DNA of 64,000 bases from Lentimicrobiaceae bacterium (GTDB taxonomy: Bacteria > Bacteroidota > Bacteroidia > Bacteroidales > F082), in assembly GCA_002708315.1 (NCBI GenBank), contig PANC01000019.1, positions 1 to 64,000 on the forward strand. The letters run 5' to 3'. Under the pieces are notes generated by a model. It was given only the letters and a program-made list of their open reading frames with translations, had not been told where the DNA came from and did not search any database. A program made the position numbers and the translations under genes. Of the stretch, positions 1 through 64,000 are shown piece after piece. Each line of letters begins with the position of its first letter. Position 1 is the first letter of the stretch.

Positions 1-172
1 CTTAATTAAAAATAAATTGCTTTTCATATAGGCTCACATACATTATGCGTAGCTGAATTAACTTGGAGGTTTAATAAGTATTGTTTGCTTAATTATGTAT
101 TTAAATAAACAATTCTCAAAGATAATTTATTTATATGTATTAATGGATTTATTTTTTAACCCATTTAGATTA

Positions 173-514
173 TTATTTTTCTTTTTTCAATAAGTATCTA
201 ATAACATTTTCGCTATTTGTTCCATAACCATAGCTATTTACAAATACCCATCCGTTTTTATACATAAGGTTTAATATTGAAATAATATTATTGGAACGTG
301 CAATGGTACCACTCTTATCACGTATTTCTTCAGTTTTAGGATTCAATTGACCATAGTCTATATGAACTTTTATTTTAAAATTTTTGGTATTACCTATAAT
401 TTCAACAAACTCTAAGTCTTGCTTTTTATTGATATTAACATCGCCCACGTATATTTGAGATAATCCTGAAAGTGAAAAAGCTAATAAGGTTATTAGAAGA
501 TATACATATTTCAT
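173..514 (-). CDS. Small secreted hypothetical protein (113 aa)
   Basis: ORF with N-terminal signal peptide (MKYVYLLITLLAFSLSGLSQ); no recognised catalytic domain. Confidence 0.6.
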   Translation of the reverse strand: MKYVYLLITLLAFSLSGLSQIYVGDVNINKKQDLEFVEIIGNTKNFKIKVHIDYGQLNPKTEEIRDKSGTIARSNNIISILNLMYKNGWVFVNSYGYGTNSENVIRYLLKKEK

Positions 515-638
515 AATTCACATAATTTATGGTTTATAGTTATCATTAGTAATATTCTCCATGAAGATAAGTCATTATCTTAAACTATCAAGGAAACAAT
601 ATCGTTAATGAATGATTTGCTATCTATTATAAATAATC

Positions 639-2915
639 CTAGAATTCATCTTCGTGACTTTGGTCAAGAGAACTATTCTGTCTTTCACGATCATATTTTT
701 CACAGTCAAATTCAATCATTACATCCCTCAATGGTGTATCAAATTCTCCCTGACTAACACCAAGAGATGGATCTGAGTACACTTTTTTCATATAAATTGC
801 CCATATGGGTAGAGCCATATTAGCACCTTGACCTAGACCTATTGTTCTAAAATGAACACTTCGGTCTTCAGCTCCAACCCATACTCCGGTTGTAAGGTCT
901 GGGGTAATTCCCATAAACCATCCATCAGATTGGTTTTGAGTTGTTCCGGTTTTTCCTGCGATAGGATTATTAAACCCGTATCTATATCTCAATCTTATTC
1001 CTGTCCCACTTTCTACAACACCCTCCATGAGTTTAAGCATTTTATATGCTGTAACTTCATTCATTGCCTCTGTTTTATCAGGAACAAATCTTTCCAAAAG
1101 GTTACCATTCTTATCTTCAATTTTTGTAATGAAGGTTGGCACCACATAAACTCCTTTATTTGCAAAAGTGTTCATCGCACCTACCATTTCATATAATGAT
1201 AAATCTGGCGTACCTAAGGCAATTGAAGGAACAGCAGGTATATCAGACTGCACTCCCATTTTTCTTGCCATTTGTCGCACTGATTGAGGCGAAAACCTTC
1301 CAATTAGATACGCACTAATCCAGTTATTGGAATTAGCAAGAGCCCATTTTAAAGTAACCTCCTCTCCAACTCTATCATTTCCAGAATTTCTAGGTGACCA
1401 AAAAGTTCCATCAAAAAGCTCAACGCTATACTGTATATTAGATACCTTGTAGCATGGGGAATATTCTCCCTCTTGCATCGCCAAGGTATAAAGAAATGGT
1501 TTAAATGTTGACCCAACCTGACGTTTTCCTTGAACCACATGATCAAATTTGAAATATTGATAATCAATTCCACCCACCATGGCACGAACATAACCTGTTT
1601 TTGATTCCATTGATAGCAATCCCGCTTGCAGTATGTGTTTATAATATATTATAGAATCAATGGGAGACATTATAGTATCAATTGATCCTTCCCAGCTAAA
1701 TACCCTCATCTTTACAGGCATAATAAAACTGGCACGAATCGAATCTTCTGAAACATCTAAATTTTTTAACTTTCTATATCTCTCACTTCGTCTTATGGAC
1801 TGTTCAATTATTCGTTCAACAGATTCTTCTATCTCCTCCTCTTCAAAGTCAAATGGTGCATTTGTATACCCTTCCCAATGCCTGTAAAATGCAGGCTGTA
1901 AGTCTAGTTGCAAATGTTCTCTAACAGCTTCTTCTGCATACCTTTGCATCCTTGAATCAATTGTAGTATATATTTTTAATCCATCTTTGTATAAGTTATA
2001 GGGAGTGCCATCTGGTTTATAGTGATTTTTACACCATTCTTTTAATTCTCCTCTAAGATACTCTCGTAAATAAGTTGCCAACCCTTGATTATGATCTCTT
2101 AGGGTATATTTGGAAACTCCAAGTGGCAATTGACTAACAGAATCATAAACTTCTGATGTTATATAACCATACTTTTGCATTTGCCTTAAAACTAGATTTC
2201 GGCGACTAATCGAATTTTCAGGGTTTGAAATCGGACTGTACCTTGTTGGAGCATTAACAACACCAGCCATGAGAGCTGCCTGCTGAAGGTTAAGTGAATC
2301 TGGAGTGCAATCAAAAAAAGCTGTTGTTGCTGACTTAATACCGTAAGTGTTATGTCCATAGGTAACAGTATTAAGGTACATTGCTATTATCTCTTCTTTT
2401 GAATAATACCTTTCAAGCTTTAAGGCAGTTATCCATTCCTTAAATTTTCTGAGCACGAGCTGAGGTTTAGATAATCGCTGACCACGTGGAAAAAGATTTT
2501 TTGCCAATTGCTGAGTTAAGGTACTACCTCCACCTTTACTATTACCAGTGGCAACACCATAAAATACTCTCAAAAGAGCCTTCTCATCAATACCTGAGTG
2601 CTCTTCAAACCTTATATCTTCAATAGCTAAAACGGCATTAATTAAATTCGGAGATATTTCTCTGTAACTTATATTAGATCTATTTTCAATAAAATATGTT
2701 CCCAATAAGTGTCCATCTGAAGAATGTACTTCTGAAGCCAAATTACTCTTGGGGTTTTCAAGCTCCTCAAAGGTTGGCATTTTGCCATACCATTCACGAG
2801 CTATACCATAAAACAATAAGAACACTAACATCAGCAATGCTGCCCACAAAAACCAAAGTTTAAATATGTAGTTAAATATTTTCTTTTGGGGCACAGATGG
2901 TTCGTTGCTCTTCAT
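639..2915 (-). CDS. Penicillin-binding protein 1A (transglycosylase/transpeptidase)
   Basis: N-terminal TM; GT51 motifs (AIEDIRFEEHSGID, GGSTLTQQLAKN); transpeptidase KTGTTQNQSDGWFMG and QVGSTFKPF. Confidence 0.95.
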   Translation of the reverse strand: MKSNEPSVPQKKIFNYIFKLWFLWAALLMLVFLLFYGIAREWYGKMPTFEELENPKSNLASEVHSSDGHLLGTYFIENRSNISYREISPNLINAVLAIEDIRFEEHSGIDEKALLRVFYGVATGNSKGGGSTLTQQLAKNLFPRGQRLSKPQLVLRKFKEWITALKLERYYSKEEIIAMYLNTVTYGHNTYGIKSATTAFFDCTPDSLNLQQAALMAGVVNAPTRYSPISNPENSISRRNLVLRQMQKYGYITSEVYDSVSQLPLGVSKYTLRDHNQGLATYLREYLRGELKEWCKNHYKPDGTPYNLYKDGLKIYTTIDSRMQRYAEEAVREHLQLDLQPAFYRHWEGYTNAPFDFEEEEIEESVERIIEQSIRRSERYRKLKNLDVSEDSIRASFIMPVKMRVFSWEGSIDTIMSPIDSIIYYKHILQAGLLSMESKTGYVRAMVGGIDYQYFKFDHVVQGKRQVGSTFKPFLYTLAMQEGEYSPCYKVSNIQYSVELFDGTFWSPRNSGNDRVGEEVTLKWALANSNNWISAYLIGRFSPQSVRQMARKMGVQSDIPAVPSIALGTPDLSLYEMVGAMNTFANKGVYVVPTFITKIEDKNGNLLERFVPDKTEAMNEVTAYKMLKLMEGVVESGTGIRLRYRYGFNNPIAGKTGTTQNQSDGWFMGITPDLTTGVWVGAEDRSVHFRTIGLGQGANMALPIWAIYMKKVYSDPSLGVSQGEFDTPLRDVMIEFDCEKYDRERQNSSLDQSHEDEF

Positions 2916-2933
2916 TTTGTAACCGTATATTTT

Positions 2934-3422
2934 TTAATTTGATGACTCATAAACAGATATCCCTAGGCTATTTATACCCTCAAGTGTATCAGTGCGCATT
3001 GCCTGCTGAAGAAGCAATCTGTATTCTCCACTTATTGGGAATCTCATGTTTTTATTAAGTAGGATGTTGTTTTCTTTGATACTACTCCATCCTGTGCCCA
3101 GCCATTTACCCTCAGGATTGGCAAGCATAAATTCCAATGTATCTCGTGTAAAATTACCATTGGGGAATTCTGTTATCAAAAAAACATAAAGGTTACTATA
3201 ACGATAATTAATTGTGTTTCTTATGGATATTTGAAAGTCGTAATTTTGCAAGGAGTCTTGCACATCAACTTTAAACTCTACAGCATTATTTTTATGCCAA
3301 CCCTCAGAAGGTATGTCAATGCTTTGATTTATTATGGTATTTTTTTGACAAGAAATAATAGTAATGCCTACTAGCAAAATTAATATTAGTTTTTTAATCA
3401 TCTTTTTTTGATTATTCATCAA
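2934..3422 (-). CDS. gldH: Gliding motility lipoprotein GldH
   Basis: Lipobox (ITIISC), GldH-like sequence, typical neighbourhood between PSP1 protein and PBP1A. Confidence 0.8.
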   Translation of the reverse strand: MMNNQKKMIKKLILILLVGITIISCQKNTIINQSIDIPSEGWHKNNAVEFKVDVQDSLQNYDFQISIRNTINYRYSNLYVFLITEFPNGNFTRDTLEFMLANPEGKWLGTGWSSIKENNILLNKNMRFPISGEYRLLLQQAMRTDTLEGINSLGISVYESSN

Positions 3423-3463
3423 TGATAAGGTTTCAGAAATTTTACCCAGAATTACTACCTCTC

Positions 3464-4573
3464 CTAAACATATCCAGATAAATCATCAGATGTTGAATCA
3501 TTAACGACCTCAACCTGAGTATTTTTATCGGCAAATTTCTCAAGTTCAACAGGTAACTTACCACTATTATTTTGTTCAATAATATACTTAACCTTATCTA
3601 TGGGTAACGACATCATATTTTGCGAATCACCTTCATAAGCATACCACATAGTTTTCTTAAGAACTTCATTCTTTATGAAATATGCCTTACCTTTTTTTGT
3701 TCTTAGGGGAATTGAACTATCAGGAAAGTCTTTCATTGTATCAACATAGTCATCAACCTCATAATTCAAACAACACTTGAGTTTACCACACAATCCTGCT
3801 AATTTCTGAGGGTTTGAGGATAGCTGTTGGGCCCTTGCAGATGTGGTTGAAACACTACTAAAACTGCTCATGTATGATGAACAACAAGTTTCACGTCCAC
3901 ATGAACCAATGCCACCAACCTTAGCAGCCTCTTGTCTGGCACCTATCTGTTTCATCTCAATCCTAACTCGAAAAGAATCTGCTAGCTTTCGAATTAATTC
4001 CCTGAAATCAACTCTATCATCAGCTGTGTAATAAAAAATAGCTTTGGTTTTATCACCCTGATACTCCACATCATTAATCTTCATATCCAAATGAAGATCC
4101 GAAGCTATTGTTCGTGACTTTAGCATTATTTTATCTTCCATGGAAATTACCTCAAACCATTTCTCAATGTCTGTGGATCGCGCGTGTCTAAAAACCTTTT
4201 TTAGATCTTTTGTATTAATATCAACATTTTTGCGCTTCATCTGAGCTTCAACAAGCTGACCAGCTAAAGTGACAATACCTATATCATGACCCGGTGATGC
4301 ATCAACTGCAACTACTTCCCCTTTTTTAAGGGCAATATCTGGTGAATGAGTATAAAAATCTTTTCTTCCATTTTTAAACCTAACTTCAACTACATAAATA
4401 TTACTTCCACTATTTCCATCAGTATAATTTGACAACCAATCAGTAGAGCTCAATTTACAACAGCTTGACTGGTTTATCGATAAATCATCAGGACTAGTTC
4501 CTTTCATGGCACAACATCCTCTGGAGTTCATTATACTATTCTGTATTATGGTAGGATCTATTATTTCTTCCAT
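3464..4573 (-). CDS. PSP1 domain protein (RicT/YaaT-like)
   Basis: Conserved PSP1 core (IFYYTADDRVDFRELIRKLA..RIEMKQIGARQEAAKVGGIGSCGRETCCSS..KLAGLCGKLKCCLNYE). Confidence 0.92.
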   Translation of the reverse strand: MEEIIDPTIIQNSIMNSRGCCAMKGTSPDDLSINQSSCCKLSSTDWLSNYTDGNSGSNIYVVEVRFKNGRKDFYTHSPDIALKKGEVVAVDASPGHDIGIVTLAGQLVEAQMKRKNVDINTKDLKKVFRHARSTDIEKWFEVISMEDKIMLKSRTIASDLHLDMKINDVEYQGDKTKAIFYYTADDRVDFRELIRKLADSFRVRIEMKQIGARQEAAKVGGIGSCGRETCCSSYMSSFSSVSTTSARAQQLSSNPQKLAGLCGKLKCCLNYEVDDYVDTMKDFPDSSIPLRTKKGKAYFIKNEVLKKTMWYAYEGDSQNMMSLPIDKVKYIIEQNNSGKLPVELEKFADKNTQVEVVNDSTSDDLSGYV

Positions 4574-4670
4574 TTTGCTTACACCCCTTTCTTCTTAATC
4601 AGTATACAAAGGTAATTATATTAACAAAATACCCGATAATTTACAAAATCATAATTAATATCGCCATTAT

Positions 4671-5300
4671 TTAAAATTCAAATACTGATCTTAATATCAA
4701 GAAAACACCGAATATCGATATGGCAATTCCAGCTATTTTATTTACTAGTATGAGAAATTTATTAGTAACTATTTCCTTGAACTTGCTAGCAGCAAAAGTC
4801 TTTATAATATCCGTAACCAGTACAACTGATAATGTGCCTGAAAAAAATAAGATTAGCTTTGTGTTATCAGCATTATATTGGGCTGTAACGCCCACTATAA
4901 TACTTATCCAAAATATCCATACAAATGGATTTACTGCATTCAGTAAGAACCCTTTGCCAATATATATCAATGGATGTGGTAACTTAGGATTTTCATTATT
5001 TTCAACACTATTCAAAGATGCTTTTTTAATATAAGTAACCACCCCAAAAACTATTAATATAGCTCCACCAATAATACCTATAGTTTTAAAATTTTCAACA
5101 TTACTCATAATGGTAGAAGTACCAAATAATGACAACCCAACAACTACTAAGTCATTTAGAAATATCCCAAAAGCAAGAAGCACACCAGAAAGCAGTCCTC
5201 TGTACAAACCTGTTTGTATTAGCGCAAAAAATGCAGGACCAAAACCAAACAAAAATGCAAGAGAAAATCCAAGAATAGTACCCTCCATAAAAACTCCCAT
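4671..5300 (-). CDS. LysE family translocator
   Basis: LysE/RhtB-type membrane protein (FGFGPAFFALIQTGLYRG; NPFVWIFW). Confidence 0.8.
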   Translation of the reverse strand: MGVFMEGTILGFSLAFLFGFGPAFFALIQTGLYRGLLSGVLLAFGIFLNDLVVVGLSLFGTSTIMSNVENFKTIGIIGGAILIVFGVVTYIKKASLNSVENNENPKLPHPLIYIGKGFLLNAVNPFVWIFWISIIVGVTAQYNADNTKLILFFSGTLSVVLVTDIIKTFAASKFKEIVTNKFLILVNKIAGIAISIFGVFLILRSVFEF

Positions 5301-5318
5301 AATACGGCAATTTTATTA

Positions 5319-6869
5319 TCAGCTTATTAAACTATGCTTCTTTAGATAGGATTGCCATTCTTCAATCCTAGAATTCTTTAAAACTCGGGGAAACTTATTT
5401 GCACTTCCTTCCTTGCCAGTTTCTTTCATATAGTTATAAAATGACTGAGAAGGCAAAACAGTTACACATACATCTTTTATTGCTTCCATCCTTTCTACAC
5501 GATAATCATCATTTAAATTCTTAAGATGGTTATCAATTATTTTGGCTGCTTTATCACCATCAAGCAAATCATCAGTTCCAATATACCATTGATGTGCAAA
5601 CAATGAGCCGTGGCTTACACCAGCAACTGTAAACTCTTTTATCTCTATGTCAAGTTCTTCTTGAAGTAATTCCATTGCACGATTCATATTTTCTTGTGAA
5701 AGATGTTCACCGCAAATACTAATAAAATGCTTTGTTCGTCCAGTTATTATAATTTCACTCTTTTGCTTATCAACAAACTTTATTGTATCTCCAAGCAGGT
5801 ATCTCCATGCTCCAGCATTAGTAGACATTAGCAATGCATAGTCAATTCCCTCTTCTACTTCTCCTATGGTTATGGCTTTAGAATTATCAAGTAAATTGCC
5901 TTCATCGTCAAAATTTTCATTATTGAATGGTACAAATTCATAATAGATACCATTATCAAGAACCATTTCCATTCCCTTAATATCCTTTCCATTTTGGAAT
6001 GCGACATATCCCTCCGATGCCAAATAAGATTCACTATACATCATTGGCTTTGAGAAAAGTTTTTCAAAACTCTTCAAATATGGCTTAAATGAGACTCCGC
6101 TATGAACATAAACCGATAAATTTGGCCACATGTCATGAATGGTATCTAAATTGTATTCTTCAATAATCTTTTCTATTAGAATTTGAACCCATGCAGGGAC
6201 TCCCACAATAATTCCAATATCCCAATTTGGTGCCTTGCGAACCATCTCATTCAACTTAGTTGCCCAATCATGAGTTTTTGATATTCGTCTTCCAGGCCTA
6301 TAAAAATGTTGAAACCAAAAAGGGATATTACCAGCAGTAATACCTGAGAGATCTCCTTCATAGTATGTACCATTATATTGAAGATGTGTGCTACCTCCAA
6401 TCATAAGGATACCTTTTTCATAAAAATCTAAGGGAAAATCAAATTTAGTTGTAGAAATGAGTTGGCGTAAAGTAACCTGCTTAATCCCCTTTAACATGTC
6501 ATTGGTAATGGGAATATATTTACTTGACGCCTCTGAAGTTCCTGAGCTTAAAGCAAAGTATCTTACCTTTCCAGGCCATGCAACATAAGACTCTCCATTT
6601 AATGCCCTATACCACCACCTTTTATACATTGATTGGTAGTCATGCATTGGCACTGACTCTGCAAACTCTTCAGTAATATTCTTGGATTGGAGCAATTTTG
6701 AAAATCCGTAATGCTCTCCTATTGCTGTAAACTGTGACTTCCTGATTAGCTTGGTAAGTTGACGTTTTTGGGCAGTAACGGGATTTTGTTTCCTCCTCTG
6801 CTTTTCAACCGGCAAATTCCGTAACTCAAATGCTTTTTTTATTATACTTCCCAATATCGGCATATTCAC
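5319..6869 (-). CDS. GH3 auxin-responsive-promoter family adenylating enzyme
   Basis: Length and motifs of the bacterial GH3 family (FALSSGTSEASSKYIPIT; YSESYLASEGYVAFQ; GRTKHFISICGEHLS). Confidence 0.88.
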   Translation of the reverse strand: MNMPILGSIIKKAFELRNLPVEKQRRKQNPVTAQKRQLTKLIRKSQFTAIGEHYGFSKLLQSKNITEEFAESVPMHDYQSMYKRWWYRALNGESYVAWPGKVRYFALSSGTSEASSKYIPITNDMLKGIKQVTLRQLISTTKFDFPLDFYEKGILMIGGSTHLQYNGTYYEGDLSGITAGNIPFWFQHFYRPGRRISKTHDWATKLNEMVRKAPNWDIGIIVGVPAWVQILIEKIIEEYNLDTIHDMWPNLSVYVHSGVSFKPYLKSFEKLFSKPMMYSESYLASEGYVAFQNGKDIKGMEMVLDNGIYYEFVPFNNENFDDEGNLLDNSKAITIGEVEEGIDYALLMSTNAGAWRYLLGDTIKFVDKQKSEIIITGRTKHFISICGEHLSQENMNRAMELLQEELDIEIKEFTVAGVSHGSLFAHQWYIGTDDLLDGDKAAKIIDNHLKNLNDDYRVERMEAIKDVCVTVLPSQSFYNYMKETGKEGSANKFPRVLKNSRIEEWQSYLKKHSLIS

Positions 6870-6904
6870 AAGTTTAAGAAGTAGGCAAATTTATTAAAAT
6901 TTAG

Positions 6905-7225
6905 CTATAAAAGGCCTAACTCCAGTTTAGCCTCCTCAGTAATCATATCTTGATCCCACGGAGGTTCAAAAGTAATTTCTACATCAGATTCTGCTACACC
7001 ATTCAGATAACTAACCTCCTCCTTTACCTGAGCTGGCATTGATTCAGCAACAGGACAATTGGGAGAAGTCAATGTCATTAGAACTTTGACGTGACCTGTT
7101 TCAGAAATATTTATTTCGTAAATCAGCCCTAAGTCATATATGTTTACAGGGATTTCAGGGTCAAATATATTTTTTAGAACTCCTATTATTCTCTCTTCAA
7201 GTTCTCGTATTTCTTCTTTTGTCAT
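6905..7225 (-). CDS. DUF59/MIP18 family Fe-S assembly factor (SufT-like)
   Basis: DPEIPVNIYDLGLIYEI and TLTSPNCPVAESMP motifs; adjacent to sufE. Confidence 0.9.
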   Translation of the reverse strand: MTKEEIRELEERIIGVLKNIFDPEIPVNIYDLGLIYEINISETGHVKVLMTLTSPNCPVAESMPAQVKEEVSYLNGVAESDVEITFEPPWDQDMITEEAKLELGLL

Positions 7226-7254
7226 AATAAAAAAACTTTGGTGACTTTCAATAA

Positions 7255-7680
7255 TTATTTTTCTGCCCTCAAATACAGGGCTTTTGCATACAATTTCATT
7301 TGTTTTACCATTGAAACTAATCCGTTTGCTCTTGTTGGCGAAAGATGAGTACTCAACCCTATGTCATCAATAAAGGTAAAATCAGAGCTATATATTTCAG
7401 AAGGATTTGCATCTGACATAACCCTAATTAGTAGTGATATTATTCCCTTGGTAATAACAGCATCACTATCAGCAGTATATACAACATTATCATTCACATA
7501 ATCCGCATGTAACCAAACTCTAGACTGACATCCCGAAATTAAATGAGATTCATCTTTATACTTCTCATCAATTATTGGAAGTTCCTTTCCCAATTCAATC
7601 AGATGAGCATATTTGTCCATCCAATCATCAAAAATTGCAAATTCTTCAACAATGGCCTCAGATTTTTCTTTTATTGTCAT
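7255..7680 (-). CDS. sufE: SufE family cysteine desulfuration protein
   Basis: GCQSRVWL motif with sulfur-acceptor Cys; ends SPTRANGLVSMVKQM; in suf operon. Confidence 0.92.
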   Translation of the reverse strand: MTIKEKSEAIVEEFAIFDDWMDKYAHLIELGKELPIIDEKYKDESHLISGCQSRVWLHADYVNDNVVYTADSDAVITKGIISLLIRVMSDANPSEIYSSDFTFIDDIGLSTHLSPTRANGLVSMVKQMKLYAKALYLRAEK

Positions 7681-7689
7681 TTATTACTT

Positions 7690-8907
7690 TTATGTTAACA
7701 TATCAATTGCCTTCATCAATGCATCAGCAAATAAATCTATTTCTTCTTTGGTATTGTATAATGCCATAGAAACCCTTAATGTACCTGGCAATTCCAGAGC
7801 CTCCATGAGGGGTTGTGCACAATGATTACCAGTTCTTATTGCTATGCCCATTTGATCAAGCAAAATGCCTATGTCATAAGGATGCAGCCCCTCAATATTC
7901 AATGAAATAACAGGTATTTTTGATTTTGCATTACCAATTATCATGACACCTTTTATATTTTCAAATTTTTTTGTGGCATACTGAAGTAAATCATCCTCAT
8001 ATTTAAAAATATTATCCAAACCAATATCTTGTATATACCTCAATGATCTTTCCAATCCAAGTGCTCCAGCCACATTGGGTGTTCCCGCCTCAAATTTATA
8101 AGGTAATTCATTAAAAGTTGTAGATTTAAAATTTACTGAACTTATCATCTCTCCACCATACTGATATGGACTTAGCCTGTTTAGCCATTCTTCTTTTCCA
8201 TACAAAACTCCTATTCCCATGGGACCATAAGCCTTATGCCCAGAAAAGCAATAAAAATCACAATCTATTTCTGAAACATCAACATTAGCATGTGCAATTG
8301 CCTGGGCGCCATCCACAAATACAGGAACCCCATTATTGTGAGCAATCTCAGAAATTTTTTTCACTGGGTTTATTGTACCTAATACATTTGAGATATGAGT
8401 TATAGATATTAATTTTGTTTTGGAGTTAATCATAGCTAACAGTTCAGAAAGATCAATTGTTCCATCCTTCAAAACAGACAAAAATCTTAATGTTGCCTTA
8501 TTCTTTTTGCATAGTTGTTGCCACGGCACAAAATTTGAATGATGCTCCATAACTGTTATGATAATCTCATCTCCCTCAGTTATAATATCACTAAATCCAG
8601 ATGCCACTAAATTAACAGATTCTGTTGTGCCTTTGGTAAATATTATTTCTCTATAGCTGGCAGCATTAATAAAGTTAGCAATAAATTTTCGTGAATTTTC
8701 GAACAAATCAGTAGCAATATGACTGAGGTTATATGAAGCACGATGAACATTACTATTTTCAGTCATATAATAGTTTGATATCCTATCAATTACCTGCATT
8801 GGTTTGTGAGTAGTGGCACCATTATCCAAATAAACTAATTGTTTACCGTTTACCTTAGTGGATAAAACTGGAAAATCATTTCTTATACTATTTATTTTAA
8901 ACCCCAT
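7690..8907 (-). CDS. sufS: SufS cysteine desulfurase
   Basis: PLP-site SGHKAYGPMGIGVLYG; TGNHCAQPLM active-site Cys. Confidence 0.96.
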   Translation of the reverse strand: MGFKINSIRNDFPVLSTKVNGKQLVYLDNGATTHKPMQVIDRISNYYMTENSNVHRASYNLSHIATDLFENSRKFIANFINAASYREIIFTKGTTESVNLVASGFSDIITEGDEIIITVMEHHSNFVPWQQLCKKNKATLRFLSVLKDGTIDLSELLAMINSKTKLISITHISNVLGTINPVKKISEIAHNNGVPVFVDGAQAIAHANVDVSEIDCDFYCFSGHKAYGPMGIGVLYGKEEWLNRLSPYQYGGEMISSVNFKSTTFNELPYKFEAGTPNVAGALGLERSLRYIQDIGLDNIFKYEDDLLQYATKKFENIKGVMIIGNAKSKIPVISLNIEGLHPYDIGILLDQMGIAIRTGNHCAQPLMEALELPGTLRVSMALYNTKEEIDLFADALMKAIDMLT

Positions 8908-8910
8908 TAC

Positions 8911-10329
8911 TTAAATTTTGCTCATGTCAAGAACAAATTCAACTGGCATTTCTGGCTTAGAGCAATGCAAGACGCACTTATCGCATATATATAAATCTCC
9001 CCTTAATCGTTTTTTTACCATATCATCTATACTAATACGCAATGGCAATATATCAATTTTACTAGTTACTTCTGTAATAAAGGCGTATATGAGGAGTAGT
9101 TTAGCATCTTTTTCAGGAATTCCTCTTTGCATCAAATAAAATAATGCTTCACTATCAATCTGACCAACTGTAGCACCGTGACTACATTTTACATCATCCG
9201 CATAAATCTCAAGGAAAGGCATAGTATCAATTGTAGCGTCTGGCGTCATGAGTATATTTGCATTTTTTTGAAATGCAGCAGTTTTTTGTGAATCTCTGGC
9301 AACATATATATATCCATTGAATACAGCTGATGCTTTATCATCTAAGACTCCCTTGAACAACTCACTACTGGTACAATTTGGAGCTGAGTGCATTACCTTT
9401 ACCTGGTTATCAACATGTTGCTCATTATCCATGAGATACATGGCGCTAATATCAGCATTTGCAAATTCGCCCATTAAATCTATGTGAAATTCGTTCCTAA
9501 GTTTTCCGCCATTGAAAGATAACAAAATTACATTCAGGTTGCTATTTGATTTCTGCTGGAATGTGGTTGAATTAATTAAGGATGTTTGATTATTTATATT
9601 TTGAAGTTTATACAAACTTAAACTAGCATTTTCACCAATAAATATTTCCGTATTTGTATTCAAGAAACCTGTGTGCTGGTTTATTGAATCATCACAATGC
9701 AAAAAGGATAATTTACTATTCTTCCCAAGAATTATAAGGTTACGAGTGTTAACCATTATATTACTTTCTAGATTAACCATTTTCACAAGCTGGATAGTTC
9801 TTTCAGACTGAACATTATCTGGGACATAAAGAAATAAGCCATCTGTATACAAGGCTGAGTTTATAGCTTTTAAACCATGGTCATTATTCTGTGCTATTTC
9901 GTCATAGTACTCATCAAATAATTCAGGATATTCCTCCTGAGCTTTGATCATACTCCCTATAATTATGCCATCATCAAGTACCTCAAGCCTTTTGTTATCT
10001 GGAGAATAATACCATCCATTTAACAAAGCATAAACATCAGTATTGAAACCATGGATGGTACAATTAAATATTTCATTAATTTCCTTATCAAAATCAGGTT
10101 TAGTAGCACCTATGGTATAGTCCGTATTGTAATTTTTACTAAGGTTAGTGCTTCTCCACTGCTCTAGCTTAGTTGTTGGTAATCCAATATTATTAAACCT
10201 CTCCAAGCCTGTTTCACGTGACTTATTAACCTTTTGGTGAGAGGACTTGAATACTCCTTCTGGGTTTTCTCTATACCTATCAACCAGAGATGCCTCAAGT
10301 GGAAATTTTTTATTATCAGTTAACTTCAT
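8911..10329 (-). CDS. sufD: SufD, Fe-S cluster assembly scaffold subunit
   Basis: SufBD domain (CSHGATVGQIDSEALFYLMQRGI); between sufC and sufS. Confidence 0.94.
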   Translation of the reverse strand: MKLTDNKKFPLEASLVDRYRENPEGVFKSSHQKVNKSRETGLERFNNIGLPTTKLEQWRSTNLSKNYNTDYTIGATKPDFDKEINEIFNCTIHGFNTDVYALLNGWYYSPDNKRLEVLDDGIIIGSMIKAQEEYPELFDEYYDEIAQNNDHGLKAINSALYTDGLFLYVPDNVQSERTIQLVKMVNLESNIMVNTRNLIILGKNSKLSFLHCDDSINQHTGFLNTNTEIFIGENASLSLYKLQNINNQTSLINSTTFQQKSNSNLNVILLSFNGGKLRNEFHIDLMGEFANADISAMYLMDNEQHVDNQVKVMHSAPNCTSSELFKGVLDDKASAVFNGYIYVARDSQKTAAFQKNANILMTPDATIDTMPFLEIYADDVKCSHGATVGQIDSEALFYLMQRGIPEKDAKLLLIYAFITEVTSKIDILPLRISIDDMVKKRLRGDLYICDKCVLHCSKPEMPVEFVLDMSKI

Positions 10330-10353
10330 AATTCAATAGCTTTTGGAATCAAT

Positions 10354-11103
10354 CTATGCATGTTCTTTTATCCAGTCGTAACCTCTTTCTTCAAGTTCAA
10401 CCGCAAGGCCTTTACCTCCAGATTTAACAATTCTACCATCATACATTACATGAACAAAATCAGGCACAATATATTCCAATAATCGCTGATAATGAGTTAT
10501 AATTACAAATGCATTATCCTGCGACTTTAACGTATTTATACCATTGGCAACCACCTTTAATGCATCAATATCCAATCCTGAATCTGTTTCATCAAGAATG
10601 GCCAATGTGGGCTCTAGCATTGCCATCTGAAAAATCTCATTTTTCTTTTTTTCTCCACCTGAAAATCCTTCATTTACTGACCTTTTGGTAAGCTTAGCTT
10701 GAATATCGACCAGTTTTTTCTTTTCCTCCATTTTTTTGAGAAACTCACCAGCAGAAATGTGTTCTTCACCCTTATATTCTCTCCGAGCGTTTAATGCGGT
10801 TCGCATAAAATTTGTTATACTTACACCTGGAATTTCAACAGGATACTGAAAACTTAAAAAGATACCTTCATTGGCTCTTTCATCAGGCGAAAGTTCGTTA
10901 ATGTTCTGACCTTTGTAAATTATTTCTCCCGAATCAATATCAAAACCTTCTCTACCTGTAATGGCAGATGCAAGTGTGCTTTTGCCGGTACCATTGGGTC
11001 CCATAATTGCATGTACTTCTCCATTGTTAACTCCTAAATTTAACCCTTTAAGAATTTCTTTCCCATCAATACTTACATGTAAATCTTTTATATTTAATAA
11101 CAT
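10354..11103 (-). CDS. sufC: SufC ATPase
   Basis: ABC ATPase: Walker A GPNGTGKST, signature GFSGGEKKKNEIFQM, DETDSGLDIDAL. Confidence 0.97.
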   Translation of the reverse strand: MLLNIKDLHVSIDGKEILKGLNLGVNNGEVHAIMGPNGTGKSTLASAITGREGFDIDSGEIIYKGQNINELSPDERANEGIFLSFQYPVEIPGVSITNFMRTALNARREYKGEEHISAGEFLKKMEEKKKLVDIQAKLTKRSVNEGFSGGEKKKNEIFQMAMLEPTLAILDETDSGLDIDALKVVANGINTLKSQDNAFVIITHYQRLLEYIVPDFVHVMYDGRIVKSGGKGLAVELEERGYDWIKEHA

Positions 11104-11137
11104 ATGTTTCTTATTTTCTGTATTCGAAATCTAATAT

Positions 11138-12592
11138 TTATCCAACGCTACCTTCCAAAGTTATTGCAAGAAGTTTTTGAGCTTCAACGGCAAATTCCAT
11201 TGGTAGCTGATTTAAAACCTCTTTAGCGTAACCATTTACAATCAGTCCTATTGCCTTTTCCGTATCAATTCCCCTTTGCTGACAATAAAAAAGTTGATCT
11301 TCTGATATTTTGGATGTTGTGGCTTCATGCTCAACCACAGAGGATGTATTATTATTTTTGATGTAGGGAAATGTGTGTGCTCCACATTTATCTCCCAAAA
11401 GTAATGAATCACATTGTGAGAAATTACGAGCATTTTCAGCTTTTTTTGAAACTCGAACTAATCCTCTGTAAGTGTTATTACTTTTACCTGCTGAAATTCC
11501 CTTTGAAATAATTGTGCTTTTAGTATTCTTACCAATATGAAGCATTTTTGTCCCCGTGTCAGCTTGCTGCATATTATTTGTGACAGCAACAGAATAAAAC
11601 TCACCAATCGAGTTATCACCTAGTAAAATACAACTGGGGTATTTCCATGTTATCGCTGAACCAGTTTCAACTTGAGTCCAACTTATTTTTGAATTATCCC
11701 CTTTACACAAGCCTCTTTTTGTTACAAAGTTGTATATGCCACCTTTTCCATCCTTGTCTCCAGGATACCAGTTTTGTACTGTGGAATATTTAACCTCAGC
11801 ATTATCGTGTGTAATTATCTCGACAATTGCAGCATGCAATTGATTTTCATCTCTCTGAGGTGCAGTACATCCCTCAAGGTAACTAACATATCCACCTTCG
11901 TCAGCAATAAGCAATGTGCGCTCAAATTGACCGGTGTTGGCAGCATTTATCCTAAAGTAAGTACTAAGCTCAATGGGGCATCTCACCCCTTTGGGGATGT
12001 AACAAAATGATCCATCGCTAAAAACTGCAGAGTTAAGAGCAGCAAAATAATTGTCGGTGTGCGGCACAACAGTGCCTAGATACTTTTTTACTAAATCTGG
12101 ATGATTCTTAACGGCATCACTAAAGGAGCAAAATATAATGCCATGTTTTGCAAGTGTATCCTGAAATGTAGTTTTAACTGAAACACTATCAATAACTGCA
12201 TCTACAGCAACGCCAGCTAGCATTTTTTGCTCATCAAGTGAAATACCAAGCTTATTAAATGTTTCCAACAATTCTGGATCTACTTCGTCCAAGCTTTCAG
12301 GTCCTTTTTTTTGTTTTGGAGCCGCATAGTATATTATAGCTTGATAATCAATTGGCGGATGTTCCAACAATGCCCAATTAGGCTCATCGATGGTTAACCA
12401 ATATCTATATGCTTTTAATCTATACTCTAGAAGCCAATCGGGCTCATCTTTTTTGCTTGAAATAAATCGTATGGTATCTTCATCTAAACCAACTGGCGCT
12501 GTTTCTGTATCAATATCAGAAACAAAACCATATTTATATTCACCGGATGTAACCTCTTCTAATATATTATTATTGTCGTTTTCTTCCTTCAT
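11138..12592 (-). CDS. sufB: SufB, Fe-S cluster assembly protein
   Basis: SufB core ([34 protein letters not shown]); ATG at 12592 is preferred to the upstream ORF start because it lies downstream of a -7-like box. Confidence 0.95.
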
Positions 12593-12627
12593 TATATTCC
12601 TATTTAGAATAGTTATAAATAAGACCA

Positions 12628-12635
12628 CAAAATTA
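12628..12635 (-). promoter_or_regulatory. Putative Bacteroidota -7 box (TAATTTTG) for the suf operon
   Basis: TAnnTTTG on the minus strand, 36 nt upstream of the sufB ATG; no clear -33. Confidence 0.4.
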
Positions 12636-12843
12636 CTAAAATTACCGATACTTAGGCCATTATGAGGGCTTATACGTATACAATTTATTAAATTAGTTTA
12701 GGATTATTATGCAAATTGGTTTTTTCAATTATAAAGTACTGATATAAGGTTATATACAATTGTAAAATACTTGGATTTAATTCAAGGATACAAACTAGGA
12801 ATAAATCGATAAAAAAGTATCTGTTAAATATATTATCAAACAA

Positions 12844-15669
12844 TTATATGGAAAATCCATACAAGAATTCAAACCTTAATTGATTATCTTTTAAACGATA
12901 AGTGCTGCGAACACCAAGTCTGATATTAGGAAGCAGGCTTAGAAAATTCCAATCCGAAAATAATTCAATGCCTGCACTACTATATTTATAATTGTTACTC
13001 AGAATATCCTTACCTATTAAATGATCATAAAACCCATGTATTGTTATACGTTTTAGATAAGCTATGGATGGAAGATCCAAATCAGGATAAATAACAGGAA
13101 ATGCATAATCAACCTTTAGACTTAACATTTCCTTCAAATTAATCCCAGTATATCCTCTTGGTGTGCTAATAACATTTCCATATGTATAATTTCCATTATC
13201 CATAAATTGATAAGCGCCATAAACCCTGATACCCTGGTGATTTATTACACCTGGCAGATAAACTATACCTGCAAACCCATAAACCAAACTAATGGAATCA
13301 GACAAAGGCGTATGTCTCATGATAATATTTGTATTCAAGCCATATCTAGGGTAAATATCTTTCTTAGATCTTTTAATCTGCCTATAACCATCAAATGAAT
13401 ACGTTAATGATGTTATGCTACTTTCCTTGAAGCTAATGTCAGGATTATCAATTTTACCAAGAAGTTTTTGAGATATTCCTATCATGGGTATTATGCCTGT
13501 TATCCACTTACTATGTGTATAATTTAACGGTAAGGATAAACTTATTGCGAGGTCTGTCTCATTCCATTTAAGTTCTTGAATATCATTATTTATATCATAA
13601 TAGTTACTCCTTCTAATGCCGTATTCAGCGCTAAAAGTAAGTTTTGGATACCACCCTGCATATGTAAAAGATGCCTTTGCCTTTCCCGCTTGTTCATTGG
13701 GATCATAATAATATCCAAGAGTACCCCATGCGGTACTTAGTGTATTCTGGGTCAGAATATTAATGCCTGGCTGAAAATCGTAATTATTCAAATCTACTGC
13801 CGCAAGCCCCCAACTATGAAAATTTAAAAGATGCCCTATTCTACTATACTTCGTCGAATTGTATTCAATTTCTGGAATATCCTGCTCATCCAGAATAAAT
13901 GTCTTAGAAGTTACAAGAGTATCGATTAAATAATTTGCATTAAGGTTTTTTAAATTAACTCTTTTAAAATCTAGTGTATCTAAAAATGCAATTCTAAAAC
14001 CATCGGATGTATAATTTGAGAATGTTACTAACTCATTAATATTTTGAAATCTTGCATAGGATGCTCCAAATTTCACATTAGAAAGTTGATATTGATTATT
14101 GTTAATAATGTCCAATGAATATATGTTATCAATACCCCCATATGCTCCTGTAAACATAACCTTGTTATCCTTCATTACCGGATATGAAATATTAGTAAAA
14201 TTAAATGGTAGGAGGTACTCATAATCTGCTGTTTTAACATCAATTTTAATTATCGACTTACCATACTCTCCAAGCACAATGGCAACAACAAAATTATCAT
14301 CATGAGACCATGATGGGTTCATAAAAAACAAATTATCTTTCGTTGAGAAAGAACTTATTTCTTCACCCGTTTCAATATCAATAAAACTTAAATAGTATTC
14401 ATTTAAACTACTTACATCAACAGCTACGATAACATCTGCATTATTTGACATCGAAGGAGAGAACAATCTAGAGCGCTTTGTAATCTGTTTTAATTTTTTG
14501 TTTTTGAAATCATAAATCTTAATTACAGAATAATCTCTGTTGGCCCATCGAGGATCATAGTTTCTTTCATTCCAGCAAATTAGGCTATCATTAACCGACA
14601 ATGATTCCATGAAATCAAATCCAGGGGTAAAAATAACCTCTTCGGAGCCATCTAGGTGAATTCTTATAAATCTGTTTATGTCATCAAGGCCTGATTTTTC
14701 AGCAATGAACGAACCATCTGAAAGCTCCTGTGCAAATTTATAATCTGAATAGAATTTATTTTTTTTAGGAGTAATCATTCTTGGATCCGACATACCTTTA
14801 ATATTTATTTTCCAATAATCCCCTCTTTCCCGGAGCACATTTCTATAAAAATTAACTTTACCTTTTCCAGTTATCTCTTTTAGAGAACTTGAAAATGGAA
14901 CCAAGGTATATGGTTTTCTTGCAACTTTGTTTAATGTATAATTCCATATTTCACTATCATAATTTACCAATCCAAAGGTTACCAATTCATAACCCAGAGT
15001 ATAATAATCTGGTGTGTAGTTCTTAAAAGATCCATAGAGAGCCTTGTCGTATGAATAAATTTTCTTTTCACATACCTGAGCTACCAAATCCATTGAAAAA
15101 CTAGGGTCCCTTCCTCGTCCGCTTTTACTAAATATAGTTTCACTTAAAACAGCATCCCCTTCAATAAACCAGAAAGGCAGAAATATACCCATTATCCCAC
15201 CTATCGCCTGATCGCCAAACAATATTTTCAAGCCCTTTGTAAATCCTTGATTTAGCTTTTGCATTTGGACCACATGGCGATATTCATGAAGTATTAGCTG
15301 TCTGCTCCATAATTGTGCATAGCTATTTTGATCCGGCATCTCAAAAAAGTCTGCATGCATTGGAGTAGGACTAACCATTGCATTAGAGGTAACTGACCTA
15401 TTATGCAATACTATCTTGACCTTTTTATTATTTTTTAGGTAAGGGTAACTCACGGGCTTATGGGCAACCTCAATTAAATTGGCGTATTCATTTGCTTTAA
15501 TATGGTATCCCTCAGGAAATATTATTCTTGCATGTTTAGTATTTATTTGCTTCCATTTTATTGAAGCAGGATCTTGTCCTGTAATATAATATTGGGATAC
15601 ACATATATTGGAAATTAAAACAAATAGAATGAAGAAAAAACTATGGATATTCTGAAGTAATATGTTCAT
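12844..15669 (-). CDS. Outer-membrane protein with N-terminal HExxH region, TolB/PD40-like propeller and C-terminal barrel-like region
   Basis: Signal peptide; LILHEYRHVVQ and WFIEGDAVLSE; repeated propeller-type blades; C-terminal alternating aromatic strands ending LRFEFLYGFSI. Confidence 0.65.
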   Translation of the reverse strand: MNILLQNIHSFFFILFVLISNICVSQYYITGQDPASIKWKQINTKHARIIFPEGYHIKANEYANLIEVAHKPVSYPYLKNNKKVKIVLHNRSVTSNAMVSPTPMHADFFEMPDQNSYAQLWSRQLILHEYRHVVQMQKLNQGFTKGLKILFGDQAIGGIMGIFLPFWFIEGDAVLSETIFSKSGRGRDPSFSMDLVAQVCEKKIYSYDKALYGSFKNYTPDYYTLGYELVTFGLVNYDSEIWNYTLNKVARKPYTLVPFSSSLKEITGKGKVNFYRNVLRERGDYWKINIKGMSDPRMITPKKNKFYSDYKFAQELSDGSFIAEKSGLDDINRFIRIHLDGSEEVIFTPGFDFMESLSVNDSLICWNERNYDPRWANRDYSVIKIYDFKNKKLKQITKRSRLFSPSMSNNADVIVAVDVSSLNEYYLSFIDIETGEEISSFSTKDNLFFMNPSWSHDDNFVVAIVLGEYGKSIIKIDVKTADYEYLLPFNFTNISYPVMKDNKVMFTGAYGGIDNIYSLDIINNNQYQLSNVKFGASYARFQNINELVTFSNYTSDGFRIAFLDTLDFKRVNLKNLNANYLIDTLVTSKTFILDEQDIPEIEYNSTKYSRIGHLLNFHSWGLAAVDLNNYDFQPGINILTQNTLSTAWGTLGYYYDPNEQAGKAKASFTYAGWYPKLTFSAEYGIRRSNYYDINNDIQELKWNETDLAISLSLPLNYTHSKWITGIIPMIGISQKLLGKIDNPDISFKESSITSLTYSFDGYRQIKRSKKDIYPRYGLNTNIIMRHTPLSDSISLVYGFAGIVYLPGVINHQGIRVYGAYQFMDNGNYTYGNVISTPRGYTGINLKEMLSLKVDYAFPVIYPDLDLPSIAYLKRITIHGFYDHLIGKDILSNNYKYSSAGIELFSDWNFLSLLPNIRLGVRSTYRLKDNQLRFEFLYGFSI

Positions 15670-15745
15670 AATCCAAAAGTAATAGATTTCACAATAATAA
15701 TAGGTTCAACCTGTTTCCTGTCAATAATGAGAATGAAAAATTTGT

Positions 15746-16480
15746 TTACACAATATTGGAAAAAAAATTCCATAAGGGATCCTCAGGCGGACTTGCTATA
15801 ATAGAAACGACCTCTTTTTTTATTGGGTGCATAAACTCAAGCTGCCTAGCATGTAAACATATTGAAGCGTCCTTATTACTTCTGGGTGAGCCATATTTTA
15901 GATCCCCTTTTATTGGAGATCCAATTGCTGAAAGCTGACACCTTATTTGATGATGCCGCCCGGTTTTTAAATCAACCTTCAAAAGAAAGTAATTATTGCT
16001 TTCTCCTACTAATTTGTAGCTTAGTATGGCTTCCTTTGACCCTACTTTTGGTTTTTTACTCGTAAAGGATTTATTTTTCCTTTGATCTCTAACAAGATGA
16101 TGAATAATTTCACCAGATTCAAACTCTGGTCTGTTTTGAACAATAGCCCAATAGGTTTTCTTTAAACCATGGTTTTTTAAAAGTTCATTCATTCTAGAAA
16201 GGCCTTTGCTTGTTTTCGCAAATATAATAACCCCACTAACTGGTCTGTCTATCCTATGAATAACACCTGTGAATACGTTGCCTGGTTTACTATACTTTTC
16301 CTTAAGAAAACTCTTAACCTCTTCACTAAGTGGTTTATCTCCTGTTTTATCACCTTGAACAATTTCAGAAGGTAATTTATTTATGGCAATAAGATGGTTA
16401 TCTTCATATAACACTCTTGACCCTATTGCACTCAAAATTGCCAAAATTTTATTTGTTTTACCTTTTAAATATGCAGACAA
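15746..16480 (-). CDS. RluA-family pseudouridine synthase
   Basis: VIHRIDRPVSGVIIFAKT motif; KTGRHHQIRCQL. Confidence 0.92.
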   Translation of the reverse strand: MSAYLKGKTNKILAILSAIGSRVLYEDNHLIAINKLPSEIVQGDKTGDKPLSEEVKSFLKEKYSKPGNVFTGVIHRIDRPVSGVIIFAKTSKGLSRMNELLKNHGLKKTYWAIVQNRPEFESGEIIHHLVRDQRKNKSFTSKKPKVGSKEAILSYKLVGESNNYFLLKVDLKTGRHHQIRCQLSAIGSPIKGDLKYGSPRSNKDASICLHARQLEFMHPIKKEVVSIIASPPEDPLWNFFSNIV

Positions 16481-16509
16481 AAACCTAAATGAAGTTAACT
16501 TATTATAAT

Positions 16510-17106
16510 CTAGAATTGAAGATTCAAACCACCAGAAACAACACCTTTGTAGCCAAAGCCAGCCTCTGCAAAAAACGCTAATTTTTTACCCACTCTAATC
16601 CCTATTCCGGTCAACTGAAAATTGAATGTATTTATATTATCATCCACGTTAGGAGTAGTATTGTCAGTATAAACTACATTATTATCATAGGCAGTAAATC
16701 CTAGTCCCACTCCTGAATAAACCCTAAAACTAGGTTTGGAAACATAGTTGTAATTAATTTCTATGGCAACTGTATAAGCATTAGTTTTTCCATTGGCAAC
16801 AATACTATTATCACTCTTTTCATATTTTGTTTTACCAGTTTCATAAGCAAATATGCCTCCTAGCATTAACTTATCAGCGATTGCATAATCATAACTTAAA
16901 AAGAATGCACCAACTGATCCGCCATTTGCCTGATCAGAAATAAATAAGTCATTAAAAATATCGTCAAATGTACTCATCAATGTTACTGAAGTCGCTAATC
17001 CATAACCTAAATTTATCTCGCTTGTTCCTTTTTCTTGGGCATGCGATGACAAAGTAAAAGCTAAACTGAATAAGCATGTTAAGGCAATGATTTTTAAAGT
17101 TTTCAT
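16510..17106 (-). CDS. Outer-membrane beta-barrel protein (OmpA/OmpX-like porin family)
   Basis: Signal peptide, 198 aa beta-barrel pattern, terminal aromatic (LNLQF). Confidence 0.75.
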   Translation of the reverse strand: MKTLKIIALTCLFSLAFTLSSHAQEKGTSEINLGYGLATSVTLMSTFDDIFNDLFISDQANGGSVGAFFLSYDYAIADKLMLGGIFAYETGKTKYEKSDNSIVANGKTNAYTVAIEINYNYVSKPSFRVYSGVGLGFTAYDNNVVYTDNTTPNVDDNINTFNFQLTGIGIRVGKKLAFFAEAGFGYKGVVSGGLNLQF

Positions 17107-17163
17107 TAGTTTTTGTTTTAGTTGTTAGATTACAATATGCACTCTAAAGTTATTATTTAATAT

Positions 17164-17979
17164 TTAGTACCGTTCTTTTTCATTTGGAAATTTAACTTCC
17201 TTTACATCATCAATATATGATTCAAATGCTTTTACCATTTCATCGTGAAGGTTATGATATCTTCTTAGAAACCTTGGAGTAAAATCTTGATTTATCCCCA
17301 ACATATCATGAAGAACCAAAACTTGTCCATCCACATAAGGACCAGCTCCAATCCCAATTGTGGGTATTGATATTGAGTTGGTAACATCTTCAGCCAGAGC
17401 AGTAGGTATCTTTTCAAGCACAACACCAAAACAACCAGCACTTTCTAGGATCTTAGCATCGCGTTTCAATTTTTCTGCTTCTTCCTGCTCAGTAGCCCTA
17501 ACCACATAAGTTCCAAATTTATTAATGGATTGAGGTGTTAAACCTAGATGACCTATTACAGGAATTCCAGCACTCAATACCCTATCTATTGATTCGAGGA
17601 TTTCTTCGCCTCCTTCCATCTTGATGGCATTGGCACCAGACTCTTTCATTATTCTGATAGCTGAGTTAAGAGCTTCTATTGAATTCCCTTGATATGTTCC
17701 AAATGGCAAATCTACTATTACCAAAGCTCTCTCTATAGCCCTCATGACCGATGATGCATGATAAATCATTTCATCCAGAGTAATTGGAAGTGTTGTTTTA
17801 TGGCCGGCCATAACATTAGACGCAGAATCTCCAACTAGAATTACATCAATACGTGCTTCATCTAAGAGTTTCGCCATTGAATAATCATAGCCTGTTAGCA
17901 TAGCTATTTTCTCGCCTTTTTGCTTCATTTCCTGCAAAACATGCGTTGTAATCTTCGGAAGGTTTCTAGTTGTGTTCAT
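17164..17979 (-). CDS. panB: 3-methyl-2-oxobutanoate hydroxymethyltransferase
   Basis: [43 protein letters not shown] motifs. Confidence 0.97.
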
Positions 17980-18175
17980 TAATTTATATTGCTAATGAAT
18001 AGCAAATGTATGATATTTTGTAAAAGATTATTCCGTTTTTGTATAAGATTTTTAGCGCCTTAGTTTTATCTTAGAAAAATCTAAATATTAAGACATCCAA
18101 TATGAGAACATCCATAGTTTTTTCATTTCATCAATTAAAGATATAAATTCTATTCATTAGATAAATAGTTTATAA

Positions 18176-18183
18176 TAAATTTG
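18176..18183 (+). promoter_or_regulatory. Putative -7 box (TAAATTTG) upstream of TonB receptor
   Basis: TAnnTTTG 22 nt upstream of ATG at 18206; -33 not clear. Confidence 0.4.
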
Positions 18184-18205
18184 CAGCTTTTAAGTTTACC
18201 AAATA

Positions 18206-20755
18206 ATGAATACTAAGAGGTACATATTCAAGCTGCTACTTTATACTTTTATCATGATTTTCATATCAAAAGTGATGTATCCTCAGAGTGATATTTCATG
18301 GGTTAGTGGTAAAGTTGTTGACAAAAAAGACACCCCCATTGAGCTTGCTAATATCGCTATTGTAGGCGAAATTGGGGGCACTACAACGGATAAGTCTGGA
18401 AAATACAAATTACAGGTACCCTCTAATAAGGAAATTGTTCTAGCTGCAACATATGTGGGTTATGCAGTTAAGAGAGTTAAGGTCAAGCTTAAATCAGGCG
18501 AATCCAAAGTGTTAAATATTCGTTTAGAATCTATATCGACCGATTTACCAGGTTTTGAGGTAAAGGATGAACAACTGAGAACACAGAGTATGGTTCGGCT
18601 CAATCCAAAGGATGCAAATCTTGCCCCCTCGCTCACTGAAGGAGTTTCAGATATTATAAAAACACTCCCTGGCGTTACATCAACAAATGAGATGAGCTCC
18701 CAATATTCAGTTCGTGGTGGCAATTTCGATGAAAACCTTATTTACGTTAATGATATAGAAATATATAGGCCCTTTCTTGTCAACTCTGGTCAGCAAGAGG
18801 GGTTAAGTTTTGTTAACTCATCTCTTGTTTCTTCACTTTTATTTTCGGCTGGCGGGTTTGGGGTAGAATATGGTGATAAAATGTCTTCTGTTTTGGATGT
18901 AACATACAGAACTCCTGATGAATTTGGAGGTTCATTCTCTGCTAGTCTTTTAGGCGCAGAACTTGATTTTGGAGGAACAGCACTCAACAATAGGTTTACA
19001 TATTTGTTTGGTGCCAGATACAAGTCAAATAGCTATTTGCTAAATAGTTTGGAAACTCAAGGTGAATATAAACCTGAGTTCATGGATATCCAATCTCTCT
19101 TTTCTTACAAATTAAGTGATAAATGGGATTTGTCGTTTTTAGGATACTATTCAAGGAACAAGTATAAAGTAATTCCTTCAAATCGTGAAACCGACTTTGG
19201 CACTTTTCAGGAAGTAATAAGATTCAAGGTTTATTTCGATGGTAATGAAACTGACAGGTATGACCTTTACCAAGGAGGTTTAACATTAAGGTTCAAACCC
19301 ACTAAAAGTACAAATCTAAAATTCATATTATCTGCTTTCAACACAAATGAATCTGAAACATATGATATTCAAGGACAATATTGGATAGGACAAGTTGAAA
19401 CAAGTTTGGGTAGTGAAGAATTTGGAGAAGCTGTGCAAACTCAAGGAATTGGAACCTATTTACTTCATGCTCGAAATTATTTTAAAGCCAGAGTAATAAG
19501 TGCGGAACACAAGGGTACGACCATCAAGGAAAATAATGTTCTCAAATGGGGAATAAGATATCAAAATCAACAAATAGATGATAAGCTGCGCGAATGGGAA
19601 ATGGTAGATTCTGCTGGATACTCCATACCAAATCCATCACCTAATCCCGGAAGTGCAAATCCAGATAATCCTGATTTCATACTCAAGGACTTTGTAAGTG
19701 CTAATAATTCACTTAGCACCAATAGGTTTGTGGCATATGCTTCAAGTCAATGGAATATTGTAACCAAAAACAACAGTGAAATAACTTTAACAGCAGGCTT
19801 AAGAGCAAATTATTGGGATTTTAATCAGGAGTTTTTAATTGCTCCCAGGGGGAATTTTTCTTATAAACCTGCAAAAAATCCAGATCTTGTATTTAGGTTT
19901 GCAACAGGTATTTACTACCAAACTCCCTTTTACAGGGAGATGAGAGGATTAGATGGCACAATTAACAATAATGTTAAATCTCAAAAATCTACACATTTTA
20001 TATTGGGTGGTGATTATCGTTTTACAACCTGGAACAGACCATTTATCTTCACAACGGAAGTTTATTATAAGATGCTCGATAACCTTATTCCGTATTATGT
20101 GGAAAATTTAAGAATACGTTATCTAACAGATCAAACTGCCAAAGGATATGCTGCAGGAATCGATTTCAAGATATATGGTGAATTTGTGAAAGGTATTGAT
20201 AGCTGGCTAAGTTTATCAATTATGCAAACCAAAGAAGATATATATGATGACTTCTATTATGATTATTACAATTCTGATTGTGAAATAATATACCCTGGCA
20301 TTACTTTAAATAACTCAGTAACAGACAGTGTTCTTGTGGAACCAGGTTTTATTCCAAGACCTACTGATCAGCGTGTAAATTTTTCCATTTTTTTCCAAGA
20401 CTATATTCCAAACCATCCATATCTTAAAATGCATCTAAGATTACTTTTTAGCACCGGATTACCATTTGGGGCGCCAGACACAGAGAGATACGCTCACACA
20501 TTAAGGATGCCAGATTACAGAAGAGTAGATATAGGTTTTTCATACCAATTTATTAATGAAGGAAGTAGCTTCAAATCTGGAAATCCATTTAAACATTTCA
20601 AAAATATGTGGGTAAGTCTGGAAATTTTTAACTTGCTACAAATATATAATACAGTAAGTTATGTGTGGATAAAAGATATTAATAATCGTCAGTATGCAGT
20701 TCCAAACTACCTCACTCCAAGATTATTAAACATAAAACTAACAGCAGAGTTTTAA
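18206..20755 (+). CDS. TonB-dependent receptor (carboxypeptidase-regulatory-like domain + plug + barrel)
   Basis: Signal peptide, CarboxypepD_reg-like repeat, plug PGVTSTNEMSSQYSVRGGNFDENLIYVNDIEIYRP, C-terminal barrel. Confidence 0.92.
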   Translation: MNTKRYIFKLLLYTFIMIFISKVMYPQSDISWVSGKVVDKKDTPIELANIAIVGEIGGTTTDKSGKYKLQVPSNKEIVLAATYVGYAVKRVKVKLKSGESKVLNIRLESISTDLPGFEVKDEQLRTQSMVRLNPKDANLAPSLTEGVSDIIKTLPGVTSTNEMSSQYSVRGGNFDENLIYVNDIEIYRPFLVNSGQQEGLSFVNSSLVSSLLFSAGGFGVEYGDKMSSVLDVTYRTPDEFGGSFSASLLGAELDFGGTALNNRFTYLFGARYKSNSYLLNSLETQGEYKPEFMDIQSLFSYKLSDKWDLSFLGYYSRNKYKVIPSNRETDFGTFQEVIRFKVYFDGNETDRYDLYQGGLTLRFKPTKSTNLKFILSAFNTNESETYDIQGQYWIGQVETSLGSEEFGEAVQTQGIGTYLLHARNYFKARVISAEHKGTTIKENNVLKWGIRYQNQQIDDKLREWEMVDSAGYSIPNPSPNPGSANPDNPDFILKDFVSANNSLSTNRFVAYASSQWNIVTKNNSEITLTAGLRANYWDFNQEFLIAPRGNFSYKPAKNPDLVFRFATGIYYQTPFYREMRGLDGTINNNVKSQKSTHFILGGDYRFTTWNRPFIFTTEVYYKMLDNLIPYYVENLRIRYLTDQTAKGYAAGIDFKIYGEFVKGIDSWLSLSIMQTKEDIYDDFYYDYYNSDCEIIYPGITLNNSVTDSVLVEPGFIPRPTDQRVNFSIFFQDYIPNHPYLKMHLRLLFSTGLPFGAPDTERYAHTLRMPDYRRVDIGFSYQFINEGSSFKSGNPFKHFKNMWVSLEIFNLLQIYNTVSYVWIKDINNRQYAVPNYLTPRLLNIKLTAEF

Positions 20756-20798
20756 TTTAACTATCCCCGTTTTATAGTGTCATATCTCAAAGTAATTA

Positions 20799-21521
20799 TT
20801 ACTTGGGATTAAAAATATATATCGTAAATGACATTACTATGTATAAAAGTATGATAAATGGTACTGCTACTATCTCTAGAAATATTACAGCAAATAATGA
20901 TAAGAGAATAAATAGATATCTTGTCTTATTTCTTTTAAGGTCAATCCCTTGAAACTTCATAGCAAACATTGGAAGGCGAGATACCATTAAAAGAGAGCCA
21001 AAAACTGCAATCGTCAATAAAAAATATGTATTTGTTATTATTGTGTATAACATGCTGCCCTCCACATATAATTCTGATCTTATCAGTGGCAACGATGCTA
21101 TTAAAATAGCCATTGCAGGCACAGGTAAGCCCTTAAATGATATAACCTGTTCTTCATCTGTATTAAATATAGCAAGGCGTAATGCTCCAAAAATAGGTAT
21201 TAGAAATGCTAAAAACGGTAGTATGAATAAATTATTTAGATGATCACCATATTGACCTATACTTATATCAATCATATAAAAGAGTATAAACCCAGGTGCA
21301 ACCCCAAATGAAACAATATCGCAAAGAGAATCCAACTGTGCTCCAATTTCTGATTTTGCATCTAGTATCTTAGCTGCAAAACCATCCATAAAATCAAAAA
21401 CCGCAGCGATAAATATAAACCACGCTGCCATTTCAATATTATTAATTGTATATAGATAGATGGATAAAATACCACTCACCAGATTCAATAACGTAATAAT
21501 GTTAGGAACATGTTTTTTCAT
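20799..21521 (-). CDS. pssA: CDP-diacylglycerol--serine O-phosphatidyltransferase
   Basis: CDP-alcohol phosphatidyltransferase motif DFMDGFAAKILDAKSEIGAQLDSLCDIVSFGVAP; start at MKKHVPN preferred (ORF extends to 21536). Confidence 0.94.
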   Translation of the reverse strand: MKKHVPNIITLLNLVSGILSIYLYTINNIEMAAWFIFIAAVFDFMDGFAAKILDAKSEIGAQLDSLCDIVSFGVAPGFILFYMIDISIGQYGDHLNNLFILPFLAFLIPIFGALRLAIFNTDEEQVISFKGLPVPAMAILIASLPLIRSELYVEGSMLYTIITNTYFLLTIAVFGSLLMVSRLPMFAMKFQGIDLKRNKTRYLFILLSLFAVIFLEIVAVPFIILLYIVMSFTIYIFNPK

Positions 21522-21622
21522 TTTATAATTTTTCAATTTTTCAAAAGTACATTTTCTTTTATTCTTATTACCATAATAAGGCCTGTTAAATCATTTCTTG
21601 GCTGCAAAATAAAAGATTACTT

Positions 21623-22858
21623 TTGCCATCCATTAATGAAATAATTGTGCATCCAGGAAAACTAAAAATAGAAGAATATGACTATAATCTTAATGATGCC
21701 CAAATAGCAAAATACCCTTTAGTCGAAAGGGATTCATCTAAATTGCTTTATCTTGATGGTGGAATTCCTAAAAATAAAAGATTCAAACAACTAACGGAGC
21801 TTATTCCTTCAGATTCTTTATTATTATTTAATAAAACAAAAGTTGTTAATGCTCGAATAAATTTCAAAAAAATAACAGGTGCAATAATTGAAGTATTTTG
21901 TCTCGAACCTGTTGAACCTGTGAATGATTTTCAACTTGCTCTTCAACAAAATTCTCCTGTGGTGTGGAAATGTTTGGTGGGCAATGCCAAAAGATGGAAG
22001 TCTGGGCTATTAGAACTTGCAATCCAAGTTGAAGGTAGGAGTATATGCTTAATAGCAAGGAAAAAGCTTAAGTTATCAAATGAATATCTAATAGAATTTA
22101 GTTGGAATGATAATGAGATTACTTTTTCTCAAATAATAAATGCAATCGGTATGATTCCAATTCCACCCTATCTTAATCGAAAAGCAGAAGAATCTGATAA
22201 TAAGCGATACCAGACTATTTATGCTGAAGATGAAGGATCAGTTGCTGCACCAACAGCAGGTTTACATTTTACAGAATCTATTTTTAATGCTTTGAAAATA
22301 AAGGGTATTGAAGTTGATAGTATAACACTTCATGTTGGTGCAGGAACATTTAAACCTGTTGTTTCTCCGGAGGTAGATGGCCATGAAATGCATGTGGAAA
22401 AGATTGTAGTTCAAGTTAAAACCCTAGAACATCTATTAGAAAAGATTAATTCTGATATAATTCCGGTTGGCACCACCAGCATGAGAACACTTGAAAGCCT
22501 TTATTGGATGGCAATTAAATTATTACAAGGAGATACAAGTTTCTCAGTTGGTCAATGGGACGCTTATAAACTCAATAATTATAAGCTAAGTAATCGGGAA
22601 GCAATCGAAGTATTACTAAGTTATTTTAGGGAAAATGATTTATCTGAGATTCACGGAGAAACCAGGTTAATGATTGCTCCAGGGTATAAATTTAAATTTG
22701 CAACCGGTCTAATTACCAATTTTCATCAACCAAAAAGCACACTTCTCTTATTAGTATCTGCTCTGGTTGGTGACGATTGGAAAAGAGCCTATGAATTTGC
22801 GTTAGAACATGAATACAGGTTCTTGAGTTACGGGGATAGTTGCTTTTTCAAAGTTTAA
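21623..22858 (+). CDS. queA: S-adenosylmethionine:tRNA ribosyltransferase-isomerase
   Basis: GSVAAPTAGLHFTE, HVGAGTFKPV, NFHQPKSTLLLLVSA motifs; start codon uncertain (TTG/GTG). Confidence 0.93.
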   Translation: MPSINEIIVHPGKLKIEEYDYNLNDAQIAKYPLVERDSSKLLYLDGGIPKNKRFKQLTELIPSDSLLLFNKTKVVNARINFKKITGAIIEVFCLEPVEPVNDFQLALQQNSPVVWKCLVGNAKRWKSGLLELAIQVEGRSICLIARKKLKLSNEYLIEFSWNDNEITFSQIINAIGMIPIPPYLNRKAEESDNKRYQTIYAEDEGSVAAPTAGLHFTESIFNALKIKGIEVDSITLHVGAGTFKPVVSPEVDGHEMHVEKIVVQVKTLEHLLEKINSDIIPVGTTSMRTLESLYWMAIKLLQGDTSFSVGQWDAYKLNNYKLSNREAIEVLLSYFRENDLSEIHGETRLMIAPGYKFKFATGLITNFHQPKSTLLLLVSALVGDDWKRAYEFALEHEYRFLSYGDSCFFKV

Positions 22859-22912
22859 AATAAGTAAAGAGAGTGTGAATAAATGATTATTGTGTATGAT
22901 AGTTTTAAACAC

Positions 22913-23161
22913 TTATGCATTTACTGCAACAACTTCCTTTATTTCTGGTAGCACCTTCTTCAACGTAGTTTCAACTCCGTTCTTAAGGGTAACAGTGCTA
23001 AGTGAACATGACCCACAAGCTCCAGTAAGCTCTACGTTTACCACATTATCATCTGTGATTTCTAAAAATGTAATATCCCCACCATCGGCTTGCAGATAAG
23101 GCCTTACTTGTTCTAAAACATTGAGTACTTTTTGAGTTAATTCTTCCTTAGTTCTTTCCAT
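22913..23161 (-). CDS. NifU C-terminal-domain family Fe-S scaffold
   Basis: GACGSCSLSTVTLKNGVE (CxxC) motif; 82 aa. Confidence 0.93.
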   Translation of the reverse strand: MERTKEELTQKVLNVLEQVRPYLQADGGDITFLEITDDNVVNVELTGACGSCSLSTVTLKNGVETTLKKVLPEIKEVVAVNA

Positions 23162-23171
23162 TATTGAGTTT

Positions 23172-24224
23172 TTATAGTCTTTCTATTTCTTCTTCAACTT
23201 TATCTGCAATTTCCGCAAAGTTAATGCCTAAGCCATTATCGTTATTAAGAACAACCGGAATTCCACCATCGCCTGATTCAACAATTTTTTCTTTGATGGG
23301 AATACGACCTAATACAGGTATATCAAGTTCTTGTGCTAGTTCGTCAGTAGCTCCCTTTCCAAATATATAGTATTTTTTGTCTGGTAATTCATCGGGGGTA
23401 AAATATGACATGTTTTCAACGACTCCCAACAAGGGAATTGTGAGTTTGTCCTGACGGTACATCATTGCTGCTCGTCGAACGTCTGAAGTTGCTATCTTTT
23501 GAGGTGTAGTAACCAATACTGTACCCTTTACATTATATGATTGAGCTAATGTAAGCTGTATATCTCCTGTTCCTGGAGGCATATCAATAACCAAATAATC
23601 AAGGTCTCCCCATTCGGCACCTTTCATTAATTGGTTAAAGGCACTATTTATATTGGGGCCTCTCCACATAAGAGCCTGATCCGGTTTAACAAAAAAGCCA
23701 AGAGATAAAATTTTAACTCCATGATTTTCCAAAGGGACCATTATTGACTTTCCTTCACGCTCAATAAGGGCTGGTTGCTTGCCTTCAACACCAAACATCA
23801 TTGGAACAGATGGTCCCATTATATCTGCATCTAGAATTCCAACCGCCTTGCCAGATTTTGACAACGCAACAGCAAGGTTTGCAGCAATTGTTGATTTACC
23901 AACACCACCCTTACCAGCAATAACAGCAACTATATTCTTTACACCTGATAATGGACCTAATCCCTTATCTTTCTCAGCAATTGAACTTACTTCAACTGAT
24001 ATCTTTTCACCCAATTCTGTCTTTAGAGTTTTTACAATAGAATTGGAAACAATACCTACTGCAGGATCATCCAACTTTGGAAAAACAACACTTACTTTTA
24101 TAACGTTTCCTTTTATGCTGATATCATCTATCATTCCCAAGTCAACAATATTATTTTGCTTGGCAAAAAATATGACTTCTTTTAGAGCTTTAGTTACATC
24201 GTGATTGGTGATGAACTGTGACAT
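23172..24224 (-). CDS. Mrp/NBP35/ApbC family P-loop ATPase
   Basis: DUF59 N-term, GKGGVGKSTIAANLAVALSKSGKAVGILDADIMGPS. Confidence 0.95.
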   Translation of the reverse strand: MSQFITNHDVTKALKEVIFFAKQNNIVDLGMIDDISIKGNVIKVSVVFPKLDDPAVGIVSNSIVKTLKTELGEKISVEVSSIAEKDKGLGPLSGVKNIVAVIAGKGGVGKSTIAANLAVALSKSGKAVGILDADIMGPSVPMMFGVEGKQPALIEREGKSIMVPLENHGVKILSLGFFVKPDQALMWRGPNINSAFNQLMKGAEWGDLDYLVIDMPPGTGDIQLTLAQSYNVKGTVLVTTPQKIATSDVRRAAMMYRQDKLTIPLLGVVENMSYFTPDELPDKKYYIFGKGATDELAQELDIPVLGRIPIKEKIVESGDGGIPVVLNNDNGLGINFAEIADKVEEEIERL

Positions 24225-24554
24225 ATTGTTTTAATTTAGATTTAAAATTAATAGGGTGTTTAGTGCCACAAAATTACAATTATTTCTTGTGGGAAAATAA
24301 TTTCTACTTATTTAGATGCCTTCCATATTAATTCGATAATGATTTAAAATTTATAGCATTTTATACAATTATTAGCTCACTAATTAATTGTAGACTAAAA
24401 CGTCTAGTATGTATTTCATTTAATTCACTGTTAATGAATAAGTATCCATTAATTGTATTCATTTAAATTTATTTTCGAAATCATTTGATTAATTGAAAAA
24501 TTATGTCTTATTTTGCACTCCTTTTTTGAACAGGATAATTTAAATTACATAGAG

Positions 24555-24794
24555 ATGTCAAGAGTTTGCCAGATAACAGGAAAAAAAGTGATTTCAGGAA
24601 ACAATGTAAGTCACTCACATGCTAAGACCAAAAGAAAATTTCAACCTAACTTGCATACAAAAAGATTTTTTGTGCCCGAAACAGGTAAATGGATAACATT
24701 AATGGTAAGTGCAAACGGTATCCGTACTATAAACAAGAAAGGTATTACCAGTGCTCTAAAAGAAGCTGCCGAAAAAGGTTTTTATAAGGCCTAG
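24555..24794 (+). CDS. rpmB: 50S ribosomal protein L28
   Basis: MSRVCQITGKKVISGNNVSHSHAKTKRKFQPNLHTKRF; ATG at 24555 is downstream of the ORF-track start. Confidence 0.97.
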   Translation: MSRVCQITGKKVISGNNVSHSHAKTKRKFQPNLHTKRFFVPETGKWITLMVSANGIRTINKKGITSALKEAAEKGFYKA

Positions 24795-24813
24795 CTTAAA
24801 AAGATATTTACAG

Positions 24814-24849
24814 AAGAGAGATTGTCAGAAATGATAATCTCTTTTTTTT
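24814..24849 (+). terminator. Intrinsic terminator of rpmB
   Basis: Hairpin AGAGATTGTC-AGAAAT-GATAATCTCT followed by a T run. Confidence 0.85.
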
Positions 24850-24887
24850 GCATTTATCCAAATTAATAGGTTGGGAATTTTTTAAAA

Positions 24888-26060
24888 TCAGAAGTTTCGT
24901 CTTAATGTATCTGCAATTTCATCTGACAGTTTATTAAATACTTGTTTTTGATTTCCATCAGCATCTATTTTACTATACTTACCTTGTTTTTGATAAAAAT
25001 CAACCACGGGTTCTGTTTTCTCAGTATACTGTTCCAGTCTATTGATTATCAACTCTGTGCTTTTATCATAAGGTCTTGCCTTGCCCTTATTTTTTCCTCT
25101 TGAGCTCAATCTTTTTATTGCTTCAAGGGTTCCCAACTTAAGTTCGATCATATTGGAAACTTTCATTCCAACCCTCTGTAATAAGCCATCTAAGATATAG
25201 GCTTGAACTATTGTTCTAGGAAAACCTTTGAAAATAAATCCATTGGCTTTTGGGTTTGCATTTATCTTATCAGCTATAAGTTTTATGGGAATTATATCAG
25301 GAACTATCTCTCCCTTGTCCATAAATGGTTTGGCAATATTTCCAGTCTCTGTATTATTCTTTATTTCTTCTCTCATCAACTTACCCGTTGAAATATATAC
25401 TAGGTTATGTTTATCTGCAAGAAGCTGACCCTGAGTACCTTTACCTGACCCTGGTTTTCCTAGCAGGACAATATTAGTAAACTCTTTTTTCTTGTTTTTC
25501 TCTATATACTTGACAATATTTTCAAAAATATCGTCCATATTACCTACGCCATTAACCTTATGATACTTGCCCTGGTCCTCATAATAACTAGCAACAGGTT
25601 TTGTTTTTTCTTCATATTCTTGAAGGCGTACTTTTATTACATCTAAATTATCATCAGATCGACCAGAAGTTGCAGAACGAAGTAACAAGCGATCAACAAG
25701 TTCAGGATCTGGCACATCAAGGCTTATCATCATTTGCAGACTGGTGTTAAGCTTCAATAATAATCCATCAAGAATATATGCTTGGACAACAGTGCGTGGG
25801 AAACCATCAAAAAGAATTCCTCTAGCATTTTTATTTTCTTTTATCTTTTTCTCAATTATTTGAACCACAAGTTCATCAGGAACAAGTCCTCCAGCTTCAA
25901 TTATACTTTTTGCTTCTTGGCCAAGCTCAGAATTTGCATCAATTTCTGATCTAAGAATTTCTCCTGTAGATATATAAGTTAAGTGATATTTATCAAGTAA
26001 CTTCTTTGATTGAGTTCCTTTACCTGCGCCCGGGGGGCCAAAGAGAGCTATATTAAGCAT
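24888..26060 (-). CDS. adk: Tandem-duplicated adenylate kinase-like protein (two Adk domains)
   Basis: Two P-loops (GPPGAGKGTQ, GKPGSGKGTQ), two STG[EK][IL]LR/M motifs, two GFPRT motifs, (V/I)VQAYILDGLL in both halves; 390 aa. Confidence 0.93.
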   Translation of the reverse strand: MLNIALFGPPGAGKGTQSKKLLDKYHLTYISTGEILRSEIDANSELGQEAKSIIEAGGLVPDELVVQIIEKKIKENKNARGILFDGFPRTVVQAYILDGLLLKLNTSLQMMISLDVPDPELVDRLLLRSATSGRSDDNLDVIKVRLQEYEEKTKPVASYYEDQGKYHKVNGVGNMDDIFENIVKYIEKNKKKEFTNIVLLGKPGSGKGTQGQLLADKHNLVYISTGKLMREEIKNNTETGNIAKPFMDKGEIVPDIIPIKLIADKINANPKANGFIFKGFPRTIVQAYILDGLLQRVGMKVSNMIELKLGTLEAIKRLSSRGKNKGKARPYDKSTELIINRLEQYTEKTEPVVDFYQKQGKYSKIDADGNQKQVFNKLSDEIADTLRRNF

Positions 26061-26071
26061 AATACTGGGTG

Positions 26072-26617
26072 TTATTTATTATCAGTGATTTTATATATAT
26101 CTTTCAAGTTTCTTCCCTGACCATCATAATCTAAACCATACCCTACTATAAAATCATTGGGTATATCTAATCCTACATAATCTATTTTGTAATCTTTTCT
26201 AAAGGCATCTGGCTTGAATAATAAAGTTGCAATTTTAACATCTTCAGCTCCCATTGTCTCCAACTGTCCCAGTACATTTTCCATGGTTATACCAGAATCG
26301 ATTATATCTTCTATAATTACAACCGATCTACCAGTTAAATCCTCATCAAAACCAATAAGCTGTCTAACTGTTTCTGTAGAAGATGTTCCTTCATATGATG
26401 CTAGTTTAACAAAAGATATTTCACATGGTAGCTCTACCTTTTTAAGTAAATCACTTGCAAACATAAAAGAGCCATTTAAAATTACAAGAAAAATTGGAGT
26501 TTTATTCTCCATATCCTTATTTATCTTAGTGGCAACCTTACTTATTGCTACATCTATTTCTGTGGATGAAATAAATGGTTTAAAATATTTATCATGTATT
26601 TTAATTGTATTCATCAA
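26072..26617 (-). CDS. hpt: Hypoxanthine phosphoribosyltransferase
   Basis: PRPP motif VVIIEDIIDSGITM; LNGSFMFASDLL. Confidence 0.95.
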   Translation of the reverse strand: MMNTIKIHDKYFKPFISSTEIDVAISKVATKINKDMENKTPIFLVILNGSFMFASDLLKKVELPCEISFVKLASYEGTSSTETVRQLIGFDEDLTGRSVVIIEDIIDSGITMENVLGQLETMGAEDVKIATLLFKPDAFRKDYKIDYVGLDIPNDFIVGYGLDYDGQGRNLKDIYKITDNK

Positions 26618-26748
26618 ATATTAGTTGCTTAATCAATGGTAATTTAACCATTTAAAAAAAAGAGACGACAAAGATAGAACTTAACACTTTATTAGCAAAC
26701 TCATTTTATGTATTTTTGTATTCCTAAAAAAATTAATTACACAAAATT

Positions 26749-27255
26749 ATGAAAGCAGTTGTAAGTATTATAATGGGAAGCACGTCTGATTTAAAAGTTA
26801 TGGAAAAAGCTGCCGCTTTCCTCAATGAATTGGAGATACCATTTGAAATCAATGCGTTATCCGCACACAGAACGCCTGGTGAAGTAGAAGTTTTTGCAAA
26901 AAATGCAGAAAGAAACGGTATAAAAGTTATCATTGCAGGAGCTGGAATGGCAGCACATCTCCCTGGTGTAATTGCATCAATGACAACTGTTCCCGTAATA
27001 GGGGTGCCCATAAATGCATCTCTAGACGGTATGGATGCGCTTCTTGCAATTGTTCAAATGCCTCCTGGTATACCTGTTGCAACAGTTGGTATAAATGGAG
27101 CTTTAAACGCGGGTATTCTTGCAGCACAAATGATGGCAACGGGAGATCCTAAGATGATGGAAAAAATACATCATCATAAAAAAACGCTTAAACAAAAAAT
27201 TGTAAAAGCAAATGAGGACCTCAAAGCAGTTAACTACAAATTCAAAGTTAATTAA
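26749..27255 (+). CDS. purE: 5-(carboxyamino)imidazole ribonucleotide mutase
   Basis: IIMGSTSDLKVM, SAHRTP, AGAGMAAHLPGV. Confidence 0.97.
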   Translation: MKAVVSIIMGSTSDLKVMEKAAAFLNELEIPFEINALSAHRTPGEVEVFAKNAERNGIKVIIAGAGMAAHLPGVIASMTTVPVIGVPINASLDGMDALLAIVQMPPGIPVATVGINGALNAGILAAQMMATGDPKMMEKIHHHKKTLKQKIVKANEDLKAVNYKFKVN

Positions 27256-27289
27256 GCTTGCCTGCCTATAGTTTAAGAATAAATCAACT

Positions 27290-27919
27290 CTATAATTTTC
27301 TGATAACTAAAAGACCATCTCGTATTGACAACATGACTTGTTCAACACTCTTGTCATTTTTGATATAGGTATTAAATTCCAAAAGAGATTTGGTATCAGC
27401 ATCTGGATTTTGATCTGTAACTTTACCACTCCATAAAACATTATCTGCTATTATTAATCCACCTTTGGATAACTTAGGAAGCACTAATTTATAATATCTT
27501 AGGTACTCCGCTTTATTAGCATCAATAAATACCATATCAAATGTCTCTTCTATCTTAGGAATTACATCTAAAGCATTACCCATTATCAGCTTAATTTTAT
27601 TTTCGTTTTCGGATTTTGAAATATGATCTTGGATAATTTTTTCTAATTCAACATTTGATTCAATAGTATAAAGTATTCCACCTTCAACAAGGCCTTTCAC
27701 AAGGCATAAAGCAGAATAGCCAGTAAAAGATCCAATCTCTAATATGACCCTTGGGTTGGCAATTTTTGATATCAACTCCAAAAATTTTCCTTGTATTTTT
27801 CCTGAGATCATTCGTGGAAGTGTAGTTCGTAAGTTTGTTTTACGGTTAAGGTCATAAAGTAATGTATCCTCATCACTGGTGTGATCTTCAATATATTTTT
27901 CTAAATCGGCTCTAATCAT
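27290..27919 (-). CDS. Class I SAM-dependent O-methyltransferase (methyltransferase 3 family)
   Basis: ILEIGSFTGYSALCL; DMVFIDANKAEYLRYY; IADNVLWSGKV. Confidence 0.93.
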   Translation of the reverse strand: MIRADLEKYIEDHTSDEDTLLYDLNRKTNLRTTLPRMISGKIQGKFLELISKIANPRVILEIGSFTGYSALCLVKGLVEGGILYTIESNVELEKIIQDHISKSENENKIKLIMGNALDVIPKIEETFDMVFIDANKAEYLRYYKLVLPKLSKGGLIIADNVLWSGKVTDQNPDADTKSLLEFNTYIKNDKSVEQVMLSIRDGLLVIRKL

Positions 27920-27924
27920 TATAA

Positions 27925-29172
27925 TTATTCATTTAAATATCTTAAAATGCTCATCTTCTTTGAATCAAATATCTCATTTGACACATCTAAAATTTGATCA
28001 GCAGTTATATTTCCTATTTCATCAATTACCTCTTCAATTGTTTTTACTCGAGACTTATAAAGCAAAACCTTTGCAATTCCCAACATTTCATTTTGATACG
28101 ATTCGCTTGACATTGCAAGCTGACCCACAATCTGTCTTTTTGCACGATGTAATTGCATGGTACCCAGCTTCTTATTTCGCATCCTAGCAAGCACTTTTAA
28201 AGCAAGATTTATGCTTTTATCAACATAATTAATATCTGATCCTATATAAATATTAAAAACCCCAGTATCCGAATATGGTTGAAACATTGATTCAACACTA
28301 TAAGCTAAGGCATGTTTTTCTCGTATTTCCATACTAAGTGTTGAGTTTAGTGCAGGGCCACCAAGCAAATTGCTTATAAGAAGTAATGTCAGTTTGTTTG
28401 AATGGCTCCTAGAATAAGCTATGTTGCCAAGCATGCAATGAGAAAGGTGAGAATTCATTGATTTAACATGATTAGTTGGGATATAATTATTAAATGGAAT
28501 TCTTGTCAGGGATGATCTTGTTTGGGGAATATCGTTAAAATACTTTTCAATAATGCTGATAAGTTTCTTAAAATCTATCTGTCCAACAGATGCAATTACC
28601 ATTTCCTCAGTGCTATATTTGGTTTTAATAAAACGAAGTATGTCTTTCCGCTTTAATGATTTAATATTTTCAATGCTCCCAAGTATATTTCTACCCAATG
28701 AATGGCCATTGTAAATTAAATCTTCAAAATCATCAAAAATTAATTCCGCAGGGCTGTCGTTATATGAATTAATTTCATCTATAATTATATCTTTCTCCTT
28801 GGCTATCTCCTTTTGAGGATAAACAGAGTTAAAAGCCACATCAGCAAAAAGTTCTATGCTTTGTTTATAGTAATTTGGCATAAAAGATGCATAGATACAA
28901 GTCTCTTCTTTTGTTGTATAGGCATTTAGCTCTCCTCCAATATTCTCTATTCTACTAAGCACGTGATGTGCCTTTCTTTTATTTGTACCCTTAAACAGCA
29001 TATGCTCTATTAGGTGAGCTAGCCCATTCTCATCTTCACATTCATCTCTTGATCCCGTATTGACCATTATGCCACAATGCGAAACTTTACCTTCTGTCTG
29101 TCTATGAATGATTTTGATACCATTCTTTAATATATGATACTGATATTTCACATGATATATTTTAAACTGCAA
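27925..29172 (-). CDS. M16 family zinc metallopeptidase
   Basis: HLIEHMLFKGT (HxxEH) and downstream EINSYNDSPAELI. Confidence 0.94.
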   Translation of the reverse strand: MQFKIYHVKYQYHILKNGIKIIHRQTEGKVSHCGIMVNTGSRDECEDENGLAHLIEHMLFKGTNKRKAHHVLSRIENIGGELNAYTTKEETCIYASFMPNYYKQSIELFADVAFNSVYPQKEIAKEKDIIIDEINSYNDSPAELIFDDFEDLIYNGHSLGRNILGSIENIKSLKRKDILRFIKTKYSTEEMVIASVGQIDFKKLISIIEKYFNDIPQTRSSLTRIPFNNYIPTNHVKSMNSHLSHCMLGNIAYSRSHSNKLTLLLISNLLGGPALNSTLSMEIREKHALAYSVESMFQPYSDTGVFNIYIGSDINYVDKSINLALKVLARMRNKKLGTMQLHRAKRQIVGQLAMSSESYQNEMLGIAKVLLYKSRVKTIEEVIDEIGNITADQILDVSNEIFDSKKMSILRYLNE

Positions 29173-29216
29173 AAGTAAATAAAGAAGACTAAATTATTTT
29201 TTATGTAATTTTGGGT

Positions 29217-29927
29217 ATGAATATATTTACAAAACTTGTTAACCTAAAGGTTCTATCCACTAGAAAAAGAAAGTTAGAATTTAGTATTCTGCTTTTTATC
29301 ATGAATTTTATTTTTGTGTTTATTATAGGCATATTCCCCATAAAAAGCTGGATTAGTGAATTATATAGTGTTTCTGTTTCAGGAATTTTCTTTGCTTCTG
29401 TAATTAGCATATCAGATCATCATGTACGATTTTTATTTTTAGCAATTATCCTAACAATATTAACATGGGTTTCTACGTACATGAACCTTAATATAATGCT
29501 CCATTTCACATCTCTTATTTCAATAATATTCTTCTTATACATAATTATTATTTCTGTTATAAGGATTGCTACAAGTAAGGAAGTGGGAGGTTTAGAGTTC
29601 TTAAGAGCTGTTAATATTTATTTCTTGATTGGAATAGTAGGAGCAATAATCTTTCGTTCCATATACGTCTCAGACCCCTCAGCAATAAATATAAATGACA
29701 ATAATGTTCTTGAGTCAACGGATTTGGTGTATTTCAGCTTCGAAACCATAACCACTCTGGGTTATGGGGATATTTCTCCGGGATCGCCATTGGCAAAAAA
29801 TGTATCTGTACTTTTAAGCTTTGCTGGTCAGCTATACCTTACAATGATTGGAGCATTATTGATTGGTAAATTTTTACAAAATTCTGAAAAAAAGAATAGG
29901 AAAGAGAACACTACCTCCAAAAAGTAA
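29217..29927 (+). CDS. Potassium channel family protein (pore-loop ion channel)
   Basis: Multiple TMs and selectivity filter ETITTLGYGDISPGS; ATG at 29217 preferred to the TTG of the ORF track. Confidence 0.85.
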   Translation: MNIFTKLVNLKVLSTRKRKLEFSILLFIMNFIFVFIIGIFPIKSWISELYSVSVSGIFFASVISISDHHVRFLFLAIILTILTWVSTYMNLNIMLHFTSLISIIFFLYIIIISVIRIATSKEVGGLEFLRAVNIYFLIGIVGAIIFRSIYVSDPSAININDNNVLESTDLVYFSFETITTLGYGDISPGSPLAKNVSVLLSFAGQLYLTMIGALLIGKFLQNSEKKNRKENTTSKK

Positions 29928-29933
29928 TGCTGA

Positions 29934-30617
29934 TTATTTTTGATTGTGCATCTTTATGGAAACTGATTTAGCGACTAAACCAAAGGCAATGATTACATAT
30001 CCTAATGCAACAAATATCAACAATCTGATATCAGATGTAACAAAGGCAAAGTAATATAACCCATGGAAAAAAGTAGCTACCCCAAGTCCTGTTAAAGTAT
30101 CAATAAATTCATTCTTACGAAGTTTGGCCATCCCTATGAAAAACCCCAATACTATTGAAAAAACTAAGTTTGCAATGGGGTAAGTATATAAAAAGAGAGT
30201 GAAATTATGCATTTGTTCGGATGAACCAATAATCTCAAAAGCAAATAAAACAGTGGCAACAATTGAAAACCCTAATCCAATAAAAATAGAGTAAATAATT
30301 CCTTCTAAGGGTCCTGTAAATGTATTTAGTTTAAATAATGAGTAGCGCAGCGGAAGCATCATTGCAAATTCTGAGCTTAAGGCAATTCCAACAAAAACAA
30401 AGAATGCCATGCGCCTCATATTATTGTAATTACCATCCCATCTCAGATCGATAAAGTAATCTGCCAAAAGTAAAATTATGACCCCAATAGCACCCATTAA
30501 AATTGCATTTCGGATGTTTGAAAAGTTCTTAACTTCAAATTTATACTTCATGTATAAAATAGCCACAATGGTAATTAAGGGGGCAACTGCAAAGCTCAGG
30601 TAGTTTATTGTAGTCAT
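29934..30617 (-). CDS. Multi-pass membrane protein, possibly a PrsW-related family member
   Basis: About 7 TMs; EGIIYSIFIGLGFSIVAT and ATFFHGLYYFAF resemble PrsW conserved regions, but the EExxK motif is not seen. Confidence 0.45.
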   Translation of the reverse strand: MTTINYLSFAVAPLITIVAILYMKYKFEVKNFSNIRNAILMGAIGVIILLLADYFIDLRWDGNYNNMRRMAFFVFVGIALSSEFAMMLPLRYSLFKLNTFTGPLEGIIYSIFIGLGFSIVATVLFAFEIIGSSEQMHNFTLFLYTYPIANLVFSIVLGFFIGMAKLRKNEFIDTLTGLGVATFFHGLYYFAFVTSDIRLLIFVALGYVIIAFGLVAKSVSIKMHNQK

Positions 30618-30745
30618 TTGAGTAGTATCTTGTTTAATTTTATCAAATATAATAAATGTTTGTAATTTCGTGATGTCAAATCAATAAATTGTAAGGTTTA
30701 ATGCTTAGATTATAACTGTTCAACAAAAAAATACTTTAATTTTTA

Positions 30746-31666
30746 ATGATATTTAAAAAGCAGGGAAGAGTTCAAAAATCAACAGGAAGTTGGTATTCAG
30801 TTTCTACTGATACTGAGCAAATATATCAATGTAGGTTAAAGGGAGTTTTCAGAAATAAAGGAATTAAAACCACAAATCCAATTGCAGTAGGTGACATAGT
30901 AGACATAGAAATTGAAAGTAGCGATAACACTGGAATAATCACAAATATCCACCCGCGTACAAATTACATTATAAGAAAGGCAACTAAGCTCTCAAAATCG
31001 ACACATATAATTGCTTCGAATGTGGAACAAGTAATAATAATTGTTTCTCTTGTCCAGCCACGCACATCAACAGGATTTATTGACCGGATATTAGCCACTG
31101 CTGAAGCATACCACATACCAACAGTAATTGTTTTTAATAAAACAGATTTATATGATGAAAATGTATTAATGCAACTCCATAATTTAAGATCTAATTATGA
31201 AAGTATTGGTTACAAAACAATTCAAACCTCAGCTATAACAGGAGATGGGCTTAAAAATCTTAAACATATTTTAAAGGATCAAATTAGTTTATTGTCTGGT
31301 CACTCGGGGGTAGGTAAATCGGCAATAATAAATAAGATAGACCCCAATCTTAATTTAAAAACAGGACAGATTTCTGATTATCATCTCAAGGGAATGCACA
31401 CAACTACTTTTGCCACAATGTTTCCACTGAGTTTTGGAGGAAATGTTATAGACACTCCTGGAATTAAGGAGTTTGGTCTTGTGGAATTTGAAAAAGTTGC
31501 TTTAGGTCAACGATTCCCTGAGATTCGTTGTCTTATGAAAGACTGCAAATTTAATAATTGTGTACATTTGAATGAACCTGGATGTGCTGTAATTGCAGCT
31601 GTTGAAAATGGTGAAATTGCAGAATATAGATACGAAAATTATCTAAATATGCTTAACTCAATCTAA
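30746..31666 (+). CDS. rsgA: Ribosome small subunit-dependent GTPase A
   Basis: Circularly permuted GTPase: FNKTD, GHSGVGKSAIINKI, DTPGIKEFGL, zinc motif CLMKDCKFNNCVHLNEPGCAV. Confidence 0.96.
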   Translation: MIFKKQGRVQKSTGSWYSVSTDTEQIYQCRLKGVFRNKGIKTTNPIAVGDIVDIEIESSDNTGIITNIHPRTNYIIRKATKLSKSTHIIASNVEQVIIIVSLVQPRTSTGFIDRILATAEAYHIPTVIVFNKTDLYDENVLMQLHNLRSNYESIGYKTIQTSAITGDGLKNLKHILKDQISLLSGHSGVGKSAIINKIDPNLNLKTGQISDYHLKGMHTTTFATMFPLSFGGNVIDTPGIKEFGLVEFEKVALGQRFPEIRCLMKDCKFNNCVHLNEPGCAVIAAVENGEIAEYRYENYLNMLNSI

Positions 31667-31677
31667 AAATATAACGT

Positions 31678-32340
31678 ATGATAGCCTCTATGCTCATAAA
31701 GGAAGATATTTTATCTCTTGAACTTAAAGATACACTTGGAGAAGCCATTGCCAGAATGAATGAGTACAATGTTTCTCATTTCCCTGTGTGTGACGAAGGA
31801 AAATTTATTGGCATTATTTCTGAAAAAGACATTATTAATAGTTATGATAATGAAACTAAAATTAACAAGGATATTTTAAAAATAGACAATCACTGTGTGA
31901 ATGAACATCAATATTTTTATGAAGTGCTAAAGTTATCTAATGATCAACAATTAAGTATAATTGCTGTTGTGGACGATGCTGATCAATACATAGGTAGTAT
32001 CACTAATAATGATCTAATAAGCTATTTTGCAAACAGCATGTCCGTTGAATTACCAGGTGGGGTTATCATCTTGGAAGTAAGCGAAAATGACTATAGTCTA
32101 ACTGAAATAGCAAATATTGTTGAGTCGAATGACGCAAAAGTTCTAAGTTCATATATAGTATCTAAAATGAATTCCACTAAACTGGAAGTAGTCATCAAAG
32201 TGAGTAAAATAAATTTGGACCTAATTATAAAAACCTTTGAAAGGTATAATTACAAAATTGTTGCCTCTTATCAAGAAAGTACAAATTACGATGAACTAAG
32301 AGATAATTATGACTCCCTTATCAACTACCTTAATATTTAA
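31678..32340 (+). CDS. CBS domain-containing protein (AcuB-like)
   Basis: Two CBS-like repeats (FPVCDEGKFIGIISEKDII; IIAVVDDADQYIGSITNNDLI). Confidence 0.85.
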   Translation: MIASMLIKEDILSLELKDTLGEAIARMNEYNVSHFPVCDEGKFIGIISEKDIINSYDNETKINKDILKIDNHCVNEHQYFYEVLKLSNDQQLSIIAVVDDADQYIGSITNNDLISYFANSMSVELPGGVIILEVSENDYSLTEIANIVESNDAKVLSSYIVSKMNSTKLEVVIKVSKINLDLIIKTFERYNYKIVASYQESTNYDELRDNYDSLINYLNI

Positions 32341-32350
32341 TTTTTAGCTT

Positions 32351-33763
32351 TTGACTCGCTTAAGCACTATATCATTTATACTATTATTGGTTTTTAATTT
32401 AAACTCCAATCATATAAATGCAGAAATCCAAGTAGGGCGTAGTGATACTTTAGTAAAGGTTGGAGAGATAACAATCACAGGTAATAAAATAACAAAGAGC
32501 AGAATAATATTGCGCGAATTAGAGTTTAGCTCAGGTTCATCTATGGAACTCGGCGAGCTTGATAGTCTGATGATAAAGAGTCAGCAAAACCTCATAAATA
32601 GATCTCTTTTCAATTTTGTAACATTAAAGAAAGTGATAATAAATGATACGGTAAATGTTAACATAAATGTTGTCGAGAGATGGTATTTCTGGCCAATACC
32701 AATCATTCAATTTGCTGACAGGAATATTAATGCATGGTTAAATAAAAAAGATTTTAGTAGAGTCAATTACGGTATAGATTTGCGGGTTGATAATTTCAGG
32801 GGATTGATGGAAAAGCTTAATATTATTATCCAGTTGGGTTATGATGTGATTTTAGGTGCAAAATGGACTATTCCCTACCTAACAAAAAACCAAGTTCTTG
32901 GGGTAAGTTTAAATGGTGGCATTCAACTAAACCACACAGTAGCTTATAAAACTGTTGATAACAAAGAACAATTTTACAATTCTCCCTCTGGCTATGCCCA
33001 ACAAAATATTTACGGGAATGTGGGCCTTACCTTTAGACCTGGTTTTAATTATTTGCACACATTCAATGTTGGATATAATAATTACATGTTTCAAGATACA
33101 ATCTTAGATCTTAACCCAAATTTCGGAGATGAGATGAATTACTCTTATTTCTCAATCAGTTATTCCTTTAAACTAGATTACAGAGATTACAAGCCATATC
33201 CTTTGAAAGGATATTATTTTGAAACTAGTGTAACAAAGAATGGTGTTGGATTGTTCAATAATAATGTTGATAATACTTCGCTTAACATTTCCTTCGATCA
33301 GTACTTAAATATACATAAAAAATTATATTTTGGATATAATGTAAGGGGGAAAGTATCCACGGAGAAGCCTATGCTACCATACTTCATAAAATCAGGATTA
33401 GGTTACTTTCCCACTAACATCAGAGGTTATGAATTATATGTGGTTGATGGACAGCAAATAGCAATTTTCAAATCCAATTTGAAATATGAGGTCATTCCAA
33501 AAACAAAATTCAATATAAAATGGATAAAATCTACAAAATTTAACGAATCATTTTTATCGATGTATGCAAATATTTTCTTCGATTTGGCATATGTTAGTGA
33601 TGTGAACACAGCCGAATTAAATCCTCTTTCAAATCAATTTTTATTTGCAACAGGATTAGGCTTAGACTTCGTAACATATTATGATCTTGTTCTAAGGCTA
33701 GAATTATCCTATAATAAACAGAATGAGATAGGTTTTTACATTGGTTTCGTTGCTCCAATATAA
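32351..33763 (+). CDS. BamA/TamA-family outer membrane protein with POTRA
   Basis: POTRA-like N-term (VGEITITGNKITKSRIILRELEFSSGS) and C-terminal barrel; TTG start. Confidence 0.8.
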   Translation: MTRLSTISFILLLVFNLNSNHINAEIQVGRSDTLVKVGEITITGNKITKSRIILRELEFSSGSSMELGELDSLMIKSQQNLINRSLFNFVTLKKVIINDTVNVNINVVERWYFWPIPIIQFADRNINAWLNKKDFSRVNYGIDLRVDNFRGLMEKLNIIIQLGYDVILGAKWTIPYLTKNQVLGVSLNGGIQLNHTVAYKTVDNKEQFYNSPSGYAQQNIYGNVGLTFRPGFNYLHTFNVGYNNYMFQDTILDLNPNFGDEMNYSYFSISYSFKLDYRDYKPYPLKGYYFETSVTKNGVGLFNNNVDNTSLNISFDQYLNIHKKLYFGYNVRGKVSTEKPMLPYFIKSGLGYFPTNIRGYELYVVDGQQIAIFKSNLKYEVIPKTKFNIKWIKSTKFNESFLSMYANIFFDLAYVSDVNTAELNPLSNQFLFATGLGLDFVTYYDLVLRLELSYNKQNEIGFYIGFVAPI

Positions 33764-33878
33764 ACTACTTACCCTACTAAATTAGATCCCGAACAACTGT
33801 TTCTTAAAAAAAGTTAAGTCCCTTTTTACTATTAATTTATACGTGTTTTTAGGTTACATTTGCCAAAAAAGTGGAGAT

Positions 33879-34757
33879 ATGAGGATCGCAGTGTTTGGAA
33901 AGTCATATTCTGATGAGCAGAAGAATTACTTGCAGCTCTTGATGGATGAGCTCGCTAAACGAAATGCTGAAATATCAATTTATGAGCCATTTTACAAGAA
34001 TATTGTAAATGAGATTAAATTGGGCAGTAATATCTCAAAATTCAACACTAACAAGGATATCAAAGGAAATGTAGATATTCTTTTTTCAGTTGGAGGAGAT
34101 GGTACAATGCTAGACACCGTTTCTATTATTAGAAATTCAGGTATCCCCATTTTTGGAATTAACCTTGGTCGTTTAGGTTTTTTATCAAGCGTTTCAAAAC
34201 ATGAAATATCAGAAGCCGTAGAATGCATTTTTTCTGGTGACTATGACATAGATAAAAGAGCACTTTTACAATTAAAAAAGCCAAAAAATTTATTTGGTAA
34301 TGTAAACTATGCTCTTAATGACCTAACCATATATAGGAATAATGCAACCGCTTTAGTAACAGTGCATGTTTATGTTGATGATTTATTTCTTAACTCCTAT
34401 TGGGGAGATGGATTAATAGTTTCTACACCAACGGGCTCAACTGCATATTCATTGAGTGTAGGTGGACCGATTGTGACGCCAGGGTCTAAAAATTTTATAA
34501 TTTCACCAATAGCATCACACAACCTCACTGTAAGGCCAATAATCCTACAGGACTCAAGTACAATTAGAATAAAAATAGACGGTCGAGAAGAAAAACACCT
34601 GTTGACACTTGATTCGAAAATATCAGCAATAAGCAGAGAAGATGAGATAATAATAAAAAGATGCAACTTCACTGTTAATCTAATTCAAATGAAAAATAAG
34701 AACTTCTACTCTACCATAAGAGATAAACTATACTGGGGAAAAGATAATAGGAATTAA
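33879..34757 (+). CDS. nadK: NAD kinase
   Basis: SVGGDGTMLDTV, GINLGRLGFLS, TPTGSTAYSLSVGGPI; ATG at 33879. Confidence 0.97.
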   Translation: MRIAVFGKSYSDEQKNYLQLLMDELAKRNAEISIYEPFYKNIVNEIKLGSNISKFNTNKDIKGNVDILFSVGGDGTMLDTVSIIRNSGIPIFGINLGRLGFLSSVSKHEISEAVECIFSGDYDIDKRALLQLKKPKNLFGNVNYALNDLTIYRNNATALVTVHVYVDDLFLNSYWGDGLIVSTPTGSTAYSLSVGGPIVTPGSKNFIISPIASHNLTVRPIILQDSSTIRIKIDGREEKHLLTLDSKISAISREDEIIIKRCNFTVNLIQMKNKNFYSTIRDKLYWGKDNRN

Positions 34758-34844
34758 TTTGTTTTATACTAATAGCAAGTTATTTAAGTTTGTTATGTGT
34801 TGATTTATACTTAAAATATATGATAGGCATAACCAAAAAAATTA

Positions 34845-34852
34845 TATTTTTG
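34845..34852 (+). promoter_or_regulatory. Putative -7 box (TATTTTTG) upstream of DUF6089 gene
   Basis: TAnnTTTG 16 nt before ATG at 34868. Confidence 0.35.
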
Positions 34853-34867
34853 CGCCTCGATTTTACG

Positions 34868-35704
34868 ATGATTCAGAACACTATAAAATATATGTCAAAG
34901 TTAATTTTAAAGGCCTCAATGGGGTTTATTTTTATTTTACTGTTATCGGTGAATGTAAAATCGCAAACAATGGAAATTGGAGGGATGGTTGGAGGCTCTT
35001 ATTACCTCGGCGAACTAAACCCTGCTCTGCCCTATAACCAAACACAGCTTGCTTATGGTGGGCTATTGAGGTATAATCTAAACCCTAGATGGTCGGTTAA
35101 GTTCAACTATTATAGGGCAAAAGTTCAAGGTAGTGATGAAACGGGAGGTTCAGTAAAAGATAGGAATTTAGACTTTAAGTCTGACATAAATGATTTTTCA
35201 CTCGTGGCTGAATTTAATTTTTGGGAGTACTATACTGGAAGCAAAAAAAATTATTTTGCTCCATTCTTGTATGGTGGACTAACATATTTTACTTTCAAGC
35301 CTGTGTCCTACAGTGGTGTAGAATTACAAGCCATTGGAACTGAAGGCCAAAATGTTGGCTTCAATGGACGTAGCCCCTATAACCAATTTAGTTTTGCCCT
35401 AGCATTTGGATTTGGAATTAAATACAGCCTTTCAAAAAAACTGGCCTTAGCATTTGAATGGGGAATGCGCAAAACATTGACTGATTACATTGATGATATT
35501 AGCACTACTTTTTATCTCGAAGGTCAAAATATAAATCCTGATATTTCAGATGAAATACTAAGTGATCCAACAATGAGCCATGACGCATATATGCAAAGAG
35601 GAAATGACAACAATAACGACTGGTATAACATCACAGGAGTTACTGTCACTTATAAATTTGATCTAAGAAGCAATAAGCGTTGTAATAGCACAAGCTGGAA
35701 ATAA
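34868..35704 (+). CDS. DUF6089 family outer-membrane beta-barrel protein
   Basis: GGSYYLGELNPALPYNQTQLAYGGLLRYNLNPRWSVKFNY; signal peptide follows MSKLILK; start revised from 34790 (34892 also possible). Confidence 0.85.
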   Translation: MIQNTIKYMSKLILKASMGFIFILLLSVNVKSQTMEIGGMVGGSYYLGELNPALPYNQTQLAYGGLLRYNLNPRWSVKFNYYRAKVQGSDETGGSVKDRNLDFKSDINDFSLVAEFNFWEYYTGSKKNYFAPFLYGGLTYFTFKPVSYSGVELQAIGTEGQNVGFNGRSPYNQFSFALAFGFGIKYSLSKKLALAFEWGMRKTLTDYIDDISTTFYLEGQNINPDISDEILSDPTMSHDAYMQRGNDNNNDWYNITGVTVTYKFDLRSNKRCNSTSWK

Positions 35705-35714
35705 GTAGTTTTTA

Positions 35715-36461
35715 ATGATGAGCAACAAGGATAAAATAGATATAAACAAGCTTCCAGAGCACATTGCTGTTATTATGGATGGGAATGGAAGGTGGGCTAT
35801 TAAAAACGGCTTAGATCGGGTTAATGGACATCATGAAGGAGTTGAATCTGTGAGAGAGGTTGCTGAAGCTGCTGCAGAACTAGGCATCAAATATCTGACT
35901 CTTTATACCTTTTCCACAGAAAATTGGAACAGACCTAAGGATGAGGTGGATGCTCTCATGACTCTCTTTGTTGAAACTATAATCAAAGAGTTATCCACTT
36001 TGAATAAAAACAAAATACGGTTAAATGCCATTGGCGATTTAAAAGCACTTCCCGGTGAGAACTATAACAGATTAGCTGAAACCATGGAAAAAACCAAGGA
36101 CAATGACAAAATGGTGCTAACTCTTGCCATTAGTTATAGTTCAAGATGGGAGATCTTGAATGCTGTCAAAAGTATTTCTGAAAAAGTTGTAAAAAAAGAA
36201 CTTAGAATTGACGATATTAATGACGAAGTATTTAATTCATTTTTGTCAACATTCCCAATGCCAGATCCAGAACTATTAATACGTACAAGTGGAGAACACA
36301 GAATTAGTAATTACCTTTTATGGCAGATTGCTTATTCAGAACTTTATTTTACTGATTTACTTTGGCCAGATTTTAGAAAAGAAGAATTATACAATGCAAT
36401 TGTTCATTATCAGAGTCGAGAGCGAAGGTTTGGTATGACAAGTGACCAATTACAAAGCTGA
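35715..36461 (+). CDS. uppS: Isoprenyl transferase (undecaprenyl diphosphate synthase)
   Basis: HIAVIMDGNGRWAIKNGLDRVNGHHEG; DPELLIRTSGEHRISNYLLWQIAYSELYF. Confidence 0.97.
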   Translation: MMSNKDKIDINKLPEHIAVIMDGNGRWAIKNGLDRVNGHHEGVESVREVAEAAAELGIKYLTLYTFSTENWNRPKDEVDALMTLFVETIIKELSTLNKNKIRLNAIGDLKALPGENYNRLAETMEKTKDNDKMVLTLAISYSSRWEILNAVKSISEKVVKKELRIDDINDEVFNSFLSTFPMPDPELLIRTSGEHRISNYLLWQIAYSELYFTDLLWPDFRKEELYNAIVHYQSRERRFGMTSDQLQS

Positions 36462-36469
36462 TTTATTAT

Positions 36470-39118
36470 ATGATAAGTGACGTGGGAAATAAAATATTAA
36501 AACTAACATTTATTCTGAGCTTTTTGCTGTCTGTATTTTTATCGGAGGCTCAGATTAGCATTGGTAATGATTTATCCAGAATTAATTACGAAGCACCAAC
36601 GGATTATATTATTGGTGATATTGAAGTTGAAGGAGTTGAATATCTAGATGAAAACGTGATAATTATGCTTTCAAACCTAGAGGTTGGTGAAAAAATCAAA
36701 GTACCAGGAGATGCTATAACAGGAGCCATACGTAGACTTTGGGACCAAGGTCTATTTGATAACATTAGCATTGTAGCATCAGACATAAAAGCAAACAAAA
36801 TTTTCTTGAAAATTATTCTTCATGAAAGACCAAGGTTGAGTAAATTTTCATTCAATGGTATTAGAAAAACAGAAGCTGATGATATTAGGGAAAAAATAAA
36901 TTTAAGCAGGGGTGATGTCGTAACAGATCATCTACTCATCAGAACTAAAAACATCATAGAAGATTTTTATGCTGATAAAGGTTTCCTCAATAGTGAGATA
37001 ACCATAACGGAAAAAACAGATAAGAGAGATATTAACTTCATTGACCTTACCATAGACATTAAAAAAAATAAAAAGGTCAAAATAAAAGAAATTAATATTT
37101 ACGGTGTAACTGAATTATCAGCAGATGCAATCAAATCAAGCATGAGAGAAACCAAAGCAAGGGGGACATTTACACCTCTAAAAGACTTAGGTCCTTTTGT
37201 AATTGATGTTGCCACTGATGTTATAACTCTTAAATTTAAAGAACTTGGAAATGAATTTGTTAGTTATTTCAAACAACATTTTAAGGTAAATCTCTTCAAG
37301 GGATCTAAATATATTAAATCAAACTACAAGGAAGACTTAAATAATATTATAGCCAAATACAATAAAAAAGGTTATCGCGATGCACAAATAGTTAAAGACT
37401 CAGTTTATATAATCGATAACGAAAATATTGGTATTGATATCTATATAGATGAGGGAAGCAAATATTATTTCCGAAATATAACATGGGTTGGAAATAAGGT
37501 ATATAACTCTCTATTTTTAAGTTCGGTTCTGGGCATATTACCTGGTGACGTTTACAATTTAGAGTTGTTAGAAACAAACCTAAATTACAACCCTTCTGGA
37601 TTTGATGTAAGTTCACTCTACATGAATAATGGATATCTATTTTTCAATGCAACACCCGTTGAAACATATGTAGGTAATGATAGCATTGACCTTGAAATAA
37701 GGATATTTGAAGGAAAACAAGCTAGAATAAGAAATGTATCAGTAAAAGGAAATACCAAAACAAACGATCATGTTGTAATACGTGAGCTAAGAACTCGTCC
37801 TGGACAGCTATTCAGTAGAGAGGATGTAATAAGAACCACACGAGAGCTAGCAAACTTGAGATACTTTGATCCAGAATCAATCACTCCAAATATTAATCCT
37901 GATCCCGCCAATGGAACTGTGGATATAGAATATGAAGTTGAAGAAACATCTGCTGATCAAATTGAATTGTCTGGTGGATGGGGTTATGGAAGAATCATAG
38001 GAACATTAGGCCTTAGTTTTAACAACTTTTCTGTTAAGAATATATTTAAAGGTGATGCATGGCGACCAATTCCATCTGGTGATGGGCAGAAGCTTTCTCT
38101 AAGATTTCAGACATATGGTAAAGACTATCTGAGCTGGAGTGTTTCTTTCACGGAACCATGGCTAGGTGGTAAAAAGCCAAATGCCCTAACCATATCCTAT
38201 TATCATTCAATATTCTCTAATGGTTTGCCAACGTACGACACATTAAGATCTTCATTTGTTATTGATGGTATAACAATAGGAATTGGTAAAAGACTAACAT
38301 GGCCAGATGACTTTTTCACTCTTTATCAGGGTGTAAACCTTCAGCTTTATAAATTAGATAATTATGCTACCATATTTTATATTGGGGATGGTAATGGTAC
38401 TTATAATAACTTTAATTATGAAATAATCCTTGGCAGAAATTCCATTGATCAACCAATTTATCCTCGACGTGGTTCAGATATTTCACTTGGACTTGAATTA
38501 ACACCACCCTATTCATTATTTAGTCCCAACAAAGACTATAGCCAAATTGGTGATAATGAAAAATATAAGTGGATTGAATATCATAAATGGAAGTTTAAAG
38601 CATATTGGTATTTTGAATTGATGGAGAAACTTGTCTTGGCAACAAAATTCAGATTTGGATACCTAGGTTATTACAATAGTGATTTAGGAGTAACCCCATT
38701 TGAGAGGTTTTATCTTGGAGGTGATGGTCTATCCGGAGCCAATAACTTTGATGGAAGAGAGATTATAAGTATGAGAGGCTATACCAATGAATCAATTACT
38801 CCATATTACTATCAAAATAAAAATATTGGAGGTACTGTTTTCACAAGATACACGCTTGAATTACGATACCCATTATCCCTTAATCCGAGTTCAACAATAT
38901 ATGCTTTAACATTTGTGGAGGCAGGTAACTCTTGGTTGGGTTCCCAAGGATTTGATCCATTTGATATGAAAAGATCTGCAGGATTTGGTGTTAGAGTATT
39001 TCTACCGATGTTTGGTATGCTTGGTCTTGATTGGGCATATGGATTTGATCCTATATATGGTATTCCAAGTGCAAACGGAAGTCATTTCCATTTCTCACTT
39101 AATCAATCTCTGGATTAA
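36470..39118 (+). CDS. bamA: Outer membrane protein assembly factor BamA
   Basis: Multiple POTRA repeats and BamA barrel (FERFYLGGDGLSGANNFDGREIISMRGY). Confidence 0.95.
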   Translation: MISDVGNKILKLTFILSFLLSVFLSEAQISIGNDLSRINYEAPTDYIIGDIEVEGVEYLDENVIIMLSNLEVGEKIKVPGDAITGAIRRLWDQGLFDNISIVASDIKANKIFLKIILHERPRLSKFSFNGIRKTEADDIREKINLSRGDVVTDHLLIRTKNIIEDFYADKGFLNSEITITEKTDKRDINFIDLTIDIKKNKKVKIKEINIYGVTELSADAIKSSMRETKARGTFTPLKDLGPFVIDVATDVITLKFKELGNEFVSYFKQHFKVNLFKGSKYIKSNYKEDLNNIIAKYNKKGYRDAQIVKDSVYIIDNENIGIDIYIDEGSKYYFRNITWVGNKVYNSLFLSSVLGILPGDVYNLELLETNLNYNPSGFDVSSLYMNNGYLFFNATPVETYVGNDSIDLEIRIFEGKQARIRNVSVKGNTKTNDHVVIRELRTRPGQLFSREDVIRTTRELANLRYFDPESITPNINPDPANGTVDIEYEVEETSADQIELSGGWGYGRIIGTLGLSFNNFSVKNIFKGDAWRPIPSGDGQKLSLRFQTYGKDYLSWSVSFTEPWLGGKKPNALTISYYHSIFSNGLPTYDTLRSSFVIDGITIGIGKRLTWPDDFFTLYQGVNLQLYKLDNYATIFYIGDGNGTYNNFNYEIILGRNSIDQPIYPRRGSDISLGLELTPPYSLFSPNKDYSQIGDNEKYKWIEYHKWKFKAYWYFELMEKLVLATKFRFGYLGYYNSDLGVTPFERFYLGGDGLSGANNFDGREIISMRGYTNESITPYYYQNKNIGGTVFTRYTLELRYPLSLNPSSTIYALTFVEAGNSWLGSQGFDPFDMKRSAGFGVRVFLPMFGMLGLDWAYGFDPIYGIPSANGSHFHFSLNQSLD

Positions 39119-39158
39119 TTTTGGCAACATTTTTGATATGTTTTAATCGAATATAATA

Positions 39159-39743
39159 TTGAACACCATGAAAAATTTATTATTAAAATCTGTTTTCAGC
39201 ATACTTACTGCGACACTTATGTTAACTGCCTATACAGCAAAAGCTCAACAGCAAAAGTATGCTTATGTTGACACTCAATACATTTTAGATAATATCCCTG
39301 AGTTTCAAGATGCCCAAGACGAACTTGACGAATATTCAAAAAAATGGCAAAAAGAAATCGAGGATAATTATGGTAAAGTTAGCGAAATGTATCAGAAATA
39401 TCAGGCCGAAGCAGTACTTCTCCCTGAAGATATTAAGCGCAAACGAGAAGAAGAAATAATAGATAAGGAGAAGGAAGTTAAAGATTTACAGCAGCAATAC
39501 TTTGGTAAGGAGGGAGATCTTTTTAAGAAACGTCAGGAGTTAATTCAGCCAATCCAAGAGAAGGTTTATAATGCAATTGAATCAATTGCATCATCAAGTA
39601 ATTATTCCTTCGTATTTGATAAGGCTGGAGGAATGACATTACTTTACGGAAACCCAAAATATGATATTAGTGACGACGTTCTTGATGAAGTTGGTAATGT
39701 TATGCAAACCGTTAAAAGAGACAATAGGGGTCAGAATAATTAA
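39159..39743 (+). CDS. OmpH/Skp family periplasmic chaperone (copy 1)
   Basis: Signal peptide, YVDTQYILDNIPEFQDAQDELDEYSKKWQKEIE coiled coil. Confidence 0.93.
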   Translation: MNTMKNLLLKSVFSILTATLMLTAYTAKAQQQKYAYVDTQYILDNIPEFQDAQDELDEYSKKWQKEIEDNYGKVSEMYQKYQAEAVLLPEDIKRKREEEIIDKEKEVKDLQQQYFGKEGDLFKKRQELIQPIQEKVYNAIESIASSSNYSFVFDKAGGMTLLYGNPKYDISDDVLDEVGNVMQTVKRDNRGQNN

Positions 39744-39843
39744 GTTATACCTTAGTTGGAACAAAAATAATCTCTAGTTCGGAACGGTTATAAAATCAAT
39801 TTGTTAATAAATCTTAATATTGTCAATCCATATTTTTAAATGG

Positions 39844-39873
39844 TTGATTATTACTCTTTTTTGTGTAAGTTTG
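39844..39873 (+). promoter_or_regulatory. Bacteroidota sigma-type promoter (TTG-N19-TAAGTTTG) for second ompH
   Basis: TTG at 39844-39846 and TAAGTTTG at 39866-39873. Confidence 0.65.
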
Positions 39874-39974
39874 CAACCCTGATTTGAGGTTTCAATGTAC
39901 CTCATTAACAAAATAAAGAAAATATTTTAGTCAAGTAAAGGCCGAAAAAACAGAATTTTAAAAACAATTAAAAA

Positions 39975-40493
39975 ATGAAATCACTTAAAAAAGTAATTGC
40001 GGTATTATCTCTTATTATAATGATTACAGGTTTTGCTTCAGCCCAAACAGGAGCTAAATTTGGATATATTGATTCAAATGAAATATTAGCTCTAATGCCG
40101 GAAACAGACTCGTTACAGAATGAGTTAAAAGCCTATGCTGACTATCTTGACGAACAAATGTCAACAATGGGAATGGAATATCAAACCAAGGTAACAGATT
40201 ATCAGGAGAATTATAACACAATGTCTGATTTAATTCGTCAAACTAAGGAAAAAGAGATTACGGATTTGCAAGCTCGCATTCAAGCCTTTCAGCAATCAGC
40301 TGATCAAGATCTGGGAGCTAAACAAGCTGAATTGTTCAATCCACTAATTGACAAGGTTAAAGTTGCAATTACTGAAGTTGCCAGAGAAAATGGTTACAAT
40401 TACATTTTTGATGTGGGAACTGGAGCTCTTGTATTTTATGAAACAGGAGATAACATTATTCCTCTGGTTAAGACAAAGTTAGGAATTCAGTAA
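39975..40493 (+). CDS. OmpH/Skp family periplasmic chaperone (copy 2)
   Basis: Signal peptide, FGYIDSNEILALMPETDSLQNELKAYADYLDEQM coiled coil. Confidence 0.93.
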   Translation: MKSLKKVIAVLSLIIMITGFASAQTGAKFGYIDSNEILALMPETDSLQNELKAYADYLDEQMSTMGMEYQTKVTDYQENYNTMSDLIRQTKEKEITDLQARIQAFQQSADQDLGAKQAELFNPLIDKVKVAITEVARENGYNYIFDVGTGALVFYETGDNIIPLVKTKLGIQ

Positions 40494-40517
40494 AAATACA
40501 AGTACAATAATTTAAAT

Positions 40518-40549
40518 AACCCCGATCTGTTTATCAGACGGGGTTTTTT
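40518..40549 (+). terminator. Intrinsic terminator after second ompH
   Basis: AACCCCG-A-TCTG TTTAT CAGA-CGGGGTT then TTTT. Confidence 0.92.
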
Positions 40550-40663
40550 CATTTATACCGGTATTAATAAACATATATAGCTATCCATGAGCAATGGAAA
40601 CACGATTAACACAAATAGAGCTATAGTTTGTTTAAATTTGTACAATTATTTTAGAATCTTCGG

Positions 40664-41527
40664 ATGACAGAGTCAAAGAAAAATACCAAACTATATTTGG
40701 ACATTGAGAAAGTAATTACTGATAAAAGTCCTACCCTAAAAAGGATTTTACCAATTTTTATTGTGAATTATATAAAGCGAATAGTCCATCAGGATAAGCT
40801 TAATAAATATATGGATAATCATAAGGATAAGATTGGTATTGATTTTATTGAAGGTATATTAGGAGAGATGAACACTAAGCTTGATTTGAATGGTTTGGAA
40901 AATATTCCAAAAAAAGGTCGAGCTGTTATAGCCTCAAATCATCCACTGGGGGGACTTGATGGTATGGCTTTAATGGTAGCTGTTTCAAAAGTACGGGGTG
41001 ACATTCTTTTTCCAGTAAATGATATTCTTATGAATATTACAAACCTTAGGCCACTATTTATGCCAATAAACAAACATGGTGGAAACTCATCCAATGTAAA
41101 AGTTGTAGATAAAACTTTTGCATCAGATAGCATTATATGCTACTTTCCCTTTGGGCTTGTATCTAGGAAAAACGCAGGCACCATAGAGGATCTTTTTTGG
41201 CGTCCCACATTTATAACAAAAGCCATAAAATATAAACGCGATATAATTCCTACTCACATCGATGGAAAAAATTCAAATTTTTTTTATAACTTATCGAACA
41301 TAAGAAAAAGCATAGGTATTAAGGCAAATATTGAGATGTTCTTTTTGGTTGATGAATTGTTTAAACAAGAAAATAAAACTCTTAAAATTACCTTTGGACC
41401 TCCAATATCATATAAAATTTTTGATAATAGGTTTACAATGAGACAGTGGGCTGAACTAATCCGAGAATATTCATACAAGGTTGTAAAAGGATATTCAATG
41501 CCATTCGAAGTACCAAAAAATATTTAG
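40664..41527 (+). CDS. Lysophospholipid acyltransferase family protein (candidate glycine-lipid O-acyltransferase GlsA-like)
   Basis: PlsC-type NHPLGGLDG (HxxxxD-like) and FPFG; adjacent to GNAT/hemolysin-type acyltransferase. Confidence 0.82.
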   Translation: MTESKKNTKLYLDIEKVITDKSPTLKRILPIFIVNYIKRIVHQDKLNKYMDNHKDKIGIDFIEGILGEMNTKLDLNGLENIPKKGRAVIASNHPLGGLDGMALMVAVSKVRGDILFPVNDILMNITNLRPLFMPINKHGGNSSNVKVVDKTFASDSIICYFPFGLVSRKNAGTIEDLFWRPTFITKAIKYKRDIIPTHIDGKNSNFFYNLSNIRKSIGIKANIEMFFLVDELFKQENKTLKITFGPPISYKIFDNRFTMRQWAELIREYSYKVVKGYSMPFEVPKNI

Positions 41528-41558
41528 AGTAAGTATATTTGTAACTCAAACTACAATA

Positions 41559-42491
41559 ATGAAAACTATCATTCCTCCAATAGATAAAGTATTACTTAAA
41601 AGGGAACTTAATAAGGACACTTTCCTCCGTGATACTAATAATGGTAATAATGAAATTTATATTGTTAGCGACATTGACTCCCCCAATGTGGTGCGCGAAA
41701 TTGGAAGATTAAGGGAAGTTACATTTCGAGATGCTGGTGGAGGAACAGGAAAAGATATTGACTTGGACTCTTATGATTTAGGAAATAATTCATTTAAGCA
41801 ACTAGTACTTTGGGATCCCAAAGAGAAAGAAATAATTGGAGGTTACCGATATAATAGATGCAATGAATTAGAAGTTACTGCCAAGGGTGAGGTATTATCG
41901 CCAACTTCTAGATTATTTAAATATTCCAATCAATTCATAACCGATTATTTTCCTTATACCATAGAGCTCGGAAGATCTTTTGTGCAACCACTCTATCAGC
42001 CTACATTTAACCTAAGACGTGGAATGTATGCATTAGACAACCTATGGGATGGCCTAGGGGCAGTATTAATAGAAAATCCTGATTTAAAATATTTATTTGG
42101 GAAAGTAACCATGTACACACATTTTGATAAACTGGCAAGAGACATAATACTGTTCTTTCTGCAGAAATATTTCCCTGATCCAGATAAGCTCATATTTCCA
42201 ATTGTTGCTCTAAAGAGAGACACATCAGACAAGGTGCTAAACAGCATATTCACAGGTTGGAATTATGATGAAGATTACAAGATCCTCATCCAAAAGGTAA
42301 GAAAGCTTGGAGAAAATGTCCCTCCGCTTATCAATGCATATATGAATCTATCCTCAACAATGAAAACATTTGGGACCGCAGTTAATGATCATTTTGGAGA
42401 TGTAGAAGAGACCGGTATATTAATAACTGTAGATGATATATTTCCCATAAAGAAAGATAGGCATATAACCACTTACAATAAATCTAATTAA
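41559..42491 (+). CDS. Hemolysin-like GNAT acyltransferase (candidate glycine N-acyltransferase GlsB-like)
   Basis: REIGRLREVTFRDAGGGTGKDIDLDSYD..IIGGYRYNRCNE; ELGRSFVQPLYQ. Confidence 0.8.
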   Translation: MKTIIPPIDKVLLKRELNKDTFLRDTNNGNNEIYIVSDIDSPNVVREIGRLREVTFRDAGGGTGKDIDLDSYDLGNNSFKQLVLWDPKEKEIIGGYRYNRCNELEVTAKGEVLSPTSRLFKYSNQFITDYFPYTIELGRSFVQPLYQPTFNLRRGMYALDNLWDGLGAVLIENPDLKYLFGKVTMYTHFDKLARDIILFFLQKYFPDPDKLIFPIVALKRDTSDKVLNSIFTGWNYDEDYKILIQKVRKLGENVPPLINAYMNLSSTMKTFGTAVNDHFGDVEETGILITVDDIFPIKKDRHITTYNKSN

Positions 42492-42499
42492 TTTTTCCA

Positions 42500-43111
42500 A
42501 TGAAAATAAATCAGGCAGAATTTGTAATTAGCTCAACTGATATAAAGCAGTGCCCAAAGCCTGACAAACCTGAATATGCATTTATTGGCAGATCCAATGT
42601 AGGTAAATCATCGCTTATAAATATGCTGACATTTCGGAAAAAACTTGCTAAAATTTCTTCAACACCTGGTAAGACAATTTTAATAAATCATTTCATTGTA
42701 AATAAGTCATGGTACTTGGTGGATTTACCTGGCTATGGGTATGCTAAACGATCAAAGACAGAGAGACATAAATGGGAGAAAATGATTCGGAAATATATTC
42801 TCAATAGAACAAGTATGCTAACGCTATTCGTATTAATTGATTCAAGGATAGAACCTCAACAAATCGATCTTGATTTTATTGATTGGCTAGGGATATCTAA
42901 TATACCATTTGTGCTCACATTTACGAAAGCAGATAAATTAAAACCTTTGCAACTGACTACTAACATTGAAAATTATAAAATTAAATTGCTTGAAAAATGG
43001 GAAGAGGTTCCGCCATGTTTGGTTACATCAGCCGTTAAAGGAGATGGACGTGATGAGGTATTAGATTATATTGAGAAAACAAATTTAATCTTTGATCAAG
43101 GTACTATATAA
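42500..43111 (+). CDS. engB: Ribosome biogenesis GTP-binding protein EngB/YsxC
   Basis: FIGRSNVGKSSLINML, DLPGYGYAKRSK, TKADKLK. Confidence 0.96.
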   Translation: MKINQAEFVISSTDIKQCPKPDKPEYAFIGRSNVGKSSLINMLTFRKKLAKISSTPGKTILINHFIVNKSWYLVDLPGYGYAKRSKTERHKWEKMIRKYILNRTSMLTLFVLIDSRIEPQQIDLDFIDWLGISNIPFVLTFTKADKLKPLQLTTNIENYKIKLLEKWEEVPPCLVTSAVKGDGRDEVLDYIEKTNLIFDQGTI

Positions 43112-43427
43112 TCTCGAATAAGAGTTGGTTTTTAGAAACAATATCGCCCGCCTTTGCCTTAAGCCGTAATTCTCCATCCATTGGAGCTGCAACACTATTC
43201 ATCATTTTCATTGCATCAAGAATCAATATAATGTCACCTTCCTTTACCTTTCTCTTATTTTTAAAATAGATTTCTTTTACTGTTCCTGGAATAAAGGCAA
43301 TAACTTTGGAAGGTTCGTGTTCTGAATAATTGGTCCGTCTTTTATATTTCTCCGTGAGGTACGTTTTATACTTCACGCCCCCTATCTCAATGGAGCTATA
43401 CCTTGGTTTTTTTACTTCTTTGGCCAT
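43104..43427 (-). CDS. Biotin/lipoyl attachment (BCCP-like) protein
   Basis: Biotinylation motif ILDAMKMMNSVAAP. Confidence 0.93.
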   Translation of the reverse strand: MAKEVKKPRYSSIEIGGVKYKTYLTEKYKRRTNYSEHEPSKVIAFIPGTVKEIYFKNKRKVKEGDIILILDAMKMMNSVAAPMDGELRLKAKAGDIVSKNQLLFEII

Positions 43428-43436
43428 GATATTTTT

Positions 43437-44984
43437 TTAAAATGGTGGTACACCATGCTTTTTTTGTGGTAATTGTATCTTTTTATCCTTTGAGATATCA
43501 AGGGCATGGATAAGCATTTTCCGAGTTTCATTTGGTTCAATAACAGCATCAACATATCCGTATGCAGCTGCAACGTATGGATTAGCAAATTTAGATTTAT
43601 ACTCCGCAACTTTTTCCTTACGCATCAAATCAGGGTCTGTAGCCGTCATAATTTCTTTACGAAATATGATATTTGAAGCTCCCTCTGGACCCATAACTGC
43701 AATTTCAGCTGTTGGCCATGCAAAAACAAAGTCCGCTCTAAGGTGATGTGAGCACATGGCTATGTATCCCCCTCCGTAAGCCTTACGGGTTATTAAAGTA
43801 ATTTTTGGAACAGTTGCTTCTGAATATGCATAGAGAAGCTTAGCACCATGACGAATAACACCTGCATGCTCCTGATCAACGCCGGGAAGATATCCAGGAA
43901 GGTCAACCAATGTTACCAACGGAATATTAAAAGAGTCGCAATACCGCACAAATCTTGCGGCCTTGTCAGATGAATCAACATCAAGAACTCCGGCAAGAAA
44001 TAAAGGTTGGTTTGCAACAATACCAACTGTTTCCCCATTTACTCTTGAGAACCCTATTACTATGTTTTTTGCAAATAATTCCTGAATTTCAAAAAATTCA
44101 GAATCATCAGCAAGTGCTTTAATTAAATCTCTAACATCATACGGCTGCTTTGCATCCGAAGGCATAACAGCATCGATTTTGAATTTTCTAGATTTTGGTG
44201 ATTTCTTTGGGTATTTCTTCGCCTTTGTTATATTATTCCAAGGTATGTAGCTAACCAATTGCTTAATTTGACTGAAACATTCCTCTTCACTTTCAGCATA
44301 AAAATGTGCATTTCCCGTATCTTCACAATGCACTCTAGCACCACCAAGCGCTTCCATTGTAATTTCTTCACCCAATACAGTTTTTATTACTTCTGGACCT
44401 GTAATAAACATCTTGGTAATTTTCTCCACAGTAAATACAAAATCAGTTAAAGCAGGAGAATAAACGGCTCCTCCAGCACAAGGGCCAAGTATAACAGATA
44501 TTTGCGGGATTACACCTGAGGCAAGGGTATTACGGAAAAATATTTCACCATAACCTGCAAGAGAATTTACACCTTCTTGTATTCGAGCACCTCCTGAATC
44601 ATTTATTCCAATAAGGGGCACCTTTAACTTAAGTGCATGATCCATAATTTTTGTAATCTTCTTGGCATGCATCCAACCCAGTGATCCTCCAGCAACAGTA
44701 AAATCCTGGGCATAAATACATACAGGATTACCTCTTATTGTTCCTGTACCTGTAATAACTCCATCACCGGGCAGGTACTTTTTGTTCATGTCAAAATCCT
44801 TGGCAGCATGTTCCACAAATAAGTCATATTCATGAAATGATTTTGGATCAAGCAAAGCAATTATTCTCTCCCTTGCTGTCAACTTGCCAATGGCTTTTTG
44901 CTTTTCAATAGCTTTGTCGCCTCCACCTTTTAAGGCAGTTCGCATGCGTTTCTTAAGATCAATCGACTTTTCTTTTATGCCCAT
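43437..44984 (-). CDS. Acyl-CoA carboxylase carboxyltransferase subunit (PccB/MmdA type)
   Basis: GGSLGWMHAKKI, NDSGGARIQEGVNSLAGYGEIF, GPCAGGAVYSPALTDF; start at MGIKEKS (44984). Confidence 0.95.
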   Translation of the reverse strand: MGIKEKSIDLKKRMRTALKGGGDKAIEKQKAIGKLTARERIIALLDPKSFHEYDLFVEHAAKDFDMNKKYLPGDGVITGTGTIRGNPVCIYAQDFTVAGGSLGWMHAKKITKIMDHALKLKVPLIGINDSGGARIQEGVNSLAGYGEIFFRNTLASGVIPQISVILGPCAGGAVYSPALTDFVFTVEKITKMFITGPEVIKTVLGEEITMEALGGARVHCEDTGNAHFYAESEEECFSQIKQLVSYIPWNNITKAKKYPKKSPKSRKFKIDAVMPSDAKQPYDVRDLIKALADDSEFFEIQELFAKNIVIGFSRVNGETVGIVANQPLFLAGVLDVDSSDKAARFVRYCDSFNIPLVTLVDLPGYLPGVDQEHAGVIRHGAKLLYAYSEATVPKITLITRKAYGGGYIAMCSHHLRADFVFAWPTAEIAVMGPEGASNIIFRKEIMTATDPDLMRKEKVAEYKSKFANPYVAAAYGYVDAVIEPNETRKMLIHALDISKDKKIQLPQKKHGVPPF

Positions 44985-45400
44985 ACCAATTTGTTTATGG
45001 TTACAAAAAAAGAGATAAGTTTCATGCAAATGAATTCTTTCCAAGTTGATAACTTATCTCTAGGCTTACAAAAGTATATCAAAATCCCAAACCATCATGC
45101 CTTTTTATCTTCATAAGCACAAAATAAATTTTTAACTTACTGAAAATGTGTTGTTAATGATGCCAATCCAGAGCAAATAATAAATTGTCGTTTAGCGATA
45201 AAATTATCACAATGTCGTATCGTTTTTTAGGATATTATATTGGTATTAAGGTAGTAACAATGATGTTCCAAATTAAAAACTAAAATTGTACATTGAAACT
45301 TAAAGACATAATTAAATAGTATATAACAGCATCTACTTTTGAATTGAATGATGAATTAAAAATATTTACTTTCCCATTTCTTTCTCATTTGAAAATATCA

Positions 45401-45431
45401 TTGACGACTTACCAAAATTATTGTACCTTTG
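45401..45431 (+). promoter_or_regulatory. Bacteroidota promoter (TTG-N20-TACCTTTG) for the + operon of the glycan locus
   Basis: TTG at 45401-45403, TACCTTTG at 45424-45431. Confidence 0.65.
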
Positions 45432-45440
45432 TTACTTATT

Positions 45441-45462
45441 ATGTATGAACATATGAACATAT
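45441..45462 (+). promoter_or_regulatory. Putative GntR operator A (ATGTATGAACATATGAACATAT)
   Basis: Tandem ATGAACAT x2 (45445-45460); shares ATGTATGAACATATG exactly with 62022-62036 and, in gene orientation, ACATATGAACATAT with complement(62012-62025). Confidence 0.6.
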
Positions 45463-45485
45463 ATATAAACTAAAGGATTCTAGCG

Positions 45486-46334
45486 ATGAAAAAAAACTTT
45501 ACTCTTAAAAATGGCTTTGGAAAAAATTCCATGTTTAAAAGCCTAACTGTAGCAACCCTCTTCTCATTCCTGTTTTTTATGGGATGTTATGAATGGAAAA
45601 CCATAATTCAGCCTGATTATGCAACCGTGAATTCATATTTTGATGTATTTCTAAGTGCCCATGATGATGGAAATCCAGATAATGACTGGACAAATCCTGA
45701 TCTTCATGATTATGGGTTGTTTGGTGTTATGCTTCCTGATAGCTGGACTGTTGGGGACAGTATCCCATTTACAATTATCTGTACTAACCCTGAGTACAAT
45801 AATTCAGGAATATTACTCTGGAGCGCTGATAGGTCCCAAACTCTTGAGGATTCGATTCCATCTCCGAATGGATATTACTGGTGGGGTGCCGCAACTAGCG
45901 CTGAAGCTTCACTAATATATTTTGATAGTTTATATATGGAACCAAGGATATATACTGGAAGCACTCCCGGCAACTATTTCCTTCGTTATTCCATTGGTGA
46001 TATTGACTATTGGGATAGAAACCCTGCAGATGATGTAAGTGACCCTATTCCAATTACCCTGATAGACAATACAGGGATAGATGAATTTCTTTCTTCTTCA
46101 AATATCACCCTGTATCCTAATCCAGCTTCAGAATATTTCAACATTGATATAAACATCTACAGGAATGAACTTATAGTTTGTGAGATTTATGATATAACTG
46201 GAAAGATAATTTATAATCAGGAAATTACTAGTAAAAGCACCCGAATCAATATTCCTGACCTATCCCAGGGTATTTACTTTGTAAACCTTAGAAACGGAGA
46301 GTCTGAAAAGTCACATAAGATTCTCGTTAAATAG
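45486..46334 (+). CDS. Secreted protein with T9SS type A sorting domain, unknown N-terminal domain
   Basis: Signal sequence with FMGC; C-term NITLYPNPASEYFNIDI..YDITGKIIYNQ..DLSQGIYFVNLRNG..KILVK. Confidence 0.85.
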   Translation: MKKNFTLKNGFGKNSMFKSLTVATLFSFLFFMGCYEWKTIIQPDYATVNSYFDVFLSAHDDGNPDNDWTNPDLHDYGLFGVMLPDSWTVGDSIPFTIICTNPEYNNSGILLWSADRSQTLEDSIPSPNGYYWWGAATSAEASLIYFDSLYMEPRIYTGSTPGNYFLRYSIGDIDYWDRNPADDVSDPIPITLIDNTGIDEFLSSSNITLYPNPASEYFNIDINIYRNELIVCEIYDITGKIIYNQEITSKSTRINIPDLSQGIYFVNLRNGESEKSHKILVK

Positions 46335-46400
46335 TAACTATTTTAATCTGAAATTGCCAGATTGTTTATCAAATAGCTTTTAATAATCTGGTGATTTCAT

Positions 46401-47747
46401 ATGCATATGCTTTTGAACAGGTTTATCTTTTCAATTTTAGCTTTGTTTTTTTTAGTCTTGTGGATTCAAGGAAGTTCACAGGGAATACCTGACACAGCAT
46501 TCAATCAGTCAATCAGAGTCCAGAATGGAGGCTGGGTTGCAGGGGATGCAACGTTCTCTATTTACCTTCCTGACAACAGAACCTTGTGGTTATTCGGGGA
46601 TAGTTTTATCGGAACGGTAAATGAAGATAGTTCGCTCGCTCCAGGAGCAAGTATGATTAGAAACTGTGCCATTGTTCAAGAGGATGAAATCATGTTTGCA
46701 CTTTACAATGGAAGCTTCGGTGAACCTGAGGATTTTGTGTCTACAAACTATCCTGACTCAACATGGTTTTGGCCAGAACATGGAATGGTAGAAAATGATA
46801 CTCTGAAAATAATATTTTCCGAGTTTGGCAAAACGGATGGAACACCCGGCTGGAATTTTGAATATCTTAATGCATGGATAATATATCTTTCATATCCAGG
46901 ATTAGAATACATTAATCAAGTCAAGCTTCCATACTTTGAAGAAAATGGAGTAATGTATGGTGACAGGTTATTGGAGCACGATGGCTATACATATATTTTT
47001 GGAAGAAAACCCGTTAGTCCTGATTACAATATTCCAATGCCCCATATAGCTAGAGTTCCATCAGGAGACATTTTATCAGAATGGGAATTTTATGATGGAA
47101 ATCACTGGACATCAAATTCATCTTCATCAAAAAAAATATCTGATCAGCCTGTTTCTCAACAATATGGAGTTTTCAAATATCAGGATAAGTTTGTGATGAT
47201 TACCCAGGAGATATGGTTGGGGACACATATATATTCAATGGTTTCAAACCAGCCTTACGGGCCGTGGAGTAACCTTGAAGTTATTTATATCACCCCTCTC
47301 CCATATGAAGATATGTTCACATACAATGCCTATCCTCATAGTCAGTTTAATGATAATAATGAGTTACTGGTATCTTACAATTCAAATGGAGACTTTTTTG
47401 AAATCTTCAACAATATTGAATTATACAGACCAAGATTCCTCAGAATTCCATATTCAACGATACATCCTTCCTTTACGTCATCGGATATAATTGAACAGAA
47501 CGAAAGATCAGAATTAATCCTTTATCCAAATCCATCAGATAATTCACTGTACGTCAAAATACCAGATACTGAAGTAACTTTTGAGGAAGCAGTTTTATTT
47601 AATGCGCGGGGTGAAAAAGTGGGAGTTTTTACAATATCCGGAATTAGCTACAATGATAATTATATTAAAGTTCCGACTAAAAATTTAGCTACAGGATTTT
47701 ATATAATCAATATTGGAAGCAGTTTTGGAAGATTCATACATAAATAA
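46401..47747 (+). CDS. Secreted beta-propeller-type protein (DUF5005/DUF4185-like) with T9SS type A sorting domain
   Basis: LPDNRTLWLFGDSFIGTVN..; C-term LILYPNPSDNSLYVKI..ATGFYIINIG; homologous to 49331..50443. Confidence 0.75.
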   Translation: MHMLLNRFIFSILALFFLVLWIQGSSQGIPDTAFNQSIRVQNGGWVAGDATFSIYLPDNRTLWLFGDSFIGTVNEDSSLAPGASMIRNCAIVQEDEIMFALYNGSFGEPEDFVSTNYPDSTWFWPEHGMVENDTLKIIFSEFGKTDGTPGWNFEYLNAWIIYLSYPGLEYINQVKLPYFEENGVMYGDRLLEHDGYTYIFGRKPVSPDYNIPMPHIARVPSGDILSEWEFYDGNHWTSNSSSSKKISDQPVSQQYGVFKYQDKFVMITQEIWLGTHIYSMVSNQPYGPWSNLEVIYITPLPYEDMFTYNAYPHSQFNDNNELLVSYNSNGDFFEIFNNIELYRPRFLRIPYSTIHPSFTSSDIIEQNERSELILYPNPSDNSLYVKIPDTEVTFEEAVLFNARGEKVGVFTISGISYNDNYIKVPTKNLATGFYIINIGSSFGRFIHK

Positions 47748-47772
47748 TCTATTTTTGCTCTGATTTCATATT

Positions 47773-48501
47773 ATGAAAATTGTAATAGATCATAAGAGTT
47801 TAGTGCCCTTGCATGCTCAGGTAGAAGCCTTGGTAAGGGAAATGATAAAGCAACCCGAATATCGTAACGGTGCATTTCTGCCCAATGAGATGAGTCTTGC
47901 AAATCAGCTTGGTATATCAAGAAATACTGTACGGCAAGCCTTCAATAAACTTGTATATGAAGGTTTGTTGGTTAGAAAAAAAGGTGTTGGCACAAGAGTA
48001 GCTGACAGTAATGTGAACACAAGAGCGCAAAACTGGTTGAGTTTCTCCCAAGAGATGAGGGGAGCAGGAATTGAAATTATCAATTTTGATTTAAAAATAT
48101 CCTGGACAGAATCCGATGACAAAATATCTATGTTCTTTGATATTCCATTAGGTAAAAAAATACTAAAACTTGAAAGACTTCGTGGACGCGATAATTATCC
48201 CTTTGTTTATTTTGTATCATATTTCCATCCACGAATTGGGCTTACAGGCGATGAAGACTTCAATAGACCCTTATATGAAATTCTAGAAAAAGATTATTCA
48301 GTTATTGTAAAACTATCAAAGGAAGAAATTTGTGCCGGACTTGCAGGTGAAGAGATTGGCAATACTCTGGGAATTGGGTCTGATAAGCCAATCCTGATAA
48401 GAAAAAGGTTTGTTTATGATCCAGGCGGCAGGCCAGTGGAATATAACCTTGGTTATTACCGTGCAGATAGCTTTACCTACACCATTGAAAGTGAAAGGTA
48501 A
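47773..48501 (+). CDS. GntR family transcriptional regulator (HutC/UTRA subfamily)
   Basis: wHTH LPNEMSLANQLGISRNTVRQAFNKLVYEGLLVRKKGVGTRV; UTRA domain with RLRGRDNYPFVYFVSYF and VEYNLGYYRADSF. Confidence 0.93.
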   Translation: MKIVIDHKSLVPLHAQVEALVREMIKQPEYRNGAFLPNEMSLANQLGISRNTVRQAFNKLVYEGLLVRKKGVGTRVADSNVNTRAQNWLSFSQEMRGAGIEIINFDLKISWTESDDKISMFFDIPLGKKILKLERLRGRDNYPFVYFVSYFHPRIGLTGDEDFNRPLYEILEKDYSVIVKLSKEEICAGLAGEEIGNTLGIGSDKPILIRKRFVYDPGGRPVEYNLGYYRADSFTYTIESER

Positions 48502-48540
48502 CTTTAGTCAGCGCTAATATGTTAATATGGCAGCAATTTC

Positions 48541-49326
48541 TTATTTAAAGAAAAACTCGAAATGGCCATCTATGGCTGAACGCCAATAACTGGAGTTGTG
48601 AGATCCTTTGCTACTAATAAATTTTACATCAATATCATTTTCTTTACATACATCAATAGTTGCAATATTGATATTATAGAAAGAATCTTCTGTGCCACAA
48701 CTAACAATTATTCCATTTTCTGAGGTTTTAAGTTTTTCAATATTCCAGATAACAGAATAGTCTTTTAATAATTCTTCCGGGTTTTCTGAATCAGACAAAC
48801 CTAATATCCTGCTGATTCCATAGTGTTCAGACCAATCAGTTAAATCAAGTAACCCACTAAGGCTTCCGGCACTTCTGAAATACTCGGTAAATGTTTCAAA
48901 TAAATACAAAGCTCCATGTCCTCCCATACTTAATCCTGTGACAAAAATACTGTCTTTCTGAATATTGTAATTTTCTGCAATCACTGGAGCCAGATCCCAT
49001 GAAAAAAATGTTGCCCAGTCATTTTCGTTCTTTGCCGGGCTATTAATATACCATGAATCGTATAATCCATCGGGGCAAACAATTATTGTATTGTATTTAT
49101 TAGCATATGATTGACAGTCAATAATATCATCCCAATAATGGTAATTTCCAGCCCACCCATGAAGTAAATATACCACAGGAAAAGCATTCTGAAGCTCACC
49201 ATTATCCGGGGTAAAAACCAATACCGTATCAGGAGAAACCAAATAACTTGAATTAATTATCAATTGTTGCTGAGCGTTTAAAATAATACTAAACAACAGT
49301 AATAATGCAATGATTATATTTTTCAT
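48541..49326 (-). CDS. Secreted alpha/beta hydrolase (esterase D/feruloyl-esterase-like)
   Basis: Signal peptide; VVYLLHGWAGNYHYWDD; GLSMGGHGALYLFE nucleophile elbow; KGSHNSSYW. Confidence 0.85.
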   Translation of the reverse strand: MKNIIIALLLLFSIILNAQQQLIINSSYLVSPDTVLVFTPDNGELQNAFPVVYLLHGWAGNYHYWDDIIDCQSYANKYNTIIVCPDGLYDSWYINSPAKNENDWATFFSWDLAPVIAENYNIQKDSIFVTGLSMGGHGALYLFETFTEYFRSAGSLSGLLDLTDWSEHYGISRILGLSDSENPEELLKDYSVIWNIEKLKTSENGIIVSCGTEDSFYNINIATIDVCKENDIDVKFISSKGSHNSSYWRSAIDGHFEFFFK

Positions 49327-49330
49327 GGAT

Positions 49331-50443
49331 TTAATTATTTAAAATTTTATCCATGTTCACTCTTATAAATACAGGACGGTATTTACTAGCATCCTCAAAT
49401 AAGTCATCCAAATTAAAGCTGTTCACACAATATGAGATAAGCAATTCATTATCATGAATTAGATGTGGATGTGCCACCGGATTGTATGCGAAAAGATCCT
49501 TTTCCTTAACCAGTGGCTGAAGTTTCCATAATTCCTTTTTGTTGGTCCACCCAGTATAGGGATTGTCAGATGTAACAGAGTAAATACTACTTGCCAGAAA
49601 ATCCCCTGATTGAGTAATCATCACATATTTGTTGTCATACTTAAATACGCTAAATTGCTCTGATCCTTTGAAATCAGTCATTGGTTTTGCAAGTTTTGAA
49701 TCTAATACCCAGCTTTCTCCTGTATAAAACTCCCAGTCTGCTAATATATTTCCCTTAGGAGCGCGGGCAACATACGGAAATTTATCACCCGCACCATAGA
49801 TGTATGTGAAATCAGGATCATCATCACAAACGGCATGACCCCAGTGAATCTCAACTTCGCCCGGATAATCAAAATGATCGATTTTTTCTAATGCCAGATC
49901 AGGCAGACTAAAAGTAGCAATGTTTGCATTTGTCCATCTAAATCCCCAGTTGCCTGTATCAGCCTGATAAAAGCCTGTCATAAAGACCATCAGTTTACCA
50001 TTTTCAACGAACCCATCGCCTGGCCAGTACCACAAAGAATCTTCAGAAAACTCGGTTCCTTTAACTGCTTCTGGAGGTATTACAAGTGAAGATTCCCATC
50101 CATCAATAATATTGTATAAACTTTTTAAAGAATCACCATCCTGGACTGCCATGGCATTTCTAATAAATACCGGTGATCTTTTATCACGACCACCATCCGG
50201 ATTAACAGTTCCTAAAAATGAGTCTCCAAAAATCCAAACTGTTCTTTTATCGGGAAGCTCTACTGAATAAAAGCCATCGGCACCGGTTACTCCACAACAA
50301 TCACGAGCAAAATAGTTGGTATAATACTCATCAACAAAAACATTTCTTGTGTTGTTGGGTTGTTCCTTTTCATTACTGTTAATACATGATGCAATTAGTA
50401 TTGAAACAGTAAATATTTGTATGGCAATGGTTTTCATATTCAT
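49331..50443 (-). CDS. Lipoprotein, beta-propeller-type (DUF5005/DUF4185-like)
   Basis: Lipobox SILIASC; LPDKRTVWIFGDSFLGTVNPDGG; paralogous to 46401..47747. Confidence 0.75.
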   Translation of the reverse strand: MNMKTIAIQIFTVSILIASCINSNEKEQPNNTRNVFVDEYYTNYFARDCCGVTGADGFYSVELPDKRTVWIFGDSFLGTVNPDGGRDKRSPVFIRNAMAVQDGDSLKSLYNIIDGWESSLVIPPEAVKGTEFSEDSLWYWPGDGFVENGKLMVFMTGFYQADTGNWGFRWTNANIATFSLPDLALEKIDHFDYPGEVEIHWGHAVCDDDPDFTYIYGAGDKFPYVARAPKGNILADWEFYTGESWVLDSKLAKPMTDFKGSEQFSVFKYDNKYVMITQSGDFLASSIYSVTSDNPYTGWTNKKELWKLQPLVKEKDLFAYNPVAHPHLIHDNELLISYCVNSFNLDDLFEDASKYRPVFIRVNMDKILNN

Positions 50444-50447
50444 TTTT

Positions 50448-53441
50448 TTATTCTTCTACATATTTTTGAATTGCCTCTTTCCAAACTTGATATCCTTTAC
50501 CATTCAGGTGTAATCCGTCCAAACTATAGTCAGGATTTAGTTTATTATCATCATTAGAAAAAATTGAAAATAGTTCAATGTATTCGATGCTTTTTTCTGC
50601 AGAAAGCTTTTCCAAATGTGTATTAATTTGCATGATATCACTGGTACTACGAGTGTAATGAATGGCATCATCAACCGGTAGCACACTTTGAATATAAATT
50701 TTGGTATCAGGGCATATGATTTCAATACTATCAATAATCTTTGTGTAATTGGATACAACATAATCCACAGTTTTACCATAGGCCATATCATTGGTTCCAA
50801 TCATTATAAATATCTTGGAAGGTTTAGAGCTAATAATCTCATCAAGTCGTTCCAATACACCGTCGGTATCATCCCCGCCAATACCTCGGTTTTTAATATT
50901 TGGATTTTGGAATAATTCGGCCCATTCACAACCATCGGTTATACTATTTCCAAGAAAAATTATCTCATTCTCAGTGTCAGGTAGCAACTCGAAATGCTCC
51001 TTTTTCTGATAGTAATAAGCCCGCATGGCTTTGTTCCATGCTTCCATATCTTCATCAAATTTATCATAAGCCATTATCTCATTAATCTCACCCTGTGTTA
51101 ATATACTGCTCATCGAAGGTGGTGCATCTTCAGGTTTACTTCCCCATTTTTTATTTGGTTTATTTCCCATTTTGAGTTCTAATTTACCTCCGCCCACAAG
51201 CTTCGAATGATAAAACCATGGTTTAGTAAGCTTTTCACCATTAAGCTTTGCCCATTGAATATACTTATTCTCCCTGCTTACATTTTTAGCTTCTATCACG
51301 AAAGTGCCACCCGAATAATAGTTTGAATCAAGTTGAATCATTATTTTCTCAAAGATAGGGCTGCCAATTTCATATATTGGATTTATAGATGCACCGCCAT
51401 CCATCTCAAATAAGCCCATAGCACTCATAACATACCATGCTCCCATTTGCCCCTGATCCTCATCACCGGGCCATGCATCAATGCTATCACCATAAAACCC
51501 ATACATTATTTCACGAACCCACTTTTGAGTGAGCCATGGTGCACCGGCATAATTAAATAAATAAGCAGCTTCCATATTTGGCTGATTTCCATGATTAATA
51601 GGGAGAATGCCAACTCCAATTAAACCATTTTCGTTGAGATGTTCTGAATTAAATCGGTGAGGAAGTGATTTTTGAAATCCTTCTTCCAAGCGGCTTATAT
51701 ATGTTTCTTTTCCAAGTAAATTAAGCAGTCCTTTCTGATCATGGGGAACAAACCATGTGTATTGCCAGGCATTTCCTTCAACAAAACCAGGCCCAAGGAA
51801 TACAGAATGACCATAAGGTGAGAAATCCTCTTTCCAGCTACCATCTGAATTTTTCATCCAAACATAACCCACTTTTTCATTGAAAACATTTTTATAATTA
51901 AAAGCTCTCTTGGTGAATGTCTTAAAATCAGATTCATTTCCTAATGCCATTGCCATCTGACCAACTGTCCAGTCATCATATGCATATTCAAGGGTGTTGC
52001 TAACCGGGCCTTCCTCATTTGGCACAAATCCATATTTTATGTAGGATTCAAGATGGCGATTGCCAACCAATCCTCCGCCAGGATGAGGTTTACCCTGCTC
52101 CATTTGATTGTGTCGAATTGCAGTATATGCCTTATCAACATCATAATTTCTAATACCCTTTTGAAATGCGCTTACAATTAAAGGTATTTCATGTGAGGCA
52201 ACCATAATACTTGAATATTCAATTCCGGTCGGACCTTTAGGAATCCAGCCACCTTTATCATATATTTCAAGTAATGATCGAACCCAGCTATTTGCAATTT
52301 CTGGATGCTGAAGTGTCCAAAGTTGATTCAGATTCCAGAATGTATTCCAAAAGGCGTCTCCACCATAAACAACATCTGAACTATCTTTGAGTTGCTGAAC
52401 CTTTTCATACATATCACGATACTTTCCATTTACATCGCTCCATATAGTGCGACTAGCATATGCCCTATACATGTTTGTATAGAACTTTTTAGTATCTGTT
52501 TCACTTCCTCCGGAAACCTGAATTGTTCCCAGTAGATTATTCCATGTATTCTGGTTATATTTTACCACCTTATCAAAATTCCAGTTAAAGGGATCTAGCT
52601 CAGTTTCCATATTAAGTCTTGCCTGCTCAACACTAACAAGAGAAACGCCAGACTGCATAAGAATTTGTTCTCCTTCATGTGTTTCAAAAGTTACAAATGC
52701 TCCGACGTCCTCGTCTCCATATATTAGAATTATATCATCAGTATTCTCTTGTATTTCTTCGCGAACCCAACCATTGAATGACTTAAATGGCGTATCAAAT
52801 CTGATAACAAAATGGAGGATAAACTCATTATAGTTTGCACCTCTGAGGCTTTGCTGTACTGAATAACCCTCTATTTCTGTATCACTCACCTTCGTAATTC
52901 TTGCAGCAAATATTTCATAGCTATACTCGGTTGAGATTTTTAGGTCGATAATAATGCGTGCATCTTTAGCTTTTGGAAATGTATATCGCTGGAAACCTGC
53001 CCTTGTGGTGGAAGTGAGTTCTGCATTTATATTGTAATCTTCCAAGAACACCTGATAATAACCAGCTCTGGCTACTTCATTTCTATGACTGAATCGTGAC
53101 CTGTATCCCAGATCAGGGTTTGTTTCCGTTCCGGGAATAATTTTTAAAGGGCCAGTAGCAGGCATAGTAAGTAATCCTCCCATTGTCCAAGAATGCAGAT
53201 GTGAAAATCCGGTAATATTGTCTATTTTATACTCATATCCAGCCTTCCATCCTTTCCTTTGATTGTCAGGTGACAGTTTAACCATACCAAAGGGCATGGT
53301 AACACCTGGAAAAAGCATCCATCTGGCAAATGTGGTTCCCATTAGTGGGTCAATATAGTCAACAGGTACTATTCTATTTTTCTGAGCTGATAACTGAAAA
53401 AATATCCCTAGGATAAATGTGATCAATAATAACTTCTTCAT
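50448..53441 (-). CDS. GH92 family alpha-mannosidase fused to C-terminal SGNH/GDSL hydrolase
   Basis: GH92: DPLMGTTFARWMLFPGVTMPFGMVKLSPD, WPGDEDQGQMGAWYVMSAMG; SGNH blocks GNSITDG, GIGGDDT, GTNDM, DGLHLN within 50448-50969. Confidence 0.93.
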   Translation of the reverse strand: MKKLLLITFILGIFFQLSAQKNRIVPVDYIDPLMGTTFARWMLFPGVTMPFGMVKLSPDNQRKGWKAGYEYKIDNITGFSHLHSWTMGGLLTMPATGPLKIIPGTETNPDLGYRSRFSHRNEVARAGYYQVFLEDYNINAELTSTTRAGFQRYTFPKAKDARIIIDLKISTEYSYEIFAARITKVSDTEIEGYSVQQSLRGANYNEFILHFVIRFDTPFKSFNGWVREEIQENTDDIILIYGDEDVGAFVTFETHEGEQILMQSGVSLVSVEQARLNMETELDPFNWNFDKVVKYNQNTWNNLLGTIQVSGGSETDTKKFYTNMYRAYASRTIWSDVNGKYRDMYEKVQQLKDSSDVVYGGDAFWNTFWNLNQLWTLQHPEIANSWVRSLLEIYDKGGWIPKGPTGIEYSSIMVASHEIPLIVSAFQKGIRNYDVDKAYTAIRHNQMEQGKPHPGGGLVGNRHLESYIKYGFVPNEEGPVSNTLEYAYDDWTVGQMAMALGNESDFKTFTKRAFNYKNVFNEKVGYVWMKNSDGSWKEDFSPYGHSVFLGPGFVEGNAWQYTWFVPHDQKGLLNLLGKETYISRLEEGFQKSLPHRFNSEHLNENGLIGVGILPINHGNQPNMEAAYLFNYAGAPWLTQKWVREIMYGFYGDSIDAWPGDEDQGQMGAWYVMSAMGLFEMDGGASINPIYEIGSPIFEKIMIQLDSNYYSGGTFVIEAKNVSRENKYIQWAKLNGEKLTKPWFYHSKLVGGGKLELKMGNKPNKKWGSKPEDAPPSMSSILTQGEINEIMAYDKFDEDMEAWNKAMRAYYYQKKEHFELLPDTENEIIFLGNSITDGCEWAELFQNPNIKNRGIGGDDTDGVLERLDEIISSKPSKIFIMIGTNDMAYGKTVDYVVSNYTKIIDSIEIICPDTKIYIQSVLPVDDAIHYTRSTSDIMQINTHLEKLSAEKSIEYIELFSIFSNDDNKLNPDYSLDGLHLNGKGYQVWKEAIQKYVEE

Positions 53442-53445
53442 AATA

Positions 53446-54549
53446 TTATTTATCTAGTTGTTGAAGAGCAAAAGAATAAGCACCAAGAGCTATTGCGTGG
53501 CTTGCCCCAATTTTAGATACTCCTACACCTATTCTGGGCAGCGCATCAAACTCAATTCTCTTTCGGGTATTGGGGATATCAATGGATTGAATATTTCCGA
53601 TTGCAAATTCCCTAAATATTCTCTCATCATCTAAATCAAATAAATTGATTGACAATCTATCGGTTTCATATCCGGTAAAATGTTTGTATTTTCTATTAAT
53701 TTCATTGAACATAAAGGGTGAAAATAGATCCCATGCCGCAGTAAGTCCCCCTCCCAGGACCACCAAACCATCAACCACGGTAACAATATTAGCTATTGAA
53801 CTTCCCAAAGCTTCTCCAAACTGTCTAAATGCTTCAACTGCTCCTAATCTATTACCCGTAAGGTTGCCATTGGCAATATCCGCAATATCTTTTGGCATAA
53901 GTGTATCTGAAAATGCAATTCCCGATTCCTTGGAATATATTCTTTGAATAGCTCTTGTACTAATACTTTCCTCGGCATTCCAGTTAGTATCAAATTTATT
54001 TATTGTATTATGAACCTCAGCACCACAGGAATTATCACCAACCATAAGATTATTATCGATTACTATACCCCCTCCAAAACCAGTTCCAAGTGTTAGCCCA
54101 ATAAGATTTTTAAACTGTTTAATCCCTCCCGCTTTAAATATTCTTTCGTTTATATAAGGAAGAAATCCTAAAAGTGCTTCACCATATGCAAAAAGATTAC
54201 CATCATTATTTATGAAAACAGGCAGATTGAACTCATCTTCCAATATGGGACCCAACGGTACATTACCATTAAAAGCTTTGAAGTTTGGAAGGTTTCCAAG
54301 TATACCAAGCTCATAATCTGCTGGTCCTGGAAATGCAAAACTTATTGCCACTGCCTTATTATCCGTGAAAGAATTAATATGTCTGAAACCGTCAATTATA
54401 TTTTTGATACACTTATGTTGATCATCAGCCTCTGCAGGTAAGCTAAAAGGCTTTGTTATTTCCTTATTTGACTGGATAGCAGAAAAGACAAAGTTAGTTC
54501 CACCGGCATCCAGTGTTAGTATAATTCTATCGTCAATTGTTGTTTTCAT
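53446..54549 (-). CDS. ROK family protein (putative hexokinase/mannokinase)
   Basis: LDAGGTNFVFSAI; VFINNDGNLFAYGEALLG; TLGTGFGGGIVIDN. Confidence 0.88.
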   Translation of the reverse strand: MKTTIDDRIILTLDAGGTNFVFSAIQSNKEITKPFSLPAEADDQHKCIKNIIDGFRHINSFTDNKAVAISFAFPGPADYELGILGNLPNFKAFNGNVPLGPILEDEFNLPVFINNDGNLFAYGEALLGFLPYINERIFKAGGIKQFKNLIGLTLGTGFGGGIVIDNNLMVGDNSCGAEVHNTINKFDTNWNAEESISTRAIQRIYSKESGIAFSDTLMPKDIADIANGNLTGNRLGAVEAFRQFGEALGSSIANIVTVVDGLVVLGGGLTAAWDLFSPFMFNEINRKYKHFTGYETDRLSINLFDLDDERIFREFAIGNIQSIDIPNTRKRIEFDALPRIGVGVSKIGASHAIALGAYSFALQQLDK

Positions 54550-55700
54550 TACTTGGTTTTAATAACATAATAGGAGGCATATGCAATATAAAGCATACAG
54601 AAAATTAATACAAATATTGAAGCCATAATTCCGAACATATCAACTAGTAATCCAATAATTGGTGGAATAATAGCACCACCACTAACTGCCAGAATGATAA
54701 GACTAGATAATTCATTTGCATAAACTGGTTTCTTTTCAACTATCAGTGCAAACATTATGGGAAAAACATTGGCAAACCCCAAACCGGAAATAAAAATTAA
54801 TATCTGTGTCAGGAGCAGATCCTCAGAAACTAAAATTCCAATTAAGCCCAATATTGCAATAAGGGTACTTATTACCATGAACAATTTAATATTAAGTTTA
54901 CGAAGTAGTATAGCACCTATAAACCGTCCTGCCATCAATGAAGCAAAGTAAATTACGATGCCCATACTTGCAGCTTCAAGACTTAAACTAAATTTCGACA
55001 CTAGAAAGGTGGCAATATTAGTATTCATGGCAACATCGAAACCCACCATAAAAAATATAGCTAGCACTGTAATAAGGATATATTTATTCTTCAGTAGTTT
55101 GAAGGAACTTTTAAATGTTGCCGGTTCCTTCTCTGGTTTTGACTCATCAATTTTTATCGAATTCAACCAAATCGCTGAAAGTACTGAAATAACAGCAAAA
55201 ATCGGGAACACAAGTCTCCAGTTATCAAAATATAGGGCCAATCCGGCAGTAATCATGGGCCCTAGCATAGATGCAATGGCTTTTACTAGTTGAGAAAGGC
55301 TTAGGTTTGCAGCCTTTGAATCAGATGATGAAATATCTATCAACAATGGGTTTGCACTTACCTGTAATATGGTATTTCCAATACCAAGCAATGCAAAGCC
55401 AATTAATGAAGTTGGTAAAGTATAGTATATAAAAGGAATGAACAATCCAATTGCGGTAAGAATAATTCCAATATTTACAGTAAGTTTTTTACTGTTTCTA
55501 TCTTGAAATATTCCTGTGGGAATTGACAACAAAGCAAACCATATAAAAACCATAAATGGTATAAGCTGAGCTACCTTATCGGAAAGGTTGAAATCGTTTT
55601 TAACATACCCGGTTGAAACACCAACTAGATCAACAAAACCCATTACAAAAAATGAGAATATTACTGGTATAAAAATTTTAGGATTTGTACTTTTCTTCAT
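54549..55700 (-). CDS. MFS sugar transporter (FucP-like)
   Basis: 12-TM MFS pattern; GIGNTILQVSANPLLIDI; stop codon overlaps ROK start (TAATG). Confidence 0.85.
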   Translation of the reverse strand: MKKSTNPKIFIPVIFSFFVMGFVDLVGVSTGYVKNDFNLSDKVAQLIPFMVFIWFALLSIPTGIFQDRNSKKLTVNIGIILTAIGLFIPFIYYTLPTSLIGFALLGIGNTILQVSANPLLIDISSSDSKAANLSLSQLVKAIASMLGPMITAGLALYFDNWRLVFPIFAVISVLSAIWLNSIKIDESKPEKEPATFKSSFKLLKNKYILITVLAIFFMVGFDVAMNTNIATFLVSKFSLSLEAASMGIVIYFASLMAGRFIGAILLRKLNIKLFMVISTLIAILGLIGILVSEDLLLTQILIFISGLGFANVFPIMFALIVEKKPVYANELSSLIILAVSGGAIIPPIIGLLVDMFGIMASIFVLIFCMLYIAYASYYVIKTK

Positions 55701-55709
55701 GTCAACTTT

Positions 55710-57464
55710 TTATTTATTTGTTCTAACATAGGCCAGTATGGTTCCACACTCCTTTCCCTTTGATTCTCCATACGGTTCAATAATAATATCTCCTGCGCTG
55801 GCCGGGAGTATAAATGTTTCAGCATAGTGAAAAACCTTAGGAGCAAAATTGTTTTCCAGACTTTTTACAATTATTTCACGGCCTTCAATAACATTAAAGA
55901 CCCGAACTCCAGATTTCTGTTTATGTATAACTGGTTTGATAAACCAATGCCTTCGTGTTTCTATAAACTCGCTTTCATGCAGACCTGTTTTTTCACTTTT
56001 CCAACCATCACCGAATTCAATCGGTTCAATTTGGTTAATGAGATTTTCCTTAGTGTAGCTCTCTGTTCGTTCCCAATTGATTACATTTTTACCGTGTTCA
56101 ATATTAATTGGCCTAGGTTTACCATCCATTCCCAGACGCTCCCAGTCCCAAAGTTTAAAGGTAAAAATATAAGGTGTTGAGCTTATCTCCAGAACCATTG
56201 AATTTTTCCCTGAGCAATGAACGGTTCCAGCCGGAATTAGAAAATGATCATGTTTTTTTGCTGGCCATTTCATTACATATTTTTCAGTGGGGAATCTTTC
56301 TCCTGTCTCCTTGGAGTGTCTCAGGTCATCGATCATGCCCTCCGAATTGATGCCTTCTTTCAAACCAAGATAAACCACAGCATCATCTCCTGCATCAAGA
56401 AGGTAATAGCTTTCATCCTGTGTATAGTTCATTCCAAATTTTTGTTGGATGTACTCAGTAACAGGGTGTACTTGAAGACTTAAATTCCCACCATCCATGG
56501 TATCAAGAAAGTCAAATCTGATTGGAAATTCATCCCCAAACCTGCCGTATACAGCTTCACCTAGTAATTCAACAGGCCTATAGTATACAACATTTACTGA
56601 TGGAGTTTCAAAGTTTATATTTCCAAATTTTAAGTATAAACTATTTTCTTCCGGTACACAATTAAAGCACCATGCATAATTATCTGTTTCTTTATCGAGA
56701 TCACAAACCTCTTTCATCCACTGACCTCCCCATGGGCCGGCATCAAAATAAGGTACTAGGCTAAATGGCTGGTGGGCTGCAAGATTAATTCCTTCACGGA
56801 ATAAGTTGCCGGTTATCATTTTTGGTTCTAACATATTATTAGTATCCAGAACATAATCCCACCTATTAAACTGAGTCTTTTTGAATCTGTCAAGTACTCT
56901 CCAATCGACAAAGTATGCACGCTTATATTTGGATTCGATTCCCTCATCAATATTTATTATTCCTAGATTATTTACCTCATTACGACGCATACGCATCTGA
57001 ATTTCCCATCTTGCCATATCAAGGTAAATATAGCAATCAGGATTTTCGATTAAATATGAAGCACCTGAGCCCAATGCTATTGTCAGACCTTCTGTTCTGG
57101 ATTCAATCTCATTTCTTGCTTTGGCAAGCTTCTCGCTATCAATAAAACTATCAAGAGTTAACCTGGTGATATAACCAAATACCCTGTCTGTGGTAACATC
57201 CTGTGCAGTCAATTCCTTTATTCGACCTTCCGAAAGAAATATATCAGAGGAATAATAGAAATTATCGGGCTGAAGTCCTTTTTTTATCTCATCTGCAATT
57301 TCCTGCTCCAAAACACCTTGGTTACATTCCATTAATATGGTGAATTTTTTCTTTCCTTCTATATCATGTCTTAACTTTGACACGATACTTTCCCAACCAA
57401 CCAGGCATTCGTCATTGGATGGTCGGATTTCTACTCCAGGGTAATTGTTAAAGTTTGATTTCAA
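55710..57464 (-). CDS. Class I mannose-6-phosphate isomerase with about 240 aa N-terminal extension
   Basis: Cupin PMI motifs GGNLSLQVHPVTEYIQQKFG, DHFLIPAGTVHCSGKNSMVLEISS. Confidence 0.85.
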   Translation of the reverse strand: MKSNFNNYPGVEIRPSNDECLVGWESIVSKLRHDIEGKKKFTILMECNQGVLEQEIADEIKKGLQPDNFYYSSDIFLSEGRIKELTAQDVTTDRVFGYITRLTLDSFIDSEKLAKARNEIESRTEGLTIALGSGASYLIENPDCYIYLDMARWEIQMRMRRNEVNNLGIINIDEGIESKYKRAYFVDWRVLDRFKKTQFNRWDYVLDTNNMLEPKMITGNLFREGINLAAHQPFSLVPYFDAGPWGGQWMKEVCDLDKETDNYAWCFNCVPEENSLYLKFGNINFETPSVNVVYYRPVELLGEAVYGRFGDEFPIRFDFLDTMDGGNLSLQVHPVTEYIQQKFGMNYTQDESYYLLDAGDDAVVYLGLKEGINSEGMIDDLRHSKETGERFPTEKYVMKWPAKKHDHFLIPAGTVHCSGKNSMVLEISSTPYIFTFKLWDWERLGMDGKPRPINIEHGKNVINWERTESYTKENLINQIEPIEFGDGWKSEKTGLHESEFIETRRHWFIKPVIHKQKSGVRVFNVIEGREIIVKSLENNFAPKVFHYAETFILPASAGDIIIEPYGESKGKECGTILAYVRTNK

Positions 57465-57475
57465 ATTAGTGGCCT

Positions 57476-58918
57476 TTAGTTATATCCTTGGTTCTGGGTG
57501 AGTTTTGAATTTGCATCCATTTCTCTTTGTGGAATTGGAAATACATAATTGTATTCCTGCGGGTTTGCTTCGTTCTTAGCTCTATTGACAAATTCTATCA
57601 AATTCCCGGTGCGAACAAGATCATACCATCTGATACCTTCATTAACAAATTCAACACGACGCTCATGCAATACAGCCTCTCTGAATTCATCCTTTGATAA
57701 TCCATCTAGGTCAGGTAATACATTTTCATTACCATTCCGTGCTCTCTGGCGAACAGTGTTAATTGCTAAATAAGCCTCACTCGATGGACCTAAAAATTCA
57801 TTTAGCGCCTCGGCATAGATTAAAAGAACCTCTGAGTATCGCATTATGGCAAAATTGGATCCGCATTGTGCAGTTTCATCTGGTGCATAAGTATCTTGAT
57901 CCCAGTGTTTCCATACATGAGGATAAAAGGTATCAAACCAGTACTGGTCAAAAAATGTAACCTCCTTTCTATAGTCCCCTTCTTCAAAGCTCTGGAGAAG
58001 ATCTTCTGTTGGCAACATTATTTCCACACCAGCAGAAAACGTACCTGGGATATTAGGTAAACCACTAATAACTATTTGATTTTGCTGGCTTGGCACTCCT
58101 GAAAAAAATTGAGCTGCAAATACTGACTCTTTGCCATTACGGTTTATATCCTTGAAGTTACTTGAATAATCATCATATAGTTCGTAAACCCCCAATTCCA
58201 TGACTTTATTGGCTATCTGGTAAGCATTTTCCCAGTTTCCCATTGTAAGGTAAACCTTTGACAAAAATGCCAATGATGCACCACTTGTTGCACGCCCCTT
58301 ATCACCACCAGAATAATATAATTGGGGACATCTCTCGGATGCCACATTGAAGTCAGATACTATCTGATTATAAACCTCATCACTAGGTGTTCTAGATACA
58401 TATTTCTCTTCATCATTTAAGTCCGGGCTGATAGGTTTTATAATCAGAGGAATATCACCATAGATTCTTACAAGATTAAAGTAAAACAATCCTCTCAGAA
58501 AATGTGCCTCCCCCAATATTTGAGATTTTTTTGCCGAGTCCATTTCAATATCAGGCACTTTCTCTAAAACAATATTTGCCCTGAAGATACCAAGGTATGA
58601 TCCCTGCCATATACCTTCAAGATAGGTATTCGTTGTTTCAATATCATAGTTGTTAAACTGATGAATATTCGGGTCATTCAATGTCGTACGTGAAATGCAA
58701 TCATCAGATGCTACATCCTGTAATAACCATAGATAGCTGTTATATTGATTTACATATGTCAATAAAGAATAAACAGCATTTATGGCACCGTTGGCATCTT
58801 CTTCAGTTTGATAATAATTATCATAATATATTTTATAGGGTTCTAATTCAAGTTGTTTCTGGCAGGAAATAGCAATAAGTAGAACTAAAATCAGTGGTAT
58901 TGAATATATCGCTTTCAT
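57476..58918 (-). CDS. SusD/RagB family nutrient-binding lipoprotein
   Basis: Lipobox AISCQKQ; RGLFYFNLVRIYGDIPLI; C-term FPIPQREMDANSKLTQNQGY. Confidence 0.96.
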   Translation of the reverse strand: MKAIYSIPLILVLLIAISCQKQLELEPYKIYYDNYYQTEEDANGAINAVYSLLTYVNQYNSYLWLLQDVASDDCISRTTLNDPNIHQFNNYDIETTNTYLEGIWQGSYLGIFRANIVLEKVPDIEMDSAKKSQILGEAHFLRGLFYFNLVRIYGDIPLIIKPISPDLNDEEKYVSRTPSDEVYNQIVSDFNVASERCPQLYYSGGDKGRATSGASLAFLSKVYLTMGNWENAYQIANKVMELGVYELYDDYSSNFKDINRNGKESVFAAQFFSGVPSQQNQIVISGLPNIPGTFSAGVEIMLPTEDLLQSFEEGDYRKEVTFFDQYWFDTFYPHVWKHWDQDTYAPDETAQCGSNFAIMRYSEVLLIYAEALNEFLGPSSEAYLAINTVRQRARNGNENVLPDLDGLSKDEFREAVLHERRVEFVNEGIRWYDLVRTGNLIEFVNRAKNEANPQEYNYVFPIPQREMDANSKLTQNQGYN

Positions 58919-58935
58919 GACTAAATAATTTAAGA

Positions 58936-61900
58936 TTAAAAATTAACTACAATTCCAGCTAAATAAGTTCTGGCAGTTGGATATCCGCCATAGTCATAAC
59001 CTATTCTGGTATTATCAAATGCGAACCTACTTACCTCGGGATCAAAACCAGAATAATTTGTAAATGTGAACAAGTTTTCTACTGTTAAAAATACTCTGGC
59101 ATCACTTATCTTCAATGCCTTCATCAATTTGGATGGAAGGTTGTATGAGACTGTTATAACTTTAATTCGCACATATGAACCATCCTCAAGATACCTGTCT
59201 GACATATGAAGATAATCAGTATTTCTATTGGCTCTTGGATATTTATTGCTTGGATTCTCAGGTGTCCACCTGTCAAGCATATTAACTGATGCATTTGACA
59301 AACCATTGCCTGATTCCAGCTCGAACCTGTTACTGTTAAGGATTTCATTACCATGTTGCCCCTGAATAAATATATCAAGAGATATATTACCATAGGAAAA
59401 TGAATTATTCAGTCCCCAAAAGAATTTTGGAAGTGCATGGCCAATTATTTTCCTATCCTTATTATCAATTTTACCATCGTCATTCTGATCTATGTATTTA
59501 AAATCACCTGGTTCTGCATTATATACTGCAGCCTGATCAGCTTCATCAAGCTGCCAGATTCCATCTGCCTGTAGTCCATAAAAACTTCCAAGTTGTTCAC
59601 CCTGAGTTATTATTGACCAAGTCCCTATTTTTAACTTGTAGGTATCATTATTGATATAAAGTGTTTTGCCACCTAGATCAAGAATTCTGTTGTCATTAAA
59701 CGATATATTGAAATCCGTATTCCACTTAAATCGGTTTATAAGATTTGCTGTACGAATATTAAATTCAAATCCAGAATTTTTCATGCTCCCGATATTCTCG
59801 AAATAACTTGAATAGCCGGTAGTGAATGGCAATTCAGAATTATAAAGCATGTCCGTGGTTTTCTTGTAATAATAGTCGGTAGTGATAGCAATTCTGCTGT
59901 CGAAGAATCCCATGTCAAGTCCAATATCAAACTGTGCCGTTTTCTCCCATCTTAAATTGGCATTGGCTGGAGTAATAGGTGCAAAACCTGAAGCAGGATA
60001 ACCACCGTTAAAGTAATATGATGTCCCTGAAATAGTGCTTATATAAGCATAATCATAAAACCTATCATTTCCAGACATCCCATAACTCAGTCTCAATTTT
60101 AGGTCAGAAAAAATTCCTGTTTGCCAGATAAATGATTCTTCGATCAACCTCCATGCAAATGCTGCTGATGGGAAGAAAGCATATCTATAATTACTGCCAA
60201 AACGGGATGACCCATCTACCCTACCCGTGACTGTAAACAGATACTTCTTATTGAAATTATAATTAACCCTTCCCAGATAGGAAACAATTGCAGACTCAGA
60301 AAATGAAGCATAAATATTTGGCATATTTTCAGCATTTTCAATTCCATAATAACCGAGAATATCATTTGGGAAGCCCGTTGAAATATTTATATAACTTCTT
60401 GAGTTGTTCTTTTGGAATGTTAAGCCAGCAAAAGCTGAAATATCATGAACGCCTTGGATATTTGTATTATATGAAAAGGTATTCTCATAGAGGATGGTTT
60501 GAAGTCTTGTATAAGCAAATCGAGCCTGGCCATCATTAAAGGATCCCGAATATATAGTTCTTGGGGTATACATATCCTGAGTTTGATTGTATAAGTCCGT
60601 TGCAATACTTGTTTTAAATCTCAAATTTTTAATAATCTCATACTCGGCATATACGTTTCCAATTAACCTGCCAATCTTACTAACTGCATCAACCAATCTA
60701 GTTACGGCAACTGGATTATCAAGCCATGCATCTGCATTTGGATCCGTTAAAGTATAATTACCCTCCTCGTCATATATAGGAAGAACTGGATTAAAGGTTA
60801 ACGCAGAATTTACAACACCGGGAAAAAATCCTCCAGGAGTATCAGTCGGAACGGTGTTATTTATTGTATGATTATAACCTACTGATGTTCCAACCTTTAA
60901 GCGTTTATTCAATTGCCTGTCGAATGTGAACCTCAAACTGTATCTGGTAAAATCAGATCCTACAATAATACCATCCTGCTGAAATACGTTACCACTCAGA
61001 GAATACTGAGTTTTTTCGTCTCCACCCGAAAACGAGAGCTGGTAGTTTTGTATTGGTGCATTTCGATAAATCTCTTTTTGCCAGTCAGTACCCACACCAA
61101 GAGAGTCAGGATTCGGATAAAGCGGCATATATCCTGATGGATTAGCATTGTATCCAGCTTCATCATATAATGTTGCGAATTGCTTTGCATTCATTACATC
61201 AATTGAGGATGACTTTTCCTGAATACCATAACTGGCCTTAAAGGTTATTCTGTCACTACCCTCTTTTCCTCTTTTTGTTGTGATGATAACCACACCATTT
61301 GCTCCCCTTGCACCGTAAATAGCAGTTGCCGATGCATCTTTAAGTATGTTAATGGATTCAATATCATTGGGGTTAATAGAGCTTAACCCATTTTCTGAAG
61401 GACTTCCTATCCATGAGAAATTCTGCTGTCCTTCCATTAGTACACCATCGATAACATAAAGAGGTTCTGTACCAGACATAATTGAATTGGATCCACGGAT
61501 TTTCATCGATGTTGCGCCACCGGGCTGACCACTTAGTGATGTTACCTGGACACCTGCTACGCGTCCCTGCATTTTTTTATCAAACGAACTCACAGGAATA
61601 TCTGATAAATCATCCATATCCACCAAAACCACTGCCCCTGTTAGATCCTTCTTTTTAACACTTCCATAACCTATAACAACAACTTCATCAAGTCCGATAT
61701 CACTCTTTTCCATTCTAATATTAATTACATTGGAACTTTGAATATCTATGGTTTCCGTTCTCATTCCAATAAAGGTAAATTGCAGTTTTGTCACTGATTT
61801 ATCGATCTGAATTCGGTAGATACCATCTATATCGGTAACTGACCCTATGGTTGTACCTATTGCAAGTACCGTAACTCCAGGTATTGTAGTACCATCTGAG

Positions 61901-61995
61901 ACATTAGTAACAGTTCCTGTTATTGTCCGCTGTTGAGCTAAAATGCTACTACCAAATAGCAATAGCAATACTATGAGTACAGTTATTTTTCTCAT
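58936..61995 (-). CDS. SusC/RagA family TonB-linked outer membrane protein
   Basis: Carboxypeptidase-regulatory domain, DEVVVIGYGSVKKKDLTGAV, plug and barrel; ATG at 61995 is preferred because the longer ORF start lies upstream of the operator. Confidence 0.97.
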   Translation of the reverse strand: MRKITVLIVLLLLFGSSILAQQRTITGTVTNVSDGTTIPGVTVLAIGTTIGSVTDIDGIYRIQIDKSVTKLQFTFIGMRTETIDIQSSNVINIRMEKSDIGLDEVVVIGYGSVKKKDLTGAVVLVDMDDLSDIPVSSFDKKMQGRVAGVQVTSLSGQPGGATSMKIRGSNSIMSGTEPLYVIDGVLMEGQQNFSWIGSPSENGLSSINPNDIESINILKDASATAIYGARGANGVVIITTKRGKEGSDRITFKASYGIQEKSSSIDVMNAKQFATLYDEAGYNANPSGYMPLYPNPDSLGVGTDWQKEIYRNAPIQNYQLSFSGGDEKTQYSLSGNVFQQDGIIVGSDFTRYSLRFTFDRQLNKRLKVGTSVGYNHTINNTVPTDTPGGFFPGVVNSALTFNPVLPIYDEEGNYTLTDPNADAWLDNPVAVTRLVDAVSKIGRLIGNVYAEYEIIKNLRFKTSIATDLYNQTQDMYTPRTIYSGSFNDGQARFAYTRLQTILYENTFSYNTNIQGVHDISAFAGLTFQKNNSRSYINISTGFPNDILGYYGIENAENMPNIYASFSESAIVSYLGRVNYNFNKKYLFTVTGRVDGSSRFGSNYRYAFFPSAAFAWRLIEESFIWQTGIFSDLKLRLSYGMSGNDRFYDYAYISTISGTSYYFNGGYPASGFAPITPANANLRWEKTAQFDIGLDMGFFDSRIAITTDYYYKKTTDMLYNSELPFTTGYSSYFENIGSMKNSGFEFNIRTANLINRFKWNTDFNISFNDNRILDLGGKTLYINNDTYKLKIGTWSIITQGEQLGSFYGLQADGIWQLDEADQAAVYNAEPGDFKYIDQNDDGKIDNKDRKIIGHALPKFFWGLNNSFSYGNISLDIFIQGQHGNEILNSNRFELESGNGLSNASVNMLDRWTPENPSNKYPRANRNTDYLHMSDRYLEDGSYVRIKVITVSYNLPSKLMKALKISDARVFLTVENLFTFTNYSGFDPEVSRFAFDNTRIGYDYGGYPTARTYLAGIVVNF

Positions 61996-62011
61996 AATGT
62001 TGATTTTATTA

Positions 62012-62036
62012 ATATGTTCATATGTATGAACATATG
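62012..62036 (-). promoter_or_regulatory. Putative GntR operator B (palindrome ATATGTTCATA-TG-TATGAACATAT)
   Basis: 11-bp perfect inverted arms with 2-nt centre (62012-62035) upstream of susC; shares 14-15 bp words with operator A. Confidence 0.65.
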
Positions 62037-62046
62037 TTTTACAAAG

Positions 62047-62054
62047 CAAAGTTA
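62047..62054 (-). promoter_or_regulatory. Putative -7 box (TAACTTTG) for susC operon
   Basis: CAAAGTTA on + strand; about 11 nt upstream of operator B palindrome, mirroring the + operon. Confidence 0.5.
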
Positions 62055-62107
62055 CTACATTTTTCCCATAGAAATATAGTATATATATAAATTAAGGTGA
62101 GGAATTG

Positions 62108-64000
62108 CTAGAAGTAAATTCTGGTTATTCCTGAGCCTCCCATATCAATTGGTGCATCACCAAAATCTCGAATTTCATCTACCGTCTCAAGATATTCTCG
62201 AATGAGCTCGCGAAGTATGCCATAGCCTTTTCCATGTAGTATGCTTACTTCATTCTGATTTAATAAAATAGCCTCGTCGATGTAGCTTCTTAAATCTGAT
62301 AGGGCTTCCTCGGAACGTTTTCCTCTAAGATCTAGTTTTAAACTAAAGTTTGCTGCCTTTTGATTAATGTTATTTACTATATCAGAATAGGATTTACGTC
62401 GTATGTTTGGTTTTGCTGGTTGATCGGTTTTCTGTATTTTTTCAATTGTTGTGGTAATTTTTACATCATTGATGTTAATAACTGCTTCTTTTCCATTTAA
62501 TGAAATTACCTCTCCAGCCATAGTGGAATTAACAATATTCACCCAATCACCCTTTTTCAAAATTTCATGTTTTGAACCTTTCGGAACCACAACTGGTTTC
62601 TTTTTCTTTGGCAGCTTGGGCTTCTTAGTAGTAGATATTGTTACGTCGTTTTCTTTGGTTATCTCATCCTTTTTTTTCTCAAGCTCCCTTCTAATCTCTT
62701 TTGTTTTTTTATTTTCTGCAGCAGCTTCCTTAATTTCACGTATTGTATTTTCAACAGCTTTATTGGATGATTCTATTATCTTTAATGCTTGCTCCTGAGC
62801 TTCATTTATTATCTTCTTTTTTGATTTTTCCAAATCAGTAATCAGCACATTATATTCTTCAATCATTTTATTTAGGTTTTCATCATAGGAGCTAGCTTTT
62901 TGCTGTTGCTTTTGAAGCTTGATCTTATCTATTTCCAATTGCTGAAGTTGTTTATCAAACCTAACGTGTTTTCCTCCACTCTTTTTCTTTGCTTCTTTAA
63001 GAACATAAGAAGGAAACCCTATTTTTTTTGCTATTTCAAAGGCAAAGGAACTTCCTGGTTTTCCTATTTGAAGTTCGTACAATGGCTGCATCTCCTTTGA
63101 ATCAAAAAGCATTGCACCATTCACAATTCCTTCAAGTTTCTCAGCAGCTAATTTCACATTGGTATAGTGGGTTGTAATAATTCCATAAGAGTTCTTTTTA
63201 TTGAGTTGTTCAAGTGTAGCCTCTGCAATGGAACCTCCCAACTGTGGCTCTGTACCGGAGCCAAACTCATCAATTAAAATAAGTGTTTCTGAGTTAGAAT
63301 ATCTAAGAAAATATTTCATATTTAGCAGGTGGCTACTATAGGTACTCAGATCATTTTCAAGTGATTGTTCATCACCGATATCAATAAATATATTTTTAAA
63401 TACTCTAAAAACACTATCGGGTGAAGCGGATACAAGTAGGCCACACTGAAGCATATATTGCAATATACCTGTTGTTTTCAAACATATTGATTTACCACCA
63501 GCATTGGGCCCAGAAATTATTACTATCCGTTGACTTTCATCCAATAAAAGATTTAGAGGCACAACATTTTTTCCTTGATCGCTTAGAGTAAGAAATAACT
63601 GAGGATGTACTCCATCTTTAATAATAATAGGCTTATGAGAAGATATATTTGGTCTACTTGCTTTTATGCTAATGGAAAATTTGGCCTTTGCATAAATAAA
63701 ATCAATCAACCCTAAAAATCTGTAGGCATTAAATAAATCTGGAATAAATGGTCTTAATTTATCAGTGAACTCTATTAGAATTTTTATAATTTCTCTTTTC
63801 TCCTCATTTTCTAGCTCACGTATTTCATTATTTATTTCAAAAGAAGCAGGAGCTTCAACAAATACTGTCTGACCCGATGATGATTCGTCATGAATAATAC
63901 CACCTATTGACCTTTTATCACTTGCTTTTAGCGGAATTACAGGTCTACCACCTCTTATGGTTATCTCAGAATTATCAGGGACATATCCAGACTTCTTAGC
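62108..64000 (-). CDS. mutS2: Endonuclease MutS2 (partial; runs off window end)
   Basis: GPNAGGKSICLKTTGILQ, DEFGSGTEPQLGGSIAEATLEQL, C-terminal Smr domain LDLRGKRSEEALSDLRSYID..LHGKGYGILRELI; reading frame continues upstream of 63709 (..RFLG-LIDFIYAK). Confidence 0.95.
   Translation of the reverse strand, partial: AKKSGYVPDNSEITIRGGRPVIPLKASDKRSIGGIIHDESSSGQTVFVEAPASFEINNEIRELENEEKREIIKILIEFTDKLRPFIPDLFNAYRFLGLIDFIYAKAKFSISIKASRPNISSHKPIIIKDGVHPQLFLTLSDQGKNVVPLNLLLDESQRIVIISGPNAGGKSICLKTTGILQYMLQCGLLVSASPDSVFRVFKNIFIDIGDEQSLENDLSTYSSHLLNMKYFLRYSNSETLILIDEFGSGTEPQLGGSIAEATLEQLNKKNSYGIITTHYTNVKLAAEKLEGIVNGAMLFDSKEMQPLYELQIGKPGSSFAFEIAKKIGFPSYVLKEAKKKSGGKHVRFDKQLQQLEIDKIKLQKQQQKASSYDENLNKMIEEYNVLITDLEKSKKKIINEAQEQALKIIESSNKAVENTIREIKEAAAENKKTKEIRRELEKKKDEITKENDVTISTTKKPKLPKKKKPVVVPKGSKHEILKKGDWVNIVNSTMAGEVISLNGKEAVININDVKITTTIEKIQKTDQPAKPNIRRKSYSDIVNNINQKAANFSLKLDLRGKRSEEALSDLRSYIDEAILLNQNEVSILHGKGYGILRELIREYLETVDEIRDFGDAPIDMGGSGITRIYF

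Follow-up and report, generated by a model that had tools for sequence, protein, structure and literature searches.

The glycan-use locus described here lies in the window, by which we mean the whole 64,000-nucleotide stretch of DNA that was analysed, and comprises two operons that run tail to tail, with approximately 40 nt between the gntR and esterase genes. Genes of the minus-strand operon are separated by intergenic gaps of at most 17 nt. Listed from left to right, the features of the locus are:

45424..45431, + strand: -7 box TACCTTTG of the gntR operon promoter (sequence; TAnnTTTG at the same place in every aligned relative)
45441..45460, + strand: predicted operator 1, ATGT-ATGA-ACAT-ATGA-ACAT (ATGTATGAACATATGAACAT); one of two perfect genome-wide matches, 18/20 columns identical in six genomes
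45486..46334, + strand: regulator operon, gene 1, a secreted protein whose C-terminal tail is of the type IX secretion kind (PF18962; conserved with the locus)
46401..47747, + strand: DUF5005/DUF4185 protein with a type IX secretion tail (PF16396, PF18962)
47773..48501, + strand: GntR/UTRA (HutC-type) regulator, the proposed repressor (PF00392 and PF07702; closest solved structure NagR/YvoA)
48541..49326, - strand: putative esterase, last gene of the susC operon (PF00756)
49331..50443, - strand: DUF5005/DUF4185 protein (PF16396)
50448..53441, - strand: GH92 alpha-mannosidase fused to a GDSL acylhydrolase (PF07971, PF17678, PF13472)
53446..54549, - strand: ROK-family sugar kinase (PF00480)
54549..55700, - strand: MFS sugar transporter, GluP/FucP-like (PF07690)
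55710..57464, - strand: mannose-6-phosphate isomerase-like protein with an N-terminal extension (phmmer to 1qwr, residues 229-474, E 1.5e-11)
57476..58918, - strand: SusD-like lipoprotein (PF07980, PF14322)
58936..61995, - strand: SusC-like outer membrane transporter (TIGR04056; PF07715, PF13715)
62014..62033, - strand: predicted operator 2, ATGT-TCAT-ACAT-ATGA-ACAT (ATGTTCATACATATGAACAT, gene orientation); the other perfect genome-wide match, 19/20 columns identical in four genomes
62047..62054, - strand: -7 box TAACTTTG of the susC operon promoter (sequence; alignment)

The preliminary description had read the third gene of the plus-strand operon as a GntR/UTRA regulator and had seen no obvious STN domain in the SusC protein. 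Both readings agree with the domain matches: the regulator matches PF00392 and PF07702, and SusC carries plug and CarbopepD_reg_2 domains (PF07715 and PF13715), with PF07660, the STN domain, not found in it. The listed SusC open reading frame, which begins at TTG 62049, runs through the operator; judged by sequence, the likely start is ATG 61995.

A three-box element at both promoters

The 15-mer ATGTATGAACATATG occurs twice, at 45441-45455 and 62022-62036, on the plus strand in both cases, while ACATATGAACATAT is found in gene orientation at 45449-45462 and complement(62012-62025); re-reading the window sequence returned these positions, together with those of TACCTTTG and TAACTTTG, as first reported. 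Because the operons converge, the same-strand 15-mer takes opposite gene orientations, and its recurrence on the same strand is explained by its core, ATGT-N4-ACAT, being an inverted repeat. Written in gene orientation, both promoters bear ATGT-N4-ACAT-AT-N2-ACAT, with ATGT-N4-ACAT-ATGA-ACAT common to the two; the third box is ACAT again, 8 bp further downstream of the core. As read from these letters, the predicted operator is an inverted repeat of the GntR/HutC type (GT-N4-AC) accompanied by a third half-site. The susC operon copy forms a near-perfect 24-nt palindrome, and the gntR operon copy has no long palindrome.

The motif had been placed about 10 nt downstream of a TAnnTTTG -7 box; the core begins 9 nt past this box at site 1 and 13 nt past it at site 2, as measured. 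With the -7 box centred near -7, the element would span roughly +5 to +30. The earlier proposal that it covers the start-site region holds, as inferred from the -7 box, for positions on and just after the start, but not for a placement squarely over it.

Rarity, conservation and spread of the operator

Within the window, the 15-mer with up to two mismatches gives two matches against 0.55 expected; by itself, the window is weak evidence against chance. As a bare search pattern, TATGAACATAT proved too loose, with eight occurrences in the genome, four of them inside the two sites, and a spaced pattern was used instead. This refined pattern, ATGTNNNNACATATNNACAT, has two perfect matches in the 2.0 Mb source genome, both at these promoters, where base composition predicts approximately 0.1; the whole genome contains no match with one mismatch. 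The concern that the motif might be common genome-wide is thus answered by two perfect sites only. Allowing two mismatches returns 45 matches versus 33 for a reversed control, which is background, and we therefore do not claim a wider regulon in the source genome. As this assembly (31 contigs) is 77.8% complete, further sites could be missed; the relative G006, whose regulator is 98% identical and whose genome is 95% complete, has no extra sites.

Seven other genomes of the genus yielded nine perfect matches, all at the same two promoters, for a total of 11 in eight same-genus genomes. The five relatives that bear the regulator have these sites and no other perfect ones, with a single site missing from G002, whose susC contig begins within susC. 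Whole-genome searches of G004 and G007 found zero perfect operator matches and zero UTRA proteins. Wherever GntR is present in the genus, the source genome included, it is the sole UTRA protein of the genome. The locus persists in G007 as a remnant consisting of the final 37 residues of gntR (75% identical), an esterase and a ROK gene; beside it, ATGTATTAACAATGCACAT reads by eye as a probable decaying operator.

Among aligned relatives, 18/20 operator columns are invariant at the gntR promoter (six genomes) versus 20/194 elsewhere, and 19/20 at the susC promoter (four genomes) versus 30/189 elsewhere. Flanking invariance is 10-16%. Between-species protein identity for the genomes aligned at the operators is about 56-83%. 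The flanks of site 1 and site 2 are mutually dissimilar and have diverged between species, whereas the operators have not. Conservation upstream of orthologous operons, one of the checks suggested by the preliminary description, is therefore observed at the same two promoters, and in the genome and its relatives occurrence of the motif tracks the presence of GntR.

A contig scan across genomes recovered 43 regulator relatives, many of them adjoining manA, GH92 and susCD genes. Beyond the genus, 43 loci totalling 751 kb contain 26 copies of the pattern, spread over 18 of the loci; for 300 permutations of its letters the mean count was 0.01 and the highest count 1. Across palindrome gaps of 0-10, only a gap of 4 is enriched (39 versus at most 7), and across gaps of 0-8 before a third direct half-site, again only 4 (34 versus at most 2); an inverted third box showed no enrichment in these loci. 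Such sites are present in Niastella, Longitalea, Sphingobacterium, Pedobacter, Chitinophaga, Terrimonas, Belliella and others, where the downstream genes are gntR, manA, GH92/glycosidase, susC and MFS transporter genes; often the gene immediately after the site is gntR itself. Perfect sites were found in five of seven whole genomes outside the genus, and all eight sites are on gntR-bearing contigs. The distant genera conserve the ATGT/ACAT boxes and their fixed 8-bp periodicity, with spacers that vary, and some divergent loci place the boxes before the promoter.

For sites with one possible direction of transcription, the third box is gene-proximal in 21 and was scored in the opposite orientation in three. 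In two of these three (L063 and L064), the score stems from an over-long open reading frame call reaching across the likely gntR start. A clean site is absent from the Phocaeicola locus L091, where a single half-degenerate match was seen by eye (TTTGTTCATACATATAA); the operator is therefore not universal among orthologues. In one Ignavibacteriae locus, this operator is followed by gntR and by an operon for mannonate dehydratase, DUF4432, SMP-30 lactonase and SDR proteins.

DNA-reading and ligand-pocket residues of the regulator

The 47773-48501 protein has the domain layout of the HutC subfamily (PF00392, E 1.4e-18; PF07702, E 5.1e-26). GT-N4-AC is the geometry of most HutC-subfamily operators (PMC4494728), and ATGT-N4-ACAT, with its singly enriched gap of 4, conforms to it. 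In NagR, Arg38 reads G-5, Arg48 reads G-4 and Gly69 anchors the wing (PMC4333415). The half-site found here, (T)ATGT, has T at -5 and G at -4. The Arg48 equivalent is Arg in 45/45 orthologues and that of Gly69 is Gly in 44/45, while the Arg38 equivalent is Val, Ile, Met, Thr or Ala and is Arg in 0/45. Arg48 is thus kept with the retained G-4 and Arg38 lost with the lost G-5, and the reading code therefore fits the motif.

The phosphate of the NagR ligand is bound by Thr90, Arg133, Arg135 and the start of helix E5 with Tyr167. The equivalents here are Ser/Thr at Thr90 (45/45), Arg at Arg133 (43/45) and Arg135 (42/45), and Tyr at Tyr167 (45/45); the Ser165 equivalent is mostly Pro among the 45 orthologues. 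On the sugar side, four positions that are invariant in the 45 orthologues differ from NagR: E145 is replaced by Phe, I209 by Arg, A224 by Asn and S226 by Gly. A natural guess from these pocket residues is that the ligand is a phosphosugar other than an amino sugar. The operon's manA, ROK kinase and GH92 genes would make mannose-6-phosphate the leading candidate effector; the phosphate-binding residues speak only weakly for this particular compound, since UTRA proteins that sense sugars may commonly carry them. The Ignavibacteriae operon could encode an oxidative mannose route without mannose-6-phosphate, which suggests that the signal there could be a non-phosphorylated intermediate.

A repressor model, its alternatives and its precedents

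Taken together, these observations suggest a model, to which we assign a probability of roughly 0.85, in which a mannose-responsive, autoregulated HutC-type GntR repressor would control both operons from two operators. To the computed features (the sites, their uniqueness, their conservation, their co-occurrence with the regulator and the fit to the NagR code), the model adds inferred binding, repression and effector. The two matched signals are almost certainly docking sites for the repressor predicted to be encoded between them. The proposed regulated sets are the plus-strand operon (T9SS cargo, DUF5005, gntR) and the minus-strand operon susCD-manA-MFS-ROK-GH92-DUF5005-esterase. Both autoregulation and susCD control, as originally proposed, follow from the predicted sites being situated at the gntR-operon and susC-operon promoters. 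Without substrate, a dimer would occupy both operators and hold both operons, its own gene included, at a low level; the bound repressor would overlap the initial transcribed region, blocking initiation or promoter escape. Mannosides processed by the GH92 enzyme would yield mannose, to be taken up and phosphorylated, and the ROK kinase product, most likely mannose-6-phosphate, would enter the UTRA pocket and release the repressor. Both operons would then be induced together until the ligand is consumed, with the repressor limiting its own level.

The sign of regulation is drawn from the site position and the habit of the HutC family. GntR binding to both sites as an activator, or repressing one operon while activating the other, is improbable in our estimate: position by itself leaves the sign unfixed, and in other genera some divergent manA/gntR loci show varying operator-to-start distances, but sites 9 and 13 nt past the -7 box lie where a protein would block polymerase rather than recruit it, and the HutC relatives NagR and DasR repress (PMC4333415, PMC4918961). 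Slightly less probable again is that the sites serve a different transcription factor also acting at the locus. This alternative is opposed by the joint gain and loss of sites and GntR, both within the genus and outside it, by a GT-N4-AC spacing that is the stated HutC spacing (PMC4494728), and by the frequent placement of the site immediately before gntR in other genera.

The location of the element in the likely 5' leader and the 24-nt palindrome of the susC copy would also suit a hairpin acting in RNA; we consider this very improbable, as the gntR operon copy lacks a long palindrome and distant genera keep the boxes at 8-bp steps with variable spacers, some before the promoter. Chance likeness of AT-rich intergenic DNA, or a recent repeat copied from promoter to promoter, has next to no standing: the window shows no more than a mild enrichment of the 15-mer with up to two mismatches, but whole-genome (2 found versus about 0.1 expected), relative-genome and permuted-pattern tests rule out a chance match, enrichment in distant genera is spacing-specific, and the flanks of the two sites are dissimilar and have diverged around unchanged operators.

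Returning to the GntR repressor, a tentative and rather doubtful extension of the model is that its operator acts as an asymmetric three-half-site unit (ATGT, ACAT, ACAT in 8-bp steps, almost always directed into the gene) to which two or more dimers, or one dimer joined by a further subunit, would bind. Several FadR/HutC/YtrA groups are known to have an additional box, 7-12 nt away from the centre of the site and described as weaker (PMC4494728); in contrast, the third box here is in most sites no less exact than the core, and it almost always keeps to one side.

The regulator resembles NagR/YvoA of Bacillus subtilis and DasR in domain layout, GT-N4-AC geometry, the Arg48 equivalent, the wing glycine and the phosphate-binding residues; it differs from NagR in its half-site (ATGT rather than TGGT), in the loss of Arg38 and at the four sugar-side pocket positions. 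A closer precedent is ManR (BT2103), a GntR-family protein predicted to regulate mannose and mannoside genes in Bacteroides (Ravcheev et al. 2013, PMC3878776). In that study, ManR has three orthologues in 11 Bacteroides genomes and a predicted regulon of mannose uptake, conversion to fructose 6-phosphate and the BT2107-13 operon (oligo-alpha-mannosidases, susCD). A literature search of limited scope found no experimental study of BT2103/ManR, only the 2013 prediction. Bacteroidaceae relatives of the present regulator are 54-62% identical and adjoin manA and/or ROK genes, with ATGT-N4-ACAT between gntR and manA in three of four newly fetched loci. The present regulator probably belongs to the same family as ManR: both are GntR regulators with predicted sites before mannose catabolic genes and an alpha-mannosidase/susCD operon, and the present operator has such sites in other genera as well. 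It departs from the ManR description in belonging to another Bacteroidales family, in the operon that gntR shares with two T9SS cargo genes and in its clear third half-site.

Like HTCS, SusR and ECF sigma/anti-sigma systems, the regulator would control a susCD locus; unlike them, it is a cytoplasmic one-component protein, paired with a SusC without an STN domain, and no HTCS, SusR or ECF sigma/anti-sigma gene was seen adjacent to the locus. The contrast that the preliminary description drew with such systems is fair; a mannoside susCD operon under a GntR regulator had, however, been predicted before (PMC3878776). A GntR regulator of mannose and mannoside genes, susCD included, is thus already known as a 2013 prediction; new here are the locus, the three-half-site operator and the operator's breadth, a sharper and wider picture than the earlier published description.

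Regulation of glycan-use loci in environmental Bacteroidota has mostly been guessed from neighbouring genes. At the present locus, sequence alone suffices to connect the regulator with its operator and target genes. The operator can be used to tag mannoside loci in genome searches throughout the phylum, and it makes it easy to test which sugar signal opens these loci. Should the third half-site matter, the operator is a natural case for larger GntR complexes on DNA, and the three-half-site unit would be a distinctive GntR binding mode kept across Bacteroidota and one Ignavibacteriae genome, with a regulon that would switch between phosphorylating and oxidative mannose routes.

Partners and decay of the regulator operon

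The GntR/UTRA regulator apparently shares a transcript with the genes of two proteins that carry type IX secretion tails (window 45486-47747, +). These are unusual operon partners for such a regulator; the set is kept in the genus and recurs at two regulator-relative loci in other genomes, L059 and L060. Most of the locus is deleted in the same-genus relative G007 (L043, G007:C350, ~18200-18500), where nothing is left but the C-terminal 37 residues of gntR, an esterase and a ROK gene; judged by eye, ATGTATTAACAATGCACAT beside this remnant reads as a decaying operator.

Enzymes of mannoside use

The convergent susCD operon encodes:
50448-53441, -, GH92 alpha-mannosidase with a GDSL acylhydrolase fused C-terminally
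55710-57464, -, mannose-6-phosphate isomerase (ManA)-like protein, 584 residues

The GH92-GDSL fusion suggests acylated mannosides as substrates. The ManA-like protein has no Pfam match above threshold, and its N-terminal region of ~225 residues is without assignment. ManA-like proteins at the regulator-relative loci L077 (15020-17686), L090 and L092 are ~890-900 residues long, and that of L077 starts with a ROK-kinase-like motif, IGIDVGGSH; from this length and this start, the three look like kinase-isomerase fusions.

Regulator copies and relatives in other genomes

Chitinophaga genomes hold two regulator copies on separate contigs, with operator-like sites nearby:
L155 (G065), Chitinophaga eiseniae
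L069/L074, Chitinophaga hostae

At an Ignavibacteriae locus (L084, JABFGH010000007.1, 1812-5611), the same operator lies upstream of mannonate dehydratase, DUF4432, SMP-30/gluconolactonase and SDR genes, close to a regulator relative that is 56% identical. These genes may form an oxidative mannose pathway that is controlled in the same way.
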